In this document: piece after piece, positions 1 through 64,000 of the stretch
Layout: the number at the start of each line of letters is the position of its first letter
Position numbering within the stretch: the stretch's first letter is position 1
Assembly (NCBI GenBank): GCA_040757595.1
Contig: JBFLWP010000002.1
Span: 124,001 to 188,000, forward strand
Direction of reading: 5' to 3'
DNA from: Nitrospirota bacterium
GTDB lineage: Bacteria > Nitrospirota > Nitrospiria > Nitrospirales > Nitrospiraceae
DNA: 64,000 nt
Position numbers and translations under genes: made by a program
Notes under the pieces: generated by a model
What the model saw: only the letters and a program-made list of their open reading frames with translations
Told to the model about the DNA's origin: nothing
The model's database searches: none

Positions 1-1
1 C

Positions 2-682
2 GAGGCGGCACCGCCACCTCTGCCCTCCGGTGCTCCCATGAATGGGGGAGCGCCATCGAGGACGGAAACCGCTCCGGAACGGACCGTGCTCTCGGTGACG
101 CTCCCGGTAAAGGGACGGTCTGGGAAGTACGGTCCCTATCAGCTGTCCGTCATGGAGGTCGGGGGGAGCCGGATATACCGTTGTTGGGAGTCCAGCTTGC
201 CGGGCATGTTTCATGGTCAGAAGGCCATGGAGCTGATCGGGAAGCGCATCATACTGTCAGCCGAGTCGAGAGCAGGGCGGAGGCCAGGAGAGACCGAGTT
301 CTGGATCACTCGATTCAAGGTGGATGGCCCGGGCCAGGATCCGCCGGTCGCTGCCGAAGGGACCGGTGAATCCTGGCCTAAGCCCGAGAGTCAGCCGGCT
401 CAGACGGTGCCGCCGAGCTCCGGATCGACGCCGGCCCAGCCGTTGTCGTCCGCACCTCCAATGTCTAATGGACCTCGAATGATGTCGGAGGCGCAGAAGG
501 GGAAGATCCATCGTCTGTGCCAGGAGAAGCAGATTCCCGAGGATCGTGTCCAGAAGACGATCCAGGGGATGACCCTTCGTGAGGCGTCCAAACTCATCGA
601 CGCGATGACGGCCGGGGATTTCTCGGCCTTCGATCTCGCGGAGATGGAAACCTTGGGCGCGGGAGACGAAGAGCGATACTGA
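2..682 (+). CDS. Hypothetical protein, 5' end outside the window
   Basis: The frame is open to the left edge, and the residues before the first ATG (position 38) are a proline-rich linker, so the true start probably lies outside the window. A compact beta-rich segment (about residues 20-95 counted from that ATG) precedes a Pro/Ser linker. A helical C-terminal domain (SEAQKGKIHRLCQEK, then TLREASKLIDAM) resembles C-terminal domains seen on phage and plasmid recombination or single-strand DNA proteins. The beta-rich part could be an OB-like fold, but no signature confirms it. A strong terminator follows 24 bases after the stop. Function is not assigned. Confidence 0.6.
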   Translation, partial: EAAPPPLPSGAPMNGGAPSRTETAPERTVLSVTLPVKGRSGKYGPYQLSVMEVGGSRIYRCWESSLPGMFHGQKAMELIGKRIILSAESRAGRRPGETEFWITRFKVDGPGQDPPVAAEGTGESWPKPESQPAQTVPPSSGSTPAQPLSSAPPMSNGPRMMSEAQKGKIHRLCQEKQIPEDRVQKTIQGMTLREASKLIDAMTAGDFSAFDLAEMETLGAGDEERY

Positions 683-706
683 CTGCTAAGTCGTAAAAAC
701 GCGAAA

Positions 707-740
707 GGGGCACCCGGCTCAACCGGGTGCCCCTTTTTTT
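707..740 (+). terminator. Rho-independent terminator
   Basis: The stem GGGGCACCCGG / CCGGGTGCCCC (11 bp, perfect) has a 5-base loop (CTCAA) and is followed by seven Ts. It ends the transcription unit of the gene stopping at 682 and insulates it from the repeat array that begins about 27 bases later. Confidence 0.93.
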
Positions 741-766
741 GTTGGCCGGTCCCGGCGAGGCGACAA

Positions 767-1000
767 GGGATACTGGTGCATCCGGCGACAGGGGATACTT
801 GTGTATCCGGGGACAAGGGATACTTGTGTATCCGGGGACAAGGGATACTTGTGTATCCGGGGACAGGGGATACTTGTGTATCCGGGGACAAGGGATACTT
901 GTGTATCCGGGGACAGGGGATACTTGTGTATCCGGGAAAGCGGGATACTTGTGTATCCGGGAAAGAGAGATACTGGTGCATCCGGGGAAGCGGGATACTG
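767..1000. repeat. Tandem array of ten 25-bp palindromic units (iteron-like)
   Basis: GATAC recurs at 769, 794, 819, 844, 869, 894, 919, 944, 969 and 994, an exact 25-bp period. Most units contain GGATACTTGTGTATCC, a 6-bp inverted repeat with a 4-base loop, followed by GGGGACAAG or a variant. Units at both ends are degenerate (TACTGGTGCATCC). There are no spacers, so this is not CRISPR. Position between a terminator and the promoter of a replication/partition-like block suits an origin, centromere or operator array. The binding protein is unknown; the ParB-like protein at 2560 and the HTH protein at 1865 are candidates. Confidence 0.9.
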
Positions 1001-1130
1001 GCCGGTTGCAAGACAATGCTGCGTGAAGTTTCTTGTTTTTATCCGAAATTCGTAGTTCATGTCCATTATCAATCATGGCCCTTCACGATTTCGGCAGGGA
1101 AACTATTTTTTTATCAGATGGTGAAAATGG

Positions 1131-1139
1131 CCGTAATAT
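1131..1139 (+). promoter_or_regulatory. CCGTAATAT leader motif, copy 1
   Basis: An exact copy of the recurring element motif. It is followed by GGAGGTGTTGTTC at 1148, a degenerate version of the GTGTTGGTG companion. It lies about 90 bases before a canonical sigma70 promoter. Function is inferred only from recurrence across the element. Confidence 0.5.
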
Positions 1140-1223
1140 AACGGCGGGAGGTGTTGTTCTCGCATGGATCTACGGAACCCTCAGCCTACCTTACCACATC
1201 TCGACCGACCTCCTGCCCCCCCC

Positions 1224-1252
1224 TTGACAAGCCCTCCAAATAGATATATAAT
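1224..1252 (+). promoter_or_regulatory. Strong sigma70 promoter with operator-like palindrome
   Basis: TTGACA (1224-1229), a 17-bp spacer and TATAAT (1247-1252) form a consensus promoter. The palindrome GATATATAATATATC (1243-1257; 7-bp arms, single central base) covers the -10 box. A repressor bound there would block RNA polymerase. It drives the gene at 1273 and probably the block behind it. Confidence 0.85.
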
Positions 1253-1272
1253 ATATCACTAGACTTGGTCGG

Positions 1273-1899
1273 ATGGCTCCTCATCCAGGAAGACCTACTA
1301 TGAAGCAGGTCGAGCACTGTCCACTCGAAACACGTTTATCTCAAGCGCGGTTACGTCGCCAAGCGATAGTGCAGGGCATTTCGAGGTCGGCGCCGACTAC
1401 GCTCAAGATTGGGCGGATCGATCCTCCGCACCACGATGATCATCATGGCATTTTGCCGGTCCTCCGAAGGCACGACCGACTGCTCAAGAAATTCGCTCGA
1501 GATCGCAGGATGCTGATTACTCTGGATCCTGCCTACGACGCGGAAGACATCGAGCAGGAACTGGTGCTGGCGACCATTGAGGCGCAAAAAACCTGGGACT
1601 CCGTGCGAGGTCGGAAGACGAAATTCAGCAATCATCTCTATCTGTACGGCCAGAAGCAAATCCAGAAGATCTTCCGTGGACACGATGTGCTCGTCGATAT
1701 CATCGACAAAGAAACCGGCCACGTCATCGAGACGATGTCCCACAGCAAATTCAGCAAACGCAAGCGCACGATTGATTTCGGACGATTTGACGCGCGTTCT
1801 CGGCCCCGACTGGCGCGTGGAGTCGATCCCGAGCGAGCGACGGAACATCCCGATTCGTCGCCGGATGAGCTTGATTGCGATGATGACGGAAGGAGATAA
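1273..1899 (+). CDS. Sigma-factor-like region 2 protein (possibly 5' part of a frameshifted gene)
   Basis: Residues about 88-140 (DAEDIEQELVLATIEA, WDSVRG, KFSNHLYLYGQKQIQKIFR) follow the pattern of sigma70 region 2: an acidic D-EDI-QE helix, WD--RG, then KFS with a basic, aromatic helix. From about codon 170 the reading frame loses GC-rich third positions (about half by hand count), while the +1 frame has about three quarters and carries on into the HTH gene at 1865. Either one gene of about 430 codons is interrupted by a +1 shift near 1778, or two genes overlap. It is the first gene after the strong promoter. A phage-type DNA-binding regulator is the alternative reading. Confidence 0.6.
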   Translation: MAPHPGRPTMKQVEHCPLETRLSQARLRRQAIVQGISRSAPTTLKIGRIDPPHHDDHHGILPVLRRHDRLLKKFARDRRMLITLDPAYDAEDIEQELVLATIEAQKTWDSVRGRKTKFSNHLYLYGQKQIQKIFRGHDVLVDIIDKETGHVIETMSHSKFSKRKRTIDFGRFDARSRPRLARGVDPERATEHPDSSPDELDCDDDGRR

Positions 1900-2563
1900 A
1901 GCGTTCGCCAAAATCATGGCGACCGTCCGGTTGAGGCGGAAGCATCGCGGTCACGCGGCACAATATCGCAGGCGAGCGCAAGTACGAGCCGCGCAAAAAC
2001 GCTTTTTCATCGCCGCGCTGGCGACGTCCCCGCCACCGCTCCCTCCCGGTGAGACCTATATCACCCTGCAGGATTTTCATCGCATGGTACGCCGACTCAC
2101 AGGGTTCTCATGCACGTTACGCTCATTGCGGCGGTGGGCCGAAGCAGGACGCCTGCCGCGGGGCATTGCGACGTTCCTGCCGAACTGTCCAGTCGGCAGT
2201 AATTTCTGGGTCTGTTCGATCGAGGGGAACGGCGGGACCCAAAGCAAAAAGTGGGTCGTGCCGGTGAGCTATCTGCACCCGGTGTTGCTCGATCATGCTC
2301 GCGTGCTGAACGTGGTCACGGTGACGCGCGAATATACCGGATCGAGGGAACAACGACTCGAACAGTACATTAAAGATCGCTGCGAGCAACCGCTGTCATA
2401 TCGTCAAGTTGCAACCGAGCTTGGACTCAACTGGCGCACGGCGAAACGCATCATCCAGCGATTGGTGGAGCGTGGAGTCGTGACTATCATTAAAGTGTCA
2501 AAACTGGGGTTCGAAGCCTATTGGCACGCGCCCCAAACCCAACCGAAGGAGGAACTCGCATGA
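1865..2563 (+). CDS. Winged-helix/HTH DNA-binding protein (possible 3' part of the sigma-like gene)
   Basis: The frame is coding-like from about 1781, upstream of any good start. ATG codons at 1865, 1880 and 1916 are possible, with GGAAGGAG at 1888-1895. The N-terminal part is very basic. A segment around YITLQDFHRMVRRLTG and LRSLRRWAEAGRLPRG looks like a MerR/HTH-type helix pair. The C-terminus (LSYRQVATELGLNWRTAKRI) is a clear helix-turn-helix followed by a wing-like strand pair. Its TGA overlaps the ATG of the ParB-like gene (ATGA), so the two are translationally coupled. It could be a replication initiator or the region-4-like part of a sigma-like protein. Confidence 0.6.
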   Translation: MSLIAMMTEGDKAFAKIMATVRLRRKHRGHAAQYRRRAQVRAAQKRFFIAALATSPPPLPPGETYITLQDFHRMVRRLTGFSCTLRSLRRWAEAGRLPRGIATFLPNCPVGSNFWVCSIEGNGGTQSKKWVVPVSYLHPVLLDHARVLNVVTVTREYTGSREQRLEQYIKDRCEQPLSYRQVATELGLNWRTAKRIIQRLVERGVVTIIKVSKLGFEAYWHAPQTQPKEELA

Positions 2564-3819
2564 ACCGAACGATTGTCTGGTTGTCGCCGGATGAGTTGGT
2601 TCCCAATCCCATCTCGACTGAACTGTTCACGACGACCGAGGAAGAATATCAGGTCGTCCGCGATGCAATCATCTCCGCAGGTGTCATCCTGTGTCCCTTG
2701 CTCGTGGGGCCTCAACAGGACGGACGCTACATGATCCATAGCGGATTGCAACGGTATCGGGCCGCCAAGGAACTGGGCTATGCCCGGGTGCCCTGTCTCG
2801 TCGTCGAGACTCCGCATGAGCGGATCGTCGCGATGTACGATAACGTCTTTCGCCGGCAGATCACCATGGAATTGGCTCGGCAATACCGGGAGCGTGCCGC
2901 GAAGGAACTGTCCGAGCGCGATCTCTCGGTCAAGGACGACATCGCGATCATGCGCGATCGGTTTATCAACGCCCTCGCCGCGCATCCTGATGCCGATCGG
3001 GAGCAGGTGTTGCGGACGTTATTCGAGGAATTGCAGGCACGCTATCCCGGTCTGTCGTCAAATCTCATCACGCGCATCACGCCGGAGCTTTCCGGCGACA
3101 GCGTCTCGGCGACGACCGCGCACACCGAGCGCGCGGCGCATTCTATGACGCTGGAGGTCAACGCGCTGAAGTCGCGACTGGCTGAGTCCAACACGGTCAT
3201 CGCCGCGAGACAGGCTGACCTCGAATCGGCGAGTCGGCGAATTTCGGAACTGGAAGCTGAATTGCAGAGCGCGCGCGGTGCGCAACCGGTCGCGGAGGGG
3301 TCCGGCACGGAGGATCCGTCGAAGATGACGCCACATGCGAAACGGGAGCACAAGCGCATCCAGGCGGAGCTCGAAGAGGCGCATCGAAGTCGTGTCGAGT
3401 TCTCGAAGAAGCTCAAGAACGCGAAGGAAGAACTCGAAACGGCCACCGCCGCCCTCGCGGATAAGACGAAGCGCGTGGAGGCGCTGGAAAGTCAGGTCTC
3501 GGTGTTGCGCAACGCCGAGTCGTACTGGAAGCAGAATTGGGAGCATGTGTGCAATCTGGTCCTGGACGCCGCCGCCGTCTCACGCGACATTGTCCTGGTC
3601 GTGGAAACGCTCCAGCACGTCCACGATGTGCTCGTGGTGTGCTCGGAATGGCCGGAGTCGTTGCACGACGTGGTGAAGAAGGGGCTGGACCAGATCACCG
3701 CCATGACGGAGCAACTCCGCGCGGTCGCCACCGCCGCGGCGATCAAATCGTCTCCCGACAACGCGGCTGCGTCTGGTTCCGCGGCTCGCGGTAAGAGGAA
3801 CGCAAAGAGCAGTGACTGA
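2560..3819 (+). CDS. ParB-like nuclease/partition-domain protein with long coiled coil
   Basis: Start chosen at the ATG with AAGGAGGA 8 bases upstream. Residues 1-115 match a ParB N-terminal fold: DELVPNPIS, then GVILCPLLVG, then IHSGLQRYRAAKELG (the ParB G-x-R-R-x-x-A-A-like motif in variant form), then a helix with NVFRRQITMELARQYRE. Residues about 200-350 are heptad-rich coiled coil with many Glu, Lys and Arg. The C-terminus is Ala/Ser-rich and basic. No second HTH of chromosomal ParB is evident. In this context (next to an iteron-like array) a DNA-partition or replication-accessory role is likely, but its site is unknown. Confidence 0.7.
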   Translation: MNRTIVWLSPDELVPNPISTELFTTTEEEYQVVRDAIISAGVILCPLLVGPQQDGRYMIHSGLQRYRAAKELGYARVPCLVVETPHERIVAMYDNVFRRQITMELARQYRERAAKELSERDLSVKDDIAIMRDRFINALAAHPDADREQVLRTLFEELQARYPGLSSNLITRITPELSGDSVSATTAHTERAAHSMTLEVNALKSRLAESNTVIAARQADLESASRRISELEAELQSARGAQPVAEGSGTEDPSKMTPHAKREHKRIQAELEEAHRSRVEFSKKLKNAKEELETATAALADKTKRVEALESQVSVLRNAESYWKQNWEHVCNLVLDAAAVSRDIVLVVETLQHVHDVLVVCSEWPESLHDVVKKGLDQITAMTEQLRAVATAAAIKSSPDNAAASGSAARGKRNAKSSD

Positions 3820-5488
3820 ACCGCGACGCTGGACCGGCATTGTCACCGCCTGGCAGCCAGGCTCGGTGATCCTCAACCGACGGGTGAAGGTGTGCCTCTC
3901 TCCACCCTGGGCTGGGATTGAGCCTGATCTCCTCGGGAGCAGGATGACGGTCACGGGGGAGGAGACCGCGCGACGGACGATTCAGGCCGTGAGCGTCTCC
4001 ATCGAAGCCGGCTCGCGTGAGCCGGCTTCGCAATCGACCACGGCTTGTCATTGGCCGTGGCTGACTCCCGTGGTCTCCTGGCTGCGCGAGGCCGGATGGC
4101 CGACCCTCGCCAAGCGCGTGACGCGGATGTCGGTCAGTCGTCAAGCCGAGATCGCCCGAAACCCGTACAGCCTCATCGGCGGACGGGGACTGACCTTTCA
4201 GGTTGCCGATTATCTGGCTGTGCATCTCATTGGCCTGGCCCCGGACTCACAAATCCGAATCCTGGCCGCGCTAAAGTTCCTGCTCCGGGAAACCTATCGC
4301 CGTCATGGCGGAGGGATTCTCCTACGGGACATCAATGCAAAGCTCTCTGCGTGTCTCCGTCATGCCGTCCCAAGTCCTCTTCCATATCCGCTCCCAACGG
4401 ACGTGGCATTGCTGCGCAACGAGACACTCTATGACCCGGAGCTGGATCTTCTCCGTCAAGACGCGCTGACCCGGCTCGCCGGGAATCAACAGGATCTGTT
4501 TGTCGGATTCGATGATCCCGTCCTCGCCCTGACGCAATATCGATATGCGGTGCTGGCCGGCCAGGCCGGCTCCGGCAAGAGCACGGCCTTGCGACGCCTG
4601 GCCTCGCACGCCACCCAGGAGGGATTGAGCGTCACACTCTGCGCCATGACCGGCAAAGCCGCCAGCGTCTTAGGGGATGGGGCCTGCACGGTGCATCGGC
4701 TGTTGGGCTATCAATCAGGACGATTTCTGACTCGCGCCATCCCGGTCGATCTGTTGCTGGTCGATGAGGCCTCGATGCTCACATGGCCGGTCCTCCAGGC
4801 TCTTTTGCGGGCCGTGCGCGGGAAGATCGTCTTTTGTGGCGACGAGGCTCAATTGCCGCCGATCTCCGGCGAGTCGGTCTTTCGTGTCCTCCTCGGCCGC
4901 CTCCCGGTCCTGACGCTCGAGACCGCGCATCGGTTCGTTGGACGGCAGCGACCGGCGTCGAACGGCAAGGGATTGCCGGTCACGCGCGTCCCGCACCAGA
5001 CGGTCTCGCAGCTGGTCCGCAATCTGGTCAATCTCGTGACGTCGCATTGGGCAAAAGGGACCGTGCAGGTGTTGACGCCCGTGCATTTCTCCCGATTGGG
5101 GACCGTCGAGCTCAATCGCCTCTTGCAAGCACGGTTAAACCCGGACGGCCGGAGCCTGGGACGATTCCGGGTCGGCGACCGCGTGATCGTCACCCGGAAC
5201 TGCTATGAGTCGGAATCCCCGGCCTTTAACGGCCAGACCGGGGAAGTCATCGGCGGGACAGGTTCCGAGGCGATACAGATCCGCCTGGACCAAGGACGGA
5301 CCTTGGTTGTCTCCGAGGACATTCTGGACTTGGCGTACTGCATGACCGTCCACAAGGCCCAGGGCAGTCAATACGACATCGTGGTCTTGGTGTTCCCGCG
5401 ATCGAAGCTCCAGACGTTCTGCGACGCCAAATTGGAGTACGTCGGATGTACACGAGCGAGGCAGAAAACCTACTGTCTCGAACTATAA
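3812..5488 (+). CDS. RecD/TraA-like superfamily 1 DNA helicase
   Basis: A GTG start overlaps the previous stop. Walker A GQAGSGKST lies at about residues 250-258, Walker B VDEASM near 315, then FCGDEAQLPPISG (motif III), MTVHKAQGSQYD (motif V-like) and YVGCTRARQ (motif VI). This is the RecD2 order. The N-terminal 230 residues are helical and lack the obvious helix-hairpin-helix repeats found in the longer helicase at 10171. At 558 residues it is shorter than usual RecD2 (about 720). Likely a 5'-3' helicase used in element replication or recombination. It is one of two RecD-like helicases on this element. Confidence 0.85.
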   Translation: MTEPRRWTGIVTAWQPGSVILNRRVKVCLSPPWAGIEPDLLGSRMTVTGEETARRTIQAVSVSIEAGSREPASQSTTACHWPWLTPVVSWLREAGWPTLAKRVTRMSVSRQAEIARNPYSLIGGRGLTFQVADYLAVHLIGLAPDSQIRILAALKFLLRETYRRHGGGILLRDINAKLSACLRHAVPSPLPYPLPTDVALLRNETLYDPELDLLRQDALTRLAGNQQDLFVGFDDPVLALTQYRYAVLAGQAGSGKSTALRRLASHATQEGLSVTLCAMTGKAASVLGDGACTVHRLLGYQSGRFLTRAIPVDLLLVDEASMLTWPVLQALLRAVRGKIVFCGDEAQLPPISGESVFRVLLGRLPVLTLETAHRFVGRQRPASNGKGLPVTRVPHQTVSQLVRNLVNLVTSHWAKGTVQVLTPVHFSRLGTVELNRLLQARLNPDGRSLGRFRVGDRVIVTRNCYESESPAFNGQTGEVIGGTGSEAIQIRLDQGRTLVVSEDILDLAYCMTVHKAQGSQYDIVVLVFPRSKLQTFCDAKLEYVGCTRARQKTYCLEL

Positions 5489-5679
5489 CGGTTGGGCAGC
5501 CGTGCCGGCAGCGTTGCGAGCACGATGGATGCCGCTCCACGGACGATGAAGCGATCTTCATCGTCCTCTCGCCGGCCCCGGTGTTCCTCTGCAACCGGTG
5601 CCGACTTCGACGGAATCACGCTCTCGTGAATACGCTGCATCGTCTTCGCGCACAGAAGGAGAATCTGCATGAATCGTGA
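5446..5679 (+). CDS. Small cysteine-rich, zinc-finger-like protein
   Basis: The 77-residue frame overlaps the end of the helicase by 43 bases. The pattern PCRQRCEHDGC, then FLCNRC, supplies two cysteine pairs spaced like a small zinc ribbon. The following gene starts 11 bases before its stop with a good ribosome site, in keeping with a compact operon. Function is unknown. Confidence 0.5.
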   Translation: MYTSEAENLLSRTITVGQPCRQRCEHDGCRSTDDEAIFIVLSPAPVFLCNRCRLRRNHALVNTLHRLRAQKENLHES

Positions 5680-5986
5680 GTGTCAGATCGCCGATCAGGT
5701 CAACGTACGGCCGGAACTCATCACGGACGCGGTGGCATGCTGTCGGCAGATTGCCCGATCCTCACATGAGTTGATCGAGCAGAAATTCAAACTGGGTGAG
5801 CTGGTCTGTACGGTGCTCAAGGAAGCGCAGCATGGGGATCGCGCCGTGCGGAAGCTCAGTGAGACAATCTCCAAGACGCTGAACAAGATAATCTCGGCCT
5901 GCAGTTTGTACGAGGCCGCCAGGCTTATCCAGGACATCGAGAATAGCCTGGTCGCGCTCAAGGGCCGGGTCTGCGCACAGGATTAA
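5669..5986 (+). CDS. Hypothetical helical protein
   Basis: The gene has an AAGGAG ribosome site 8 bases before ATG. The 105-residue product is predominantly helical with alternating charged and hydrophobic residues and two adjacent cysteines (ACCRQ). No family is recognised. It lies between the zinc-finger-like gene and the RusA-like resolvase in the same direction. Confidence 0.55.
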   Translation: MNRECQIADQVNVRPELITDAVACCRQIARSSHELIEQKFKLGELVCTVLKEAQHGDRAVRKLSETISKTLNKIISACSLYEAARLIQDIENSLVALKGRVCAQD

Positions 5987-6000
5987 TTCTCAACGGTCCT

Positions 6001-6423
6001 ATGGCTCAGGAGACAACGCAAGAACAGCGCGTCTTTTTCCGTGGCCCGCTGCCGGGCATGAATGACATCTTGGATACGGCCAAGGCATTCGACGGTCGGC
6101 AACATCGTCTCAAGCAACGATGGAACGGCTATCAGGAGATCAAAAAGAGTTGGTTGAGGACGTTGGTCTGCGAGCTTCGCCTTGCCAAGATTCGTCCGGT
6201 CGAACGGGCGTACTGGCTGTTCGAATGGCATGAGCCGAACCGTCTGCGCGATCCCGATAATGTCTCGGGGGCTGGTCGGAAACTGATTCTCGATGCCTTT
6301 GTCCATGCGCAGCTCATTCCTGACGATGGCTGGGATGTGATCGCCGGCTGGGAAGATCGGTTTGTTGTGAGCCGGAAACCTGGCGTGTTGGTCACGATTC
6401 GTGAAGTTCAGGAGGAGTCATGA
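6001..6423 (+). CDS. RusA-like Holliday-junction resolvase
   Basis: The RusA signature RLRDPDNVSGAGRKLILDAF, with the DxDN acidic motif, is followed by LIPDDGWDVI, giving the acidic residues that bind metal in RusA endonucleases. Length (140 residues) fits the family (about 120-140). RusA enzymes resolve four-way DNA junctions and are common on prophages and mobile elements. The stop overlaps the next start (ATGA). With the neighbouring helicases it points to a recombination-dependent replication module. Confidence 0.8.
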   Translation: MAQETTQEQRVFFRGPLPGMNDILDTAKAFDGRQHRLKQRWNGYQEIKKSWLRTLVCELRLAKIRPVERAYWLFEWHEPNRLRDPDNVSGAGRKLILDAFVHAQLIPDDGWDVIAGWEDRFVVSRKPGVLVTIREVQEES

Positions 6424-6731
6424 AGCAGGATCTTGCACGCACCTTGGCGAGCAACCCATCGGAACGGGCCGCCCCGGTTCCAGGTGCGGGAACAGGATCG
6501 TCACCGCTCGATCTCATTTATACCGAGGGCGAACCGTATCCGATCGTGGTGAGCCCAGGTCCCCATGATCTCAGCGCGATCCTAACTGCTTGGCAACGCT
6601 TGGATGCCCAATATGTGAACGGACGAATCCCGGCTGAGCGATGGGTGCCCTTGCGGGACTGGTTGGTTCAGCACGGCGTGACGATCATCGAACCGCGCGA
6701 CGTGTTCCGTCTGGAGGAGACTCCTGCATGA
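6420..6731 (+). CDS. Hypothetical protein between resolvase and helicase
   Basis: Translationally coupled to both neighbours (4-base overlaps at each end). The 103-residue product has a Pro/Gly-rich N-terminus, then PIVVSPGPHDLSAILTAW and a short alpha/beta region. No family is recognised. The tight coupling suggests it acts with the RusA-like enzyme or the helicase. Confidence 0.55.
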   Translation: MKQDLARTLASNPSERAAPVPGAGTGSSPLDLIYTEGEPYPIVVSPGPHDLSAILTAWQRLDAQYVNGRIPAERWVPLRDWLVQHGVTIIEPRDVFRLEETPA

Positions 6732-8362
6732 CGGTTCGGACTCTCCCCGCATGGTCCCTTCCGCTTCGATCATGGCAACGCGATGTTGACCTGAGATTCG
6801 CCGCGTCCTCGTCAGCGGACTTCCTGATCGTCGCCACGCCTGGTTCGGGCAAGACCACGGCGGCGTTACGGTGCGCGCACCGCGTCATGACCTCCGCATC
6901 GATCGAGCGGATCGTCGTCGTGTGTCCCACGAACCACCTGCGTGGCCAGTGGGCCGAAGCCGCGGGCCGTACCGGGATTCAATTGGATCCCTTCGTCATG
7001 GGCGACGGTCACGAGAGCCGCGACTATCATGGGATGGTCGTGACCTACCAGCAGGTCTGTGGCAACCCGGGCGGCATGCGACACGCCTGCCACCGTCAAC
7101 GGACCCTGGTCATCTTGGACGAGATTCATCACGCCGGGGATGGAAAAGAATGGGGCCAGGCTTTGCGCGCGGCCTTCGGTGACGCCGAGCGGCGCCTGTC
7201 GTTGTCCGGGACGCCGTTTCGGAGCGATGCGGCCACCATCCCGTTTGTCCGGTACGACAACGGTGTTAGCATAGCCGATTACGCCTATGGGTATGAAGCC
7301 GCGTTGCGCGATCACGTCTGCCGGCCGGTCTACTTCTCCACCTATGGCGGATACGTTTCGTGGCGGACAGGAGATGGGGGGATCGCGTCCGCGTCGTTCA
7401 CCGACGATCTCCCGGACAAGCAACGGCGTGAGCGACTCAAAGCTGCGATACTCAACGAAGGATGGGCCGAAGCCGTGCTGCGCCCCGCCCATGCGAAACT
7501 CATGGACCTGCGACGCCAACATCGCGATGCCGGCGGGTTGGTCATTGCGTCAAGCCAAGACCACGCGCGCGTCATCGCCGGCATTTTGCGTGGTTCCATC
7601 GGGGTCCACGCCGACATTGCCGTCTCGGACGACCCGGCCGCCTCTCGGATCATTCGCCGCTTTGCACAGTCAGACTCGCCATGGCTCGTGGCCGTGAACA
7701 TGGTCAGTGAAGGGGTCGATATCCCGCGGCTGCGAGTCGGCGCGTTCTGCACGAACATTCTCACCGAGATGTACTTTCGTCAGGTCACCGGGCGATTCGT
7801 GCGGCGGCAGCCGCATCTCCATGGCCCGCAACGGGCGTTTCTCTACCTGCCGGCCGATCCCGTGTTGAGCCACTATGCGAAACGGATTGGGGAAGAACGC
7901 GACCATGTCCTGCAAGCTCAAGACCCGCCAGATCCGAAGCAACCGCACGGATTGCTGAGTGGGGCCGAGCAGACCAGTCTGTTTAGTCCATTGGAAGCCC
8001 ATGCCCAGGCCCAGGAAATTATCGCGCCCATTGAACAGCGTGAGGCGGCATTTATGGTTCAGCCGCCCGTGCAGTCAGCCGCGTCGTCTCATCCGGCGCC
8101 GTTGTTTGCGCAAAAGAACGCCCTGAGAACCAAACATAAGCGGCTCGTGGGGATGCTGTCCTCCCGAACGGGTCGCTCTCACCGAGAGATCAACGTGGAT
8201 CTCATCCGTTCAACGGGGAGTCGAATTGAGACCGCAACGGTGGCGGAATTGGAGCGTCGCATCGCGATCCTCGAACAGCAGTTGGACACCCTCTCGAAAC
8301 CAATCGGACGGTCATGGGCGTCTCGGAGGGCTGCTCACGGTGAACGATCGGAATCCAGTTGA
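6728..8362 (+). CDS. Superfamily 2 DNA helicase (DEIH box)
   Basis: Start chosen at the ATG overlapping the previous stop. An early tryptophan-arginine Q-like motif (LRSWQRDV) precedes Walker [12 protein letters not shown] at about residues 37-46. [12 protein letters not shown] (motif II) lies near 128, LSGTPFRSD (motif III) near 160, [12 protein letters not shown] (motif V) near 325 and QVTGRFVRR (motif VI) near 347. This is the order of SF2 DEAD/H helicases of the type I restriction and phage-replication kind. The C-terminal 190 residues are linker-like and end in a coiled coil. Likely duplex unwinding or annealing in element replication. Confidence 0.85.
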
Positions 8363-8465
8363 CGAAACGATGCGAACTCAAGCCTCTGGCTTGAGCCATG
8401 GGGAGCAGCCAGGCACGGGCTCTCCCGACGATCAGGGACCTTTGCGGAAGGAGGAGCATCGCCCT

Positions 8466-8855
8466 ATGCCGGCAGACAAGAACTTGAGGATTCTGGTCGT
8501 GGACGATATGTCCACCATGCGCCGAATCGTGCGCAATGTGCTAAAGCAATTAGGCTATGGCAATGTCGAAGAGGCCGAGCACGGCCAGGAAGCACTCACC
8601 AAACTGCAGAAAGAGCCGTTTGGCCTCGTGGTCACGGACTGGAACATGCCGATCATGAGCGGCATTGACCTGCTCCGCACGATCCGGGCTGACCGTGCGA
8701 TGCACCATATCCCGGTCATTATGCTGACGGCCGAGGCCCAGAAGTCGAATATTCTCGAAGCGCTAAATGCAGGGGTCAGCCAGTACTTGGTGAAGCCGTT
8801 CACGGCTGAAATTATGCAGACCAAGCTCGACCAAATCTTTCAGTCCACCGCCTAG
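8466..8855 (+). CDS. cheY: CheY-type response regulator receiver protein
   Basis: GGAGGAG lies 9 bases before the chosen ATG, giving 129 residues, the usual CheY length. The key residues are D13/D14 ([10 protein letters not shown]), phospho-acceptor D58 (VTDWNMP), T88 (MLTAE) and K110 (VKPF). The [12 protein letters not shown] start and [12 protein letters not shown] segment closely follow chemotaxis CheY. No output domain, CheA or flagellar gene is nearby. Function on the element (diverting host chemotaxis signalling, or controlling transfer) is inferred only. Confidence 0.9.
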
Positions 8856-9017
8856 TTCGCTCACCCACTTGAGAGCGACCTGGGCACGTCTCAGACCGAG
8901 GCCGCTCTAACATACCCACGCTCTGTGGATTCAGTCACGATCCGGGTCCCAGGAACCCGCCTCTCAAGCGATCCGACCATTTATTGTCTTCGACCAGCTC
9001 TACCCCCCCCTGAAAGT

Positions 9018-9026
9018 CCGTAATAA
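9018..9026 (+). promoter_or_regulatory. CCGTAATAA leader motif variant
   Basis: One mismatch from CCGTAATAT. It is followed by GGAGATGGAGG, which supplies the ribosome site of the gene at 9044. Confidence 0.45.
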
Positions 9027-9043
9027 GGAGATGGAGGCAGGTC

Positions 9044-9295
9044 ATGAGTCTTGGGTGCATGAAATGTGAGGGGCTGATGGTGGTCTCACGCGATCCACTG
9101 GATGATCCCCACTACTGCGTCAACTGCGGGTGGCGGCCATCCTGGATCCGTTGGATGCGTCCATTCTGGCGCGCTCGACTGCGCCAATGGTCTCGGGTCC
9201 ACCGTGGCCGTAATATCCCGTCGATGGCGGGCCCGGAGGCTACCCCTCGTCGCCTGTCCGAATGGCAACGTCTGTCAGCAGATGGAGGTGCGTGA
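9044..9295 (+). CDS. Small zinc-ribbon protein
   Basis: The N-terminal 30 residues contain CMKC and CVNC pairs spaced like a rubredoxin or zinc-ribbon knuckle, followed by a basic, Trp-rich tail. There is a good GGAGG ribosome site. Its TGA overlaps the ATG of the next gene. Function is unknown. A further CCGTAATAT motif lies inside the 3' half of this frame. Confidence 0.55.
   Translation: MSLGCMKCEGLMVVSRDPLDDPHYCVNCGWRPSWIRWMRPFWRARLRQWSRVHRGRNIPSMAGPEATPRRLSEWQRLSADGGA
9208..9216 (+). promoter_or_regulatory. CCGTAATAT leader motif, inside small ORF
   Basis: An exact copy, 79 bases before the start of the outer-membrane-type gene at 9295. It is the only exact copy lying wholly within a probable coding sequence. 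Confidence 0.4.
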
Positions 9296-10101
9296 TGCGA
9301 ACAGGATATCGATTCGTCATGGCTGCATTGGTGGTGGGGCTGATCGTGCTCGGGTCGGTCGTCGAGAGCGGCGCCTATTCGCCGCTGAATCTTTCGCCGG
9401 GCTACCCCACCAGCCTGGATGATGCCTATCCGGTTCCTCACAAGGAATGGGTGGTGCAATCAGGCGCCCGGGTCGATGTGTTCCGGTCAGCCACACGAAC
9501 CCGTGTCCCGGTCGATGCCCGGTACGGGATCGCCAAGGACGTGGAAGTCGATTTGGGCGGAACGGTCCTTCGCGGCCCGTTGACCCCGGGCACGCAGGAG
9601 GATCCGCGGTCGATCCGAGTCGGCGGCCTCGCCCGGATGTACCGAGACGATCAGCTGAGTGTCGGGGCCCGGGTTCAGGCGCAAATCCCGACCGGTGGAG
9701 AACGCCGGAGCCCGTCTCTCAAGAGTACGCTCTTGGCGAGTTGGGATCTCGGGAGTCAGCGGTACTGGCATGTCAATGCGAGCTACGAAGCGGCCCCTTC
9801 CAGCCAACGTGGCCAGTGGCGGGCCGGCGGAACCAGTCAGTGGACGGGCGTGACGGGGGTTGTCTGGGGCGTGGATACCGTGCCGATGGCGGTGGTCGCT
9901 GATGTGAAAGCGTCCAATGTCCGGGGTACTGGCAATCCGGCCAAGGATCGGGAGATCACCGTCACCCCCGAGGTCGGGGTCGTGATCCCGATTTCGAAGC
10001 ACCTGCATGTTCAGGCCAGCATCAGCCGGGATTTTGGAGGGGCGCCGTCCAGCCAGGCCTCGATCAACGGATGGGTCGGCATTACGGTAACCTGGACGTA
10101 A
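9295..10101 (+). CDS. Outer-membrane beta-barrel-like protein
   Basis: A signal peptide (RFVMAALVVGLIVLG, then SGAYS) precedes about 230 residues of alternating beta-strand pattern with turns rich in Gly, Asp and Thr, ending in VGITVTWT. The terminal residue is not Phe but the strand pattern fits a barrel. It resembles porin-like proteins of the transporter/phenol-degradation type. Length is 268 residues. The stop codon sits inside GGACGTAATG, a degenerate form of the leader motif. It may be a surface pore or exclusion-type protein; the role is not certain. Confidence 0.6.
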   Translation: MRTGYRFVMAALVVGLIVLGSVVESGAYSPLNLSPGYPTSLDDAYPVPHKEWVVQSGARVDVFRSATRTRVPVDARYGIAKDVEVDLGGTVLRGPLTPGTQEDPRSIRVGGLARMYRDDQLSVGARVQAQIPTGGERRSPSLKSTLLASWDLGSQRYWHVNASYEAAPSSQRGQWRAGGTSQWTGVTGVVWGVDTVPMAVVADVKASNVRGTGNPAKDREITVTPEVGVVIPISKHLHVQASISRDFGGAPSSQASINGWVGITVTWT

Positions 10102-10170
10102 TGAGCGCCACTTTCGCCCAGACCTGGCTGTGTCGCCGGTCTGACGGTGAGGGTGGACGGAGGAGTGTTG

Positions 10171-12330
10171 GTGAGTCGCCGGACAGCCAAAGAGACGCGA
10201 GAATCCGTCACGTTCGCGGCTGAAGTGGTTCGAGTCGTGTATCGAGCGGTAGAGGGGGGGTACACCGTTCTGACGATGCGTGCCTTGGGGCGGGACCTGA
10301 CCCCTTTCAGCGCGGTTGGAGAACTGCCCGAAACCATGCAGCTGCGTGAGCAGCAAGCCTGGTTGATCACGGGGTCATGGGTCACCTCCCCTAAATACGG
10401 TCGCCAGTTCCGGTTGACCAGCCTGTCGCCGCACCGGCCGGCGTCGGCAGAGGCGCTCGAGGCGTTGCTGGCCTCGGGGATCATTAGCGGGGTCGGACCT
10501 GAACGGGCCAGGCGGATTACCCAGACGTTTGGCGTGAACGCCTGGGACCTGATGAACCAGGCGTCGGAGCGATTGATGGAGATCCCAGGGATTGGGCCCG
10601 GAGTCTTCCGCACGATCACCGAATCCTGGCGTCAGCATCAACAGCAGGCGGAGCTCCTCTCCCGGCTCTGCGCGCTGGGGTTGACGCTCTCGCTGTCCGT
10701 CAAAGCGGTCAAACACTTCGGCTCGGCCACCGAAGGGATCGTTCAGACCAATCCCTACCGGCTCACAGAAATCCGCGGCATTGGGTTCAAAACTGCGGAT
10801 CTGTTCTCCCGGTCGCTGGGCATCAAACCGACCGCTCCCTACCGGCTCATAGCCGGACTGCGTGAGGTGCTCAGGCAGGCGACCGTGGCCGGCCATACCT
10901 TTCTCCCGGAATCCACTCTGTACGAGGGGTTAAGCGATCTCCTCGGCCTTGATCGGGATAGTGTGCGGCCGGCCCTCTCTCAGGCCTGCGGCGATGGGGA
11001 GGTGGTCTGCGATGATGGGCGGGTCTACTCGGCGGACTTATACCGGGCCGAACGAGCCGTCGAGCGCCGACTGTCCGATCTGGTTCGTCGATCGGCCGTC
11101 CGGTGGCAAGGCTCCATTGATCCTCGGACCACACCCGAGCAGGCCCAAGCCGTGACGTGGGCGATGACCATGCCATGTTCGATCCTGACCGGGCTGCCGG
11201 GCACCGGCAAAACGTACACCGTGGCCGAGATCGTCCGATTATCCAAGCAGCATCGGCAACAGGTGGTCCTCTGCGCCCCAACCGGAAAAGCGGCTCGGCG
11301 GATGACCGAGCTCTCCGGCGTGGACGCTTGCACCATTCATCGTCTGCTCGAGTTTAGCCCCGACGTGGGATTTCGACGTTGTGCCGGCCATCCCCTCGAT
11401 GCCGATCTCGTCGTGGTGGATGAGGCGTCGATGATGGATTTGCCGCTCTTTGACAGCCTGCTGTCCGCCATCGGTCCTCGCACCCGGCTTTTGCTGGTCG
11501 GCGATCAGCATCAGCTGCCCTCGGTTGGACCCGGCCAGATCCTGCGCGATCTCATTGCCAGCGGCTGGATCCCCGTCACCACGCTGACGCGGATTCAACG
11601 GCAGGCTGAGCTCTCCGGCATCATCACGTGGGCGCATCAGGTGCATGCGGGCACGCTTCCGCCGCTCCGGACAGGGGAGTACGGGGCACTGAATGACTTG
11701 TTCCTGATGCTCCAGGACGATCCCGCCGAGTTGGCGACCAGTCTGGAACAGGTCCTCCGTGACGCCGGCCGGTCGTTTGCCCCGCAGGACATCCAGGTCT
11801 TGGCCCCGATGCACAAGGGTCCGCTCGGGACGGTCGAGCTTAATGAACGGATCCGCGCGGTGCTCAATCCCCAGGCCGGGAAGGGCCCGCGACTTGGCAA
11901 GTTTGCCCCAGGCGACCGTGTCGTTCAGAACGTCAACAACTACGACAAGGAAATTTTCAATGGCGAGGTGGGGCTGGTGGTGGACGTCGATCTGGAAGAC
12001 GCGATGCTCACGGTTCGATTTGGGGAGCGCCCGGTCAGCTATTCCATCGAGGACCTGGCTGATCTGGACCTGGCGTTCTGCTTGACGATTCATAAAGCAC
12101 AGGGATCGGAATTCCCGTGCGTTATCGTCGTGTTGCATCGTCAGCACTACATCATGCAGCGCCGGGAACTCTTGTATACCGCGATGACCCGGGCCAAGCA
12201 ACGATTGGTCTTATTGGCCAGCGCGGAGGCATTGAGGATTGCGGCGAAACGCACGGATGCGGCTCGACGGTACAGCTCTCTGTGCGCGGCGCGTCCCGTT
12301 CAATCGATCTTGATGAAGTCCGTAATATAG
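10171..12330 (+). CDS. recD2: RecD2-type DNA helicase with helix-hairpin-helix domain
   Basis: GTG at 10171 is chosen because GGAGGAG lies 5 bases upstream; a GTG at 10147 lacks a site. Domains in order: N-terminal OB-like region, helix-hairpin-helix repeats (SGVGPERARRI, IPGIGPGVFRTI, IRGIGFKTADLF) at about residues 110-210, Walker A TGLPGTGKTYT near 341, Walker B VVDEASMMD near 415, VGDQHQLPSVGPGQ, and C-terminal TIHKAQGSEFP and YTAMTRAKQRL. The full 719 residues match RecD2. It unwinds DNA 5'-3' without RecBC. It closes the replication block, just before the pilin gene. Confidence 0.92.
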   Translation: MSRRTAKETRESVTFAAEVVRVVYRAVEGGYTVLTMRALGRDLTPFSAVGELPETMQLREQQAWLITGSWVTSPKYGRQFRLTSLSPHRPASAEALEALLASGIISGVGPERARRITQTFGVNAWDLMNQASERLMEIPGIGPGVFRTITESWRQHQQQAELLSRLCALGLTLSLSVKAVKHFGSATEGIVQTNPYRLTEIRGIGFKTADLFSRSLGIKPTAPYRLIAGLREVLRQATVAGHTFLPESTLYEGLSDLLGLDRDSVRPALSQACGDGEVVCDDGRVYSADLYRAERAVERRLSDLVRRSAVRWQGSIDPRTTPEQAQAVTWAMTMPCSILTGLPGTGKTYTVAEIVRLSKQHRQQVVLCAPTGKAARRMTELSGVDACTIHRLLEFSPDVGFRRCAGHPLDADLVVVDEASMMDLPLFDSLLSAIGPRTRLLLVGDQHQLPSVGPGQILRDLIASGWIPVTTLTRIQRQAELSGIITWAHQVHAGTLPPLRTGEYGALNDLFLMLQDDPAELATSLEQVLRDAGRSFAPQDIQVLAPMHKGPLGTVELNERIRAVLNPQAGKGPRLGKFAPGDRVVQNVNNYDKEIFNGEVGLVVDVDLEDAMLTVRFGERPVSYSIEDLADLDLAFCLTIHKAQGSEFPCVIVVLHRQHYIMQRRELLYTAMTRAKQRLVLLASAEALRIAAKRTDAARRYSSLCAARPVQSILMKSVI
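12320..12328 (+). promoter_or_regulatory. CCGTAATAT leader motif before the tra operon
   Basis: An exact copy that overlaps the last codons of the helicase (GTA ATA TAG). GTGTTGGTG follows at 12380-12388, within the 110-base leader of traA. Confidence 0.6.
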
Positions 12331-12438
12331 AGATGGCCGTTCCGTCGTGAGGGCTCGATGCGATCGCGAGGCCTCTCTGGTGTTGGTGTTCGCAATCACC
12401 TGATTACATTAACGAATTTCTCGGAGGAGGACAGGCAA

Positions 12439-12729
12439 ATGGTCAGAACAGGCGTGTTGGTCGTGGCGGCGGTGATGTTGGTACTGCCGCTTCTGATGGT
12501 GGCGTCCGCGTACGCCGGCACGGATACGACGTTCGATGAGATCGCCCAGACGGTTCGTGGCTGGATGCAGGGGTCACTGGGCATGGTCTTGTCGTTGTTC
12601 GGGGGGATCCTGGGGGTCGGCAGTGCCGTCAAGGGCGACTGGGCCGGGCTCGGGACCGGGATCGGCATCGCGGCCGGCTCCTACTACATTCCCAACGTCC
12701 TGCCCAGCATCATCACGGGATTGATGTAA
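12439..12729 (+). CDS. traA: F-type pilin precursor (TraA-like)
   Basis: GGAGGAGGACAG precedes the chosen ATG; the longer open frame upstream lacks one. The 96-residue product has a signal-type hydrophobic N-terminus (VLVVAAVMLVLPLLMV, then ASAYAGT), a likely cleavage after AYA, and a mature part with two hydrophobic segments (SLGMVLSLFGGILGVGSAV and the Gly-rich C-terminus). This is the TraA/VirB2 layout. It stands first in the traA-L-E-K-B order. The S26 peptidase at 24159 may help its maturation. Confidence 0.8.
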   Translation: MVRTGVLVVAAVMLVLPLLMVASAYAGTDTTFDEIAQTVRGWMQGSLGMVLSLFGGILGVGSAVKGDWAGLGTGIGIAAGSYYIPNVLPSIITGLM

Positions 12730-12813
12730 GGTCACGCATCATTGGGACGGCTGGCGGCGATCCGGGTGTGGCCCATCGCCGCCATGGCGCACCCCCTGAC
12801 GTGTTGGTGTCTG

Positions 12814-13089
12814 ATGTATACCATCCCACGGTATATCGACAGCCCCCCGCAAGTGCTGTGGTGGGAACTGGATGAGATTGTCATCCTGATCATCTGTATC
12901 TTCGCCGGCATTATCAGCCGGGAATTGACGACGCTTACAGCGGTCGGCATCTGCTCGACGATCCTGATTAGCAAAACGAAACGCGGGAAGAGCGAGGGCA
13001 TCGTGCTGCATTGGTGTTACTGGCACTGCCTCCCGATGTTCTCGCTCAAAGGCTGTCCCTCTGGTGATGTCCGGGAGTTGGTGGAATAA
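12814..13089 (+). CDS. traL: Conjugal pilus assembly protein TraL
   Basis: ATG at 12814 gives 91 residues, the size of F TraL; a TTG at 12742 would extend it. YIDSPPQVLWWELDE is followed by two hydrophobic segments, then ISKTKRGKSEG and HWCYWHCLP, which match TraL's basic loop and W-Y-W-x-P region. It is an inner-membrane component of the F-type channel. GTGTTGGTG sits 4 bases before this ATG. Confidence 0.85.
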   Translation: MYTIPRYIDSPPQVLWWELDEIVILIICIFAGIISRELTTLTAVGICSTILISKTKRGKSEGIVLHWCYWHCLPMFSLKGCPSGDVRELVE

Positions 13090-13182
13090 GAAGCTGGCGG
13101 AGGCGACGTCCTGGGTGCTTGCCAGGCCTCACGTCATCGTTCGTCGGACGGGAGGACGCGGGGAGGCCGCGTCAACAGAGTC

Positions 13183-13794
13183 GTGAACTGGACGCTCTAT
13201 CGGGATCATCTCGCGAACGCACGAACCCTCAACACGTTGTTGATGGTCATCGTGGTCGGGCTCGTCGTCGCGTTAATTGCCAACGGGTTCTATCGCCGGA
13301 CGGTGGTGCTGCATGTGGCGCCGGTCTCCGTCGAACGCGAATATTGGGCGAGCTCCAATCAAGCGAGCGACCAGTATAAGAAGGAAATCGCCCTCTCCTT
13401 GATCCCGTATGTCGCCAATGTCAGCCCGGCGAGCGTCCGGTTGGGCCATCAGACGTTTCTCCGCTACGTGGCCGAGGAAGCCTACGGGCAACTCAGTGAG
13501 GCGTTACGGGCGGATGAAGAGTATGTCACCAAAAACAATCTCAATCGCTTCTTTTCGCCGGAATACGCGCGCGTGTCCGGTGATGAGGTGGTGCTTGGCG
13601 GCAAGGAGCGCCGGTTCATCGGACATACCCAGGTGGCGGAAGAGGACCGGGAATACCGCATCGTCCTGAAGTTCACGGACTGGCGCGTTCATGTCTCCAG
13701 TCTCAGCGCAGGCCTGTTCACCCGCAAGCCGGCGAACCCCGAAGCGCAGACGGTCAAGATGCCGCCATCGGATCAACCCGAGAAACAACCATGA
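13183..13794 (+). CDS. traE: Conjugal transfer protein TraE
   Basis: A GTG start is used and an ATGA overlap joins it to traK. One N-terminal membrane helix (TLLMVIVVGLVVALIANGF) is followed by a periplasmic domain, as in TraE/VirB8-like proteins: about 200 residues with the E-K-E-I-A-L-S-L-I-P region and a C-terminal beta-rich part ending in a Pro-rich tail. It bridges the inner-membrane complex to the outer-membrane core (TraK, TraB, TraV). Confidence 0.85.
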   Translation: MNWTLYRDHLANARTLNTLLMVIVVGLVVALIANGFYRRTVVLHVAPVSVEREYWASSNQASDQYKKEIALSLIPYVANVSPASVRLGHQTFLRYVAEEAYGQLSEALRADEEYVTKNNLNRFFSPEYARVSGDEVVLGGKERRFIGHTQVAEEDREYRIVLKFTDWRVHVSSLSAGLFTRKPANPEAQTVKMPPSDQPEKQP

Positions 13795-14561
13795 CCACTT
13801 CGTGCTTTGATGCGCGTCAGATTCTATTGTCCGCCGCGCTGTGCGGTCTTCTCTGGATAGGGGAGTATCCCGATCATGCCCTTGCCGTCCAGCGCATGGA
13901 TGTCGTTGATGAGAGCTCGATCAGCGTCACAGTCTCGTCCCGCGATGTGAACGTGATTACGGCGCCGTCTCCCATCCTCCATGCCTATACGTCCAAACCC
14001 GAGATTGAGGTCAAGACGCAGGGCCGGCATGTGATCGTGACGACTGGCGCAACGGCCGGCGAATTGGTCCTCCTGACCGAGCAACAGGTCTATGTCCTCC
14101 AATTGAAGCCTCAAAACGGCCCCTCGGAGACGATCATCCTCAACGACCGGCGTGTGGCCGACACCACCAACCAGACGGACCAGGAGCAGCAGAACAGCGC
14201 GGACTACATTGACGAACTGACGACCCTGATGCGGAATGTCTTTCTGGGGCAGGCGCCGGCAGGGATGCGGGTCATTGAGACGCCGAAAGAGCGCCACCTG
14301 ACCTGGGTGGAATTGGAGTTGGTCCATGACCGGCTTTACCGTGGTGCCACCTATCTGCTCAGACGCGTGGAGTGGCGGAATGACACGGCCGGCACGCAGA
14401 CGTTCCGCGAAAAGAGCTTTTTCACCGGGCGTGAACTCGCCATCGCGTTCGATCGTCTGCGCGTCGAGCCAGGCCAATCGGTGACCGCGGTGATGGTATA
14501 CCCCGCACCCGGCCGTGACGCCGAGAGACCGGCGTCGCCCCTGCCGCCAGCGGAGCAATAA
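13791..14561 (+). CDS. traK: Conjugal transfer secretin-like protein TraK
   Basis: A signal-type N-terminus (LLSAALCGLLWIG) precedes VTVSSRDVNVITAPSPI, a typical TraK segment, then a beta-rich domain and a C-terminal region similar to VirB9-like proteins. Length is 256 residues. TraK forms the outer-membrane core complex with TraB and TraV. It is coupled to traE upstream and lies 8 bases before traB. Confidence 0.85.
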   Translation: MTTSCFDARQILLSAALCGLLWIGEYPDHALAVQRMDVVDESSISVTVSSRDVNVITAPSPILHAYTSKPEIEVKTQGRHVIVTTGATAGELVLLTEQQVYVLQLKPQNGPSETIILNDRRVADTTNQTDQEQQNSADYIDELTTLMRNVFLGQAPAGMRVIETPKERHLTWVELELVHDRLYRGATYLLRRVEWRNDTAGTQTFREKSFFTGRELAIAFDRLRVEPGQSVTAVMVYPAPGRDAERPASPLPPAEQ

Positions 14562-14569
14562 GGACCTCG

Positions 14570-15958
14570 ATGGTTGACGTGAATGCCGCAGGAGGCGCTC
14601 CAACCGGCCCCATCCTAGACCCCGTCAATCCCGGACCGCAGCCGGGCGCCTCCGCCAAATCCGGACTCCAGAAGTGGATGGTCTGGGCGATCTTAGGCAT
14701 CGTGGGGGTGGTTGTGATCGTCGTGGGACAGCGGGTTCGCGAGGCCGAGTTCGGTGGAGTCATCAAGAAATCGCAGCCCAAAGCGGCGACCTTGGTGCCG
14801 AAGGCCGACCAGGAGGTGTGGATTGCCGAGGCCGGCGGCAAGCTCAAATCGCTCGAAAAGACCATCGAGACCCAGAGCAAGCTCATTACCCAGTTGCAGC
14901 AGGAAATGGACAAGGTCAAGAAAGACACGAAACGGGGCCCGGGAGGGCCGGAAGGGAAACCGGGTCCCGCGGGTCCCCCAGGTCCCCCAGGCGCCGTAAA
15001 GATCGTTCCGTCCGGCAAAGCCGGCCTGAAGAGCGGGACCATTCCTCCGTTACCCCCCGCATCCTCACTGCCCCCGCTTCCTCTGCCAGGCGGTCCTTCC
15101 GGTCAGGCTCAAGCCGGGAGTCCGTCTTCGACTTCGAAATTTCTCGAGCAAGCAGCCGGCAGCCAACCTGCCGGGAGCGGGGAGGTGGGCGCGAAGGGTC
15201 CAGGACCGGCGGGAAAACCGGCGACGCCCTCTGGGTCTCCGACGGAGCGGATCCGTGTCTTCAAAGCCGATCAGGTCTCCATGCAACCCAAGAGCAAGTA
15301 TTTCATCAATACCGGTACGCTGATCCCCGTCCAATTGCTCTCCGGCATCGATGCTCCGGCCAGAGGGGGCGGTGTCGGAAGTGGAGGGATGGGCGGGGGG
15401 GTGCGTCAGCAGCCCTACCCTGTGCTGATGGTGGTCAATAATCTGGCGTTTCTCCCGAACGATTTTCGCCTGAACCTCAAGGAATGCTTTGTGATGGGGG
15501 AGGGGCTCGGCGAACTGTCCAGCGAGCGGACCCAGATTCGCGTCCTCGGCCTGAGTTGCGTCAAAAAGAACGGCCAGGCCACGGATGTCGCAATCAAGGG
15601 CGTGATTACCGGAGAGGATGGCAAAGTGGGGCTCCGCGGCAAGATCGTGATGCGGGAAGGCGCGCTCCTGTATCGCTCGCTCCTGGCCGGCTTCGTCAGT
15701 GGTCTCTCCAGGGCGTTTCTCCCGTTCCAGCAAGGGTTTTTCTTCGCGCAAAGCCCGCAACAGATGATGCAGTTCCCCGACACGCAAATGATCGGAATTT
15801 CAGGCCTTGCAGGAGGGTTAGGGCGCGCAGCCGAGCTCTTAGCCCGTTTTTATATGACGATGGCCCGGTCGATATTCCCTATCATCGAAATCGATGCCGG
15901 TCGGAAAGGGGTTCTGATCGTCACGGAAGGAAAAGAGTTGCCCGATATCCCGCTCTAA
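14570..15958 (+). CDS. traB: Conjugal transfer protein TraB with collagen-like tract
   Basis: A single membrane helix (MVWAILGIVGVVVIVVG, about residues 37-53) is followed by a coiled coil (about 85-120), then a Gly-Pro-Pro tract (GPGGPEGKPGPAGPPGPPG), a Pro/Ser-rich spacer, and the VirB10/TraB C-terminal domain from about residue 235: NTGTLIPVQLLSGIDAPA, then VMREGALLYRSLLAGFVSGLS. The length (462) and architecture match TraB, which spans from inner membrane to outer core. The collagen-like repeats in the periplasmic spacer are unusual. Confidence 0.9.
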   Translation: MVDVNAAGGAPTGPILDPVNPGPQPGASAKSGLQKWMVWAILGIVGVVVIVVGQRVREAEFGGVIKKSQPKAATLVPKADQEVWIAEAGGKLKSLEKTIETQSKLITQLQQEMDKVKKDTKRGPGGPEGKPGPAGPPGPPGAVKIVPSGKAGLKSGTIPPLPPASSLPPLPLPGGPSGQAQAGSPSSTSKFLEQAAGSQPAGSGEVGAKGPGPAGKPATPSGSPTERIRVFKADQVSMQPKSKYFINTGTLIPVQLLSGIDAPARGGGVGSGGMGGGVRQQPYPVLMVVNNLAFLPNDFRLNLKECFVMGEGLGELSSERTQIRVLGLSCVKKNGQATDVAIKGVITGEDGKVGLRGKIVMREGALLYRSLLAGFVSGLSRAFLPFQQGFFFAQSPQQMMQFPDTQMIGISGLAGGLGRAAELLARFYMTMARSIFPIIEIDAGRKGVLIVTEGKELPDIPL

Positions 15959-15969
15959 TCCCGCGTTGT

Positions 15970-15987
15970 CCGTAATATCGTAGCGTG
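15970..15987 (+). promoter_or_regulatory. CCGTAATAT motif followed by GTAGCGTG
   Basis: An exact CCGTAATAT (15970-15978) is followed after one base by GTAGCGTG (15980-15987). The latter is identical to the core of the E. coli ops element recognised by RfaH. The gene it once led is now 1.4 kb away because an insertion sequence entered this leader. Confidence 0.55.
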
Positions 15988-16134
15988 TGGGTCTCGCTTC
16001 GGTACCACCAAAGGAGGGTCGTTTGCACAATCGAGATTCTATGAATAGGGCCCCCTTTACGTTGGTCGACAGTCGAGGTACGAAGGTCCGACTGTCAGGG
16101 GTGACCAACCACCACCAACGAAAGGGGGCAGGTG

Positions 16135-17169
16135 ATGATCTACGTCGGATTGGATGTCAGTGGCAAGAGTCTGGTGGCTTATGCGGTCAATGAACGGAAG
16201 CAGCGCGTGTTCGCAGGGGAGCAGCCGGCCTCCCGGGCGGGGCTCCGGGCGCTGCTGCGGCACGTGGGGGTCGGCGCCAAGCTGGTCGCCTTCGAGGCGG
16301 GCAATCAGATGAAGTGGATCGCGGAGACCTTGAAGAAGCTGACGGACGTCCAGGTTCATGTGGTGCATCCGAACGAGGTGAAGTGGATCACCGAGAGTCG
16401 GGGGAAGACGGATCGGGTGGATGCGAAGAAACTGGCCGAGCTGGCGCGGACGGGGTTGCTGCCGCGGGCCGTGCATGTGGTGGCGGGCGTGACCCGAGAG
16501 CTGCGGGAGGTGGCCAGTGCCCGGCAGCAGTTGCAGAGCAAGCGGGTCGCCTTGCTCAACACCCTGCGCGGGTATGTGCGGCAAGAGGGGTATCGGCTGC
16601 CGGCCAAGTTCTTCGCGAGTCCGACCTGGCGGACGCAGCTCGAGCGGCTGCCGCTCAGTGCCCCGCTGAAGCTGATCATCGAGACCTTCCGCGCGAGCCT
16701 TGAGGCGCTGACGGCGGCGGAGCGGCAACTCACCGACCGGCTGCGGGCCATTCGGGATCCCCGCTGTGCACTGGTGGAGACCATTCCGGCCTTGGGCCCG
16801 TTGTCCGCCCGTGTGCTGGTGGGGGCGCTCGACGAGGCGCGTCGGTTTGATGATCAGAAGGCCGTGGCGAACTATGGGGCGCTCACACCGACGATCTACC
16901 AGAGTGGGGAGGTGCGGCAGTTGGGGCGGATCAACCGGGACGGGCGGCTGGAGGTGCGACGGGTGCTCTTGCAGTGTGCCCACACGCTGGTGCGGATGAA
17001 GAGTCACGGGGCGAAGCCGCTGCAGCAGTTCTTTGCCCGTGTTGCCCGGCGACGGGGCCAGAAGATCGCCCTTATCGCCCTGGCCCGGAAGTTGTTGACG
17101 ACGGCCTACGGGGTCTTGAAGTCGGGGCAGCCCTACGACCCGGCCAAGCTCCTGGCGGCCGCGCGCTAG
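16135..17169 (+). CDS. IS110/IS1111-family transposase
   Basis: The N-terminal DEDD (RuvC-like) domain shows YVGLDVSGKS (first Asp), FEAGNQ (Glu) and TDRVDAKKLAEL (Asp pair). The C-terminal Tnp_20 domain has TIPALGPLSARVL and YQSGEVRQLGRI, with the serine typical of this family. At about 344 residues it is complete, and no disruption is seen. These recombinases act with an RNA guide encoded in the element. Confidence 0.93.
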   Translation: MIYVGLDVSGKSLVAYAVNERKQRVFAGEQPASRAGLRALLRHVGVGAKLVAFEAGNQMKWIAETLKKLTDVQVHVVHPNEVKWITESRGKTDRVDAKKLAELARTGLLPRAVHVVAGVTRELREVASARQQLQSKRVALLNTLRGYVRQEGYRLPAKFFASPTWRTQLERLPLSAPLKLIIETFRASLEALTAAERQLTDRLRAIRDPRCALVETIPALGPLSARVLVGALDEARRFDDQKAVANYGALTPTIYQSGEVRQLGRINRDGRLEVRRVLLQCAHTLVRMKSHGAKPLQQFFARVARRRGQKIALIALARKLLTTAYGVLKSGQPYDPAKLLAAAR

Positions 17170-17378
17170 CGCCCGCGGTCGATGAAGGAGAAGCGGGCAC
17201 GTTCGATTGCCCTGATGGTCACGCCAAGACGGTGAGCCCGCATGGTCCTTGAGGGGACAACCTCGATAAGGAGATTGGGCGGCTGTCTTTGGACCGGAAG
17301 GTTGGGCGACCGAGCCCGCATGGGAGGTTAACGGTCCATCTTTTTCAACGTCAGGGCCTCGTATTCCCTGTTGACAGA
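17170..17378 (+). ncRNA. Candidate bridge RNA region of the IS1111-type element
   Basis: IS1111-type elements carry their guide (bridge) RNA in the non-coding segment after the transposase. Here the 5' non-coding end is about 95 bases and the 3' end about 210, the expected asymmetry. The segment contains GAGCCCGCATGG twice (17234-17245 and 17312-17323) and several short self-complementary stretches. The assignment is by position and family knowledge; loops matching the target were not resolved by eye. Confidence 0.4.
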
Positions 17379-17400
17379 GGCCCTATTCATGGGAGGATCC

Positions 17401-20400
17401 ATGATGTTGTTGCGCACGCTGCGACAGGCCGGTTGTCTCGGCCTGGTCGGCTTGGGGTTGTGTTTGGCGGTCGGTCTCTCGTCAGATGCCTGGGCCGATA
17501 CGGTCAATGCTCCGATCACGAGTTGGACCTGGCCGTCTGAGTCCATGGTCTACGATGCTTCAACCGGACGGTTGACACTGGCGTTTTCTCAGGAGCCGAC
17601 GCGGCAGACGGACCTGCTGCCGGACACGCTGAGCGATGCTGCTCTCGTCGCCTCTCCTGGCGGTCAAACCGTGTGGCGACTCATGAACATGACGGGTCGG
17701 GTCGTGAGTTCCGCCAGTGCGACCGCCGACTTCGGCGGAGCGGGCTGCCGCGGGGGCTATTGGCAGCGAGCCGTCGTGGCGATGGATGGCCGGATCTGGA
17801 TCCCATGCGACTCTCGGGTCATGTTCGGCACGGTGGACGGGCAGGTTCAGCAAGTCTCGTTGCCTGACCTTGGCTACGCTCCGTTCTTTGGGTTCGTGTA
17901 CACCCAAAACCAGTTTCTCTATGGGCTCACTCGTGGACCCGTTCCGGGCTGTTCCGACGTCAAAGCCCTCTGTTTGACGACGATCGATACGTCGAACAAC
18001 GGGTTCGCCCTGAGCAAGTGGAATGAGGCCTATCTTCCGAATACGTTCGGCGACAGCACGATCTCCGGTTACGACGTCTCGCGCGCCTACTTCCTTTCTC
18101 CTGGTTCAGGGTTCGTCCAAGTATATTTGAACGGTCCGAACCGCCACGCATGGCTCCGCTATGCGTCGAGCAACCCCGCGCCGTGGGCGCCGTGGAATCC
18201 GGATTTCAATCCCGTGTCCGAGGTGCCCCGTTCCATCTTTCTCGTCGGGGCCTATCCGTGGGTGGTGACGGATACCGCCATCCACATCATGGACCCTGGC
18301 GGGGTCTCAAGTCTGAAGACGCTTGCCCTGCCGACCGGCGTCTCGGTCCAAACCGCGGGACTGGCCCGGAATAATGTCGTATGGGTGGCCGCGTCCAGCG
18401 GCGAACTCTTGCTCTATTCGGCATCGGATGGGCAGGAACGCCTGCTTGGCCGATCCAATGTCCTGTCCGTCGGCAACCAAGTCTCCAGCATCACCCCGGC
18501 GCCAGGGGATGATGCCGCGGTCCTGGTCGCGCCTGCCACGTGCGCGTCCGGCAGCGGCCGGTGCGTCGCCAACATGACCGCCGCCTCACGCTATGCGAGC
18601 AAAGGCGTGGCCGCGATCTCTCCGGTTTACACGGGACCAACCATTTATAAAGTCCTGAGCCGGCTGTCTCCGGTGGCCTATCAAGCGGCTGGAACCGATG
18701 TCCGTTGGGCGCTGAGCTTCGACCGTGGTGTCACGTGGCGCGTGTACCAAAACGGCGGCTGGCAACAGCTGCCCTCGATGACCGCCGTTGAGACGGCCGG
18801 GATGTCCACCCAGACCCTCTCGGAGCTCACCCGTACGTCACTCGGCCAATTTGCGGATCGCCCGTTCCAGGCAGCCGTCGCCCTCCTCGCGAGTCCCGAT
18901 CAGTCGGCCGCGCCTCAACTGGCGTCATTGAGCGCAGAGTTCGGCTTGTATGAGGCGCCGACGGCAGGAGGGCTGTCCTGTCCGCCGCAGACCCGGTTTG
19001 GGGTCGCAGTGGATTGTGCGGTCTCGGCCACTGCGCCGTTGGGTACCCTGAAATACAACTGGACGGCTACTCCGAGCACCACGCTGGTGTCCGGGAGCGG
19101 CCAGGCGGCGACGATTACGCCCCGACGAGTCGAGGCCGTCCTCGTGACGGTCTCCGTCTCCTTGGTCGAGGATCCGAGCCAGACGTCGGCGCCGCTGACG
19201 ACCACGATCGAGGTGACGCCCCCGGAGCTACGCATCTCGATTTTCTGCCCGGCCGATCGAGTGGGGCGTCGGCAGGATCTCATCTGTGATGCCGACATGA
19301 ATGGCACTGCCGGGACTCCGCAGATCCGTTGGGATACCGGCGACGGGGTGGGGCAAACCGAGAACGGAGGGCTACGTCTGAAGGCCAGATGGACGACGCT
19401 CGGCCAGAAGACCGTCAGTGCCGTCGCGTCGTTGCTGGAGGCGCCCGGCTATGAGGCCACCTCTTCCGTCACGGTCGAGGTGTTTGGCTGGCAGAAACCC
19501 AGCATGAGGATGACCGGACCACTCCAGATCGTCCGCGGCTCCGTGGCGGCGTTCCAAGGCGTGGCGGCATTGCCGAGAGGGGCAGCCCCCGGCAAGCTCG
19601 AGATTCAGTGGGATGTCTTTGGGCAGATCAGTTCCGGCCAAGTCCTGAATCTGAAAGGTGAGCGGGTCGGCAAGCTGCTGGTCAAGGCCAAAGCCGTGAT
19701 CGTCGAGGCGAACGGAGATCCGGATGCGGAATCCGACACCGTCCAGCAGGAACTTACGGTGTCGCCCATGCCGAAACCCAAGCTGTCCATGCGCGGGCCC
19801 CGTTTTGCCGTGGAGGGGTTCCCGGTCACCTTGCAAGCCCAGGTGAAGCATACGGGGCCGGTGACGCTCGAATGGATGTTGCCGGATGGTTCCGTCGTCT
19901 CCGGGCAACCCAGCCTCACCTATACGCCCGACAGCAGCGGGGGAGTACATGTCGTCAAAGTGCGGGCGATTCCGGAGGGGAGCGTGACGGAGGATGAAAT
20001 CGCCTCGGTGACAGTGAACTACCCCATCCTGAGCTACTCGTTTCCTGTCTTCGCCTTGGAAAAGCGTGGTGACAAAGATCCGTCCGTGCCCTACACCGTG
20101 GCCTATAAGTTGAACGGGAATGTCAGGAACGCGCCAGGTGCTATTTTCACCTATGCGTGGGACTTTGGAGATGGTGAAACCGCAACCGGCAAAAAAGCCG
20201 GCATGACCCATGTCTATCGGGCCCCGGGGACCTATCACGTCTCGGTGACCGTCTCCGATCAAGCTGGCCATAGCCAGACCGTGACGGATCAACTCGTCGT
20301 CGAAGATTCGAAACCGATGAAGATCGGCCTCAGTACAATGTCGTCGAATCGGTGGTTCAAGGCCCCGCTGACCGTGAAGGTGCGTCCGACGATTACGGGA

Positions 20401-20832
20401 CTGAAAGATGACAAGATCATGAAGTATGAATGGCTCCTGAATGACTCGATTGTGAGCCTGAATAACGTCGGCGTGGCCGTATTCCGTGAGCCAGGGGATT
20501 ATTTGCTGACCCTGCGGGTGACGTCACGGAAAGGGCAAACCGGCGAGGCGCAGCTCAATGTGTCCGTCGTTGCAAACCAGCCGCCGACCTGTTCGGTCAG
20601 TCAGCAACCCAGCACGTTCAGGCCGAAACAAGTCAGGCTGACAGCCGCCTGTCTTGACCAGGATGGGAGGGTCAAGGGGTATCGCTGGGATCTCGGCGAC
20701 GGACGGGCGATTGAGAATCGGGCCATCGTCGTCGTGGAGTACCAGGAACCTGGGAGCTACCAGGTGGTCATGACGGCAACCGACGACGATGGCGCCACCG
20801 CCGAAGTGACGGAATCGGTGATCATCAATTAG
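17401..20832 (+). CDS. Giant secreted PKD-domain protein in the tra operon
   Basis: ATG at 17401 follows GGGAGGATCC; a start inside the insertion sequence is unlikely. A signal peptide (GLVGLGLCLAVGLSSDAWA) leads 1,143 residues. Residues about 40-500 form repeated beta segments resembling a propeller. From about 540, Ig-like/PKD repeats follow, two of them canonical (FTYAWDFGDGETATG near 917, YRWDLGDGRAIE near 1097). It lies between traB and traV where F has no counterpart. An extracellular adhesin or mating-pair factor is plausible, by inference. Confidence 0.75.
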   Translation: MMLLRTLRQAGCLGLVGLGLCLAVGLSSDAWADTVNAPITSWTWPSESMVYDASTGRLTLAFSQEPTRQTDLLPDTLSDAALVASPGGQTVWRLMNMTGRVVSSASATADFGGAGCRGGYWQRAVVAMDGRIWIPCDSRVMFGTVDGQVQQVSLPDLGYAPFFGFVYTQNQFLYGLTRGPVPGCSDVKALCLTTIDTSNNGFALSKWNEAYLPNTFGDSTISGYDVSRAYFLSPGSGFVQVYLNGPNRHAWLRYASSNPAPWAPWNPDFNPVSEVPRSIFLVGAYPWVVTDTAIHIMDPGGVSSLKTLALPTGVSVQTAGLARNNVVWVAASSGELLLYSASDGQERLLGRSNVLSVGNQVSSITPAPGDDAAVLVAPATCASGSGRCVANMTAASRYASKGVAAISPVYTGPTIYKVLSRLSPVAYQAAGTDVRWALSFDRGVTWRVYQNGGWQQLPSMTAVETAGMSTQTLSELTRTSLGQFADRPFQAAVALLASPDQSAAPQLASLSAEFGLYEAPTAGGLSCPPQTRFGVAVDCAVSATAPLGTLKYNWTATPSTTLVSGSGQAATITPRRVEAVLVTVSVSLVEDPSQTSAPLTTTIEVTPPELRISIFCPADRVGRRQDLICDADMNGTAGTPQIRWDTGDGVGQTENGGLRLKARWTTLGQKTVSAVASLLEAPGYEATSSVTVEVFGWQKPSMRMTGPLQIVRGSVAAFQGVAALPRGAAPGKLEIQWDVFGQISSGQVLNLKGERVGKLLVKAKAVIVEANGDPDAESDTVQQELTVSPMPKPKLSMRGPRFAVEGFPVTLQAQVKHTGPVTLEWMLPDGSVVSGQPSLTYTPDSSGGVHVVKVRAIPEGSVTEDEIASVTVNYPILSYSFPVFALEKRGDKDPSVPYTVAYKLNGNVRNAPGAIFTYAWDFGDGETATGKKAGMTHVYRAPGTYHVSVTVSDQAGHSQTVTDQLVVEDSKPMKIGLSTMSSNRWFKAPLTVKVRPTITGLKDDKIMKYEWLLNDSIVSLNNVGVAVFREPGDYLLTLRVTSRKGQTGEAQLNVSVVANQPPTCSVSQQPSTFRPKQVRLTAACLDQDGRVKGYRWDLGDGRAIENRAIVVVEYQEPGSYQVVMTATDDDGATAEVTESVIIN

Positions 20833-20860
20833 CTCATCGGGCTTCCGAAAGGTGTTGGTG

Positions 20861-21580
20861 ATGGCGAATCAGTCCGTGCGGCATATCGTGATCATCGCGG
20901 CGATCGGGCTTCTGCTAAACGGCTGCTCGTACGGGCAGTCGTTCAGCTGTAAGGGCTATCCCGAAGGGGTCCGTTGCCAAGATGTGATGACCGTATACGA
21001 GAATCGGCAGGCGATCGACAAGATGGTCCAGTCCGGCGACGAACCTGGAGGATGGGGACTCGACGGAACCTCTTCAGGAGCAACGTCCGTCGGGATGCCT
21101 CCACCTCCGACCATCGAGTCGGCTCCAGGTGCGCCATTGGGTCAGCCGGCCATCACGCCTCCGAAGGTCGCGCGCGTCTGGATTGCCCCGTGGCGGGATG
21201 AGAAAAATCGGCTCCATGAGGCGTCGGTCGTCTACATGATGGTCGAAGAGAGCGATTGGGTGTACGGGCAGCGTCCTCGCCAGGCCACGCCATCCCGCGG
21301 ACGCGGCAGTATCGTCCCGACCGTCTCCGCGCTCATTGAGCGCCCCGGGCAACACCGGAACGCCGAGGGCGTGGATCCGGCCGGGACGGATCCATTGGGA
21401 CGGCCTGGACGCGAGCGGATGGTCCAGCCGCCTCGCCCTCCGATGATGATGCCCACTCTCCCGAACACGCGGATGCCGTCCGGCGTGCCGATGGTCCCGA
21501 TGGTGCCGATGGGGTCTCCGGATACGGCGGTCGGCGAGATCATGGGCGAAGGCATGGGCAGTGACCCCCTGTTGCAGTAA
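20861..21580 (+). CDS. traV: Outer-membrane lipoprotein TraV
   Basis: ATG at 20861 is chosen with AAAGG 8 bases upstream; GTG at 20852 is possible. The lipobox LLNGC places the lipidated cysteine at residue 22. FSCKGYPEGVRCQDVMTVYE matches the TraV pattern (paired cysteines near the N-terminus). The remainder is Pro/Met-rich. It forms the outer-membrane ring with TraK and TraB. GTGTTGGTG (20852-20860) lies directly before the ATG. Confidence 0.85.
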   Translation: MANQSVRHIVIIAAIGLLLNGCSYGQSFSCKGYPEGVRCQDVMTVYENRQAIDKMVQSGDEPGGWGLDGTSSGATSVGMPPPPTIESAPGAPLGQPAITPPKVARVWIAPWRDEKNRLHEASVVYMMVEESDWVYGQRPRQATPSRGRGSIVPTVSALIERPGQHRNAEGVDPAGTDPLGRPGRERMVQPPRPPMMMPTLPNTRMPSGVPMVPMVPMGSPDTAVGEIMGEGMGSDPLLQ

Positions 21581-21585
21581 CCCTC

Positions 21586-24078
21586 ATGGCCGTGCCCATT
21601 TACCAGACAAACAAGATTCTCCAGCGGTACCCGCTCAGCGAGTATTTGCCCTATCAGGCCTACGATCCAGTCCACAATCTGTTCATTCAGGCTGACGGCC
21701 GATGCGGGGTGGTCCTGTCCTCGGAACCGCTGACCGGGTTTAACGATCAGGTCCTGGCGAAGTTCACCAACCTCTTCGAGCTCGACCTTCCAGCCGGCTC
21801 GACCATCCAGTTCGCGATTCACGGGTCACCCGCCATCAGACCGTGGCTGGATGACTACGTCAAGCTACGGGAACAGGCGAGTCCCGTGCTCGCGAAGCTG
21901 GCCGACCGAACACGGGACTTTTTCTTCGAACGCCGGGCCCGGCTCCTGCCAACCTCAGGGCTCCCCCTCCGGGATGTGACCTGCTACATCAGCGTGACGA
22001 TCCCGCTCGCCGGGATGCAGCCGCACGGCCTCAAACTCGAGGCCATCGCGGAAAAATGCTCCGGGATCGAGCAGCTCCTCAAGAGCTGCGGATTCAGCGT
22101 ACAGCGTTTGGAACCTTCCACGTTGTTGCATCTCTTGCACGGGCTCATGAATCCCGCCCATGCCTGGAATGAATTGCCCGAACACGCCTACGATCCGCTT
22201 CGGTCCCTATCCGATCAGGCGGTTCGCTATGATACCGTCACCCGGCTGACTCCCAAATACTTGGAAATGGACGGCCTATATGTCAAAAGCCTCTCCATTC
22301 AGCAATTTCCGGAACGCTGGCATGGCAGCATGAACCGGGAATTGATCGGCAGTCTCCATCGTATCTTTGACCAGGTCACGGTTCCCTTCTGGATCTCCCT
22401 CAATACGCTACGGTTGGATCCATCAACGACCCAGGGCGAGATACGGAAAAAACATCTCTTGATCACCAATCAGTCGTACAGCGGCCTGCTCAATGTCGTG
22501 CCGCAGCTCAAGCGGAAGAAGGAGCATTACGACGCGATGGTGAGCGCCATGGCGGACGGACGAGCCCCGATCGGCGCCTATTTCCATATCCTGCTGTGGA
22601 ACAAGACGCCAGAAGAAGCCGAGAAGAACACGCAGGGCCTGAGCGCGCTGTACCGGAGTCTGGACTGGCTCGTCCAGGAGGACCACTACATCGGCCTCCC
22701 GATGTTCCTGTTCTCACTCCCCATGGGGCTCCCCAACGACGTCACCATGCTCCGAGACAAGCTCCGGCGCATGAAAACCCTTCATACCGGGGTGGTCCCG
22801 CATCTGGCTCCGGTGGTCAGCGACTGGAAGGGGATCGGCCGGCCGGTCGTGCTCCTCGTGTCCCGGTGCGGGCAACTGATGAACTTCGACCCGTTCATGA
22901 ATCCGAGCGGGAACTACAACATCTGCGTGGCGGCCAAATCCGGGTCCGGGAAATCGTTCTTTACGAACGAAATGATCCGCGGCTACTTGGGCCTGAACGC
23001 CCGCATCTGGATGATCGACGCGGGGCGAAGTTACGTCAAGCTCTGCGAACAAGTCGGCGGACAGTACATCGAGTTCGGGAAGCGGCACCATGAATTCTGC
23101 CTGAACCCGTTGAGCTCGGTCGTCGAGCGCGATGCGGACGAAATGGCGATGCTGAAAGCCATCTTCGCCCAGATGGCGTCCCCCTCGCGGGCCTTGACCG
23201 ATCTCGAAATGTCCTGGATAGAGGAAGCCCTCAATCAGGTGCTTGACGAGTCGGGGCAGCAGGGGACGCCGACCGACGTCTCCAACGTACTGCTCAACAA
23301 AAGCGACCAGCGCCAGCGCGATCTCGGCCAGATGCTCTACCCGTACACGATACACGGCCAATACGGGCGGTTGTTCAACCGGGCCGACATGACGCCGGAA
23401 GACGATCGCGATCTCAGGTTCGACAATCCCTTCGTCGTGCTGGAATTGGACGGCTTGGACACCATGCTTGAAGTCCGAAGCGTGATTCTCCTGCAATTAC
23501 TGTTTGCGATCCAGGGGGCCATGTACGGCGGGCAGAAGGACCAGCCGAAGATCTGCGCGATGGACGAGGCCTGGGATTTGTTGAGTCAAGGCGGCAATAC
23601 CGCGACGTTCTTCGAGAAATCCGTGCGCCGGGTCCGGAAGTACGGCGGCGCCATCATGACGATCACGCAGGGCATCAACGACTACTACGACAAGATGGGA
23701 CAGACCGGCGCCGCGCTGATTGAAAACTCCGACTTTCTGGTCCTGTTGCAACAAAAGCCGGAAAGCGTCGAGTCCATCAAAGAACGGAAGCGCCTGGTGT
23801 TTTCCGAGTACGAATTCAAACTGCTCAACAGTTTGCACATGATCAACAAGGAGTATTCGGAACTGTATCTCTACACGCCGATCGGCCGCTCGATTGCCCG
23901 GTTATGCGTCGATCGGTACACGCAGCTCTACTACACCACCAAGCCGGACGAGCTGGCGCGGATCGCCGCGTTTACCGGCAGCGGACTCTCCACTGAGGAT
24001 GCGATCGTGAAGATCCTGGAGGAGGAGCGCGCGCAGGCCGCCCCTGGCCCTCAGTCGCCCATGGCCGCGTCCAGCTGA
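21586..24078 (+). CDS. traC: Type IV secretion ATPase TraC (VirB4 family)
   Basis: Walker A AAKSGSGKSFFTNEM lies near residue 450, Walker B KICAMDEAWDLL near 655, and motifs after it include RKYGGAIMTITQGI. The N-terminal domain (about 1-400) carries the TraC-type GVVLSSEPLTGF region. Length is 830 residues (F TraC about 875). It is the cytoplasmic ATPase that drives pilus assembly. It starts 5 bases after traV. Confidence 0.95.
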   Translation: MAVPIYQTNKILQRYPLSEYLPYQAYDPVHNLFIQADGRCGVVLSSEPLTGFNDQVLAKFTNLFELDLPAGSTIQFAIHGSPAIRPWLDDYVKLREQASPVLAKLADRTRDFFFERRARLLPTSGLPLRDVTCYISVTIPLAGMQPHGLKLEAIAEKCSGIEQLLKSCGFSVQRLEPSTLLHLLHGLMNPAHAWNELPEHAYDPLRSLSDQAVRYDTVTRLTPKYLEMDGLYVKSLSIQQFPERWHGSMNRELIGSLHRIFDQVTVPFWISLNTLRLDPSTTQGEIRKKHLLITNQSYSGLLNVVPQLKRKKEHYDAMVSAMADGRAPIGAYFHILLWNKTPEEAEKNTQGLSALYRSLDWLVQEDHYIGLPMFLFSLPMGLPNDVTMLRDKLRRMKTLHTGVVPHLAPVVSDWKGIGRPVVLLVSRCGQLMNFDPFMNPSGNYNICVAAKSGSGKSFFTNEMIRGYLGLNARIWMIDAGRSYVKLCEQVGGQYIEFGKRHHEFCLNPLSSVVERDADEMAMLKAIFAQMASPSRALTDLEMSWIEEALNQVLDESGQQGTPTDVSNVLLNKSDQRQRDLGQMLYPYTIHGQYGRLFNRADMTPEDDRDLRFDNPFVVLELDGLDTMLEVRSVILLQLLFAIQGAMYGGQKDQPKICAMDEAWDLLSQGGNTATFFEKSVRRVRKYGGAIMTITQGINDYYDKMGQTGAALIENSDFLVLLQQKPESVESIKERKRLVFSEYEFKLLNSLHMINKEYSELYLYTPIGRSIARLCVDRYTQLYYTTKPDELARIAAFTGSGLSTEDAIVKILEEERAQAAPGPQSPMAASS

Positions 24079-24142
24079 GCCCCGTCCGTTTCGCCCAGTC
24101 TCCGCCGGCACGCTGCCGATCTCGTTCCGCCACGTCTCCTGT

Positions 24143-24151
24143 CCGTAATAT
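24143..24151 (+). promoter_or_regulatory. CCGTAATAT leader motif before S26 peptidase
   Basis: An exact copy followed by CAGAGCGGTGAC, which runs into the GTG start at 24159. AGAGCGG resembles the AGCGTG companion. Confidence 0.55.
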
Positions 24152-24158
24152 CAGAGCG

Positions 24159-24758
24159 GTGACATCGCGCGCTCAAGAGACGGCTCAGGCGTCCGTTCGA
24201 GATTGGCCAGCTCGTGCGGATCGTGTCATGGCTTGGTGGCGGTCGCCCGCCTTGCGGTGGCCGGTTCTAGCCGTGACCACGCTGCTGTGGATCATGATTC
24301 TGGCCTCCCCTTGGGTGGGACTCGCGATCCGGTCGGATGAGAGCTGGCCGCATCATCGCCTGTTTCTGATCGTCAAGGCACGGTCCCCGGCCCGAGGGGA
24401 GTTCGCCGCGTTTTCGATGACCGCCGAGCTGGCCGCGCGCGTCCAGCCGCCGCGCGACAGGCCCTATGCGCGGGTTGGCGCACTCTGGATGAAGCGGGTC
24501 GTCGGAATCGAAGGGGACCGGATCACGCTCCTCCCGATGAATGGCGGCCAGACCATGATTCTGATCAATGGTCAACGGACGGGGGTTGCGCTCTCTCATG
24601 ATCGGACCGGGCAGCCTATCCAAGTCGCGGCACTCCCCGCCGTCATCCCGCCGGGCTATGTGTACGTCTCCCTCGATCACCCCCGTTCGTTTGATAGCCG
24701 TTATTTCGGCCTCGTCCCCATGGCCGCGATTCTCGGAACCGCGAAGACCGTGTTGTAA
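24159..24758 (+). CDS. S26-family signal peptidase (TraF/TrhF type)
   Basis: One membrane helix (VLAVTTLLWIMILASPWVGLA) is followed by a periplasmic domain with WMKRVVGIEGDRITL (the box with the catalytic lysine) and YVYVSLDHPRSFDSRYFGLVP (the typical S26 C-terminal box). The catalytic serine is most likely in SDESWPHHRLF. In R27- and SXT-type transfer systems such a peptidase lies next to traC/traW and is needed for pilus formation. GTG at 24159 is used, with ATG at 24228 an alternative. Confidence 0.75.
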   Translation: MTSRAQETAQASVRDWPARADRVMAWWRSPALRWPVLAVTTLLWIMILASPWVGLAIRSDESWPHHRLFLIVKARSPARGEFAAFSMTAELAARVQPPRDRPYARVGALWMKRVVGIEGDRITLLPMNGGQTMILINGQRTGVALSHDRTGQPIQVAALPAVIPPGYVYVSLDHPRSFDSRYFGLVPMAAILGTAKTVL

Positions 24759-24795
24759 CCACCCACGGCAGGCTGCGGCCAGATGGGCGCTCCGG

Positions 24796-24804
24796 TCGTA
24801 ATAT
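24796..24804 (+). promoter_or_regulatory. TCGTAATAT leader motif before traW
   Basis: GGTCGTAATATCCATACAGG matches the inverted copy at 51858 (GGTCGTAATACCAT). GTGTTGGCG follows at 24850, four bases into the traW coding region. Confidence 0.55.
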
Positions 24805-24846
24805 CCATACAGGAACGCTACCAAATTTCTTCGTGGGCGACTCAAC

Positions 24847-26013
24847 ATGGTGTTGGCGCAAGGAGTCCTTGGCCGCGGTCTGGCCGGAGCCGTCACGGCG
24901 CTGGTTCTGCTCGGAGTGTCTGGAGCCCACGCGGATGATCCCTACCGGCAAGCGGCTCAAGCCATCGCGGACGCCGGCTCCCAAACGGTGCGCTCGGCCT
25001 TTGCAGCCGGACCGTCGGAACACCGCGTCCCGGATGGGTGGTACCTCGTGCTGTCCTGGTCCGTGCCCGATCCGCTCCGTCGTGAACTCATTGCGGGGGC
25101 CCGGCGTCTGGGGGCGACCGTCGTGGTCAACGGCCTTGTGGGCTCCTCGCTCAACGAGACGATCGCAGCCTTCCGTGCCCTCGCGACCCCAGAGCAGGCC
25201 GTCCCGATCGTGATTGACCCCATCCGAATCCGGGAATGGCACGTGGAGACGTCCCCGACGCTGGTCCTGAAACGTGACCATCGCTACCTCGCCCTCTCGG
25301 GAGGCGAGCCGGTCGATGGTCTGCTTCGAGCCTTGGCTTTGGTGAATCGGAACGTCCGTCCGACAAGCGAATGGCTCCTCCGGCATCCGGCGCCGTGGTG
25401 GGACCCGGACCGGAAGGATCCGCGCCCACTCCTTCCGGAGGTAACGGCATCCGCGAACCATCGCGGAACCCGCCCGGGGTGGCCCCTTGTGGAGCGGCCC
25501 CTGGATCAGGCGCTGAAGGAACGCATTCGTCAGGTCAACTGGAAGTCGCTCACCGCGGCCGCTCAGGCGCGGCTGGCCGAACGGATCGCGGAGGGCCCTG
25601 GCTTGACGTTACCCGCCGCCACCAAGGCGCGAACGCGGCTGGTCGATCCTTCGGCCCGATTGACCAAGGACTTCTCCGTCAACGGGACCACCTTGTTCAA
25701 AACCGGGGCGTCCATGAATCCTCTAGCCGATCAGAATCTACGATTCCGGTACTTGTTTATCGACGGGACTGATCCGCGACAGGTCCAACTGGCCCGGAAG
25801 TTGGCCGGCGCCATGTCGGACGAGCCGCCTCTGCGCGTGGTGCTTCTCCGCGGGAACTGGCGTCAGGTTGCCCATCAGATCAAGGTCAAACACGTGTATT
25901 GGGCCCAAGCGCCGATGCTATCGCGGTGGCAGGTCGAACGTGCGCCCAGTCTCGTCACGCAACGCGGCGTGGTGTTACAGGTCGAAGAATTCCCGCTCGG
26001 ACCCGCAAAGTAG
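24847..26013 (+). CDS. traW: TrbC-TraW fusion protein
   Basis: A signal peptide (AVTALVLLGVSGAHA) is followed by a TrbC-like domain (about residues 60-170: LVLSWSVPDPLRRELIAGA, ATVVVNGLVGSS) and then a TraW-like domain (about 235-388: GLTLPAATKARTRLVDPS, MNPLADQNLRFRYLFIDG). In F these are separate periplasmic proteins that act together in pilus assembly and mating-pair stabilisation. At 388 residues it is longer than F TraW (about 210). Confidence 0.85.
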   Translation: MVLAQGVLGRGLAGAVTALVLLGVSGAHADDPYRQAAQAIADAGSQTVRSAFAAGPSEHRVPDGWYLVLSWSVPDPLRRELIAGARRLGATVVVNGLVGSSLNETIAAFRALATPEQAVPIVIDPIRIREWHVETSPTLVLKRDHRYLALSGGEPVDGLLRALALVNRNVRPTSEWLLRHPAPWWDPDRKDPRPLLPEVTASANHRGTRPGWPLVERPLDQALKERIRQVNWKSLTAAAQARLAERIAEGPGLTLPAATKARTRLVDPSARLTKDFSVNGTTLFKTGASMNPLADQNLRFRYLFIDGTDPRQVQLARKLAGAMSDEPPLRVVLLRGNWRQVAHQIKVKHVYWAQAPMLSRWQVERAPSLVTQRGVVLQVEEFPLGPAK

Positions 26014-26025
26014 GAGGAGTCAATC

Positions 26026-26856
26026 ATGGTCTCGATTCGCCTCAGACTCATGCTCGGCATGGCGCTCCTAGTCGGCTGTGCCGGATTGCTGGAAAGTCCC
26101 GAGTTCGGTTGGGCCGGTGAGCGTGAGGCTCCCATCCTTGTCGCGCCGGGGTCGTCCCCGACTCCCCAACCGACTGATCCTGCTCAGGCGACGCTGCTAC
26201 AGCGTCTGCAGGCGGTCATGCCGGAGGTCGCCGTCGATTGGATCAAGCCCGGCCCAATTCCCGGCCTCTATACGATGAAGGCCGGCCGCTCGATCGTCTA
26301 CATGGATGCCTCGGGGCGGTATCTGTTTGCAGGCGGGATCTTTGACCTGCAGGCGCAGGTGAATCTCACCGCCTTGGTCCAGGGACAAGAAGCGGTGGCG
26401 CAACTGTGGGGGGGGCCGTTGGCGGATCTCGCGATCCCGCTCGGGGAGGCGGATCGTCCGGACAAAGAGATCGCCGTGTTCGATGACGTCGATTGTCCGT
26501 ATTGCAAGCGCCTGCATCCGGAGATCGACAAGCTGGTCCAGGCAGGCTGGCGCGTCTGGGTGCTGCTCTATCCCGTGCAGAAACTCCATCCGCATGCCTA
26601 TTCGAAGTCCGTGGGGATCTGGTGCGCCGAGGACCGCCCTGACGCGCTCCGTCGTGTCTGGTCCGGAGAGCGTGCAGGGGAGAAGAATTGCGCCCATCCC
26701 CTGGATCGCATCCAAGCCCTGGCACAGCAGGTCGGGGTGGCCGGGACCCCCACGATGGTGCTCAAGAGCGGCATCGTGATCCAGGGCTATCACAATGCCG
26801 AGTCCATCGTCTCGATGAGCCGGCCCCAGTCGGCTGCCGTCGCGGAGAAACCGTAG
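26026..26856 (+). CDS. dsbC: DsbC-type thiol-disulfide isomerase
   Basis: An N-terminal lipoprotein or signal segment is followed by a dimerisation-like domain (YTMKAGRSIVYMDASGRYLF) and a thioredoxin fold with DCPYCKRLHPEID (CPYC active site near residue 158) and the cis-Pro GTPTMVLKSG. It helps fold the cysteine-rich TraN and TraU, which follow. AGGAGG precedes the start. Confidence 0.9.
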   Translation: MVSIRLRLMLGMALLVGCAGLLESPEFGWAGEREAPILVAPGSSPTPQPTDPAQATLLQRLQAVMPEVAVDWIKPGPIPGLYTMKAGRSIVYMDASGRYLFAGGIFDLQAQVNLTALVQGQEAVAQLWGGPLADLAIPLGEADRPDKEIAVFDDVDCPYCKRLHPEIDKLVQAGWRVWVLLYPVQKLHPHAYSKSVGIWCAEDRPDALRRVWSGERAGEKNCAHPLDRIQALAQQVGVAGTPTMVLKSGIVIQGYHNAESIVSMSRPQSAAVAEKP

Positions 26857-26860
26857 CCGC

Positions 26861-29413
26861 GTGAAAATGTTCAAGAGGTTGCGCCGGGCTATCCTGATTT
26901 GCTGCGGAGTGTTCGTGGCGTTGAGCCATGGAACCCGTGCGTGGGCGGCCTGTGAAGGCTTGACTGGCCTGGATCAGGCTCGGTGTTATCTCAATCAGCA
27001 GCCAAGCCGGAATCCGCTGACTTCGGGCAGCTTCGGCGCGCAACCCTCCACAGTCGTCCCCCAATATGATCCATCAGCACCGGTCCCCACGGATCTGTAT
27101 AGCACCAGCGGGAATGCGAACCGGCTGACCCAGGAAGGCAACACGGCGCTCCAGCAGAATGAGATGATCCCGTCCCTGTTGCGGAGCCGGCAAGATGCCA
27201 AAGCCTGGTCGCTCCGTGATAGCCCATTCATGCTGAACGGCCAACAAGCCCTCCAATCCGTCTCGCCCTTGGCCGGCCTCAGTCAGCAATGCTCCTTGCA
27301 GGACGTGTGCGTGTCGCGCGCGGAGCCGAGCGTGGACACCGTGACCTGCCGGGAGCCCGCATCCCAACTGCATATTTGCTCGGAGGGCACGGCCGTCGCC
27401 CACCTGATCGCGCCGGCCGAATTCCAGCCCGTCGATAACGGCCAACATGATCCGATCGCCGGGTTCTGCGAGAACCACTTCCACAATCAGAGCGACGAAT
27501 ATGGTCTGTCCGGATCCTGTTACATCTTCAAAGTCCCGGCGTACGACACGACCGTCTGGCCGTGGCGGTTCCAAGTCTGCGCGAAAGCATGGTACCGCTA
27601 TAAGGGCGAAGTGTTTCCGATCACCGAATCCTGTCTCTGGGTCAACGAAGGGGAAGCGTTTGACCGCCTCACCCTGCAAACCTATCACAGCGCCGGCTCC
27701 GGCTGTTGCGGCACGACGCGCTTCGAAGTCACCATCAGCGGCAGGATCGCCAACGGATTCGGGGAGGTCACGTTCACCCCGGGACAGGGGATCGCGCATG
27801 TTCAGACTCTTGGGTTCACCTATGTGCCCCCCAACTATACCGTCGAGATGGTGGATGCGAACGGGCAGCCGATGCTCGGCTGCTCGATTCCTGACGGGGC
27901 GCCATCCGAATGCCAGGCCCAGGAAGAAGCCTGCACGGGGGTCGAGGAAACGCGAGTGGTGGATGGGGTGGCCGTGCTGATCCCCTGCACGTCCAAGACC
28001 AACTATATCCAGTGTCGGATTGCCGACACCTGCGCGCAATACAAAACCCAGGGAGGATGCACGACCGTCTCAAGCCGCTGCGGCCAGGAAGACATCCATG
28101 GACAATGCCTCTGGTACGAAAACACCATGCAGTGTCAGCGGCCAGGGTCCTGTCTGGATGCGCATCAAGTCATGCAATGCTCGCAGTGCGGGACGCCGGA
28201 GAGTCCCGTGCCCTTCTGCATTGATACCACCACGGCGCCAAATCGCAACCTGCCGCTCGCGGCCGGCTACCTCGAACTCTTCCAGCAACTGCGTCGTGAT
28301 TACGACCCGACCTCGCTCACGATCTTCAAGGGAACTCCTCGGCGTTGCCAATATCAGACCATGCTCGAACAAGGGCTCTCGACGACCATGAATACCGCGT
28401 TATCCTCGTTGATCGGGGCGGGGACCGGCGGCGGACTCGGCGCGTTCATGTCCGGGGCGACCGCCGTCGCCGGCGGCGCAATGGCCGGACCGATCGATTG
28501 CTGCAATCTCAACATCCAGAAGAAGATTTCGACCGTCACGATCGCCGCGAATGCCGCCGTACACGTCTCGCAATATGCCCTGGAATACGCTGCGCACGCT
28601 CAAGAAGTCGCAGAAAATGCCATCCAGACGGCCGATCAAGCGATCATGCAAGCCGATCAGATTCGTCTGGGGACCGAGACCGTGTCGGGGGCCCTCGCCG
28701 AATCCGGCAATCAGGCGGCCGGCGAGGTCATGAGCCAAGCGGCCAGCAACGGCGGCGACTATATTCAGATGGCCAACGAATGGTCCGTGGCGGCGAAGGA
28801 GGCGTTGGCGGCCGGCGATGCGGCACAGGCGACGGAATTCGCCGAGAAGGCCCAGGAAATGGCGAATAACGCCGGAGAAGTGATGGGGTCATCTCTCGGA
28901 AGTGCTGACTCGATGCTCTCGGCGGCCGGCGATTTGGCGAGCGGCTTGACCTCGTTGGGGGTCAGCATGGCACTCAACATAGCGAAAAGCGCGCTCCTCG
29001 ATCAGCTCGTGGGCCTCAAATGCGATAGTGACGATGTGCTGCTCTCGGTCGAGCGGAATTCCGGTCTTGCCGTCTTCGTGGGGACGCGATGCGTGAAGTG
29101 GTTGGAGCTGGGATTCGCCAAGTCCTGCCGGGTGAAGGAAGAAGTCTGGTGCTCGTTCAAGTCGATCCTGGCTCGGTTGGTCCATCAACAAGGAAGACCG
29201 CAAATCGGTCGTTCGTTCGGGGTCGTCCATGACGGCGCCGATTCGCCGGATTGCGGCGGGCTCACGATCCCGGAATTCGCGGCGATGCGGTTCGACCAAA
29301 TGAATCTGCAGGAGTTCTACGACCACTTGAATCCGCAAGCCTCCGGATTCGCCATGAACCGCGCCGGCATTCGAAATGCCACGACCTATATCCGGCAGAA
29401 GGGGGGCCCATGA
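26861..29413 (+). CDS. traN: Mating-pair stabilisation protein TraN
   Basis: A signal peptide (ILICCGVFVALSHGTRAWA) leads an 850-residue cysteine-rich protein with more than 40 cysteines, typical of TraN. The central region contains CSIPDGAPSECQAQEEACTG and many C-x-C spacings. The part after about residue 550 is Ala-rich and helical (AEKAQEMANNAGE). TraN lies in the outer membrane and contacts the recipient. It is coupled to traU by an ATGA overlap. Confidence 0.9.
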   Translation: MKMFKRLRRAILICCGVFVALSHGTRAWAACEGLTGLDQARCYLNQQPSRNPLTSGSFGAQPSTVVPQYDPSAPVPTDLYSTSGNANRLTQEGNTALQQNEMIPSLLRSRQDAKAWSLRDSPFMLNGQQALQSVSPLAGLSQQCSLQDVCVSRAEPSVDTVTCREPASQLHICSEGTAVAHLIAPAEFQPVDNGQHDPIAGFCENHFHNQSDEYGLSGSCYIFKVPAYDTTVWPWRFQVCAKAWYRYKGEVFPITESCLWVNEGEAFDRLTLQTYHSAGSGCCGTTRFEVTISGRIANGFGEVTFTPGQGIAHVQTLGFTYVPPNYTVEMVDANGQPMLGCSIPDGAPSECQAQEEACTGVEETRVVDGVAVLIPCTSKTNYIQCRIADTCAQYKTQGGCTTVSSRCGQEDIHGQCLWYENTMQCQRPGSCLDAHQVMQCSQCGTPESPVPFCIDTTTAPNRNLPLAAGYLELFQQLRRDYDPTSLTIFKGTPRRCQYQTMLEQGLSTTMNTALSSLIGAGTGGGLGAFMSGATAVAGGAMAGPIDCCNLNIQKKISTVTIAANAAVHVSQYALEYAAHAQEVAENAIQTADQAIMQADQIRLGTETVSGALAESGNQAAGEVMSQAASNGGDYIQMANEWSVAAKEALAAGDAAQATEFAEKAQEMANNAGEVMGSSLGSADSMLSAAGDLASGLTSLGVSMALNIAKSALLDQLVGLKCDSDDVLLSVERNSGLAVFVGTRCVKWLELGFAKSCRVKEEVWCSFKSILARLVHQQGRPQIGRSFGVVHDGADSPDCGGLTIPEFAAMRFDQMNLQEFYDHLNPQASGFAMNRAGIRNATTYIRQKGGP

Positions 29414-30492
29414 GCGCCCGCACACTCCTGCTCGCCTTTGGATGGGCCCTGGCCGTGGCGGCGTTGATCGTTTGGCCGGATGACACTCGGGCGGAGAGCA
29501 CCCCCGGTTGCCGGGAAAACAACCTGTTCGGCGAAGTCATTGATCGGACCTGCTGGGAATGTATCTTCCCGGTCAGTTTCGCTGGATTCGTGCTGCACCA
29601 AGGCGACCAACCGGCGCACGACCCCGCCAAAGGTCAAACCAGCACGCTCTGTTTTTGTTGTCGTGAAGGAGAAATCGATTGCCCCCCCAGTGTGCCGATC
29701 GGCTATTGGGAGCCGGTTCGATTAGTCGAGATCGTCCATGAGCCGTTCTGCTTTCCGTCCTTTGGCGGGGTCGATCTCAACGGCGAGACCGATGTGGAAG
29801 GACGCGGGAGCGTGGGCAGCAGTCAAGCCGATCCGGAACGGGACATGGCGTATCTGAATGCGCATCTCGTGGAGTTCCCCTTGTTTGCGATCATCGGCTT
29901 GGTGACGGATGTCTTTTGTTTGAACGGGTTGTCCTTTACCGACAACATCGACGTCGTCTATCTGACCGAACTCGATCCTCTCTGGAGCGATGATGTGGCC
30001 GCCACGGTCATGGCTCCCGAGGCGGCCTTGATCGCAAATCCCATCGCACAAGCCGCCTGTGCGGCCGATGCGATCGCAGCCAGCAGTGGATTTCCGATTG
30101 ACGCGATGTGGTGGTGCGCGGGCGCCTGGGGATCGCTCTATCCGCCGACGGGCAACGTCTCCGGGGCGACGGCGGGGCCGGTGAAGTCTTCCGCCTTGAC
30201 CATGTCCCGGCTGATCGCCCACATGGCCCGTCTCGGAACAGAATGGTATACGGCCGGGGTCGAGGGTAATATTTGCTATGATTATCCGACGTTTATGATC
30301 GTCAAGAGCCAGTATAAGTTTCAGTTGTTGTGGCCCATCGCGAATACGGCCGGCGCCGGGATCCCGTGCTGCTCTCCGTTGGGCCGGACGACCTTCATGT
30401 GGGGGATGAGTAAAACCGTCCCGAGTTGGCCGGAGGATTTTGTCTACCTCCTCTGGCGCCTGCAGAATTGCTGCATGCGGTTGGGCGCGTAG
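29410..30492 (+). CDS. traU: Conjugal transfer protein TraU
   Basis: ATG within the ATGA overlap is chosen; the open frame extends upstream inside traN. A signal peptide is followed by a cysteine-rich protein: CWECIFPVSFAGF, TLCFCCREGEIDCPP, PIGYWEPVRLVEIV and MWWCAGAWGSLYPPTG, which are TraU signatures. Length is 360 residues. Periplasmic and needed for DNA transfer. Confidence 0.93.
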   Translation: MSARTLLLAFGWALAVAALIVWPDDTRAESTPGCRENNLFGEVIDRTCWECIFPVSFAGFVLHQGDQPAHDPAKGQTSTLCFCCREGEIDCPPSVPIGYWEPVRLVEIVHEPFCFPSFGGVDLNGETDVEGRGSVGSSQADPERDMAYLNAHLVEFPLFAIIGLVTDVFCLNGLSFTDNIDVVYLTELDPLWSDDVAATVMAPEAALIANPIAQAACAADAIAASSGFPIDAMWWCAGAWGSLYPPTGNVSGATAGPVKSSALTMSRLIAHMARLGTEWYTAGVEGNICYDYPTFMIVKSQYKFQLLWPIANTAGAGIPCCSPLGRTTFMWGMSKTVPSWPEDFVYLLWRLQNCCMRLGA

Positions 30493-30542
30493 GCGCCGGC
30501 CCTCCTTGATCTCCTCCTCCCGCCGTCCACGCAAGCGTTTGG

Positions 30543-30551
30543 ACGTAATAT
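30543..30551 (+). promoter_or_regulatory. ACGTAATAT leader motif before thioredoxin-like gene
   Basis: GGACGTAATATAGAGGTGATG: the motif is followed directly by AGAGGTG, which doubles as the ribosome site of the gene at 30559. Confidence 0.55.
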
Positions 30552-30558
30552 AGAGGTG

Positions 30559-30996
30559 ATGCCGCCGATCTGGGAGAAGACGTGTGCGTTCGCGTTGGCC
30601 TTCTCGATCAGCCTCGCCTCGATGGCATGGGCTGTCGAGGGGGAGCGGGCGATCATGGCCCTTTCCCGGATGGCCGAACTTCTCGTGGTGACTGCTCCAG
30701 GGTGTCAACCCTGTCCGGAACAGGTGGCCTACGCGCAAGCCGTCGCCGATCGGTACGGCTACCGAGTGCGGACCGTTGACCTCTCCGATCTCTCGACTCG
30801 GACGGTTCCAACCACGCTCTTCGCCATGCTCGAGCCCCTGCGCCCGACCTTGGGCGGCAAGACGCCCGTGGTCTTTGTGGCGGTCCCGGCTCTTCCGGCC
30901 TTGCTCCCCATCGTCTCCTCGTCCTCGCTTCCCCATTCGGCGGACGAACTCTCGGAGCGGCTTGGGATCGTGGCGGATCTCGCGTATGCCCAGTGA
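30559..30996 (+). CDS. Small periplasmic thioredoxin-like protein
   Basis: A signal peptide (FALAFSISLASMAWA) is followed by VVTAPGCQPCPEQVAYAQAV, with a C-x-x-C motif (CQPC), and a short alpha/beta region with TTLFAMLEPLRPTLGGKTPV. Length is about 145 residues. It probably assists disulfide chemistry of the transfer proteins, like the adjacent TraF. It has no clear F counterpart. Confidence 0.6.
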   Translation: MPPIWEKTCAFALAFSISLASMAWAVEGERAIMALSRMAELLVVTAPGCQPCPEQVAYAQAVADRYGYRVRTVDLSDLSTRTVPTTLFAMLEPLRPTLGGKTPVVFVAVPALPALLPIVSSSSLPHSADELSERLGIVADLAYAQ

Positions 30997-31003
30997 GGAG
31001 CGA

Positions 31004-31936
31004 ATGATTCGCAATCGGAACGCAGTCGTGATGCTGCTCTTCGCGGCGCTCGTGACGATCCTCTGGAGCGGCGTCGGCCGTGGAGAGGAGAATTTCTTCG
31101 GCTTGAACGAGAAGAAAGGGTGGTTTTGGTATGAGGACCCCCCGGATCCGCCCAAACCGGAGCATCAGGACGTCACGCCGGACGTGTCCGTCACCGTCTT
31201 GAAGAAGCCCAAAGCGCTGACCTGGGAGGAGCTGAAACGGATCTCCCTTGAGACGGTAGATCTTGACACGCTTCCGGCTCGATGGCTGCGCGCCATCGCG
31301 GATGCCAAGCGGGAATATGCGCTGGACGACCCCATTCCTGAGCGGGTCAAGGACTACATCGTGGTGCAACGTGCGGTCTTTGCTCGGAGCGAACGGTTTA
31401 CGTCCTCGTGGCAGGTGGTCATGTATGCCAATCCGGACCTTGACTACAGCAGCCAGCATCCGACCTCCGAGTTCGGGCATCAGGTGGAGGCGGATCTGGT
31501 TGCGGCGCGGGAAGAGGAACAATTGCGGAAAATCGCCGAGCGTGGCGGTCTCTTCTTCTTCTTCACCTCGACGTGCAAATTCTGCCAGGAGCAGGCCAAA
31601 ACCTTGCGGGTCTTCGCTGATACCTATGGCTTCTCGGTGCTGCCGATCTCGCTGGACGGGAAGGCGCTCCCTGAATTCCCAAATGTGAACGTGGACAACG
31701 GCATCGCCAAGCGGTTGGAGGTCAAGATGGTACCCACCCTCTATCTTGCGATCCCGGATGAGCGGGTCCTCACACCAATCGGCGCGGGAGTGCTCACGGT
31801 GTCGGACCTGAAGGAGCGGATCCTCCGCATGGCAGGGGTTCCGCCGGCCAAGGGGCTTGATCCGGCAACCTCATCCGAACCGGTCCCGACCACCGCGGCC
31901 GTGATCGCTCCACGCCCGGGCCGGTCTGCAAACTAG
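31004..31936 (+). CDS. traF: Conjugal transfer protein TraF (thioredoxin fold)
   Basis: GAGGAG precedes the chosen ATG. A signal peptide (VVMLLFAALVTILWSGVGRG), then KKGWFWYEDPP (a TraF hallmark), a helical segment and a thioredoxin domain with FFFTSTCKFCQEQAK (CKFC near residue 192) and the cis-Pro VPTLYLA. Many F-type TraF lack the cysteines; here they are present. Length is 310 residues. Confidence 0.9.
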   Translation: MIRNRNAVVMLLFAALVTILWSGVGRGEENFFGLNEKKGWFWYEDPPDPPKPEHQDVTPDVSVTVLKKPKALTWEELKRISLETVDLDTLPARWLRAIADAKREYALDDPIPERVKDYIVVQRAVFARSERFTSSWQVVMYANPDLDYSSQHPTSEFGHQVEADLVAAREEEQLRKIAERGGLFFFFTSTCKFCQEQAKTLRVFADTYGFSVLPISLDGKALPEFPNVNVDNGIAKRLEVKMVPTLYLAIPDERVLTPIGAGVLTVSDLKERILRMAGVPPAKGLDPATSSEPVPTTAAVIAPRPGRSAN

Positions 31937-31968
31937 GATGGTTGTCTGAAGGGATTCTGGAACCGCTT

Positions 31969-33354
31969 ATGCAACGGGTCGTCGGTCTGATCGTGGTCGC
32001 GTCCGTCTTCTGGCACGGCATCGCCTGGGCAGGCCTGGACAGTGAGCTCGGGCAGATGTTTCAGTCTTGGGGCATCTCCGGTGGGGCAACGGTCAACCAG
32101 GGCGGGGCCTATCAATCCCAGCAGCGGGGGTTTCTCTCCGGAGGCAGTGTCAGCGTGCGCGTCTACCGTCGTCCGCTCCCGCCGCTGGTGTCCTTTTCGA
32201 GACCTCGATTCAACGTCGGTTGCAACGGGATCGACGTGTATCTCGGGGCCTTTTCCTACGCCAAACTCGACCGGTTCGTCCAGATGCTCCAACAATTGGG
32301 GATGGGCGTGGTCGCCGGCTACGCCTTCAAGTTAGCGATGAAGGAGCTCTGCGAAACCTGCTCCAATGTCATGGATAACCTGGAGTCGGCCATCCGGTCC
32401 TTAAATGCCCTGACCAATCTCCAGCCCTGCCAGGCGAGCGTCAGACAGATCGAGAACACAGGGAAGAAGATCATGAACGCCGGATCGGAGCTGTGGGACA
32501 GCATCAAGGCCGCGGAAGGCGAATTGAGCGACCGGCTGGAAGGCAAGGGGAAGAAGCCTGATGCCGACAAACTCGCCGACATGAACAAGAACGACGAGAC
32601 GAGAGTCTCGTTCAACCTGGTGCATGATCCGCTCAAAAAGGCCGGCGTGGACGATGACACGATCCGCCTCATCATGTCGGCCACGGGGACCTTGACGGTC
32701 AACAATAACGGGACCCCGAAATGGGTGGGGGCCACGCTGTCCCTCGATCAGCTGGTGGATCTCAGGCCTGGGGATTCCGCCACGATCTTGATGTGCGGCG
32801 ACGAGTCGTGTCTCACCGTCGATGAAGTCGAGATTCCGCCCGGGGACATCACGGGTCTGGGTAAGCGCGTCAGGGACGCCATGGAATCCATTGCCGATAA
32901 GCTCGTGAATCGGACGGTCGAGCTCACCACCGAGGAACGGAAGATGGTGGAGATGTCCCCGCTGCCGTTCATGGTCAAACTGAGGCAGCAGAGCGTCGAG
33001 CGGAAAACCATGGCCGGGTACATCGAACGGAACGCGGAGGTCGTCTCCGTCGAAATGGCCCGTAAATGGATTGAGTTTGCCGTTCATGAAGCGCTCAAAA
33101 CGTTGGACTCCCTGAAGGAACTCCATCCGAATGCCGCGCTCTCGCCGGAGATGGAACGGAACGCCAGGGAAGCCCTGCAAGCCCGCGTCTGGATGGCGTC
33201 GGCCGACGCGGATAACCGCCTGCAACGCCTGACCGCGGCGATGCCGGTCGAAGTAATTGACCCTCACAGCAGCCGTGGAAAAGCCGTCCATGAGGCGTAC
33301 AAGACGTTGACGCAGGACCAGCCGCTCACACAGAGCACGACGATGGCGAAATGA
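31969..33354 (+). CDS. traH: Conjugal transfer protein TraH
   Basis: ATG at 31969 begins the signal peptide RVVGLIVVASVFWHGIAWA; TTG at 31942 would extend it. Typical TraH segments are SVSVRVYRRPLPPLVSFSRP, FNVGCNGIDVYLGAFSYAKL and LCETCSNVMDNLESAI, with a long helical C-terminus. Length is 461 residues. Periplasmic, part of the pilus assembly complex. The stop overlaps traG (ATGA). Confidence 0.93.
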   Translation: MQRVVGLIVVASVFWHGIAWAGLDSELGQMFQSWGISGGATVNQGGAYQSQQRGFLSGGSVSVRVYRRPLPPLVSFSRPRFNVGCNGIDVYLGAFSYAKLDRFVQMLQQLGMGVVAGYAFKLAMKELCETCSNVMDNLESAIRSLNALTNLQPCQASVRQIENTGKKIMNAGSELWDSIKAAEGELSDRLEGKGKKPDADKLADMNKNDETRVSFNLVHDPLKKAGVDDDTIRLIMSATGTLTVNNNGTPKWVGATLSLDQLVDLRPGDSATILMCGDESCLTVDEVEIPPGDITGLGKRVRDAMESIADKLVNRTVELTTEERKMVEMSPLPFMVKLRQQSVERKTMAGYIERNAEVVSVEMARKWIEFAVHEALKTLDSLKELHPNAALSPEMERNAREALQARVWMASADADNRLQRLTAAMPVEVIDPHSSRGKAVHEAYKTLTQDQPLTQSTTMAK

Positions 33355-36300
33355 CCTGGGAAATCCTCGCAATCGGCAACGGTGATTTGCTGTGGCAGAT
33401 CTTCAACGGGGTCAAACTGCTGACCCAGGGCCCCTGGTTCAGCCTCATGCAAGTCGTCGCGTTGCTTGCCATTCTAGCCGGGCTGACGATCGCGGCCGTG
33501 AAGCCTGACAGCTCCATGCATCAGGTGCTACTGCTGCCCATCCTGACGATCCTGATCATCGCGCTGGTCAGTTCCGGCATCAAGGTCAACGTCGCCATCA
33601 CGGACGTCTTGAATCCCACGACGCGGCAAGAGGTCCTGACCGACGTCCCGATCGGCGTGGCGCTGCCCTGGTGGATCCAGAGTCAATTCAGCTACGAATT
33701 GACGAGCCTGGTGAACGGGGCCTTCAGTGCCTCGGGGAAGCCGACGGTGTTCGAAGGCTTCATGAAACATCAGCTTGAACTGCAAGCCCTCATGACCGCG
33801 CAGCTGCCCGTCGGCGACGCCCGGCAGACCATGATTTCGTTCCTCAGTGAATGCGTGTTTCTCAACATGATCGGCGATGGACGAATCCTGAGCCCGAATC
33901 AGCTGCGGGACAGTCGCGATCTGCTGGGCGCGATTGGGGTCAACATGGTGGACCGGGTCCGCGCCAGCAACATGTTCGTCGATGGCAATATCGCCGCGAA
34001 CCGGCTCTGCCAAGATGCGTTCTTCAACAACGACGACGGGATCCTCGGGGTGCGCGCGATCTTCGGCGCGGACAACAACGGGGCCGACGGCGCCCATCCG
34101 GATTATCAGAAAGTCCTCCATCGGCTGATGCTGGTCACCGGGACCTCCGATTACAACGCGCTGGAAACCGAACTCGAAACCATGTTTGTCGGACTGACGG
34201 GCGTCCCCCTGCAGACGTGGACGAGCGAGTTCGGGTCATCGGCGCAGATCCGCGTTCCGCTCAATACCGTCCTGATTCGCGACGTCTGGGAGTCCGCCGT
34301 CGTCGTCGCCTTGGAAGCCGATCAGAACGTCGCCGGGGTGACCCGGCTCATGATCAGTTCGTTACGACGCGAACTGCAATACCAGACGTTCAGTCAGTCG
34401 TGGACGCTCAGTCAATGGGTGCCCATGATGCGCAGCCTCGCCGAATGCTTGGTGCTGATCATGGCCCCGTTCGGGCTCATCATCATGATGGCCAATGCGC
34501 GCCTCTTCGGAGTCGGCGCGTTCGTCAAGATGTTTCTGTGGCTGGCGCTCTGGTGGCCGCTGCTGGCCTTGCTGGATGCGACCATGTACTTCTACGCCGC
34601 CCGGGAATTGCGCATGGCGATGTTGTGCCCCAACGGGGCGCCGGATTCCTTGTTCAATTGGATCCAGCAGGCCATGACCACGCTGGGCAGCAATGCCATC
34701 GCGTGCCAGGGGATCACGCTCAGGAACTATGACCAGATCAAAACCATCATCTTGTCCATTAACGCGGTCGGCAACAACTTGATTGCGAGCGTGCCGGTCC
34801 TGGCCGGGGCCATCGTGTACACCGGGGGCAATCTCGCCGGCTCCGTGGCGGAACGGGTCGCCCAATCGGCCCCCGACAGCGGCGGGGTCTCGAAAAGCGC
34901 CGGGGCCGGCAAGCTGGACGCAGTCGGGTATGAAGGGGGAGGACGGATGATCACCTGGTCGCAGGAAACCGGCCTGACCTCCACGGCCGACTATATGCGT
35001 GGGGTGAAAGCGACTCATCGATCGGATGGATCGTCGGTGTATAGCGGCCTGGAAGGCAATTACACGACCGATCGCTTCGGGAACGTGATTGCCGGATCTC
35101 GCGTGCGACAGACGGAGGATGGGTCCACCGTGGAAACCACCGGCAACGGCAACGTTCAGAGGGTGACAACGACCCGGATGCGCGCGGATGGGACGAGCGA
35201 ACAGGTCGTTCAGACGTACAATACCGCCGGCGGCCAGAGACAGCTGTTCAGCACGGATACCTTCACGCGCTCCGCGGAGGGATTGACCGTACGCGGGGAG
35301 TTCAACGCCGACGGGAAAGGCACGATACAAGAGACGGGCGTCGATCGAGCCACCGGCCACGTCATCGAGCGGAAGCTCAACCAGGATCGGAGCGGTTCGG
35401 AGTCGCGTTCAGGGCAAGCGTGGGTGCCGGTGCTCCAGGAGGACGGATCGACTCGATCCGTGTTGATGGATGGCGAAATCCGGAGCCGATACGACAACGG
35501 CACGACGACGCCTATAACCGCGACGTTCAGGATGAATGACGAAAAAGGGACGCACCTCAGGCATGCCCGGTGGAATGCCGAGAAAGGCGCCTTCGAGTTT
35601 ATGGCTGGGCAGTCGGCGCGCGCCATCACGGATACGCGAGCCGCCATCGACCCCACGACCGGCAAACCGGCATTTCAGGAAATGGTCCTGGCCCCCGATG
35701 GAACGGTCGTAAGCCGAACCTATCGATCCGGCGCGTCGTCGCAGAACGACAGTTTCGAGGCCGATATCGACGGCGAACATCTGCGAGGCCGAGCGTCCAC
35801 GTTCATCGCCAATGACGGAACTCAGATCAAGCTCTTCGACGGCACCGTCCAGGGGGCTGACGGACAGGTCAGAAGAGCGACCGGCCTGATCTCCTCGGAC
35901 GCCGAAGGCCGTTCGAAGTTCGTGCAGCGCGACGATCTGGCAGGGATCGCCGGCGAAGACCGCGCGTTCAAGGGCAAGGTCGATAACTTCGAGCTCGAGG
36001 GTTCGCGTCGATGGCAATCCGTGGGAGGCAGGCTCATCGAAACCTTTTCCGGCTTGGTAGACGGCAGGCAGGGACACGGGATGTTCGTACGCGATAGGCA
36101 TGGCACTGAACGCTTTGTGCGTCTCGAGGCAAAGGGCGGGCTGAACATCCAACAGGAGGACGTCAATAATACCGTTCGTGAGCGGCTGAACATCAATCGC
36201 GAGAAGAACGTCAAGGATACGGTGAGCGAGAACATCGCACCTCATGAATGGACGGATGATGAGGGAAAGACGCATCGAGGGTTCAGTCGTGTCGTCACGG

Positions 36301-37169
36301 ATGCGGCGGGCAACGTTCTGACCTCCGAGCTGACGGATCTCCAGTCCCAAAAAGTCTGGCAGGCTTTTCAGGATCCGAAGACCGGAACATCCCATTACGG
36401 CGTCGCCGATCGTGTCATGACCTCTGGCGGCGCATACCGGATCCTGAAATTTCAGGAGATCGGCCAGGCCGAGATCGAACGGAACGGGTTTGCCACATCC
36501 ATGAAGCTGCTGTGGGACATTGATGAGAAGAAGAAAAAGAATGAGAAAAAGGAACTCTTTTCCAGGAGCGAGAAGGGGCAGGAGGTCAGGGATGCGTTTA
36601 CTTATAGCCTCGACCGAAGGGTCGAAGCGGCGGTCAGTGCGGCCTCCGGTTTTCTTAAAGAAGAAACCAACGATCTGACAAAAGGCGACCCACTCGCAAT
36701 AACGGGCTACGATGTGTCTCGCGACAAAACTCTACTGTACGCGGCATACCTCGATAAAGGCATCGAGATTACCCAAAAATTCGCCGACGTGGTGAATGAA
36801 CTAATTGGAGCGGGAAAGATTGGGAATGCCGCGAAGAAAGCGAATTCGTTCATGAAAAGGAAGTTCGGAGGCGGATCGGGCGGTTCGGCTGGAGGATCGA
36901 ATCCGTTACGCGGCGGCGGGGGCGGCGGCGGGAGCGTCGGCGGTCCGAAACGCGGGGGCGGCGGCGGGCCGCGCGAGCACTTGATGTCCCCTGAACCGGC
37001 CGATCCGGGGAGAACCGCCATGATCGAGCGCGCCCACGTCGAAGGCCATCCCGATGTGACCTTCCGCGCATATAGACGGAGGCGGTCGGCTCCGGCGCAG
37101 CAGCAGACTCCGCCGGAAGGGCCGTCGCCAGGGAGACGGGCCAGTGTGCCCCGCGACAGCGTTCAATAG
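33351..37169 (+). CDS. traG: Mating-pair stabilisation/exclusion protein TraG
   Basis: The N-terminal part (about 1-490) has several membrane helices (VVALLAILAGLTIAAV, LLLPILTILIIALVSSGI, LVLIMAPFGLIIMMANARLFG, FLWLALWWPLLALLDATMYFYA), as in TraG_N. The remaining 780 residues are a beta-rich series of DGT/GRV-type turns (about 530-900), then helices and a Gly/Pro-rich basic tail. The C-terminal part differs in composition from F TraG, whose C-terminus is helical. At 1,272 residues it is longer than F TraG (about 940). Confidence 0.88.
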   Translation: MTWEILAIGNGDLLWQIFNGVKLLTQGPWFSLMQVVALLAILAGLTIAAVKPDSSMHQVLLLPILTILIIALVSSGIKVNVAITDVLNPTTRQEVLTDVPIGVALPWWIQSQFSYELTSLVNGAFSASGKPTVFEGFMKHQLELQALMTAQLPVGDARQTMISFLSECVFLNMIGDGRILSPNQLRDSRDLLGAIGVNMVDRVRASNMFVDGNIAANRLCQDAFFNNDDGILGVRAIFGADNNGADGAHPDYQKVLHRLMLVTGTSDYNALETELETMFVGLTGVPLQTWTSEFGSSAQIRVPLNTVLIRDVWESAVVVALEADQNVAGVTRLMISSLRRELQYQTFSQSWTLSQWVPMMRSLAECLVLIMAPFGLIIMMANARLFGVGAFVKMFLWLALWWPLLALLDATMYFYAARELRMAMLCPNGAPDSLFNWIQQAMTTLGSNAIACQGITLRNYDQIKTIILSINAVGNNLIASVPVLAGAIVYTGGNLAGSVAERVAQSAPDSGGVSKSAGAGKLDAVGYEGGGRMITWSQETGLTSTADYMRGVKATHRSDGSSVYSGLEGNYTTDRFGNVIAGSRVRQTEDGSTVETTGNGNVQRVTTTRMRADGTSEQVVQTYNTAGGQRQLFSTDTFTRSAEGLTVRGEFNADGKGTIQETGVDRATGHVIERKLNQDRSGSESRSGQAWVPVLQEDGSTRSVLMDGEIRSRYDNGTTTPITATFRMNDEKGTHLRHARWNAEKGAFEFMAGQSARAITDTRAAIDPTTGKPAFQEMVLAPDGTVVSRTYRSGASSQNDSFEADIDGEHLRGRASTFIANDGTQIKLFDGTVQGADGQVRRATGLISSDAEGRSKFVQRDDLAGIAGEDRAFKGKVDNFELEGSRRWQSVGGRLIETFSGLVDGRQGHGMFVRDRHGTERFVRLEAKGGLNIQQEDVNNTVRERLNINREKNVKDTVSENIAPHEWTDDEGKTHRGFSRVVTDAAGNVLTSELTDLQSQKVWQAFQDPKTGTSHYGVADRVMTSGGAYRILKFQEIGQAEIERNGFATSMKLLWDIDEKKKKNEKKELFSRSEKGQEVRDAFTYSLDRRVEAAVSAASGFLKEETNDLTKGDPLAITGYDVSRDKTLLYAAYLDKGIEITQKFADVVNELIGAGKIGNAAKKANSFMKRKFGGGSGGSAGGSNPLRGGGGGGGSVGGPKRGGGGGPREHLMSPEPADPGRTAMIERAHVEGHPDVTFRAYRRRRSAPAQQQTPPEGPSPGRRASVPRDSVQ

Positions 37170-37204
37170 GGAACCGAATCTGAATCGCAAGGAGGGTTGC
37201 CGCC

Positions 37205-37636
37205 ATGCACGTCGTCAGCTTTCTGCCAACGAAAAACGGACTGGCCGCCTTGGTGGCGCCAGACGGCACACACGCTTCGTGGGACGCGATCCCGTCCGCC
37301 ACGTGCCTGGTCGCGCCGGACGGGATCAGGCTGGTCTGGGGCGATCAGTATCTCCTGCTGCCCGCCGCTGCCGTGGACAGGCTCCTCGATGTCGAGGACG
37401 ATCCCACGCTGGTCATTTACGAAATGGACTGGCAGAACGTGATCCATGAGATGGTGGCCTCGGTCGTCTTTCATCGCGACATCCTCATGGGAATCAATGG
37501 GCTCTCAAGGTTCGAGAAACTCGGGGTCAAGGAAGCGAGCGCGAACCTTGAGCCTGAGCCGCAAGGAACAGGCCGCGATGAAAATCTGTCGCGCGACGTC
37601 GGGTCAGACGGTCAATCGTCGTCTTCATATTCATGA
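37205..37636 (+). CDS. Hypothetical protein after traG
   Basis: AAGGAGG precedes ATG. The 143-residue product starts with a beta-rich segment (VVSFLPTKNGLAALVAPDG) and ends in a Ser-rich tail. It overlaps the 3' end of the convergent gene by 25 bases. No family is recognised. Confidence 0.5.
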   Translation: MHVVSFLPTKNGLAALVAPDGTHASWDAIPSATCLVAPDGIRLVWGDQYLLLPAAAVDRLLDVEDDPTLVIYEMDWQNVIHEMVASVVFHRDILMGINGLSRFEKLGVKEASANLEPEPQGTGRDENLSRDVGSDGQSSSSYS

Positions 37637-38697
37637 CGGACGGAAACCACCTTCCTGATCGTGAAGATATCGAAGAACCAGTTGAGCGGGACCAGCGCGG
37701 TCAATGCCCCCATGCCTCCAAATATTACGAATGAAAAAAAGGCTTGGATATAGGAAACGTCGCCGCTCGAGTGAGAGAGAGAAAGCATCATACGTCTTAT
37801 AATCATCACGGCCCCGCTACCGAGGATCCACAAGAGCACCTTGCCTGGATGCTCATCGGGCAAGTTCGGCCGGAAGAAAAGAAGAACGACCCAGAATACA
37901 CAAAAGTACACGAGATCGAGAAATAATTTGTCCATAAATACTATGTTCATGGCCCCGCCACCGAGGATCCCCAAGAGCACCTTGCCTGGATGCTCATCGA
38001 GCAAGTTCGGCCAGAAGAAAAGAAGAACGCCCCAGAATACCCACAAGCACACGAACCCGAGAAATGTTCGGCTAACAGGACCCCGCAAGAATTCTTGGTC
38101 TCCTTTCGGAAGGAGATCCAAGATAACGGCTTGCCGATACACGCAGGAGACCTTGACGATCTCGTCCTGATCGACCCATACAGACGACACTTCCTTATAC
38201 CATCGCGTTGATCGGACTTCGATGAATTCTCCGACCTGCCTGCCCGTCCATTTCAGGACGTCTTCGTAATCGGAATTCCTGTAGGTCTCTTTCTTTGCGC
38301 TTCCGGACGGGCTATCGTATTCATGTATCTCTTTCCCGGCCGGCTCATAACAAACCCCGGTATCCGACGGCGGAGGCGCCGCGGGCTGGGGGGTCGCAGC
38401 CGTCGGCGACGGCTCCGGAGGCCACGACGGCTCCGAAACCTCGCCCTGCGCCAGCATCGTCGTCGCCTTCTCGGGCCTCTTCTTGATGTTCGCGTCGCCC
38501 AATCCGAGCCAGTGCATCGCGAACGCCAGCCCCATCACGATCGCCGCCAGCAGGAGCAGGGTTCTGACGAGCGGGAACCGCGAAAACAGCGGAAACCGCT
38601 TTTCCGCGGATCCGCGAGCCGCCGTGTCTGCCGGCTTTCCGGCGGCATGATCAGACGAGTCGCTTGACTGGTCCACGATCGCGTGTTCGTTATTCAT
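37612..38697 (-). CDS. Membrane protein with internally duplicated hairpin
   Basis: An N-terminal membrane helix (TLLLLAAIVMGLAFAMHWLGL) is followed by a Pro-rich linker, a soluble domain, then two near-copies of a membrane hairpin (VFWGVLLFFWPNLLDEHPGK and VFWVVLLFFRPNLPDEHPGK) and two further helices. The duplication is visible in DNA as blocks about 37815-37900 and 37959-38040. On the minus strand against the tra operon, with its own promoter. Its position beside traG recalls entry-exclusion genes, but that is inference. Confidence 0.6.
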   Translation of the reverse strand: MNNEHAIVDQSSDSSDHAAGKPADTAARGSAEKRFPLFSRFPLVRTLLLLAAIVMGLAFAMHWLGLGDANIKKRPEKATTMLAQGEVSEPSWPPEPSPTAATPQPAAPPPSDTGVCYEPAGKEIHEYDSPSGSAKKETYRNSDYEDVLKWTGRQVGEFIEVRSTRWYKEVSSVWVDQDEIVKVSCVYRQAVILDLLPKGDQEFLRGPVSRTFLGFVCLWVFWGVLLFFWPNLLDEHPGKVLLGILGGGAMNIVFMDKLFLDLVYFCVFWVVLLFFRPNLPDEHPGKVLLWILGSGAVMIIRRMMLSLSHSSGDVSYIQAFFSFVIFGGMGALTALVPLNWFFDIFTIRKVVSVRHEYEDDD

Positions 38698-38920
38698 GCG
38701 ACACCTCCATAACCGGCGCCGTCTGCGTGGACGCCGTCACCGCGCCGCGTTCGTCCCAAACCAGCATGGTGCGACGTTTGTGGTCTTGCTTGTGCTTGGC
38801 CAGGTACAAGAGCAGGCACATCGCCGCGATGCCGACGATGACTCCGGTCATAAACGACGTCACGACCATCTTGAGAAGCTCTCGGTTTTCCGCGTGCCGC
38901 CACATGTTGATCATACCCAT
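38690..38920 (-). CDS. Small single-helix membrane protein
   Basis: GGAGGATCGC precedes its ATG. The 76-residue product has one hydrophobic helix (TSFMTGVIVGIAAMCLLLYLA) and a basic cytoplasmic-type tail. Its stop overlaps the start of the 361-residue membrane protein, so both form one minus-strand operon. Confidence 0.6.
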   Translation of the reverse strand: MGMINMWRHAENRELLKMVVTSFMTGVIVGIAAMCLLLYLAKHKQDHKRRTMLVWDERGAVTASTQTAPVMEVSHE

Positions 38921-39099
38921 GCGATCCTCCTGTTCGGCATCCCAATGATCTCCCCGATGGACGGGGTCCGCCCACGCTCAGACGACCTACTTGCAGGCGG
39001 TCCTGGCGACCACGGCTCTTGCAAAGCAACACCTCCTTGTTGGAACCAGCAGCCAGAACATCAGGAAGTTGCCGATGATGGGTCATCCTTGAGTGTATA

Positions 39100-39128
39100 T
39101 CAATAATACAAAAGATAGTAATTGTCAA
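39100..39128 (-). promoter_or_regulatory. Sigma70 promoter for the minus-strand membrane-protein operon
   Basis: On the minus strand, TTGACA (39128-39123), a 17-base spacer and TATTGA (39105-39100). It is AT-rich and about 180 bases ahead of the small membrane-protein gene. Confidence 0.6.
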
Positions 39129-39616
39129 GCAGGAACCGCCCGTCTCCGTCAGGCATGGCGCAGGCGAGTGGCCGGTCGCGTCGCGAACTCATCGACGCGC
39201 GGGCATGGACCGATCTCGAGACGAGAACCGTTGGAATATCGAATACTTACAAATGACTATCGGCATAATCGCGCGGAACATTAAGGAAGAGAACCGGCAG
39301 GGGAAAATGAGCGAATATATTCGTACTATCAACCACTTCCATTCGCGCGGCGTCTGCGGAAAGGCCCGGGTGGCTACGGCGGGTTGCGCACGACGGTAAT
39401 ATCCTGTTGGAGCGTGTTGGTGATGAGGGGTTAGCGGGGAAGGCGAGCGATGTCAAAAAAAGGCGCGTTCGCCTCTTCCTTGGTGGGGAGGAAGCGGATC
39501 AGAGGGTGAGAGTTTCTTATAAAGCAGTATGATCTACGGGCCTGTGAAGGGACAACCTGTGCACAACCTGTCGCTATGCTCCGGATGCTTGATCTCTACA
39601 TATTGTGTTTTTTGCC
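39129..39616. other. Non-coding region with leader motif and hairpin
   Basis: No convincing gene is seen; open frames here are short and lack ribosome sites. The region carries CGGTAATAT (39394-39402), AGCGTGTTGGTG (39411-39422) and a strong hairpin (39438-39479: GGAAG plus GCGAGCG pairing with CGTTCGC plus CTTCC, with a 2-base bulge and an A-rich loop). Confidence 0.6.
39394..39422 (+). promoter_or_regulatory. CGGTAATAT + AGCGTGTTGGTG leader
   Basis: CGGTAATAT, 8 bases, AGCGTG (39411-39416), with GTGTTGGTG (39414-39422) overlapping its end. It resembles the copy at 42192 downstream of the methyltransferase gene. A hairpin follows 15 bases later. Confidence 0.55.
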
Positions 39617-39645
39617 TTGACTTGTCCCCAGGATGTGGCTATAGT
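39617..39645 (+). promoter_or_regulatory. Sigma70 promoter of the nuclease-methyltransferase gene
   Basis: TTGACT (39617-39622), a 17-base spacer and TATAGT (39640-39645), 75 bases before the ATG at 39720. This gene therefore has a host-type promoter in addition to the element leader. Confidence 0.75.
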
Positions 39646-39719
39646 CGGGCGGGCCGGTTGGCACCTTTGTTCTGCTTCGGATGAACCGTGCTACATCGCC
39701 GCCCGCCAGGGGTGATTGA

Positions 39720-42176
39720 ATGGCAGCACGAGTTCCCTATACCCAGCAGTTCTCACCTGAACAGACCCCACTGGAACGACTTATCCCTATTCTCCGGCAG
39801 AACGCCGGGAATCCTAAGAATCTGAAGGCCGCGATCGCGTCAGCCTTCTTTAAGGGCACAGCCGATCCCCTGAAGTTGGCCGGGAACACGATCATCTCCC
39901 TTAAGGCTCATGGGATTCTTAAAACGGATGGAACCCCTAGCGAATTTGGTAACGATCTATTGGAATTTCAGGGCCGTGAAGCCGGAGCGTACGAAATCAT
40001 GGCGCTCCACATATTGCGTAATCCGAGGCTCAGCGGCGTTGGTGTCGTTGAGACGCTTCGGGAAATGGGAAAGGCTGGTTTGAAGATCAACCTGCAGACC
40101 CTTCCCGATGAATTGATAAAGCGTGGTATCGAGGCGAGCTACAATTCGAGCGACCTCTCCGGCCTGCTGAGTTGGCTGAAGAAGGCTGGCGTGATCTCTG
40201 GATACCAGGTTAATGAAGATAAGTATTTCAAAATGCTCGGAACAACGGGGCCAACTCTTGGAGCATTAAAAGGTCTATCAAGCGGTCAAATCGCTTTCTT
40301 GCGGGCCATGGTGGCGCTCAATGTGACGGATTGGACGCCGTACAACGTGGTTTGCCGGCATGCCGAGGAGCTGTACGCAGGAGAAGTCCGCTATAACAGG
40401 AAGGATGTAGTCGGGGACGTCCTGAAGCCGCTACAGAAGGCTGGATTGATTGAGTTCAAGAAAAAGGAAAAGAAGGAGCCAGGCACTAAAGAGGGACGAG
40501 GCGGGAAGCCCGCCGACGTTAAACCAACCAAGCGGTTTGAAGATGAGATTGCAACGCCGCTGCTCGGCAGTCTTTATAGGTTGGCGGGATTCGAGGAGAT
40601 ACGGAAAATTCGCAGCCTCTCGCTCGCGGACATCGTGGCAGACCTGGATCCTAAGAAGGGGCCCGATGTTAGAGGTAAGGCGCTCGAAGTACTCGCAATC
40701 CGACTCTGTCAGCTGTTGGACCTGGACTTTATGGGATGGCGAGAGACCGATGTGGAAGTCGCGGCAGGCGGCGAGGTGGATGCCCTGCTCCATTCTGCAC
40801 GGCTTATCTATTCGCGATGGCAGATCCAGTGCAAGGTTGGTCCCCTAACCTTGGAGGCTGTTGCGAAAGAGGTGGGCTTGAGCGATATGACGCTCGCCAA
40901 CGTGATTCTTATCGTTTCGACCGGCAACGCCACGGAGAGCGCTCTTACGTTTCGCCGGAAGAAGATCAGCTCGAGCAGCATGAACATTATCTTCATCGAT
41001 GGACCGTTATTGGAGAGAGTCATTGCGGATCAGTCGTATCTCATCACTATCTTGCGAGCACAGGCCCATGAAGCGCTACGTCTGAAACCGAGCTTAAAAG
41101 ACATAAAATCGACTCCGAGATCTTCGGGGTCAGGATCTCCCGCGCCAAAGGAAGCGACCGAGGTTCCCGAAAAGCCGAAAGGCCCTCCGGAGAACGGTTC
41201 CAGCCAAACCCAATTAACCTTTGCATATAAGACCGAGTTGGGACGTTGTTTCGAGGGTGATTCTCTTGAGATATTGCCGTTGCTTGTCAGGGAAGGGATA
41301 CGGGTTAAATTGATCGTGACGTCCCCGCCCTTCGCGCTCGTACGGAAGAAAGACTACGGCAACGAGGATGCGGAAACATACTTGCACTGGTTCGATAAAT
41401 TTATCCCGCTCTTCAAGCAAATTCTCACGCCCGACGGGAGTTTGGTGATCGACATCGGCGGTTCATGGATCAAGGGATTGCCTGTCAAGTCCGTCTATCA
41501 TTTTCAACTCCTCCTTCATTTATGTCGGCATGGCTTCTATTTGGCTCAGGATTTCTATCACTACAACCCTGCGCGGCTTCCTACCCCTGCCGAGTGGGTC
41601 ACGGTTCGCCGGCTTCGCGTGAAAGATGCGGTCAATAACGTGTGGTGGCTCACGCTTGATCCGTTCGTTCGGGCGGACAACCGGAGGGTTCTACGCCCGT
41701 ACAGCGCGAGCATGAGGGAGTTGCTCAAGAACGGCTACAAGCCGGGGCTGCGTCCTTCGGGGCACGACATCAGCGACAAATTCCAAAAGGACAACAACGG
41801 AGCTATACCGCCAAACCTATTTCAATTTGCGAACACCGAGAGCAACAGTTACTACTTGCGGCGTTGCAAGGAAGAGAATATCAAGCCCCATCCGGCGCGG
41901 TTTCCCCAGGCTCTTCCGTCATTCTTCATCACCCTTCTGACCAACCCCGGAGATCTGGTCCTAGACCCTTTCGCGGGGTCAAACGTAACTGGAGCCGCGG
42001 CGGAATCGCTCGGACGCCAGTGGATTGCGATCGAGTTGGACCCCTCTTATGTGCGAGCGTCTCAGTTCAGATTCGAGAAGCAACCGGAGAAGGATGGTGT
42101 GGCTGGTTTGAAGAATAGACCTATTCAAGCGATCACGAAAATAGTTTCGAGGCCTATTGTGGAGGCGTCCTTATGA
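39720..42176 (+). CDS. Fused restriction nuclease-DNA methyltransferase
   Basis: The 818-residue protein combines an N-terminal helical DNA-binding part (about 1-270), a PD-(D/E)xK-like nuclease (about 310-445: GKALEVLAIRLCQLL, then GEVDALLHS and WQIQCKVG, the E-VD...QxK pattern of Mrr/Holliday-type nucleases) and a beta-class methyltransferase: VTSPPFALV (motif IV, SPP type typical of N4-cytosine or N6-adenine) near 533 and DPFAGSNVTGAAAE (motif I) near 748. The gene is less GC-rich than its neighbours, with its own promoter, and is bracketed by two copies of the leader motif. It may be a self-contained restriction-modification cargo. Confidence 0.85.
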   Translation: MAARVPYTQQFSPEQTPLERLIPILRQNAGNPKNLKAAIASAFFKGTADPLKLAGNTIISLKAHGILKTDGTPSEFGNDLLEFQGREAGAYEIMALHILRNPRLSGVGVVETLREMGKAGLKINLQTLPDELIKRGIEASYNSSDLSGLLSWLKKAGVISGYQVNEDKYFKMLGTTGPTLGALKGLSSGQIAFLRAMVALNVTDWTPYNVVCRHAEELYAGEVRYNRKDVVGDVLKPLQKAGLIEFKKKEKKEPGTKEGRGGKPADVKPTKRFEDEIATPLLGSLYRLAGFEEIRKIRSLSLADIVADLDPKKGPDVRGKALEVLAIRLCQLLDLDFMGWRETDVEVAAGGEVDALLHSARLIYSRWQIQCKVGPLTLEAVAKEVGLSDMTLANVILIVSTGNATESALTFRRKKISSSSMNIIFIDGPLLERVIADQSYLITILRAQAHEALRLKPSLKDIKSTPRSSGSGSPAPKEATEVPEKPKGPPENGSSQTQLTFAYKTELGRCFEGDSLEILPLLVREGIRVKLIVTSPPFALVRKKDYGNEDAETYLHWFDKFIPLFKQILTPDGSLVIDIGGSWIKGLPVKSVYHFQLLLHLCRHGFYLAQDFYHYNPARLPTPAEWVTVRRLRVKDAVNNVWWLTLDPFVRADNRRVLRPYSASMRELLKNGYKPGLRPSGHDISDKFQKDNNGAIPPNLFQFANTESNSYYLRRCKEENIKPHPARFPQALPSFFITLLTNPGDLVLDPFAGSNVTGAAAESLGRQWIAIELDPSYVRASQFRFEKQPEKDGVAGLKNRPIQAITKIVSRPIVEASL

Positions 42177-42191
42177 ATTTTTAACTCACGG

Positions 42192-42220
42192 CTGTAATAT
42201 TCTTAGAGAGCGTGTTGGTG
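42192..42220 (+). promoter_or_regulatory. CTGTAATAT + AGCGTGTTGGTG leader
   Basis: CTGTAATAT (42192-42200), then AGAGAGCGTGTTGGTG (42205-42220). A perfect hairpin CGTCTTCC-ATCTTA-GGAAGACG (42229-42250) follows 9 bases later. The next 235 bases up to 42487 hold no gene. Confidence 0.6.
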
Positions 42221-42487
42221 ACGTAGCGCGTCTTCCATCTTAGGAAGACGGCGCGAATCCACCGGATCGTTTGAAACCGTCTCCTTGTCTTCGATTGCGG
42301 CCGCCCCCTCTGCCGAAGCCGTCGCGCCGCGATCCCTGAATCGGACGTCACCCCGTCCATCATCCTGCCGTTCCTGTCCCTGCCGGCCACGCGAGCCACG
42401 CAGAATTCCCGTTGTCCGTCAAGAACTTCAGTCGCTGCGGTCAACCGCATCGTCACCATTTTCAACTATTTTCAATGGAGGTCTCAC

Positions 42488-42823
42488 ATGTTGCTGTTTC
42501 CTGGGAAGAAAGACGAATTGAAGAATTACCGGAGCGGGTTGTACGTGAAGAAGATCCACGGGCCCGACTCCGAGGTCGTCTGCATCGGCGCGATCCATGA
42601 CCCGGAGACCGAAAAGGTGCTCGGGGCCTGGGGGGAAGTGGTCAACGGCAGGACGACGTTCGTCGAGGTCAGCATCGCGGACTACCCGAATCTCACGCCG
42701 TCTCAGCTCAGAGCGATGGCTCTGAAGGAGGCGGTCGCAAAAAACCGGGAGTACACGATATCGGGCTTGGAGGTGTTCCTCGATCGGCTCCTGCCGAGCC
42801 GCCGGCGCCGAATCCCGCGCTAA
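42488..42823 (+). CDS. Hypothetical small protein
   Basis: GGAGG precedes ATG. The 111-residue product is alpha/beta with GLYVKKIHGPDSEVV and YPNLTPSQLRAMALKEAV, and a basic C-terminus (PSRRRRIPR). No family is recognised. A terminator follows about 35 bases downstream, making a single-gene unit with the leader at 42192. Confidence 0.55.
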   Translation: MLLFPGKKDELKNYRSGLYVKKIHGPDSEVVCIGAIHDPETEKVLGAWGEVVNGRTTFVEVSIADYPNLTPSQLRAMALKEAVAKNREYTISGLEVFLDRLLPSRRRRIPR

Positions 42824-42858
42824 AATTACAGAATTACGAGACGCGACGTTGGACAAGC

Positions 42859-42889
42859 AAGGCGCCGTGGGCATCTCCCGGCGCCTTTT
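42859..42889 (+). terminator. Rho-independent terminator
   Basis: The stem AAGGCGCCG / CGGCGCCTT (9 bp) has an 11-base loop and ends in a T run. It closes the unit ending at 42823. Confidence 0.8.
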
Positions 42890-42934
42890 GTCGTTTGAGC
42901 CCTCTCCTCTCCGTGGGGTCCTTGCCGTCTTTGG

Positions 42935-42943
42935 ACGTAATAC
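42935..42943 (+). promoter_or_regulatory. ACGTAATAC leader motif variant
   Basis: TTTGGACGTAATACCACTG, 58 bases before the gene at 43001 and just after a terminator, as expected for the head of a new unit. Confidence 0.5.
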
Positions 42944-43000
42944 CACTGTAGGGCCATCGGGTCGTTCGTTCGCCTCTGGCCGGATTGAACGGGAAGTGCC

Positions 43001-43759
43001 ATGATGCCACGAGTCCTTAGTCGAGTCGGACCGGTCCAGGAGAGCCGACGCGCGTCGGTCGGCGGGGGTGTTCTCGTTGATCGTATTGCACAAGAGCCTC
43101 CGCCGTGGGCCACGACGCCGCTGCTGGCGTGGGATGAGAATCGGATTCAGCGGACTGAGCCGTTTGTGCGCCAGCGGTATTGGACCAACCGCGCCACCGT
43201 GAACGTCTTCCGCGTCATCGGCACTCAGCATCCAGACTACCAGGGCCTGACCTGGCTGGAGTTCCTCAAAAAGGGGAAACGCATGGGCCGGAACTTGGGT
43301 CTCTATGAGGCCAATCCCTCGTACTACACGGATATCGCGGTCAAGGAACCCACGATGTACTACCGGACCTTAGATGGTGGGCTCTCCTACTATGTGGCGG
43401 AAGATGGGAACCATCGGAGCGCCATTGCTCGATTTGACTGCTGGTACCGAGGGGATCTGCTCCTCCACGGAGTCACCGTCACCGACTTGCGGATTGACTG
43501 GGAGCTGGCCCGGCTCTACTCCCGCCTGCAGACCCTGATCGCAACCGGTGGCGCCCGGATGCACGGCAAGCAGGTCGAACCTGTCACCCGGCGAGTGTCA
43601 CGGGAGGATGGCCCGGGTTGGATGCTGGAAACCTTCACGCCCGTACTCAGGGTCCGGGATGGGGCCCAGGTCTTCGATGTCGGGTCGGCCGAGGCGATGG
43701 ACGTAGAGCAGCGATGGCTCAGACTGACCCGGCGGCCATGGTGGGTGTTTTGGACGTAA
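43001..43759 (+). CDS. ParB/sulfiredoxin-like domain protein
   Basis: YYVAEDGNHRSAIARF (near residue 135) matches the G-N-H-R-x-A motif of ParB/Srx-like folds. The N-terminal part is Pro/Arg-rich and the C-terminal domain ends in RRPWWVFWT. The ATG follows GGGAAG. Length is 252 residues. ParB/Srx folds bind nucleotide and often DNA; the substrate here is not known. The final codons and stop (TGG ACG TAA) form part of the next leader motif. Confidence 0.6.
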   Translation: MMPRVLSRVGPVQESRRASVGGGVLVDRIAQEPPPWATTPLLAWDENRIQRTEPFVRQRYWTNRATVNVFRVIGTQHPDYQGLTWLEFLKKGKRMGRNLGLYEANPSYYTDIAVKEPTMYYRTLDGGLSYYVAEDGNHRSAIARFDCWYRGDLLLHGVTVTDLRIDWELARLYSRLQTLIATGGARMHGKQVEPVTRRVSREDGPGWMLETFTPVLRVRDGAQVFDVGSAEAMDVEQRWLRLTRRPWWVFWT

Positions 43760-43762
43760 TAT
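43753..43762 (+). promoter_or_regulatory. GACGTAATAT leader motif before NusA-like gene
   Basis: The motif overlaps the stop of the preceding gene. GAGAGGTGTTGGTG (43785-43798) follows and overlaps the GTG start of the NusA-like gene, so the circuit may control its own regulator. Confidence 0.6.
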
Positions 43763-43789
43763 CATCATGTAGCCCGATCAGATAGAGAG

Positions 43790-44428
43790 GTGTTGGTGCT
43801 CGATATCCTGCAAATCGGCCATCTCGTCTTTGGGCGTGTTGTCAAGGCGCACCCGGATAAGAGTGCGTACCTGATCATGTTGACGACCGGCCATTTAGCC
43901 ATCCTCCCAAAGGAAGAAGAAGACCGACCCTACAAGGTCGGGGATAATCTCGCCGCCGCGGTCAGCCGGATCGGGGACAGTCACCCGATCCTGTCTCAGC
44001 GGTCCGTCCACTACATTCGAAAAGTCGCCGATACGCTGCTGATCCCGTTGATTCGGGCGCAACGGGTCAAAATTCGCGGTGTGGCCAGCGCGGTGGGGGC
44101 CCCCTTCGTCAAGATCGCCATCGAAGAACTCACGGACGATGACCCGATGGGGGACTGTCTCAAGCTTCTCCTCGACTTTAAGTCGTACCTGACCCCTACA
44201 GTGGTGCTTGTGCGGTTTGATTCAGACTTGGAGGCCTATATTACCAATGCCCTGGCCCCCGCTCCACGGAATAAGATTCGGCGCATCGTGATACTGCATT
44301 CGACGCGATCGGCTCAAGTTCTCGTCGAAACGTCCAGCGTCAGAGCCTTCCTGGGTTACAAGGGGCTCAACGTGGCCGTCGCGAATAAACTCGTCAAGCG
44401 GCATATCGAAATCGTAGGGGTCACGTAA
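43790..44428 (+). CDS. NusA-like transcription elongation factor (S1/KH)
   Basis: GTG start. Residues about 1-65 look like an S1-type beta barrel (GHLVFGRVVKAHPDKSAYLI, LPKEEEDRPYKVGD). Residues about 80-212 follow the NusA KH1-KH2 pattern: VKIRGVASAVGAPFVKIAIE, DDPMGDCLKLLLD, LEAYITNALAPAP (compare NusA FIANALSPA) and VLVETSSVRAFLGYKGLNVA (compare LSLAIGKGGQNV). It lacks the NusA N-terminal polymerase-binding domain and is about half-length (212 versus about 400-500). The degraded GXXG loops suggest altered RNA recognition. A mobile-element NusA paralogue is unusual. Confidence 0.75.
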   Translation: MLVLDILQIGHLVFGRVVKAHPDKSAYLIMLTTGHLAILPKEEEDRPYKVGDNLAAAVSRIGDSHPILSQRSVHYIRKVADTLLIPLIRAQRVKIRGVASAVGAPFVKIAIEELTDDDPMGDCLKLLLDFKSYLTPTVVLVRFDSDLEAYITNALAPAPRNKIRRIVILHSTRSAQVLVETSSVRAFLGYKGLNVAVANKLVKRHIEIVGVT

Positions 44429-44537
44429 GGTCATCGTCTCTCCGCAGCGCGCGACGCTGGGGAGTTGTTCAACAGGGACCATCATCAAGCCAACCCCGGG
44501 TTCGCAAGGACGAACCCGCAGACCAAGGAGGAGTGTC

Positions 44538-45260
44538 ATGTCGCAACAGAGCGTCGTCAGTGAATCGAACGGAAGCACGGAAGGTCGTGGTAATGGGGTC
44601 AGGAGCGGGAGAGACCGATCCGAGCGGGCCGAGCGGATTCAGGCCATGAACATCGAACGCGCCAAGGATCCGCGCAGCGTGATCATCCTGCCCAAGACGA
44701 ACGAGGGCTTCATGATGTGTCGCATGATGATCGCGCTGGACAGAGCCGTCTACAGGCTGCGGCGCGAGATCGGGAGCAGCATCTCTTTCGACAAGGCCGC
44801 CGTGGCGCTCAAGAAAGTCGAGGATCTCGGGGCGGCCATGAAGGACGCATTGAAGAAGTTCGGCATCCACGATGCCGGGGTGTTCGGCGCCCAGAATGAT
44901 CTGGAAGCGCCCGAGGTGAGGGTCGCGTTCGCGGCGCGCCGGAATGCGTACGTGTTTCTCCCCCGGACTCAGTCGCTTCGCGATTTGATCTATGGGGTGC
45001 GGCATCTGGACAGCGCCATGCTGTCGTGCCGGTTGACCAGCACCGATCTCTCGGCCTCGGCGACGTCCCTGAAACAGGCCATCGAGGTCGTCAAGCAGGT
45101 CAATGACCTGACGGCCGAGCTGTCGGCGCTGGTCGGCATTGACTACGATCCTCCGCGCCGTTACGAGCAGTTGGAGGGGGGCGAGCCGAAAGAACCGAGG
45201 GCCCCGAAGGCTCCGAAGGAACCAAAAGCTTCAACGGTTTCGGCCGTTGCCGCGTCCTGA
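44538..45260 (+). CDS. Hypothetical protein with Lys/Pro/Glu tail
   Basis: AAGGAGGAG precedes ATG. The 240-residue product has a charged N-terminus, a helical core (FMMCRMMIALDRAVYRLRRE, LRDLIYGVRHLDSAMLSC) and a C-terminal EPKEPRAPKAPKEPKA repeat. It resembles conserved ICE/plasmid proteins of unknown role but no family is named with confidence. Confidence 0.5.
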   Translation: MSQQSVVSESNGSTEGRGNGVRSGRDRSERAERIQAMNIERAKDPRSVIILPKTNEGFMMCRMMIALDRAVYRLRREIGSSISFDKAAVALKKVEDLGAAMKDALKKFGIHDAGVFGAQNDLEAPEVRVAFAARRNAYVFLPRTQSLRDLIYGVRHLDSAMLSCRLTSTDLSASATSLKQAIEVVKQVNDLTAELSALVGIDYDPPRRYEQLEGGEPKEPRAPKAPKEPKASTVSAVAAS

Positions 45261-45268
45261 GGCACGAA

Positions 45269-45314
45269 GGCATTCCGCGACGAACTTCTCGGGATCCGGC
45301 CGTCGCGGGATGCC
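45269..45314. other. Long perfect hairpin between genes
   Basis: GGCATTCCGCGACG pairs with CGTCGCGGGATGCC (14 bp including one G-U) around an 18-base loop. It lacks a T run, so it is not a standard terminator. It could be an mRNA-processing or leader structure before the lipoprotein operon. Confidence 0.6.
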
Positions 45315-45410
45315 CAGCCGGGATGCCGAGCACGGTCGTTGTGGGGTCGTGCCTGCTCGATCAGCCGTGACCGATGTGATGAGTGCCTGTAACGGCCCGG
45401 AAAGGAGCGT

Positions 45411-46100
45411 ATGCGACGTGTGGTGTTGGTGATCAGCGTGATCGCGGGATTGGCCGGGTGCGTGTCGAAAACAGAGTACCGCGCCCTCATGGACAAATAC
45501 GCCCATACCCTGGCGATCAAGAATGAACTCGATGTGGAGTACGGGGACCTCCGCAAACAGGTTGGGGTCCTGGAGCAAGGACATGGGAAGCTCGCCGGCA
45601 GCCTGACGGAGATGAAGCAGGCGCACACGGCTTCAACCGGCCAGATGAAGCTCATGCAGCAGGATCTCGAGTCGGCTAAGGGCCTCTTGCAGAAGGAGGC
45701 TCAGCTCATTCAGGAACTTCGGACCACGGTCGGCTCGCTCAAAACTCAGGTCGAGCAAGACGCGATGGACCTGAAGCGGGCGTTGGATGACGCCCAGGCC
45801 GAAGTCCGCGCCAGCCAGGAGGATCTGCGGCGCCAACTTCAGGCTCTGCAGAAGCGTGTCAACGATCTCGTCGTGAAGGTTCGGAGGATGACCGCTGCCG
45901 GGGACAAGAAGTCCGGCTCAAGTACGGCCGTGCCGGACAGCCCCAAGGCCGTATCGGACAACGGCAAAAAGGCAGTCGGTCCGAACCAGGATGGCTCTTC
46001 CGCAGCTCAAGGGACACCGGAAGGAACGGAGCAGCCCGCGGCCGACCCCGGGCCTCCTCCGTTGATCGGCACGCCGAGCGAAGCCGGAGGCAAGTCGTGA
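45411..46100 (+). CDS. Coiled-coil lipoprotein
   Basis: The lipobox GLAGC places the lipid cysteine near residue 17. Residues about 25-165 are continuous coiled coil; the C-terminus is a Pro/Ser-rich linker. AAAGGAG precedes ATG. GTGTTGGTG (45423-45431) lies inside its first codons. Coupled to the next gene by a GTGA overlap. Probably a periplasmic spacer or envelope component. Confidence 0.65.
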   Translation: MRRVVLVISVIAGLAGCVSKTEYRALMDKYAHTLAIKNELDVEYGDLRKQVGVLEQGHGKLAGSLTEMKQAHTASTGQMKLMQQDLESAKGLLQKEAQLIQELRTTVGSLKTQVEQDAMDLKRALDDAQAEVRASQEDLRRQLQALQKRVNDLVVKVRRMTAAGDKKSGSSTAVPDSPKAVSDNGKKAVGPNQDGSSAAQGTPEGTEQPAADPGPPPLIGTPSEAGGKS

Positions 46101-46447
46101 CCCATTCCATCTGGCTGCTCACCACGGAAACCATTCCTGGGCGCCACTACGAGATCTTGGGATTGTTGATCGAGCAGGAAATTATCGGGCTCAATGTCGC
46201 CCGAGACCTCTTCGCGCAAGTGAAGGATTTCTTCGGTGGGCGTGTCGGCAGCTACGATGCGCCCATTCGGGCCGGAATGACCGACTGCTTCGAACGACTC
46301 AAACAGCGCGCGAAAGAGGCCGGCGGGGACGCCGTCGTGGGGCTCCGTGTCAGCCTCATGCCTGTCCCCTTCAAGAAGATGACCATGTTGCAAATCTGCG
46401 CCTATGGGACAGCCGTTCGACTGCTTGATCCGATGGAGTCCCCATGA
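46097..46447 (+). CDS. YbjQ/UPF0145-family protein
   Basis: TTETIPGRHYEILGLLIEQE, then NVARDLFAQVKDFFGGRVGS and AGGDAVVGLRVSL match the YbjQ (heavy-metal-binding-like) fold, with usual length about 105-116. The biochemical role of the family is unclear. Translationally coupled to both neighbours, so it belongs to the lipoprotein-transglycosylase operon. Confidence 0.8.
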   Translation: MTHSIWLLTTETIPGRHYEILGLLIEQEIIGLNVARDLFAQVKDFFGGRVGSYDAPIRAGMTDCFERLKQRAKEAGGDAVVGLRVSLMPVPFKKMTMLQICAYGTAVRLLDPMESP

Positions 46448-46998
46448 CGACCCTTCACCGACGAAAGGCTCGGAAGTCCGCCCTGCTGATCGCGATCCTC
46501 TGGATCGTCATTCTCGGAGTCTGCTGGGTGTTTGCCTTGGCCGTGTCTGTTCGGGCCGAGGCGTGGACCCCGCCGGCCTGCATGGAACAGATTGCTGACT
46601 ACTGGCGAATACCACCCTCCCTCATCCACGCCATTGTCCAGATCGAGAGCGGCGGTGATCCCATCGCCTTGAACGTCAATTCGCACGGACAGGGGAGGCG
46701 AGAGCTCGTGTCCTCGAAGCGGGACGCCGAGCGACGGATCGCGCGTCTGCTCCGGGAACGGGCCAATTTCGACGTAGGCTTGGGACAGATCAACGTCTGG
46801 ACGGCCATCTCGTACGGCGTCCATCCGGCGTGGATGCTCGATCCGTGCTGGAATTTGTTCGTCACGGCTCGCCATCTCCGCGAGAAGATCGACCGGCACG
46901 GGTATAACTGGACTGCTATCGAACGCTACAACGGCATCAATCCGAGGTATCCATGGAAGGTGTACGGGCAGTTACGACGGATGGCGGGCTCGCGATAA
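46444..46998 (+). CDS. Lytic transglycosylase (VirB1-like)
   Basis: An N-terminal membrane or signal helix (LLIAILWIVILGVCWVFALAV) precedes an SLT domain with catalytic Glu68 (IHAIVQIESGGDP), the FDVGLGQINVW motif and the C-terminal YNWTAIERYNG segment. Such enzymes open peptidoglycan for the transfer channel (F TraT/Orf169 or VirB1 role). Length is 184 residues. Confidence 0.88.
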   Translation: MTTLHRRKARKSALLIAILWIVILGVCWVFALAVSVRAEAWTPPACMEQIADYWRIPPSLIHAIVQIESGGDPIALNVNSHGQGRRELVSSKRDAERRIARLLRERANFDVGLGQINVWTAISYGVHPAWMLDPCWNLFVTARHLREKIDRHGYNWTAIERYNGINPRYPWKVYGQLRRMAGSR

Positions 46999-47369
46999 CG
47001 CTCGGCATGATCGTCCTTGGGGCCGCGCTCCACGGGTGCGAGCGAGATCCCAGCTCTCAACCACTGACGCCGGCGCCCGTGGCCGGCATGGTGGAGGGAC
47101 GGTCCCCGGTTACCGAGCAGGCGCTCCAGAACCTGCTGGAGCAGGCCCCTTCCAGCGCGGAAGTCCAGGCGATTGCCTATCGGTTGATCGATTGGCATGG
47201 TGCGATGCTCAAGCGGCAAGTCGATCTGGCGGTGGCCGCGTGGGACACGCTGTCTCCGGAGCAACGGCGGCAGGTTGCTTCCTCCATCCTCGGCCTGGCC
47301 GGGACGCTTGCAACTCGTGTCAACGGCTCTGGCCTCCGGCCGGGACGAACACCGGAAGTACCGCAATAA
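46953..47369 (+). CDS. Hypothetical lipoprotein-like protein
   Basis: Overlaps the transglycosylase by 46 bases. The N-terminus has a hydrophobic stretch ending LGAALHGCERD, an imperfect lipobox, and ATG at 47007 is an alternative start. The rest is helical. Its end (CCG CAA TAA CCAGAGG) resembles a degraded leader motif. Confidence 0.5.
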   Translation: MEGVRAVTTDGGLAITLGMIVLGAALHGCERDPSSQPLTPAPVAGMVEGRSPVTEQALQNLLEQAPSSAEVQAIAYRLIDWHGAMLKRQVDLAVAAWDTLSPEQRRQVASSILGLAGTLATRVNGSGLRPGRTPEVPQ

Positions 47370-47386
47370 CCAGAGGATCGGGACCC

Positions 47387-47800
47387 ATGCGGACATGGAT
47401 GTTATTGATCAGGCCGGGGTGGTACGGGCGGGTCAAGCAGTTTCTCGAGCATATTGGCGTCACGGAGATGCAACGGATGGACGACTACATCATTTGTCAG
47501 GGTCCTGATGATCTGAAGGAGACCGTACGGAATTGTCAAAGCGTGCTCACGATCGTCCCGCTCGAATCGGCGCCGGATTCGGGGACCGTCGAGCAGAATG
47601 GGGCGCCCGATACCGATGCGATCAAGCCGGGGGAGTTGGTCACGGTCAAGATCGAGGGCGGGGCCACCATGACCGGCCAGCTTCATGCGATCCTGGGTGA
47701 AACCGTCATCGTCCATGTGTGGTGTTTCGGCCGCGTGCTGCCCCTCACCACGCAGCGAGCTGCCTTGAAGCGCGTCGAACTGCCGGAAGCGTGGCGGTAA
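47387..47800 (+). CDS. NusG-like transcription factor (RfaH/ActX type)
   Basis: ATG at 47387 gives 137 residues. The N-terminal NGN-like domain begins TWMLLIRPGWYGRVKQFLEHI (compare NusG WY-x-x-G-x-E-x-x-V). After a linker, the KOW-like C-terminal part reads IKPGELVTVKIEGGATMTG, then VHVWCFGRVLPLTTQRAALK, matching the NusG end (F-G-R-x-T-P-V-x-L-x-x-x-Q-V). It is shorter than chromosomal NusG (about 175-180). Plasmid-borne NusG paralogues such as ActX regulate long operons through a leader site. Confidence 0.72.
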   Translation: MRTWMLLIRPGWYGRVKQFLEHIGVTEMQRMDDYIICQGPDDLKETVRNCQSVLTIVPLESAPDSGTVEQNGAPDTDAIKPGELVTVKIEGGATMTGQLHAILGETVIVHVWCFGRVLPLTTQRAALKRVELPEAWR

Positions 47801-47821
47801 CGAACACCACACCTGCCTCCT

Positions 47822-49159
47822 GTGACTGTCGTGGGACCACGTCGGACCTCATTCGCTCAACTACTCTCGCGGTTCCTCCCCTGGAAATCCGCTCGTGGTC
47901 CGACCGAGGAAGCCCCGTTGGTCATTCCATTAGAGAGCTTGGCTGACCTGTGGAAGAATCGGAATAGGGCCCGGCAGGCTTCCGGTCGGACCGAGACATC
48001 ACCGACGAGCCAGGCTTCTGCCGTTCCGTTTCAGCCGATCACGCCTGGCCATGCCGATCAGGCGCCTCCTCAGGAACAACCGGCGACCACGGATGTCACG
48101 CATTCGGTCCCATCCCGTGCGGGTTCCGGACACTCCGCCCGTCTTCTTGATCAATTCCTCGTCCCCAACCGGCACCTTCTGGGATCCGCGTGGGAGCCGC
48201 TCGTCGCAGTCTGCGAGCTCCTTGAGGCCAACCCCAACGATCCGTCCGTCGTGATCGTCGAGTCGTCACGTGACGAGGAAAGCATGGAACTCTTCTCCAT
48301 TCGGGACACCTTAGCGAAGGTCCCACTCAAGCACCACACGGCCCGGGTCACCCGACACGCCCTCGATCTCCTGGCCCAGCAATATCGGACGCCAGAACCA
48401 CTGCTTGCGAAACTCCTCACGATTGCCCTCGGCCATGACATCGGAAAGATCGCCACGTTGCGCCAGAGCGGGATTTACACGATGTCGGATCATCCCAAGA
48501 TCAGTTCCTCGAAACTCCGGGAGATCTTCGCGCCGTATGCCGTCACGCAGAACCTGCATTGGCTGGACGAGGCCTTGAACAGCATCGAGGAGCATCATCG
48601 GGTCAGCCGCAATCCATTGACCAATATCCTGCAAATGGCGGATCGGAAGGCCCGCGAAGAAGAAGTGCAGCTCATGAGCCGCGATATCACCGTCCAACCC
48701 TGGGAGTCATGGTGCAAACCGGCCGACCTTTTATCGATCGTGGCCGAGAAAATCAACGTGCTCGAGCGAGGCCAGTCGTCGTGGAGAGGGATCTCCTTCG
48801 AGGGGGTCGTCTATTGCAAGCCGGAGTGGATGTATGAAGCCGCCAAAAAGCTTGCCAATCACAGACGGGTGATCGACTTGGTGCTGGTCGCCACGTCGGA
48901 GAAGGAAACCGCATACCGGCGCCTGGTCGAGACGCTGAGACAGGCTGATCTCCTGGCGCTGGATGTTGGCCCTGGCTATTACGGGCTGCCGTTCGAAATC
49001 CGATCGCCCCACTTGAAGAATCCGAAGAAGCACGCTTTGGTTCCAATTAAAATTGAGGCGTTCGGTCAGAAAGCCGGCGAGTTCGAGCAGATGAAAGAGG
49101 GGATCTTGCAAACCATCTCGTCTATCAAGCCGGCCAGGAGCGGCTCGCTCTTTCCCTAA
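47822..49159 (+). CDS. HD-domain protein, candidate MobH-like relaxase
   Basis: An N-terminal Pro-rich linker precedes an HD hydrolase-type domain: KHHTARVTRHALDLLA, ALGHDIGKIATL (HD near residue 204), EEHHRV and LQMADRKAREEE. A C-terminal domain of about 160 residues follows (FEGVVYCKPEWMYEAAKKLA, GPGYYGLPFEI). MobH/TraI_2 relaxases of R27- and SXT-type elements have the same order, an HD-like domain then a C-terminal domain. No other relaxase is in the window. A nucleotide-phosphohydrolase is the alternative. Confidence 0.55.
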   Translation: MTVVGPRRTSFAQLLSRFLPWKSARGPTEEAPLVIPLESLADLWKNRNRARQASGRTETSPTSQASAVPFQPITPGHADQAPPQEQPATTDVTHSVPSRAGSGHSARLLDQFLVPNRHLLGSAWEPLVAVCELLEANPNDPSVVIVESSRDEESMELFSIRDTLAKVPLKHHTARVTRHALDLLAQQYRTPEPLLAKLLTIALGHDIGKIATLRQSGIYTMSDHPKISSSKLREIFAPYAVTQNLHWLDEALNSIEEHHRVSRNPLTNILQMADRKAREEEVQLMSRDITVQPWESWCKPADLLSIVAEKINVLERGQSSWRGISFEGVVYCKPEWMYEAAKKLANHRRVIDLVLVATSEKETAYRRLVETLRQADLLALDVGPGYYGLPFEIRSPHLKNPKKHALVPIKIEAFGQKAGEFEQMKEGILQTISSIKPARSGSLFP

Positions 49160-49189
49160 ACGATGCCACGCTGAACAGGAGTGGAAGTC

Positions 49190-49444
49190 ATGGACAATCT
49201 CATTGAGTGGTTTAATCCCGCGTACTACGGGGATCCTGAAGCCTATCTGGCCTGGTGGCAGTCCGTTCTGGACACGCTGTTTACCGGCATGACCGCTCGG
49301 CTTCTGGCCTCGGTCATGCTGTTCTATTCGTTCTGGTACGGTGTCTATAAACAGCGCTTCGCGGTCGGCATGGTCTTCTTTCTCGCCGCCTACGCGCTGG
49401 CGTATGGCGCGAGTCTCAGCTGGCTCTTCGCTCCGCGACCGTAG
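49190..49444 (+). CDS. Small membrane protein
   Basis: AGGAGTGG precedes ATG. The 84-residue product has two hydrophobic helices (LLASVMLFYSFWYG and MVFFLAAYALAYGASLSWLF) and an acidic N-terminus. It is followed by a second membrane protein with a tight ribosome site. Confidence 0.55.
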   Translation: MDNLIEWFNPAYYGDPEAYLAWWQSVLDTLFTGMTARLLASVMLFYSFWYGVYKQRFAVGMVFFLAAYALAYGASLSWLFAPRP

Positions 49445-49465
49445 TCTGAACAGGAGGAACTGGAG

Positions 49466-50194
49466 ATGGGAAAGGGTGGGGGGCTGCTCCCGATCATCGG
49501 CGAGCGGCCAAAGCCAAAAAGTTTAATCGAGGCGATTTCCGACATCCAGATGTACGCCAATATGGAACGGGACGGTCAGCCGCTGCCGGAATCCTATCTC
49601 CTCTTACGAGAGCGGATGAGCTTCATGGAGGTGGGGTTGAAAGGAGGCTTGGTGAGCACCTTGATCAGCGGTCTCACCCTGCCGATCAGTGTGGCGGTGA
49701 TCGAACAGCTCTTCCCAATTTTCGGGACGACGCACCCAAGCGCCTTCGATCAGATGTTTGCCCTCCTGCTGAGCGTCAGCTTTGCCCTCGGATACAACAT
49801 CGTGACGGCGATGAATTTATCCGCCTGCTTTATCGGTCCGTGGAGCAAGAAAGCGATTTACGCGCTCTACGGCGCGCTCTTTACAGGGAAGGCCCTGGTC
49901 GTGGTCGGCCTCTTTTGGTTCTACCATTACCTCTATTTCTTCCTGACGCCGAATCGACTCGGGCTGTTCGTTGAGAAGACGCAATTCATCCAGAAACTCC
50001 TCCTGCTCACCCCGGGCACGGTCGGGCACCTGACCGCGTGGATTCTTCAGATTCGTCATGCCTTCCTGATTGCCGCCTGGCTTGTGCTGGTTCTGACCAC
50101 CTTAACCGCGGTCGTCTCGATCGTCATTTTTCTCCTGGGTCAACATCGGATCCAGCGGGACCTCGCCAAGAAGCGGTTGTACCTGGATCAATGA
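49466..50194 (+). CDS. Multi-pass membrane protein
   Basis: AGGAGG lies 8-13 bases before ATG. The 242-residue protein has four to five membrane helices (for example FALLLSVSFALGYNIVTAMN, ALFTGKALVVVGLFWFYHYL, LIAAWLVLVLTTLTAVVSIV). With its small neighbour it may be a coupling- or envelope-associated pair near the HD-domain protein. No family is recognised. Confidence 0.55.
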   Translation: MGKGGGLLPIIGERPKPKSLIEAISDIQMYANMERDGQPLPESYLLLRERMSFMEVGLKGGLVSTLISGLTLPISVAVIEQLFPIFGTTHPSAFDQMFALLLSVSFALGYNIVTAMNLSACFIGPWSKKAIYALYGALFTGKALVVVGLFWFYHYLYFFLTPNRLGLFVEKTQFIQKLLLLTPGTVGHLTAWILQIRHAFLIAAWLVLVLTTLTAVVSIVIFLLGQHRIQRDLAKKRLYLDQ

Positions 50195-50254
50195 GTGCCG
50201 CTTCCTTCCGATGGACATGGGCGGGCAACGGGGCTCCGGCTTTTCGGGGGATGG

Positions 50255-50701
50255 TCAGCCGTCCTCATCGGAACCCGTGTCGGTGAAGTGGATGACGTGT
50301 TTCAGGATGACATCGAACTCGGTCGAGCGAGTCGGCGTCGTCGCCAAGGAGGCCGGGCCGGGTTCCTGGCGCGTCGTCTCGGGTTCCGATGGCTTCCCTG
50401 ATGGCCCAGGGTCAGTCACGGCGGGCCGTGGCCCGTCGTGACGCTCGATGACAAGACTGTCGAGCCCTCGCTGCGCAAAGCCCCGCAATAATCGCGCGCG
50501 CTCCCGTTGGTGGACGGCCGCCAGGCGGTCATAGAGAGGACGATCAAGGACCGATTGGGGCGAGATCGTCAGCTTGATGCGCAGCGATCGGGCCTTCTGG
50601 GATGGCTGAGCCGCCGGCAGCCGCCACTTCGCAAGCCGCTGGCCGATTTGCGTGGTGCGCGCTCGGTTTGCACTACTGGACTTGCTGGATCTGCTTCCCA
50701 T
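50255..50701 (-). CDS. parR: ParR-like partition adaptor
   Basis: The frame begins 29 bases before the end of the ParM-like gene. The product (148 residues) has a basic N-terminus, then ARSLRIKLTISPQSVLDRPL and a helix (YDRLAAVHQRERARLLRGFA) compatible with a ribbon-helix-helix, and a disordered acidic C-terminus. Small size, basic DNA-binding part and location after parM fit ParR. Assignment rests mainly on context. Confidence 0.6.
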   Translation of the reverse strand: MGSRSSKSSSANRARTTQIGQRLAKWRLPAAQPSQKARSLRIKLTISPQSVLDRPLYDRLAAVHQRERARLLRGFAQRGLDSLVIERHDGPRPAVTDPGPSGKPSEPETTRQEPGPASLATTPTRSTEFDVILKHVIHFTDTGSDEDG

Positions 50702-51608
50702 ACTTGAAATACCCCCGCGCGTTGGCGATCGCCGGGTCTTGGACCGCCAGGACCGGATACTCCTTGCCGAGGCCGGCCTCGACCAACTGAGCCCCGCCTC
50801 CGGTCAAGAGGAGCTGATCAACCGTCGCGTCTTGCCAGAGTTGTTCGATATACCGCTGGAGGGTCAACGTCAGCTCTTTGACCCGGTGACTGACCAGATC
50901 CGCGATGTCATGTGTGGTCCCCCGCACTTTAATCGATCGGCTGCGGAGCGCCGCATCCAATTGATGGAGGCGCCACGAGCATCGGAACTTCTCCCGAAGG
51001 TCGCGTTCCAACCGCTGACAGACGAGCGAGACCCCGACCTCGATTCCGGTCATGCGTTCCGTTCGGGGTTGTAGACGATCCACGATCAAGCAGTCCGTCG
51101 TATAGTAGCCAATGTCGAGGATGCCGACGGTTTGGTCGGCCAACGCCGGGTTGCGGGTGGCGCCGGCCTCGTCGAGGAGGAGATCCATGTAGGAGCCGAG
51201 CGGCTGCGGCAACACGGAGATATGCTTGACGCCACGATGGATCTGACGGATGAGTTTCGTGAGGGATTTCCGATCATCGAGATACCCGACTGGCAGGCCA
51301 GTCACCACATGGAGAGGTTCAGGCTGGTCGTACGGCCTCAGCGCATGGGACACCAAGACCCGGTACGGGAGCGATTCGATCCACGATCGCGAGCGGGCTT
51401 GAAACTCCATGCTACTGGACCGTACGGCCCGGTCCCCGACGAAAAACAGCTGTCCCTCCACGGTCTCGACGTCATCGAGCCGATCCGTGAAGCCTTCGAT
51501 AGCCATGCCAGCCTCATAGCTCCCAACGACACTCGGGTAGCTGCGAACTCCCTTCTCGTCCACGATTTTGGTCCACCCATACCCCACATCGAGTCCGATG
51601 CTCTTCAT
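50673..51608 (-). CDS. parM: ParM/actin-like plasmid segregation ATPase
   Basis: GGGAGGGAGGG precedes the chosen ATG. The 311 residues show actin/ParM phosphate loops: IGLDVGYGWTKIV (phosphate 1), VGILDIGYYTTDCLIV (phosphate 2) and LLLTGGGAQLV (adenosine motif). Length fits the ParM/Alp7A class (about 320). The enzyme forms filaments that push DNA apart. Centromere-like repeats lie directly upstream. Confidence 0.88.
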   Translation of the reverse strand: MKSIGLDVGYGWTKIVDEKGVRSYPSVVGSYEAGMAIEGFTDRLDDVETVEGQLFFVGDRAVRSSSMEFQARSRSWIESLPYRVLVSHALRPYDQPEPLHVVTGLPVGYLDDRKSLTKLIRQIHRGVKHISVLPQPLGSYMDLLLDEAGATRNPALADQTVGILDIGYYTTDCLIVDRLQPRTERMTGIEVGVSLVCQRLERDLREKFRCSWRLHQLDAALRSRSIKVRGTTHDIADLVSHRVKELTLTLQRYIEQLWQDATVDQLLLTGGGAQLVEAGLGKEYPVLAVQDPAIANARGYFKYGKQIQQVQ

Positions 51609-51634
51609 GCCCTCCCTCCCTGCGGTTACGGTCT

Positions 51635-51823
51635 CTTCCGCGTCTCGGCAATACTCTTTTGAGATGTTGTCGCCCGTCGTCGGAATCCGGGGGCCACCCC
51701 CCCCTCTCTCGCGTCTCGGCCGCACTCCTTGGCGATTTTGTCGCCCGTCGTCGGAATCCGGGGGCCACCCCCCCCCCTTCCGCGTCTCGGTAATACTCTT
51801 TTGAGATGTTGTCGCCCGTCGTC
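51635..51823 (-). repeat. 71-bp tandem repeats, probable parC centromere
   Basis: CGTCTCGG starts at 51641, 51712 and 51783, an exact 71-bp period, about 2.6 copies. Each unit (minus strand) contains GGGCGACAAMATC, then GAGTATTRCCGAGACGCG or a diverged form, and a G-run. The repeats end 27 bases before the ParM start. Direct repeats upstream of parM form the centromere (parC) in type II partition systems. Confidence 0.8.
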
Positions 51824-51857
51824 ACGGCCGACGGGTCGCTCGTAGCCCCATCATGGT

Positions 51858-51866
51858 ATTACGACC
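51858..51866 (-). promoter_or_regulatory. Inverted CGTAATAC leader motif before the partition operon
   Basis: On the minus strand it reads GGTCGTAATACCATG, similar to the plus-strand copy at 24796. It is the only minus-strand copy seen and it precedes the minus-strand parMR operon. Confidence 0.55.
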
Positions 51867-51969
51867 ATCGGACGGATCAATTTCATCTGAAAATTCGCGT
51901 GGTTCAATGTCTAACACGGCGATATTGCGCAGGTTGAGAGGGAAATTCAGAAGGAATAACAAGAAGTTA

Positions 51970-52048
51970 CATACGAGGTCCCCTGAGGGGCCCTCGTATG
52001 CATCAATAATTGTTGATTAACAGGTCCCCTCAGGGGCCCTCAGGGGAC
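51970..52048. repeat. Two G/C-rich inverted repeats in AT-rich region
   Basis: CATACGAGG...CCTCGTATG with inner CCCC/GGGG (51970-52000), and GTCCCCT...AGGGGAC (52024-52048), separated by AT-rich sequence with TAATTGTTGATTAA. The region 51880-52382 holds no gene. It resembles an origin- or site-specific recombination-type locus (oriV/oriT candidate), unproven. Confidence 0.5.
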
Positions 52049-52382
52049 ATAGCCATAAAATAGCCAAAGAAACTCACAACTTAGAAACGAGCACTTCAGG
52101 CGCCCGTGAAGCCGCCGCAGACTGAATGCAAGAAACTATCGAAAGATCAAGGCGTTAGACAACATGGTCGATCTTCTATTTCGTGGCCGTGTGGGCCGTG
52201 TGGCGAAAAGCCATGTGATTTCAAATGGTTCGAGAGAAGCCGCGCTCCGCGGTCATTCCATTCGTCCGAGACGCGCCTGGCCACAGCTGTAAGATTGCCG
52301 CGAGGGCAACTCGGAACAGTCTGCGTGTTTTGTTAAGACATAACCTATAAGATTTATTCGTAAGACACTCCCAAGTGGCAGG

Positions 52383-53453
52383 GTGATTGGGGACGGGGTG
52401 GGGGAGAGAGGGGTGGGAGAACTGGTGGAACGAGAGTTCAGACTGGCAGGATGGAGGACTGACAGGAGCGATGCTGGGGACGACGTACGCCGCGATGAAG
52501 GTGAAATCTCCTGGGAAGACATGGAGTTAGCTATTCAACGGCTCAATCAGCTAGATCAGGAGGAAGCCAAGGCAAAGTCCGTGGTGGTCCGTGACTGGTT
52601 ACGGAAATTACCATGGGGGTTGGAGGGAAACTGGCTGTTTTGGCAGGCACTTGTATATGGCTTGGATGGCATTCGTCTGGTTGATTGGGAGCATCCGGAG
52701 CGGAATCGGTTTGCTGTAACCGGCCGGATCAGGGTAGGGACAGATTCCGGTCGAAGAGTGTCGCCGGGGACAGTGGGATGGGTCAACGGGCTTCCCCTGA
52801 TCTTGGCGGTTGCGAGGACTGGGACTAGGACGGATGGGATGTGGAAGCTCTGGCGACGGGTTCGTCAGGTAGAAGCACGGTGCCGGGAGTGGATGACGCT
52901 CATACAGATCGTCGTCTTGATCGACGGCAAGAGGGTATGGGTCTCGCCGGCGTGGGCATTGCCGAGGCGGTCCATGACTCGATCAGCGCCACAGGTGGCA
53001 AACGTGGCGCGCTGGACAGCCGCTGCCTTTCAGCCTGGGCAGTTTCTGGACTGGTTGCGGCATGGCCTCCGGTTTAAGCGAGCGGGGGGAATCGCCGGTC
53101 CGCTGAAAAAGACCTTGGTGTATCCCGACTTTAACGGCGCCCTGCCAGCCTGGATAACCGGTGACCGGACGGGAAAGCCGGCACGTTCCGCGAACGGGCC
53201 ATGGACGCCCGAGGAGAAGCGCCGGCGCGAACAGACGGTGGGGGCCTGGATGGAAAAGCGCTTCGAGACCGACATGCGTATCACCCCAAAGGTGATGGCG
53301 TACCAAGCCCGCTATTACCTGATGGGCCGGGAGCCGCGGATGATGCCCTGGCTGATCAAGCTCGCTCAGCGGGTGAAGGTCCGCCTATGGATGCGGCAAC
53401 GACGGGCGGAACGCCGGGAGTGTCAGGTGCCTTCACCTCACTCGATTGCATAA
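52383..53453 (+). CDS. Degenerate HsdR N-terminal-like protein
   Basis: GTG start (later GTG/ATG codons at 52413 and 52521 are possible). The order resembles HsdR_N of type I restriction R subunits: an LVEREFRLAGW helix, LAIQRLNQLDQEEAK, HPERNRFAVTGRIRVG, then GTVGWVNGLPLILAVARTG. In active enzymes the last segments are RPDxVLFVNGLPLxVIExK; here the D and the E-x-K are replaced (SPG and AVARTG), so catalysis is unlikely. No helicase domain follows. The C-terminal 150 residues are basic. Confidence 0.55.
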   Translation: MIGDGVGERGVGELVEREFRLAGWRTDRSDAGDDVRRDEGEISWEDMELAIQRLNQLDQEEAKAKSVVVRDWLRKLPWGLEGNWLFWQALVYGLDGIRLVDWEHPERNRFAVTGRIRVGTDSGRRVSPGTVGWVNGLPLILAVARTGTRTDGMWKLWRRVRQVEARCREWMTLIQIVVLIDGKRVWVSPAWALPRRSMTRSAPQVANVARWTAAAFQPGQFLDWLRHGLRFKRAGGIAGPLKKTLVYPDFNGALPAWITGDRTGKPARSANGPWTPEEKRRREQTVGAWMEKRFETDMRITPKVMAYQARYYLMGREPRMMPWLIKLAQRVKVRLWMRQRRAERRECQVPSPHSIA

Positions 53454-53514
53454 CCGGGTGAAGGGTCAAGCCAGGCCGTCATGGGCTTCGGTGACAAGGG
53501 CTGCGTTTTTCGGG

Positions 53515-54058
53515 CCAGATCGGACACCATTTCGGGGATTTCGGACACCCCAGACAGGCGGAGGAGCGTTGCCCTTGAAGCGGCGCGGGAGAGCGGGCTC
53601 CATAGCACCGGTCCTAACCAGGAGGTGCTATGCCGAGGGAGCGCCTCTCCATGCGCAAGATTCGCGAAGTCCTGCGTCTCAAACACGAGTGCCGGCTGAC
53701 GGGCCGGGACATTGCCCGCAGTTGCGGGCTCGCCAGCAGCACGGTCAGTGACTACTTGGCCAGGGCTGCTGAGGCCGAGCTGAGCTGGCCGCTGTTCCCA
53801 CCCGCAGCGCCCCGGAACTCGAAGCCCGCCTGTTTCGCCGTCCGGGGACGCCGGGTCGGCCTCGGCCCCTGCCGGACTATGCCGCCATCGAGGAGGAGCT
53901 CCGGTGGCATCGGGGCGTCAATCTGACGCTGGACCTGCTCTGGTGGGAGTACAAGGCCCAGGATCCCGACGGGTACCAGTACACTCAGTTCGTCGCCTAC
54001 GATCACCAGTGGCGGCGGCAACCTACTAAAAACCGGACATTTCTATTTTGGTTTGACA
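53515..54058 (+). mobile_element. IS21-family remnant
   Basis: The left end carries CGGACACC twice (53520 and 53543 region), as in IS21-type ends. A broken IstA gene follows, and the copy ends at AAACCGGACATTTC (about 54040). Most of istA and all of istB are missing. Its right end now adjoins the promoter of the caspase gene. Confidence 0.6.
53630..54021 (+). pseudogene. Truncated IstA transposase (IS21 family)
   Basis: RLSMRKIREVLRLKHECRLT and GRDIARSCGLASSTVSDYLA form the IstA N-terminal HTH. After about 60 codons the reading moves to another frame, which reads DYAAIEEELRWHRGVNLTLD and YQYTQFVAYDHQWRRQ, further IstA sequence, before truncation. At least one frameshift is present. Confidence 0.7.
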
Positions 54059-54075
54059 TACTCACAAGCGGTGCC

Positions 54076-54104
54076 TTGCTTTTTAGGAAGAGCCGAGGTA
54101 GCCT
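54076..54104 (+). promoter_or_regulatory. Promoter of caspase copy 1
   Basis: TTGCTT (54076-54081), 17 bases and TAGCCT (54099-54104). The same boxes and spacing precede copy 2 at 57754, which supports their use. A hairpin (GTGCAGGC-TTG-GCCTGCAC, 54106-54124) follows only in copy 1. Confidence 0.5.
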
Positions 54105-54150
54105 GGTGCAGGCTTGGCCTGCACCTATGGTTTCACAAGGGAGGCGTGCC

Positions 54151-55881
54151 ATGTATCTTCCGCGCACGTGGGCCTTGGTCAGCTTGCTCCTTCTGGCTGG
54201 TCTGAGTCCGATGGCGAGCCAGGCCGGAGTGCCATCACTCCAGCAGCCCGACGCCTACGCGGTGGTCATCGGGATCAGTCAGTATCGCGAGGAGGTCATC
54301 CCGAAAGTGGCCTATGGCGTCAAGGATGCCGAAGCGGTGGCGAAGCTCCTGGAGACCCAAGCCGGGATCCCGAAATCCCATATCCGGGTCATGACCGACG
54401 CCAAAGCCACCAGCGCGGATCTGCGCACCATCGGGGACTGGCTGCGGATGCGGGTCAAACCGGAGTCCACAGTCTATGTGTACTATGCCGGGCACGGGAC
54501 GCCCGATCCGAAGACTGGGGACGCCTACCTCGTCCCCTGGGACGGACATCCGGATTATCCCGACGGCTTGTATCCGCTCAAGGCCCTGTATGAGTCCCTG
54601 AACAAGCTGCCGGCCAAGCAGGTGCTCGTCCTGCTGGATTCCTGCTTCTCCGGCAGCGCCGGCCGCTCCCTGCTGGCCAAGGGCGCCCGCCCGATGGTGC
54701 TCTCCCTGGAGAACCCCCTTCTGGCGGCGGGCAAGGTGGTGGTGCTCGCGGCATCCACCGGCACCCAGATCAGCTCGGACTATGACAAGGCCGGGCACGG
54801 TCTCTTCACCTATGCGTTGCTCACGGGGCTGCACGGGGAGGCCGACCAGGACAAGGACGGACTCGTCACGCTGAAGGAGCTCTACCCCTATGTCCGGAAG
54901 CAGGTGGCGGAGACCGCCGTGGAAGAGTTGAACCGGGAGCAGACGCCGGTGCTGTTGCCGGGGGAGGAGGTGCTCGGCGCCCGGAGCGCCTTGCCGGTCA
55001 CGGTGGCCCGCGCCAGGCCATACGAAGCCCTGCGCCAGCCGGGCCGGGAGCTGACGGGGAAGGATGGCGCCAAGATGCTGCTCATCCCCGCCGGGGAGTT
55101 CCTGATGGGGAGCACGGAGGGGGAAGCGGACGAGCAGCCGGTCCATCGCGTGACGCTGGACGCCTTCTACCTGGACAAGTACGAGGTGACGAACCGGTTG
55201 TTTCAGAAGTTCGTGCGGGAGACCGGCTACGAGACGACGGCGGAGAAGGAGGGCAAGGCCTGGGCTTATGTGCACGACGACAAGTGGACGGAGGTGAGCG
55301 GGGCCAACTGGCGCAAGCCGGAGGGCGGCGAGACGGTGTTCGTCTCCAACCGGGACGAGCATCCCGTGGTCTCGGTGAGTTGGTACGATGCGGAGGCCTA
55401 TTGCCGCTGGGCGGGGAAGCGGCTGCCGACCGAAGCGGAGTTCGAATATGCCAATCGGGGCGGGACGCAGACGACCTACTGGTGGGGCGACGGGAATCCC
55501 GGCTCGCGGCGCGTCGCGAATATCGCGGATAGGACCAACAAGCAGCGCTTTCCAGGCCGGCCGTGGCCGATCATGGACGGCTATGACGACGGCTATGGCC
55601 GCACGGCGCCGGTGGGCTCGTTCGACCCGAATCCGTTCGGACTCCATGACACGACCGGGAATGTGTGGGAGTGGACGGCGGACTGGTACGGCAAGGACTA
55701 CTACGAACGCAGCTCTCAACGCAATCCGACCGGGCCATCCAATGGCAAGTCTCGCGTGCTCCGCGGTGGGTCCTGGTACGATGAACCCGTGATCGTTCGT
55801 TCTGCGCTCCGGTTCTGGATTCAACCGGCGAACCGGAATGACGTTATCGGCTTCCGGTGTGTCCAGGACGTTCCGAAATAA
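54151..55881 (+). CDS. Secreted caspase-like protease with SUMF (formylglycine-enzyme-like) domain
   Basis: GGGAGGCG precedes ATG. A signal peptide (LVSLLLLAGLSPMASQA) leads a C14 caspase domain (about 30-270) with the His in YVYYAGHGTP (near 114) and the Cys in LVLLDSCFSGSA (near 164). A SUMF/FGE-sulfatase domain follows (about 300-576: MLLIPAGEFLMGSTEGE, RLPTEAEFEYANRGG, GNVWEWTADWYG, RVLRGGSW). Both active residues are present. Such fusions are frequent in environmental bacteria, with unknown substrates. Its 5' third is nearly identical to the copy at 57824. Confidence 0.9.
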   Translation: MYLPRTWALVSLLLLAGLSPMASQAGVPSLQQPDAYAVVIGISQYREEVIPKVAYGVKDAEAVAKLLETQAGIPKSHIRVMTDAKATSADLRTIGDWLRMRVKPESTVYVYYAGHGTPDPKTGDAYLVPWDGHPDYPDGLYPLKALYESLNKLPAKQVLVLLDSCFSGSAGRSLLAKGARPMVLSLENPLLAAGKVVVLAASTGTQISSDYDKAGHGLFTYALLTGLHGEADQDKDGLVTLKELYPYVRKQVAETAVEELNREQTPVLLPGEEVLGARSALPVTVARARPYEALRQPGRELTGKDGAKMLLIPAGEFLMGSTEGEADEQPVHRVTLDAFYLDKYEVTNRLFQKFVRETGYETTAEKEGKAWAYVHDDKWTEVSGANWRKPEGGETVFVSNRDEHPVVSVSWYDAEAYCRWAGKRLPTEAEFEYANRGGTQTTYWWGDGNPGSRRVANIADRTNKQRFPGRPWPIMDGYDDGYGRTAPVGSFDPNPFGLHDTTGNVWEWTADWYGKDYYERSSQRNPTGPSNGKSRVLRGGSWYDEPVIVRSALRFWIQPANRNDVIGFRCVQDVPK

Positions 55882-56047
55882 CCCTCTGGACTGTGGCCCT
55901 GTAGCCCTGTGAGTCTTGAATCCGAGTCCTCGGCCCCGCCGCCGGCGCTGCCGGCGGCGGTGACCGTGGCCTACGACCTCCTGCTCTGGTTCGTCAATCA
56001 TGTCGGCACGTTTCCCCGCTCGCATCGGTTCGTGCTGGGCGGTTCTG

Positions 56048-56286
56048 CCGCCCCTTCGTAAGGGGAGGCCAGGTGGGGTCGAACTCATGCCCTCCGCGAA
56101 ACGAGGGCGCCGGACTTCCTGCCCCTGAAGCGCCGACTCCGAAGAGCGCACCACCCTGATCCCTTCGACAAGCTCAGGACGGGCCCGGACCGGCCCGCGC
56201 CCGAGCACTGGCCAGTTGCCGGCCCGGGACCGGGGCGCCCTGTCGCAATTTCTTCGTCGTCGTTCACGCCGGCGGAACGCGGGCGC
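56048..56286. repeat. Dispersed intergenic repeat, copy A
   Basis: Positions 56048-56195 are nearly identical to 59652-59799, and 56141-56286 to 61090-61237. It contains CCCTTCGACAAGCTCAGGAC, a REP-like palindromic core (TTCGACAAGCTC... ) widespread in bacterial intergenic regions. Confidence 0.8.
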
Positions 56287-56344
56287 ATCCTGGGGGGAGC
56301 AGGGGGGTGTCGAGAAGACTCCCCCCTCACGAAGAAAAGCTTTC

Positions 56345-56373
56345 TTGACAGCGCTGACGCCGGACTGTAGTGT
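56345..56373 (+). promoter_or_regulatory. Promoter of the Phd-RelE operon
   Basis: TTGACA (56345-56350), 17 bases and TAGTGT (56368-56373), 40 bases before the antitoxin gene. Confidence 0.6.
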
Positions 56374-56412
56374 GATGAAGTGATTGGCTAGGGGAGACAG
56401 GAGACTTGCCAC

Positions 56413-56658
56413 ATGTCGAGAGCCTCAGCTACTAAATCGCCAGGCCGATTCTCTACGATGGTCAATCGAGCGGCCCTCCGTAAGGAACGGGTGGTGATCA
56501 CCCGCCGCGGAAAAAAGGTGGCGGCTGTCGTGCCGATCGAGGATGTGACCCTGCTGGAGAAGCTCGAGGATCTCATGGACCTGGAAGACGCGCGTCAAGC
56601 GCTCAAGGAACCAGGGTCCATTCCTTGGGACAAGGTCAAGGCGGATTTGGGGCTCTGA
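56413..56658 (+). CDS. Phd/YefM-type antitoxin
   Basis: RFSTMVNRAALRKERVVITRRGKKVAAVVPIED follows the Phd/YefM pattern in which a short strand and helix bind operator DNA and the acidic C-terminal helix (LEKLEDLMDLEDARQAL) binds toxin. Length 81 residues. The toxin gene starts 8 bases downstream. Confidence 0.85.
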   Translation: MSRASATKSPGRFSTMVNRAALRKERVVITRRGKKVAAVVPIEDVTLLEKLEDLMDLEDARQALKEPGSIPWDKVKADLGL

Positions 56659-56665
56659 TCCCCTG

Positions 56666-56923
56666 GTGCTGTATCGCGTCGAGTTCAAGCCTTCCGCTGC
56701 TCGTAGCCTCGGCAAGTTACCTGAACAGGTGCAGAAGCGGATTGCGGTCAAGGTCAATGCCTTGGCTAACAATCCACGCCCGCCTGGAGTCGAAAAGCTG
56801 TCGGGTGCGGAGAGCCTCTACCGCATCCGCGTCGGGGACTATCGGATCATTTATGAAATCCAGGACCAGGTCCTGCTCGTCCTTGTGGTCAAAGTGGGAC
56901 ACCGGGGAGAAATCTATCGTTAG
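56666..56923 (+). CDS. RelE/ParE-family toxin
   Basis: YRVEFKPSAARSLGKLPEQV, RPPGVEKLSGAESLYRIRVG and DYRIIYEIQDQVLLVLVVKV match RelE (mRNA-cleaving) toxins, with the basic residues RIRVGDYR and a C-terminal GHRGEIYR. GTG start. It forms a toxin-antitoxin pair with the preceding gene. Confidence 0.88.
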   Translation: MLYRVEFKPSAARSLGKLPEQVQKRIAVKVNALANNPRPPGVEKLSGAESLYRIRVGDYRIIYEIQDQVLLVLVVKVGHRGEIYR

Positions 56924-56974
56924 GTGCCCGGTCTGGACGAGTCGAATTGAGCGATATTGGAAAGGGGGAGCGTC

Positions 56975-57199
56975 ATGATGCGCATACGGTATGACCCTGA
57001 GGCGGATGTGTTGCTTCTGAAATTGCGTGACGATCCTCCGACCGATGCGGTTGAGGAGCCGGGAGGGGTCATTGTCAGTTACGGCGAGGACCGCGAGCCG
57101 GTGAGTGTGGAATTTCTGAACGCCTCCGCTCGGCACCTGGTTCTCCCCAATGAGGTGAGCGTTACGATCCAGGCCGAAGGACACGCACGGGCCGTGTAA
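56975..57199 (+). CDS. DUF2283-family protein
   Basis: MRIRYDPEADVLLLKL, then VSYGEDREPVSVEFLNASA is the DUF2283 pattern, a small domain often found beside toxin-antitoxin genes. GGGGGAG precedes the ATG. Length 74 residues. Confidence 0.75.
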   Translation: MMRIRYDPEADVLLLKLRDDPPTDAVEEPGGVIVSYGEDREPVSVEFLNASARHLVLPNEVSVTIQAEGHARAV

Positions 57200-57450
57200 C
57201 GACCGGTTGAGGTGGCGGCCTGAGCTCAGCCGGATCGGGCGTTCGAGAGTTCCCTCGAAAAGCCGCCTAGGTAAGTAGGCACCCTGATCCCGGTTTTACT
57301 CCCGGTTCCACTCCCGATTTTGGTCCCTATCCACAGTCTGCCTCAATCGCCATCGGTCACAACGAACATTGCGAAACCCCTTGTTTTTACGGCTCCGGCG
57401 TAGTACCCCCTCGCCGTTGATCGCTCTCGGTCGTAGAGGCTTCGGGCTCG

Positions 57451-57498
57451 CTGCAAAACTGCGATGCGGCGGTTCGAACCCGCCCGGCGCCTCCACCA
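57451..57498 (+). other. 3' fragment of a tRNA-Cys gene (possible attachment-site remnant)
   Basis: CTGCAAAAC carries the GCA anticodon loop region. GGCGG-TTCGAAC-CCGCC forms a T-arm and CGGCGCCTCCACCA an acceptor 3' strand with CCA. The required 5' partner GGCGCCG and D-arm are absent upstream, so it is a fragment, not a functional tRNA. 3' tRNA fragments are left where integrative elements recombined into tRNA genes. Confidence 0.75.
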
Positions 57499-57753
57499 AG
57501 TCCCGCAAGTGGCTCAAGGACTTCTGAAGATTCCGGCTCGGACGGCTTGAGCGGGCTCACCGCGTGACTCCCGGTTCCAACCTCAATTTTTGCCGCAATT
57601 GCCCCCAAGCTGGCCTTGTTCACGGCGACCAGCTCAACGCCTTGGTTCGGTAGGTGCTCTCGCATTCTCGCCGGCGGACACGCGGGCGCATCCTGGGGGG
57701 AGCCGGGGGGGGCGAAGACTCCCCCCCTCGCGAGTTTCGTCCAGGGCGACGCA

Positions 57754-57782
57754 TTGCTTTTGGGGAAAAACGGAGCTAGCCT
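57754..57782 (+). promoter_or_regulatory. Promoter of caspase copy 2
   Basis: TTGCTT (57754-57759), 17 bases and TAGCCT (57777-57782), matching copy 1 at 54076 box for box. Confidence 0.5.
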
Positions 57783-57823
57783 AAAATATTCCTATAGCAC
57801 GTGTTTCACAAGGGAGGCGTGCC

Positions 57824-59601
57824 ATGTATCTTCCGCGCACGTGGGTCTTGGTCAGCTTGCTCCTTCTGGCTGGTCTGAGTCCGATGGCGAGCCAGGCCGG
57901 AGTGCCATCACTCCAGCAGCCCGACGCCTACGCGGTGGTCATCGGGATCAGTCAGTATCGCGAGGAGGTCATCCCGAAAGTGGCCTATGGCGTCAAGGAT
58001 GCCGAAGCGGTGGCGAAGCTCCTGGAGACCCAAGCCGGGATCCCGAAATCCCATATCCGGGTCATGACCGAGGCCAAGGCGACAGGCAACGATCTCCGGA
58101 CCGTGGGGGAGTGGCTGCGGATGCGGGTCAAGCCGGAGTCCACAGTCTATGTGTACTATGCCGGGCACGGGACGCCCGATCCGAAGACTGGGGACGCCTA
58201 CCTCGTGTCCTGGGACGGGCACCCGGACTACCCTTCGGGGCTGTATCCCTTGAAAGCCCTGTATGAGTGAACAAGCTGTCGGCCAAGCACGTGATCGTCA
58301 TGCTGGATTCCTGCTTCTCCGGCGCCGTCGGCCGCTCGGTGCTGGCCAAGGGCGCCCGCCCGATGGTGCTCTCTCTGGAGAACCCCCTCCTGGCGGCGGG
58401 CAAGGTGGTGGTGCTCGCGGCATCCACCGGCACCCAGATCAGCTCGGACTATGACAAGGCCGGGCACGGCCTCTTCACCTATGCGTTGCTCACGGGGCTG
58501 CACGGGGAGGCCGACCAGGACAAGGACGGACTCGTCACGCTGAAGGAGCTCTACCCCTATGTCCGGAAGCAGGTGGCGGAGACCGCCGTGGAGGAGCTGA
58601 ACCGGGAGCAGACGCCGGTGCTGTTGCCGGGAGAAGCTGATCTGGGAAAAAGAATCGCTGTGCCGCTGGCGGCTGTGGCGCCGGCTGGATCGGCCGCATC
58701 GAGGGCGAGCGCGGCGCTGAGCCGAGCCGAAGCGGAATTGAAAGCGTTAGAAGAACAGGAGCGGCGAGTTGATGAGCAGGTCAAGCAGGCCGCGTTGCAG
58801 CGCCAAATTGAGAAGAAAAAGCAACAGATCGAGGAGAAGAAAAAGGCGCTCGAAGTGGCAAGCCTGCCATCCCACAGCACGCCCAAGCAGGCCGCGCAGG
58901 AGATCACGGGGAAAGACGGGGCGCCGATGGTGCTGGTGCCGGCGGGGGAGTTCATCATGGGCAGCAACGACTTCACTGATGAGGAACCCGTCCACCGCGT
59001 CTCGCTGGACGACTACTACATTGACAAGTACGAAGTGACGACCACCCGCTATGCGGCCTTTCTGCAAGCCACGAGTCGGGCGACGCCGGCCCGCTGGAAC
59101 GAAGTCAGCCTGGTCAGCGACGGGGAGCGGCCCGTGATCGGCGTGGACTGGCACGACGCCGACGCCTATTGTCGGTATTATGGGAAACGGTTGCCGACCG
59201 AGGCGGAATGGGAGAAGGCCGCGCGGGGAACGGATGGACGGACATATCCCTGGGGCAATGACGCGCCTACGAGCCGGCATGCCAATTTCGGCAAGTGTTG
59301 TGAGTGGAAGGGGTACGCCACGTTGACCGCGGTGACGGAGCATGACGCCGGCAAAAGCCCCTACGGCGCCTACGACATGGCGGGCAATGTCTGGGAATGG
59401 ACGGCGGACTGGTATGACAGGACCTATTACCGGAGCAGTCCAGACCGGAATCCGACCGGCCCTTCGAGCGGCTCATCCAAGGTGCTCCGGGGCGGCTCCT
59501 GGCTCAATTACGCGTTCAACGTGCGGACAGCGTACCGGAGCAGCGGCCGCCCGACGCTCCGGGACGACCTCGTCGGGTTCCGGTGTGCGAAGACTCCCTG
59601 A
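57824..59601 (+). pseudogene. Second caspase-SUMF copy, split by a 4-bp deletion
   Basis: The first 430 bases are almost identical to copy 1. At 58267 four bases (CCCT) found in copy 1 are missing, giving TGA at 58268-58270. The first part (57824-58270) retains the catalytic His; the second (58267-59601, GTG start overlapping the stop as GTGA) retains the Cys (VIVMLDSCFSGAVG), then a coiled coil (about 58700-58870) absent from copy 1 and a SUMF domain ending GFRCAKTP. It is either a pseudogene or a two-subunit protein made by coupled translation. Confidence 0.8.
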
Positions 59602-59651
59602 GCCCTTGGACGCTTGAACCCTTGAGCCCTTGGTCTTCGATTTTGAAAATA

Positions 59652-59799
59652 CCGCCCCTTCGTAAGGGGAGGCCAGGTGGGGTCGAACTCATGCCCTCCG
59701 CGAAACGAGGGCGCCGGACTTCCTGCCCCTGAAGCGCCGACTCCGAAGAGCGCACCGACCTGATCCCTTCGACAAGCTCAGGACGGGCCCGGACCGGCC
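59652..59799. repeat. Dispersed intergenic repeat, copy C
   Basis: About 148 bp nearly identical to 56048-56195, including CCCTTCGACAAGCTCAGGAC. It lies after the second caspase copy, as copy A lies after the first, so the repeat was probably duplicated together with the gene. Confidence 0.8.
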
Positions 59800-59934
59800 A
59801 CCCCCTCCCATCCCTCCCCTTGATAAGGGGAGGATAGGTGGGGTAGGGGCCAGGTGCTGGCCCGGGACCGGGGCCTGCACGCGGCTGACGAGCCTCTGGG
59901 AAGGTGCCGGATGAGCCGATGGTCCGCCTGATGA

Positions 59935-60108
59935 CGAAGTTTCTACGGGTATCTCTGGCGAAGCCCGAGTGATGGCGGGCCGCTGGGGAAAGCGGCGGCG
60001 CTGCGGCAGGCCCAACTGGATGTGATGAAAGAGAACCGGGCGAAGTACGGTGGCGACAGCCGGCCGAACGACTGGGGCGCCTGGGTGCTGTCGGGCGACT
60101 GGCGGTAA
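59935..60108 (+). pseudogene. CHAT-domain protease C-terminal remnant
   Basis: The frame reads FYGYLWRSPSDGGPLGKAAA, then LRQAQLDVMKENRAKYGG and DWGAWVLSGDWR before TAA. This is the typical end of CHAT (caspase-like HetF) domains: K-AxALRxAQ then W-xAFVLxGDWR. There is no start or catalytic part; only a fragment remains. Confidence 0.65.
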
Positions 60109-60305
60109 CAGCAGGAACGCTGAGTGATGAATGCGGAATGATGAACGTAAGGCTTTGCGAATCGTTGTGCATTCATCGTGTCGTTAGGCCGGCCCGGTTC
60201 GACGAGGCTCACCGCAGGCAGTTCGACGAGCTCACTACAGGCGGGACCGGGGCGCCGGCTCTGGAGGTGCGCAGGGCTGCCCCGTCAGCCAACGAGGAAG
60301 CGCCC

Positions 60306-60334
60306 TTGACAGACCCTCCTGGATCGGATAACCT
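60306..60334 (+). promoter_or_regulatory. Candidate promoter of the MazEF-like operon
   Basis: TTGACA (60306-60311), 17 bases and TAACCT (60329-60334; weak -10). CTATCCTACC occurs twice just after, a possible operator for the antitoxin. Confidence 0.45.
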
Positions 60335-60372
60335 ATCCTACCAACTATCCTACCCATAAACAGGTTGAAGCT

Positions 60373-60606
60373 GTGAAGGAAAAACTCTCCGTGACGGTGG
60401 ACCGACCGCTGGTGCGCTTCCTGGATTCGCTTCCCGGCCAATCACGCTCCGAAAAGTTAGAGCGGGTGCTCCGGCGTTTTCAGGAAGCGTCCGAGGACCT
60501 CGCCCTGCGGCGGGCTCTGGCCAAGCACAAGGAGCCCGAGGATGAACAACGTGCCCACGCGGCCCTGCGGGACCTGATGGAGGAGGCGATGTGGAGGGAG
60601 GAATAA
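60373..60606 (+). CDS. Antitoxin of a MazF/PemK-type module
   Basis: GTG start. KLSVTVDRPLVRFLDSLPGQ and RSEKLERVLRRFQEA fit a ribbon-helix-helix DNA-binding domain; the C-terminal helix is acidic. 77 residues. It overlaps the toxin start by 16 bases. Confidence 0.75.
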   Translation: MKEKLSVTVDRPLVRFLDSLPGQSRSEKLERVLRRFQEASEDLALRRALAKHKEPEDEQRAHAALRDLMEEAMWREE

Positions 60607-60926
60607 AGCGTGGCGAGATCTGGACCGTTGTCCCGCCAAGGCACCCCAAACCACGTCCGGTTCTGGTCGTCAGCATCAACGCCGTGAATGAATCTGCCTG
60701 GCCGGATGTCCTGGTCATTCCGCTCACCTCTGTCCCGAGTCCGCTCCGCGTGCCCCTTCCAGAAGAACCAGAGCAGACTGGTCTGCGCACCGCCAGCTAT
60801 GCCAAGTGCGAGTCGGTCGGGCCGCTGGAGAAGTCCCGTCTCAAAAAGCGGATCGGGACGCTTCCTCCCGAGGCCTGGGCCTCGATTGAGGAAGGAATCC
60901 GGCGGGTCCTTGGTCTCCGAGCTTGA
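60591..60926 (+). CDS. MazF/PemK-family toxin (mRNA interferase)
   Basis: KRGEIWTVVPPRHPKPRPVL, then VIPLTS and SYAKCESVGPLEKSRL show the MazF pattern (G-x-I-W, K-x-R-P-V-L, LTS and a late helix). Length about 111 residues. Translation is coupled to the antitoxin. Confidence 0.85.
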   Translation: MEGGIKRGEIWTVVPPRHPKPRPVLVVSINAVNESAWPDVLVIPLTSVPSPLRVPLPEEPEQTGLRTASYAKCESVGPLEKSRLKKRIGTLPPEAWASIEEGIRRVLGLRA

Positions 60927-61089
60927 CGTCCATTCTCTGCTGTGCCAATGATACCCGCCCACGGTCAGAATCCGCATCTGGGGCGCCCATTGCTCTTTTT
61001 CAATGCAATGGGCCGTGGGAAGGCCCGGAGTGTGTCATGCGGGCGTCCAGACCGATCCCCGGCTCATCCCGCTGTTGAGGCGGGAAGCC

Positions 61090-61237
61090 GAAGAGCGCAC
61101 CACCCTGATCCCTTCGACAAGCTCAGGACGGGCCCCGACCGGCCCGTGCCCCGACCAGTGGGCCAGTCGCCGGCCCGGGACCGGGGCGCCCTGTCGCAAT
61201 TTCTTCGTCGCCGTTCACGCCGGCGGAACGCGGGCGC
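61090..61237. repeat. Dispersed intergenic repeat, copy D
   Basis: About 148 bp nearly identical to 56141-56286, with the CCCTTCGACAAGCTCAGGAC core. It lies between the MazF operon and hpnH. Confidence 0.8.
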
Positions 61238-61265
61238 GTGCAAGAAAATTGAAGATTCCCTTTAT

Positions 61266-61295
61266 TTGACGATGAGCGGTTCGCGGTGATAGCAT
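61266..61295 (+). promoter_or_regulatory. Candidate promoter of hpnH
   Basis: TTGACG (61266-61271), 18 bases and TAGCAT (61290-61295), 68 bases before the ATG. Confidence 0.5.
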
Positions 61296-61362
61296 CACGG
61301 CTTTGAAGCGGCGACGATGCGGCGGGCTAGCCCGCCGATTCGATACAAAGAAGGAGAGAGGA

Positions 61363-62379
61363 ATGGCCGTTCCGCTTTCCCAGATGTATACCGTCACCAA
61401 GTACGTCCTGACCCAGAAGGTGAGGGGGGTCCAACGGTATCCGCTCGTGCTGATGCTGGAGCCGCTGTTTCGCTGCAATCTGGCTTGCGCCGGTTGCGGC
61501 AAGATCCAGTATCCGGACCACGTCCTCGACAAGCGGCTGACGCCGGAACAGTGCTGGGCCGCGGCCGACGAGTGCGGGGCGCCGATCGTGAGCATCCCGG
61601 GCGGCGAGCCCCTCATCCACCCGGAGATGCCTGCAATCGTGCGGGGACTGGTGGAGCGGAAGAAGTACGTCTATCTCTGCACCAACGCCCTGCTGCTCGA
61701 GCGGAAGCTCGGTGACTACGCTCCGTCGAACTACCTGACGTTCAGCGTCCACATGGACGGGCTGCGGGACGAGCACGACCTGGCGGTCTGCCGGGACGGC
61801 GTCTACGACGTGGCGGTGCGGGCCATTCGCGCGGCGCTCGCGCGCGGGTTCCGGGTCACGACCAACACCACGCTCTTCGACGACGCGAATCCCGAGCGCG
61901 TGCGCGCCTTCTTCGACGAGATGATGGCGCTCGGCGTCGAAGGCATGATGATCTCGCCGGGGTACAGCTACCAGAAGGCGCCGGATCAAAGGAACTTCCT
62001 GAAACGGCACCGGACCCGCGAATTGTTCGCGCGCATCCTGGGCGGCCGCAAGCGGTCCTGGCGCTTCAACCAGTCTCCTCTCTTTCTGGAGTTCCTCATG
62101 GGGAAGCGGGATTATCAGTGCACGCCATGGGGAAATCCCACCTACAACGTCTTCGGCTGGCAACGTCCCTGTTATCTGCTGCAGGAAGGCTACGCCAAGA
62201 CCTTCCGGGAGCTGATGGAGGAGACCGATTGGAGCCGGTACGGAACCGGGCGGAACGAGAAGTGCGCCGACTGCATGGTGCACTGCGGCTACGAGGCCTC
62301 CGCCGTCGAAGAGACGTTCGGGTCCTGGTCCGGATTCGGGCGTACCGTCGTCACCACGCTCATGCCCAACGCCCGCTAA
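61363..62379 (+). CDS. hpnH: Adenosyl-hopene transferase HpnH (radical SAM)
   Basis: AAGGAGAGAGG precedes the chosen ATG. Radical SAM cysteines are in FRCNLACAGCGK (C38, C42, C45). SIPGGEPLIHPE and NTTLFDD are family motifs, and C-terminal CADCMVHCGYE completes the HpnH pattern. Length 338 residues. It joins adenosine to squalene-derived hopene in the first step of bacteriohopanepolyol synthesis. It is probably the chromosomal side of the window. Confidence 0.92.
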   Translation: MAVPLSQMYTVTKYVLTQKVRGVQRYPLVLMLEPLFRCNLACAGCGKIQYPDHVLDKRLTPEQCWAAADECGAPIVSIPGGEPLIHPEMPAIVRGLVERKKYVYLCTNALLLERKLGDYAPSNYLTFSVHMDGLRDEHDLAVCRDGVYDVAVRAIRAALARGFRVTTNTTLFDDANPERVRAFFDEMMALGVEGMMISPGYSYQKAPDQRNFLKRHRTRELFARILGGRKRSWRFNQSPLFLEFLMGKRDYQCTPWGNPTYNVFGWQRPCYLLQEGYAKTFRELMEETDWSRYGTGRNEKCADCMVHCGYEASAVEETFGSWSGFGRTVVTTLMPNAR

Positions 62380-62456
62380 CTCCTGTCGGCGTGTCTCGTG
62401 GCTCGTCGTTCGTCGCTGGCGAGGTACGCTTCACGAGCAACGAGAGAGGACGGCCC

Positions 62457-62846
62457 ATGACCGATGCCAAGTACCACACGCCGGAAGCCGGATCGCTGCA
62501 GGGGCGCCTGTTCCGTCCTGCGACCCAGCAGGAGCTTGCCGAAGCCATCGAGCTGGCCTTCGATTATCGGGGCGACGTCACGTTGGAGCTGGAGTCCGGC
62601 GAGACCGTCGAGGGCTACATTTTTAACCGCGTGCCCACCGGCGCCAGGCCGGTGCTCCACCTCTTTCCGAAGGGCCAGGACGAAGAGAGGGTGATCGCCT
62701 ACGCCGACGTCCGCACGATCGCCTTCACCGGCGAGGACACCGCTTCGGGCAAGTCCTGGGAAGCCTGGATCGCCAAAAAGGAATCCCAGCGCAAAGCCGA
62801 AGCGGAGCGGGCCGCCGCGGAGGCCCGGGCCCGCGGTCACCTGTGA
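62457..62846 (+). CDS. Hypothetical protein after hpnH
   Basis: ATG at 62457 is chosen for the ribosome site GAGAGAGGA. The 129-residue product has a beta-rich N-terminus (YRGDVTLELESGETVEGYIF, VIAYADVRTIAFTG) and an Ala/Glu/Arg helical tail. In the same direction as hpnH, about 77 bases away. Function is unknown. Confidence 0.6.
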   Translation: MTDAKYHTPEAGSLQGRLFRPATQQELAEAIELAFDYRGDVTLELESGETVEGYIFNRVPTGARPVLHLFPKGQDEERVIAYADVRTIAFTGEDTASGKSWEAWIAKKESQRKAEAERAAAEARARGHL

Positions 62847-62964
62847 ACGACGGATTCCGGCCGGTTTCGGCATCGTTTCTCCCAACTGAGTTCGTGCGGA
62901 GTTTCGCTCGGCCAGGGGCCGCCCATCCCTCCGTACCCCTTCTCGCAGCAGGCGAAATCGTTTA

Positions 62965-62993
62965 TTGACAAAGGGGAAAGCCTATGCTAAAAA
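62965..62993 (+). promoter_or_regulatory. Candidate extended -10 promoter
   Basis: TTGACA (62965-62970), 17 bases and TGC-TAAAAA (62985-62993). It overlaps a possible but unlikely ATG at 62984. Confidence 0.45.
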
Positions 62994-63100
62994 CTTCGCG
63001 CCCAAAATCGGGCGTGCCGTGTTTTTCTGAGGGTTTCCAAGGGTTGCCGCGATTGCGAACGCGGCAACCAACGGCTGCGGCGGCACGGTCGCCGAGACAC

Positions 63101-63643
63101 ATGGGGCAGGGGCCACGAAGCAGGAGGTTCTGGCAGGCCGGCTCGGCGTCGTCGGCTGTCAGGGCTCTCGCGATCGTGGCGATTACCTATGCGCCTGGCG
63201 TCGTGTCGGCCACGCACGAGGTGGATCACCGGTTCACGGTCGAAGGGTTCGTCTGCGGGAGCGACGGGAAGCCCGTGGCCGAGACCCAGGTGATCGTGAA
63301 GGATACGCGGGCTTCCGTGGGCGTCAGCGTCTACACGGACAGCCGAGGGTATTACAAGGCGACGCTGCATCTGCACAACGACAACCGGGGGGATCCGATC
63401 CTGGTCTCGGCGCTCCAGCAGGAGCAGCGGGTGACCGCGCAGTTCGACCCCAAGGATGTCGAGACGGAGCGGCTGGTCAAGGTCACCATCGGGTCCGGCT
63501 GCGAGACGGCGGGGGAGGAATCGTCGCCCTGGGTCTACTACGGAGCGGGAATCGGAATCGCGGCGGTGGCGGCGCTTGCCGGCGCCAGATTCTTCAGGAA
63601 GCGCCAACGGTCGCAGGGGCAGGGAAAGAGGCAGCGGAAATAG
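63101..63643 (+). CDS. Membrane-anchored carboxypeptidase-regulatory-like domain protein
   Basis: ATG at 63101 is preferred, since the open frame from 62984 overlaps the promoter. A signal segment (AVRALAIVAITYAPGVVSA) precedes a CarboxypepD_reg-like Ig fold (GFVCGSDGKPVAETQVIVK, DSRGYYKATLHLH), a linker and a C-terminal anchor helix (YYGAGIGIAAVAALAGARFF) with a basic tail. Probably an envelope-facing domain; function unknown. Confidence 0.6.
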   Translation: MGQGPRSRRFWQAGSASSAVRALAIVAITYAPGVVSATHEVDHRFTVEGFVCGSDGKPVAETQVIVKDTRASVGVSVYTDSRGYYKATLHLHNDNRGDPILVSALQQEQRVTAQFDPKDVETERLVKVTIGSGCETAGEESSPWVYYGAGIGIAAVAALAGARFFRKRQRSQGQGKRQRK

Positions 63644-63875
63644 CCGAGACGAAGCAAGGCGAAGAGGCCGGTCGCCTCACGAGATGTTCTAGGAGTCGGC
63701 GGCGCCGCACGGGCTGCCGGCAACCCTCAGGGCGGGTTGAGCGGGATGGCGCTTTTGCCTCAGGCCCGGCGGCCTGGACGAAAGCGTCTTTAATTTTGAG
63801 AGCCGGGCGCAGGGGCTTCTCGATCGAAAGGACGGTTCGGCGGGGAACCTCGAAGAAAGGAATGGGTGGGCACGT

Positions 63876-64000
63876 ATGAAACGTATGGCATGGACGAGGA
63901 CGATTTTCTTGGCAGGGATGGCGGGCATCGGCTTGTCGGTCGCGGGCTGCGGTGAGGAGGGCGAAGGGCCGATCGTGGCTCCGCCGCCGCCGCCGCCCGA
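63876..64000 (+). CDS. Lipoprotein, 3' end outside the window
   Basis: The N-terminus KRMAWTRTIFLAGMAGIGLS is followed by the lipobox SVAGC. It then runs into an acidic/Pro-rich linker that leaves the window. No function can be given. Confidence 0.6.
   Translation, partial: MKRMAWTRTIFLAGMAGIGLSVAGCGEEGEGPIVAPPPPPP

Follow-up and report, generated by a model that had tools for sequence, protein, structure and literature searches.

A predicted, very divergent NusG/Spt5-superfamily protein encoded with NusA-like and sigma-like proteins on an F-type conjugative element of Nitrospira

A short open reading frame in the window (the whole 64 000-nucleotide stretch of Nitrospirota DNA that was analysed) encodes what is almost certainly a very divergent NGN–KOW member of the NusG/Spt5 superfamily, as judged from sequence profiles and a predicted fold. 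The protein, which we call mini-NusG, is part of the fixed gene backbone of a conjugative element of the F type found in Nitrospira and its order. Together with a NusA-like protein (mini-NusA) and a sigma-like protein of the same element it looks like part of an element-encoded transcription module, and on balance we think that it is a specialised NusG paralogue that keeps RNA polymerase processive through the tra operon of about 25 kb (antitermination). The features are summarized in Table 1.

The mini-NusG frame opens with an ATG at 47387, ends with a stop codon at 47798–47800 and encodes 137 residues beginning MRTWMLLIRPGWYGRVKQFLE. Its coordinates agree with the original prediction, and both motifs quoted there, WxLLIRPGWYGRVKQFLE and FGRVLPLTTQ, are present in the translation. 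Homologues are found in other genomes, the C-terminal LPEAWR is conserved, dN/dS values of 0.09–0.29 for close pairs indicate purifying selection and the position between a lytic transglycosylase (SLT) gene and an HD gene is kept in all seven relatives first examined. Judged by its homologues, dN/dS and conserved position, the frame is a genuine protein-coding gene.

Table 1. Features of the window discussed in the text (positions are those of the window; numbers alone in the ORF descriptions are start positions).
Feature	Position	Strand	Remarks
Compact NusG/Spt5-superfamily protein (mini-NusG, predicted)	47387..47800	+	NGN about residues 1–59, linker 60–79, KOW about 80–131
NGN-like domain	47387..47563	+	Predicted β-α-β-β-α-β
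KOW domain (predicted), end at FGR motif region	47624..47779	+	NusG KOW retrieved by family profile
F-type T4SS tra operon, about 25 kb	12358..37169	+	Pilin ORF to end of TraG-size ORF
Sigma-70 region-2-only protein	1273..1899	+	Pfam Sigma70_r2 7e-4, below cut-off in window copy
mini-NusA, S1-KH1-KH2	43790..44428	+	NCBIfam NusA 3e-10; PDB NusA 1e-12; Foldseek NusA 1.7e-11
Conserved backbone protein following mini-NusA	44538..45260	+	Synteny
Lipoprotein-like coiled-coil protein, conserved	45411..46100	+	
YbjQ-family protein, conserved backbone	46097..46447	+	
Lytic transglycosylase (SLT; VirB1-like), conserved backbone	46444..46998	+	
HD-domain protein, conserved backbone	47822..49159	+	Directly downstream of mini-NusG
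Membrane-like conserved protein	49466..50194	+	Marks backbone end
Motif (GGCCGTAATAT)	1129..1139	+	About 130 nt 5' of sigma-like ORF
Motif, 1 mismatch	9016..9026	+	5' of ORF 9102
Motif	9206..9216	+	5' of ORF 9262; same place in G259, G135, G321
Motif	12318..12328	+	5' of pilin ORF; same place in G257, G275, G259, G321
Motif	15968..15978	+	After traB
Motif	24141..24151	+	5' of ORF 24159
Motif, 1 mismatch	24794..24804	+	5' of ORF 24847; same place in G259
Motif, 1 mismatch	30541..30551	+	Between traU and traF
Motif, 1 mismatch	39392..39402	+	5' of ORF 39720, then GTGTTGGTG
Motif, 1 mismatch	42190..42200	+	5' of ORF 42488, then GTGTTGGTG
Motif, 1 mismatch	42933..42943	+	5' of ORF 43001
Motif, 1 mismatch	43752..43762	+	Directly 5' of mini-NusA gene
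TGTTGGTG copies	10166, 12381, 12802, 20853, 39415, 42213, 43791, 45424	+	

As a single sequence, mini-NusG retrieved nothing significant from Pfam, NCBIfam, the PDB (phmmer), plasmids or phages, and it does not reach the curated cut-offs of PF02357 and the NCBIfam NusG models. A family profile built from an alignment of eight members, used to search the PDB (177 635 sequences), placed NusG first with an E value of 4.8e-9, and the first 34 matches are all NusG/Spt5. Searching 396 genomes of the phylum gave 14 family members (E ≤ 3.3e-20); beyond these, from E about 1e-8 upward, most matches are to the KOW half of NusG of the housekeeping type, and in the nine genomes checked they are the PF02357 matches. 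Profile–profile comparison (hhalign) with NusG of the phylum (17 sequences) aligned the full length and both domains with a probability of 96.6%, pairing the N-terminal aromatic residues (WY), the PGY strand with Tyr34 and the FGR motif; the NGN domain has a gap of about 25 residues. The AF2 model, calculated from a shallow alignment of six sequences (the window protein and those of related loci), has the order β-α-β-β-α-β followed by a five-stranded barrel, with a mean pLDDT of 75 (about 80–91 in the NGN part). With this model, the first 29 Foldseek matches in the PDB are all Spt5/NusG (best value 2.8e-6, about 150 columns), the best being an archaeal Spt5. Global TM scores are low (0.3–0.4), owing to a flexible linker and the shallow alignment. 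The sequence match of the NGN portion is weak when taken alone. That mini-NusG is unrelated to NusG, and owes its resemblance to chance or to a generic KOW/SH3-like barrel with another function, would fit the single-sequence searches, but the profile, profile–profile and fold comparisons all rank NusG/Spt5 first across both domains; we consider this very improbable and already largely refuted. The proposed NGN–KOW architecture, for which a structure prediction had been suggested as a check, is borne out by all three approaches.

The further description of the protein as RfaH-like is a functional analogy. The curated NCBIfam RfaH model is unmatched and ops is absent. The predicted KOW domain is a β-barrel in the AF2 model, with no sign of the autoinhibited α-hairpin state of RfaH; AF2 may miss fold switching. 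In the NGN domain, a stretch of about 25 residues found in bacterial NusG from helix 1 to the PGY strand is missing. The domain falls well short of the NGN of bacterial NusG or RfaH in length and is nearer in size to archaeal Spt5, which likewise has a compact NGN followed by one KOW, whereas mini-NusG is a bacterial mobile-element protein. Tyr34 is invariant in the family and aligns with the tyrosine of the NusG PGY strand, which hints at binding to the RNA polymerase clamp. Genome G000 also carries a housekeeping-type NusG (C1) and another PF02357 paralogue (C12), and mini-NusG is an additional NusG-family gene besides housekeeping nusG, as in specialised NusG paralogues (NusG-SP).

The tra operon runs in the order pilin ORF, ORFs at the TraL/E positions, TraK, TraB, an IS110/PKD insertion, TraV, TraC, TrbC-type, DsbC-like, TraN, TraU, TraF, TraH and TraG-size ORF; the element also encodes ParB-like and ParM-like proteins. 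Relatives show the recurrent order pilin...TraH...mini-NusA, ORF 44538, lipoprotein, YbjQ, SLT, mini-NusG, HD, ORF 49181 and ORF 49466, and this synteny was found in eight relatives, with pilin and TraB, TraC, TraU, TraF and TraH included. The insertion between traB and traV (16132–20832) consists of an IS110 transposase and a 1153-residue PKD-domain protein. Repeats are present at several places: at least nine 25 bp tandem repeats at 709–1024, 5' of the sigma-like and ParB-like genes, are possibly replication or partition iterons; three 71 bp direct repeats at 51633–51845 near the ParM-like gene, two of them with AATACTCTTTTGAGATGTTGTC, may be a centromere or a leader; and blocks of 60–300 bp, up to 99% alike, surround duplicated genes downstream of the element (54130–61240). 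An Rfam scan of the window returned no family.

The NusA-like and sigma-like genes that had been placed on the same element were both located there. The mini-NusA frame opens at the S1 domain and has no N-terminal RNA-polymerase-binding domain; open frames of mini-NusA are 214–249 residues long compared with more than 350 for chromosomal NusA, and in the alignment the GxxG motif is kept in KH2 and missing from KH1. Homologues of the sigma-like protein exceed the Sigma70_r2 Pfam cut-off (4.8e-10 and 8.5e-6), and neither the window copy nor any of six homologues matched Sigma70_r4 (–35 recognition). In relatives the sigma-like gene lies upstream of the backbone on the opposite strand, and it is a candidate gp55-like sigma.

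Co-occurrence with the NusA-like gene, proposed earlier as a check, is complete: mini-NusA is present in all 14 mini-NusG carriers among the 396 genomes. It occurs in three further genomes (G377, G176 and G052), two of which hold a distant NusG-like gene. Such distant homologues (142–146 residues) are found in F-type elements of other phylum members; in G176 and G052 the contig with the distant gene also holds mini-NusA, and in G166, which has a distant gene, mini-NusA was not found. G377 keeps mini-NusA and the sigma-like gene, with no NusG-like gene detectable at the syntenic place. A possible KOW remnant there (L111, about 8400–8740), an ORF of about 75 residues with a faint KOW-like stretch, has too weak a score to be put forward. 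The sigma-like profile matched 13 of the 396 genomes, namely 12 of the 14 mini-NusG carriers and G377; in the two carriers without a match, the module lies on contigs of only 21.6 and 9.9 kb. Among named records, mostly Nitrospira MAGs, all seven loci found via mini-NusA have mini-NusG downstream, and a scan of viral contigs with mini-NusA gave no relative. The co-occurrence reflects shared membership of the element and does not by itself prove physical cooperation.

The motif GNCCGTAATAY has 14 matches with at most one mismatch in the window, compared with 2.5 expected on both strands; 12 of the 14 are on the forward strand, and nearly all matches lie at gene junctions. GTAATA is found 3–110 nt 5' of the mini-NusA gene in nine of 11 close relatives, some of which are near-identical to one another, and is missing in G289 and G377. 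None of the 20 forward GTAATAY copies in the backbones of relatives falls within a CDS match, compared with 13 of the 19 reverse copies; the forward copies recur before ORF 9262, pilin and traW-position genes. Alignment of 30 sites gives G at –4 (26/30), C at –2 and –1 (19–20/30) and a pyrimidine at +6; the bases at –4, –2 and –1 were not used in selecting the sites. No second conserved block (–35) is seen across these sites, a hairpin just 3' of the motif, ops-like or in RNA, is not significant (p = 0.076) and the motif lies 5–6 nt before the start codon in G275, G321 and G257. The directional placement at junctions and the recurrence before mini-NusA in most relatives establish the 'leader motif' of the original prediction as real and tied to the module, mainly 5' of mini-NusA; it is not specifically linked to the mini-NusG gene itself. 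Neither outcome that the original prediction had named as refuting it was seen, since an NGN–KOW fold is predicted and the motif accompanies the module across relatives.

The motif is not a word exclusive to the element: the 11-mer is at control level genome-wide in relatives, where only the positions are conserved, and in the window's genome the element stretch holds six of the 13 exact matches on its forward strand. Also rejected was a longer leader of two parts (GTAATA ... GTGTTGGTG), which occurs at several window sites and is not general in relatives. The word TGTTGGTG has eight copies on the forward strand and none on the reverse strand in the first 52.5 kb, often just after GTAATA or at a gene start. 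Contig C7 of G321 has GACCGTAATAC several times on a single strand, beyond the element stretch that was analysed.

Having one conserved block, no –35 element and, in three relatives, a start codon 5–6 nt downstream, the motif may equally well be a promoter of the –10 type. We give about an even chance to GNCCGTAATAY being a –10-only promoter that host core polymerase recognizes together with the sigma-region-2 protein of the element; tra would then be controlled at initiation, and mini-NusG would serve elongation in general without having its own DNA signal. The spacing fits leaderless transcripts that start 6–7 nt after a –10, and the sigma-like protein is conserved in carriers of the element and missing from the rest of the sample. 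Phage T4 offers a precedent: its late promoters are recognized without a –35, and gp55 has regions 2.1–2.4 (PMC2988020). Here too a region-2-type sigma accompanies a single-block promoter-like motif; the sequence relation seen between the two proteins is limited to Sigma70_r2. Against a promoter, in G289 the sigma-like protein is present but the module genes lack an exact forward motif, only a single backbone site is seen in G249 and the window element has far more sites than the elements of relatives.

Alternatively, the motif may be an ops-like non-template-strand or nascent-RNA site that loads mini-NusG, alone or with mini-NusA. Its directionality and junction placement would suit such a site, and its length and register are like those of ops (GGCGGTAGCGTG), with G1, C3, G5, T6, A7 and a pyrimidine at position 11 shared and differences at positions 4, 8, 10 and 12. 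RfaH reads G5 and T6 of ops and needs G4 and G8 (PMC5995543); G4, G8 (of the C3:G8 pair) and G12 are not kept in the motif. The resemblance is within chance for a short motif, the hairpin lacks significance (p about 0.08) and no motif is specifically tied to the mini-NusG gene, and we regard a loading site as rather unlikely. The two explanations of the motif compete, and we favour the promoter, which is compatible with the antitermination role proposed for mini-NusG.

In the mechanism that we propose, the sigma-region-2 protein would start element transcripts with host polymerase, probably at GNCCGTAATAY sites. The NGN domain of mini-NusG would clamp the host RNA polymerase, as in NusG, and mini-NusG would outcompete host NusG on polymerases transcribing the element. 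Polymerase carrying it would pause less and suffer less Rho-dependent polarity, and so might pass through the tra operon, while mini-NusA, without the usual polymerase-binding domain, may hold the nascent RNA of the same complexes. We infer polymerase binding, antitermination, cooperation with mini-NusA and the reader of the motif, and tra is suggested as the target by synteny with the operon. The mini-NusG gene is in the same orientation as the T4SS genes and about 10 kb past them, so that targets other than tra are possible. E. coli NusG contacts Rho and S10 through Phe165 (GPF). The equivalent KOW positions vary in the mini-NusG family (GGA, GPY, GHY and GAM), and the normal Rho/S10 contacts may therefore be lost. 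These changes, and a location between the lytic transglycosylase and HD genes instead of at the operon front, would also suit a protein that acts on the host, displacing NusG and weakening Rho-dependent silencing or transcription–translation coupling, or on late backbone genes only; the fixed place in a long conjugation cluster with NusA-like and sigma-like genes points instead to transcription of the element, and we think action on the host or on late genes improbable. Antitermination in tra is our preferred role. A more extended proposal, put forward tentatively and with slightly less than even confidence, is a full add-on for host polymerase, in which a half-sigma at private –10-only promoters and a mini-NusA/mini-NusG elongation pair would form a phage-like takeover module in a plasmid or ICE lineage.

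NusG paralogues resident in plasmid tra operons have been proposed as tra antiterminators (PMC7593976; PMC7819879). RfaH with ops on the F plasmid tra operon resembles our case in that an NGN–KOW NusG paralogue has a long F-type tra operon as proposed target and a short directional signal, here a candidate, lies near transcription units. RfaH differs in being chromosomal and in its far longer NGN, whereas mini-NusG is encoded by the element, along with a sigma-region-2 protein and mini-NusA. The IncX plasmids (R6K and relatives) carry ActX, the mechanism of which is unknown (PMC13250579) and which is similarly a NusG paralogue in a conjugation cluster with a lytic transglycosylase gene; it is related to RfaH and leads a vir-type operon, whereas mini-NusG is missed by NusG models, lies downstream of an operon of the F type and is linked to mini-NusA. 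LoaP, UpxY and TaA are also cis-encoded NusG paralogues serving one long cluster, and differ in that their clusters are for antibiotics or capsules and in that here the element supplies a NusA-like protein; LoaP counteracts the NusA of its host at an RNA hairpin (PMC12691694). The λ N and rrn complexes (NusA, NusB, NusE and NusG) are the model invoked for NusA and NusG acting jointly on nascent RNA, although boxA/boxB, NusB and an N-like protein were not identified for the element and mini-NusA has no polymerase-binding domain.

NusG paralogues of conjugation clusters are already known; this one is accompanied by a NusA relative and a sigma-region-2 protein, and a literature search that covered few subscription journals found no NusA/NusG pair described on a conjugative element. 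Both hypotheses for the motif, promoter and loading site, can be tested directly. With a NusG, a NusA and a half-sigma of its own, the element can probably read its long transfer operon without host regulators. If this is true, one mobile element would supply both initiation and elongation factors in a lineage of nitrifiers, Nitrospira, in which conjugation has been little studied, and mini-NusG would represent a class of NusG proteins missed by standard models and, with mini-NusA, a minimal two-protein system for studies of antitermination.
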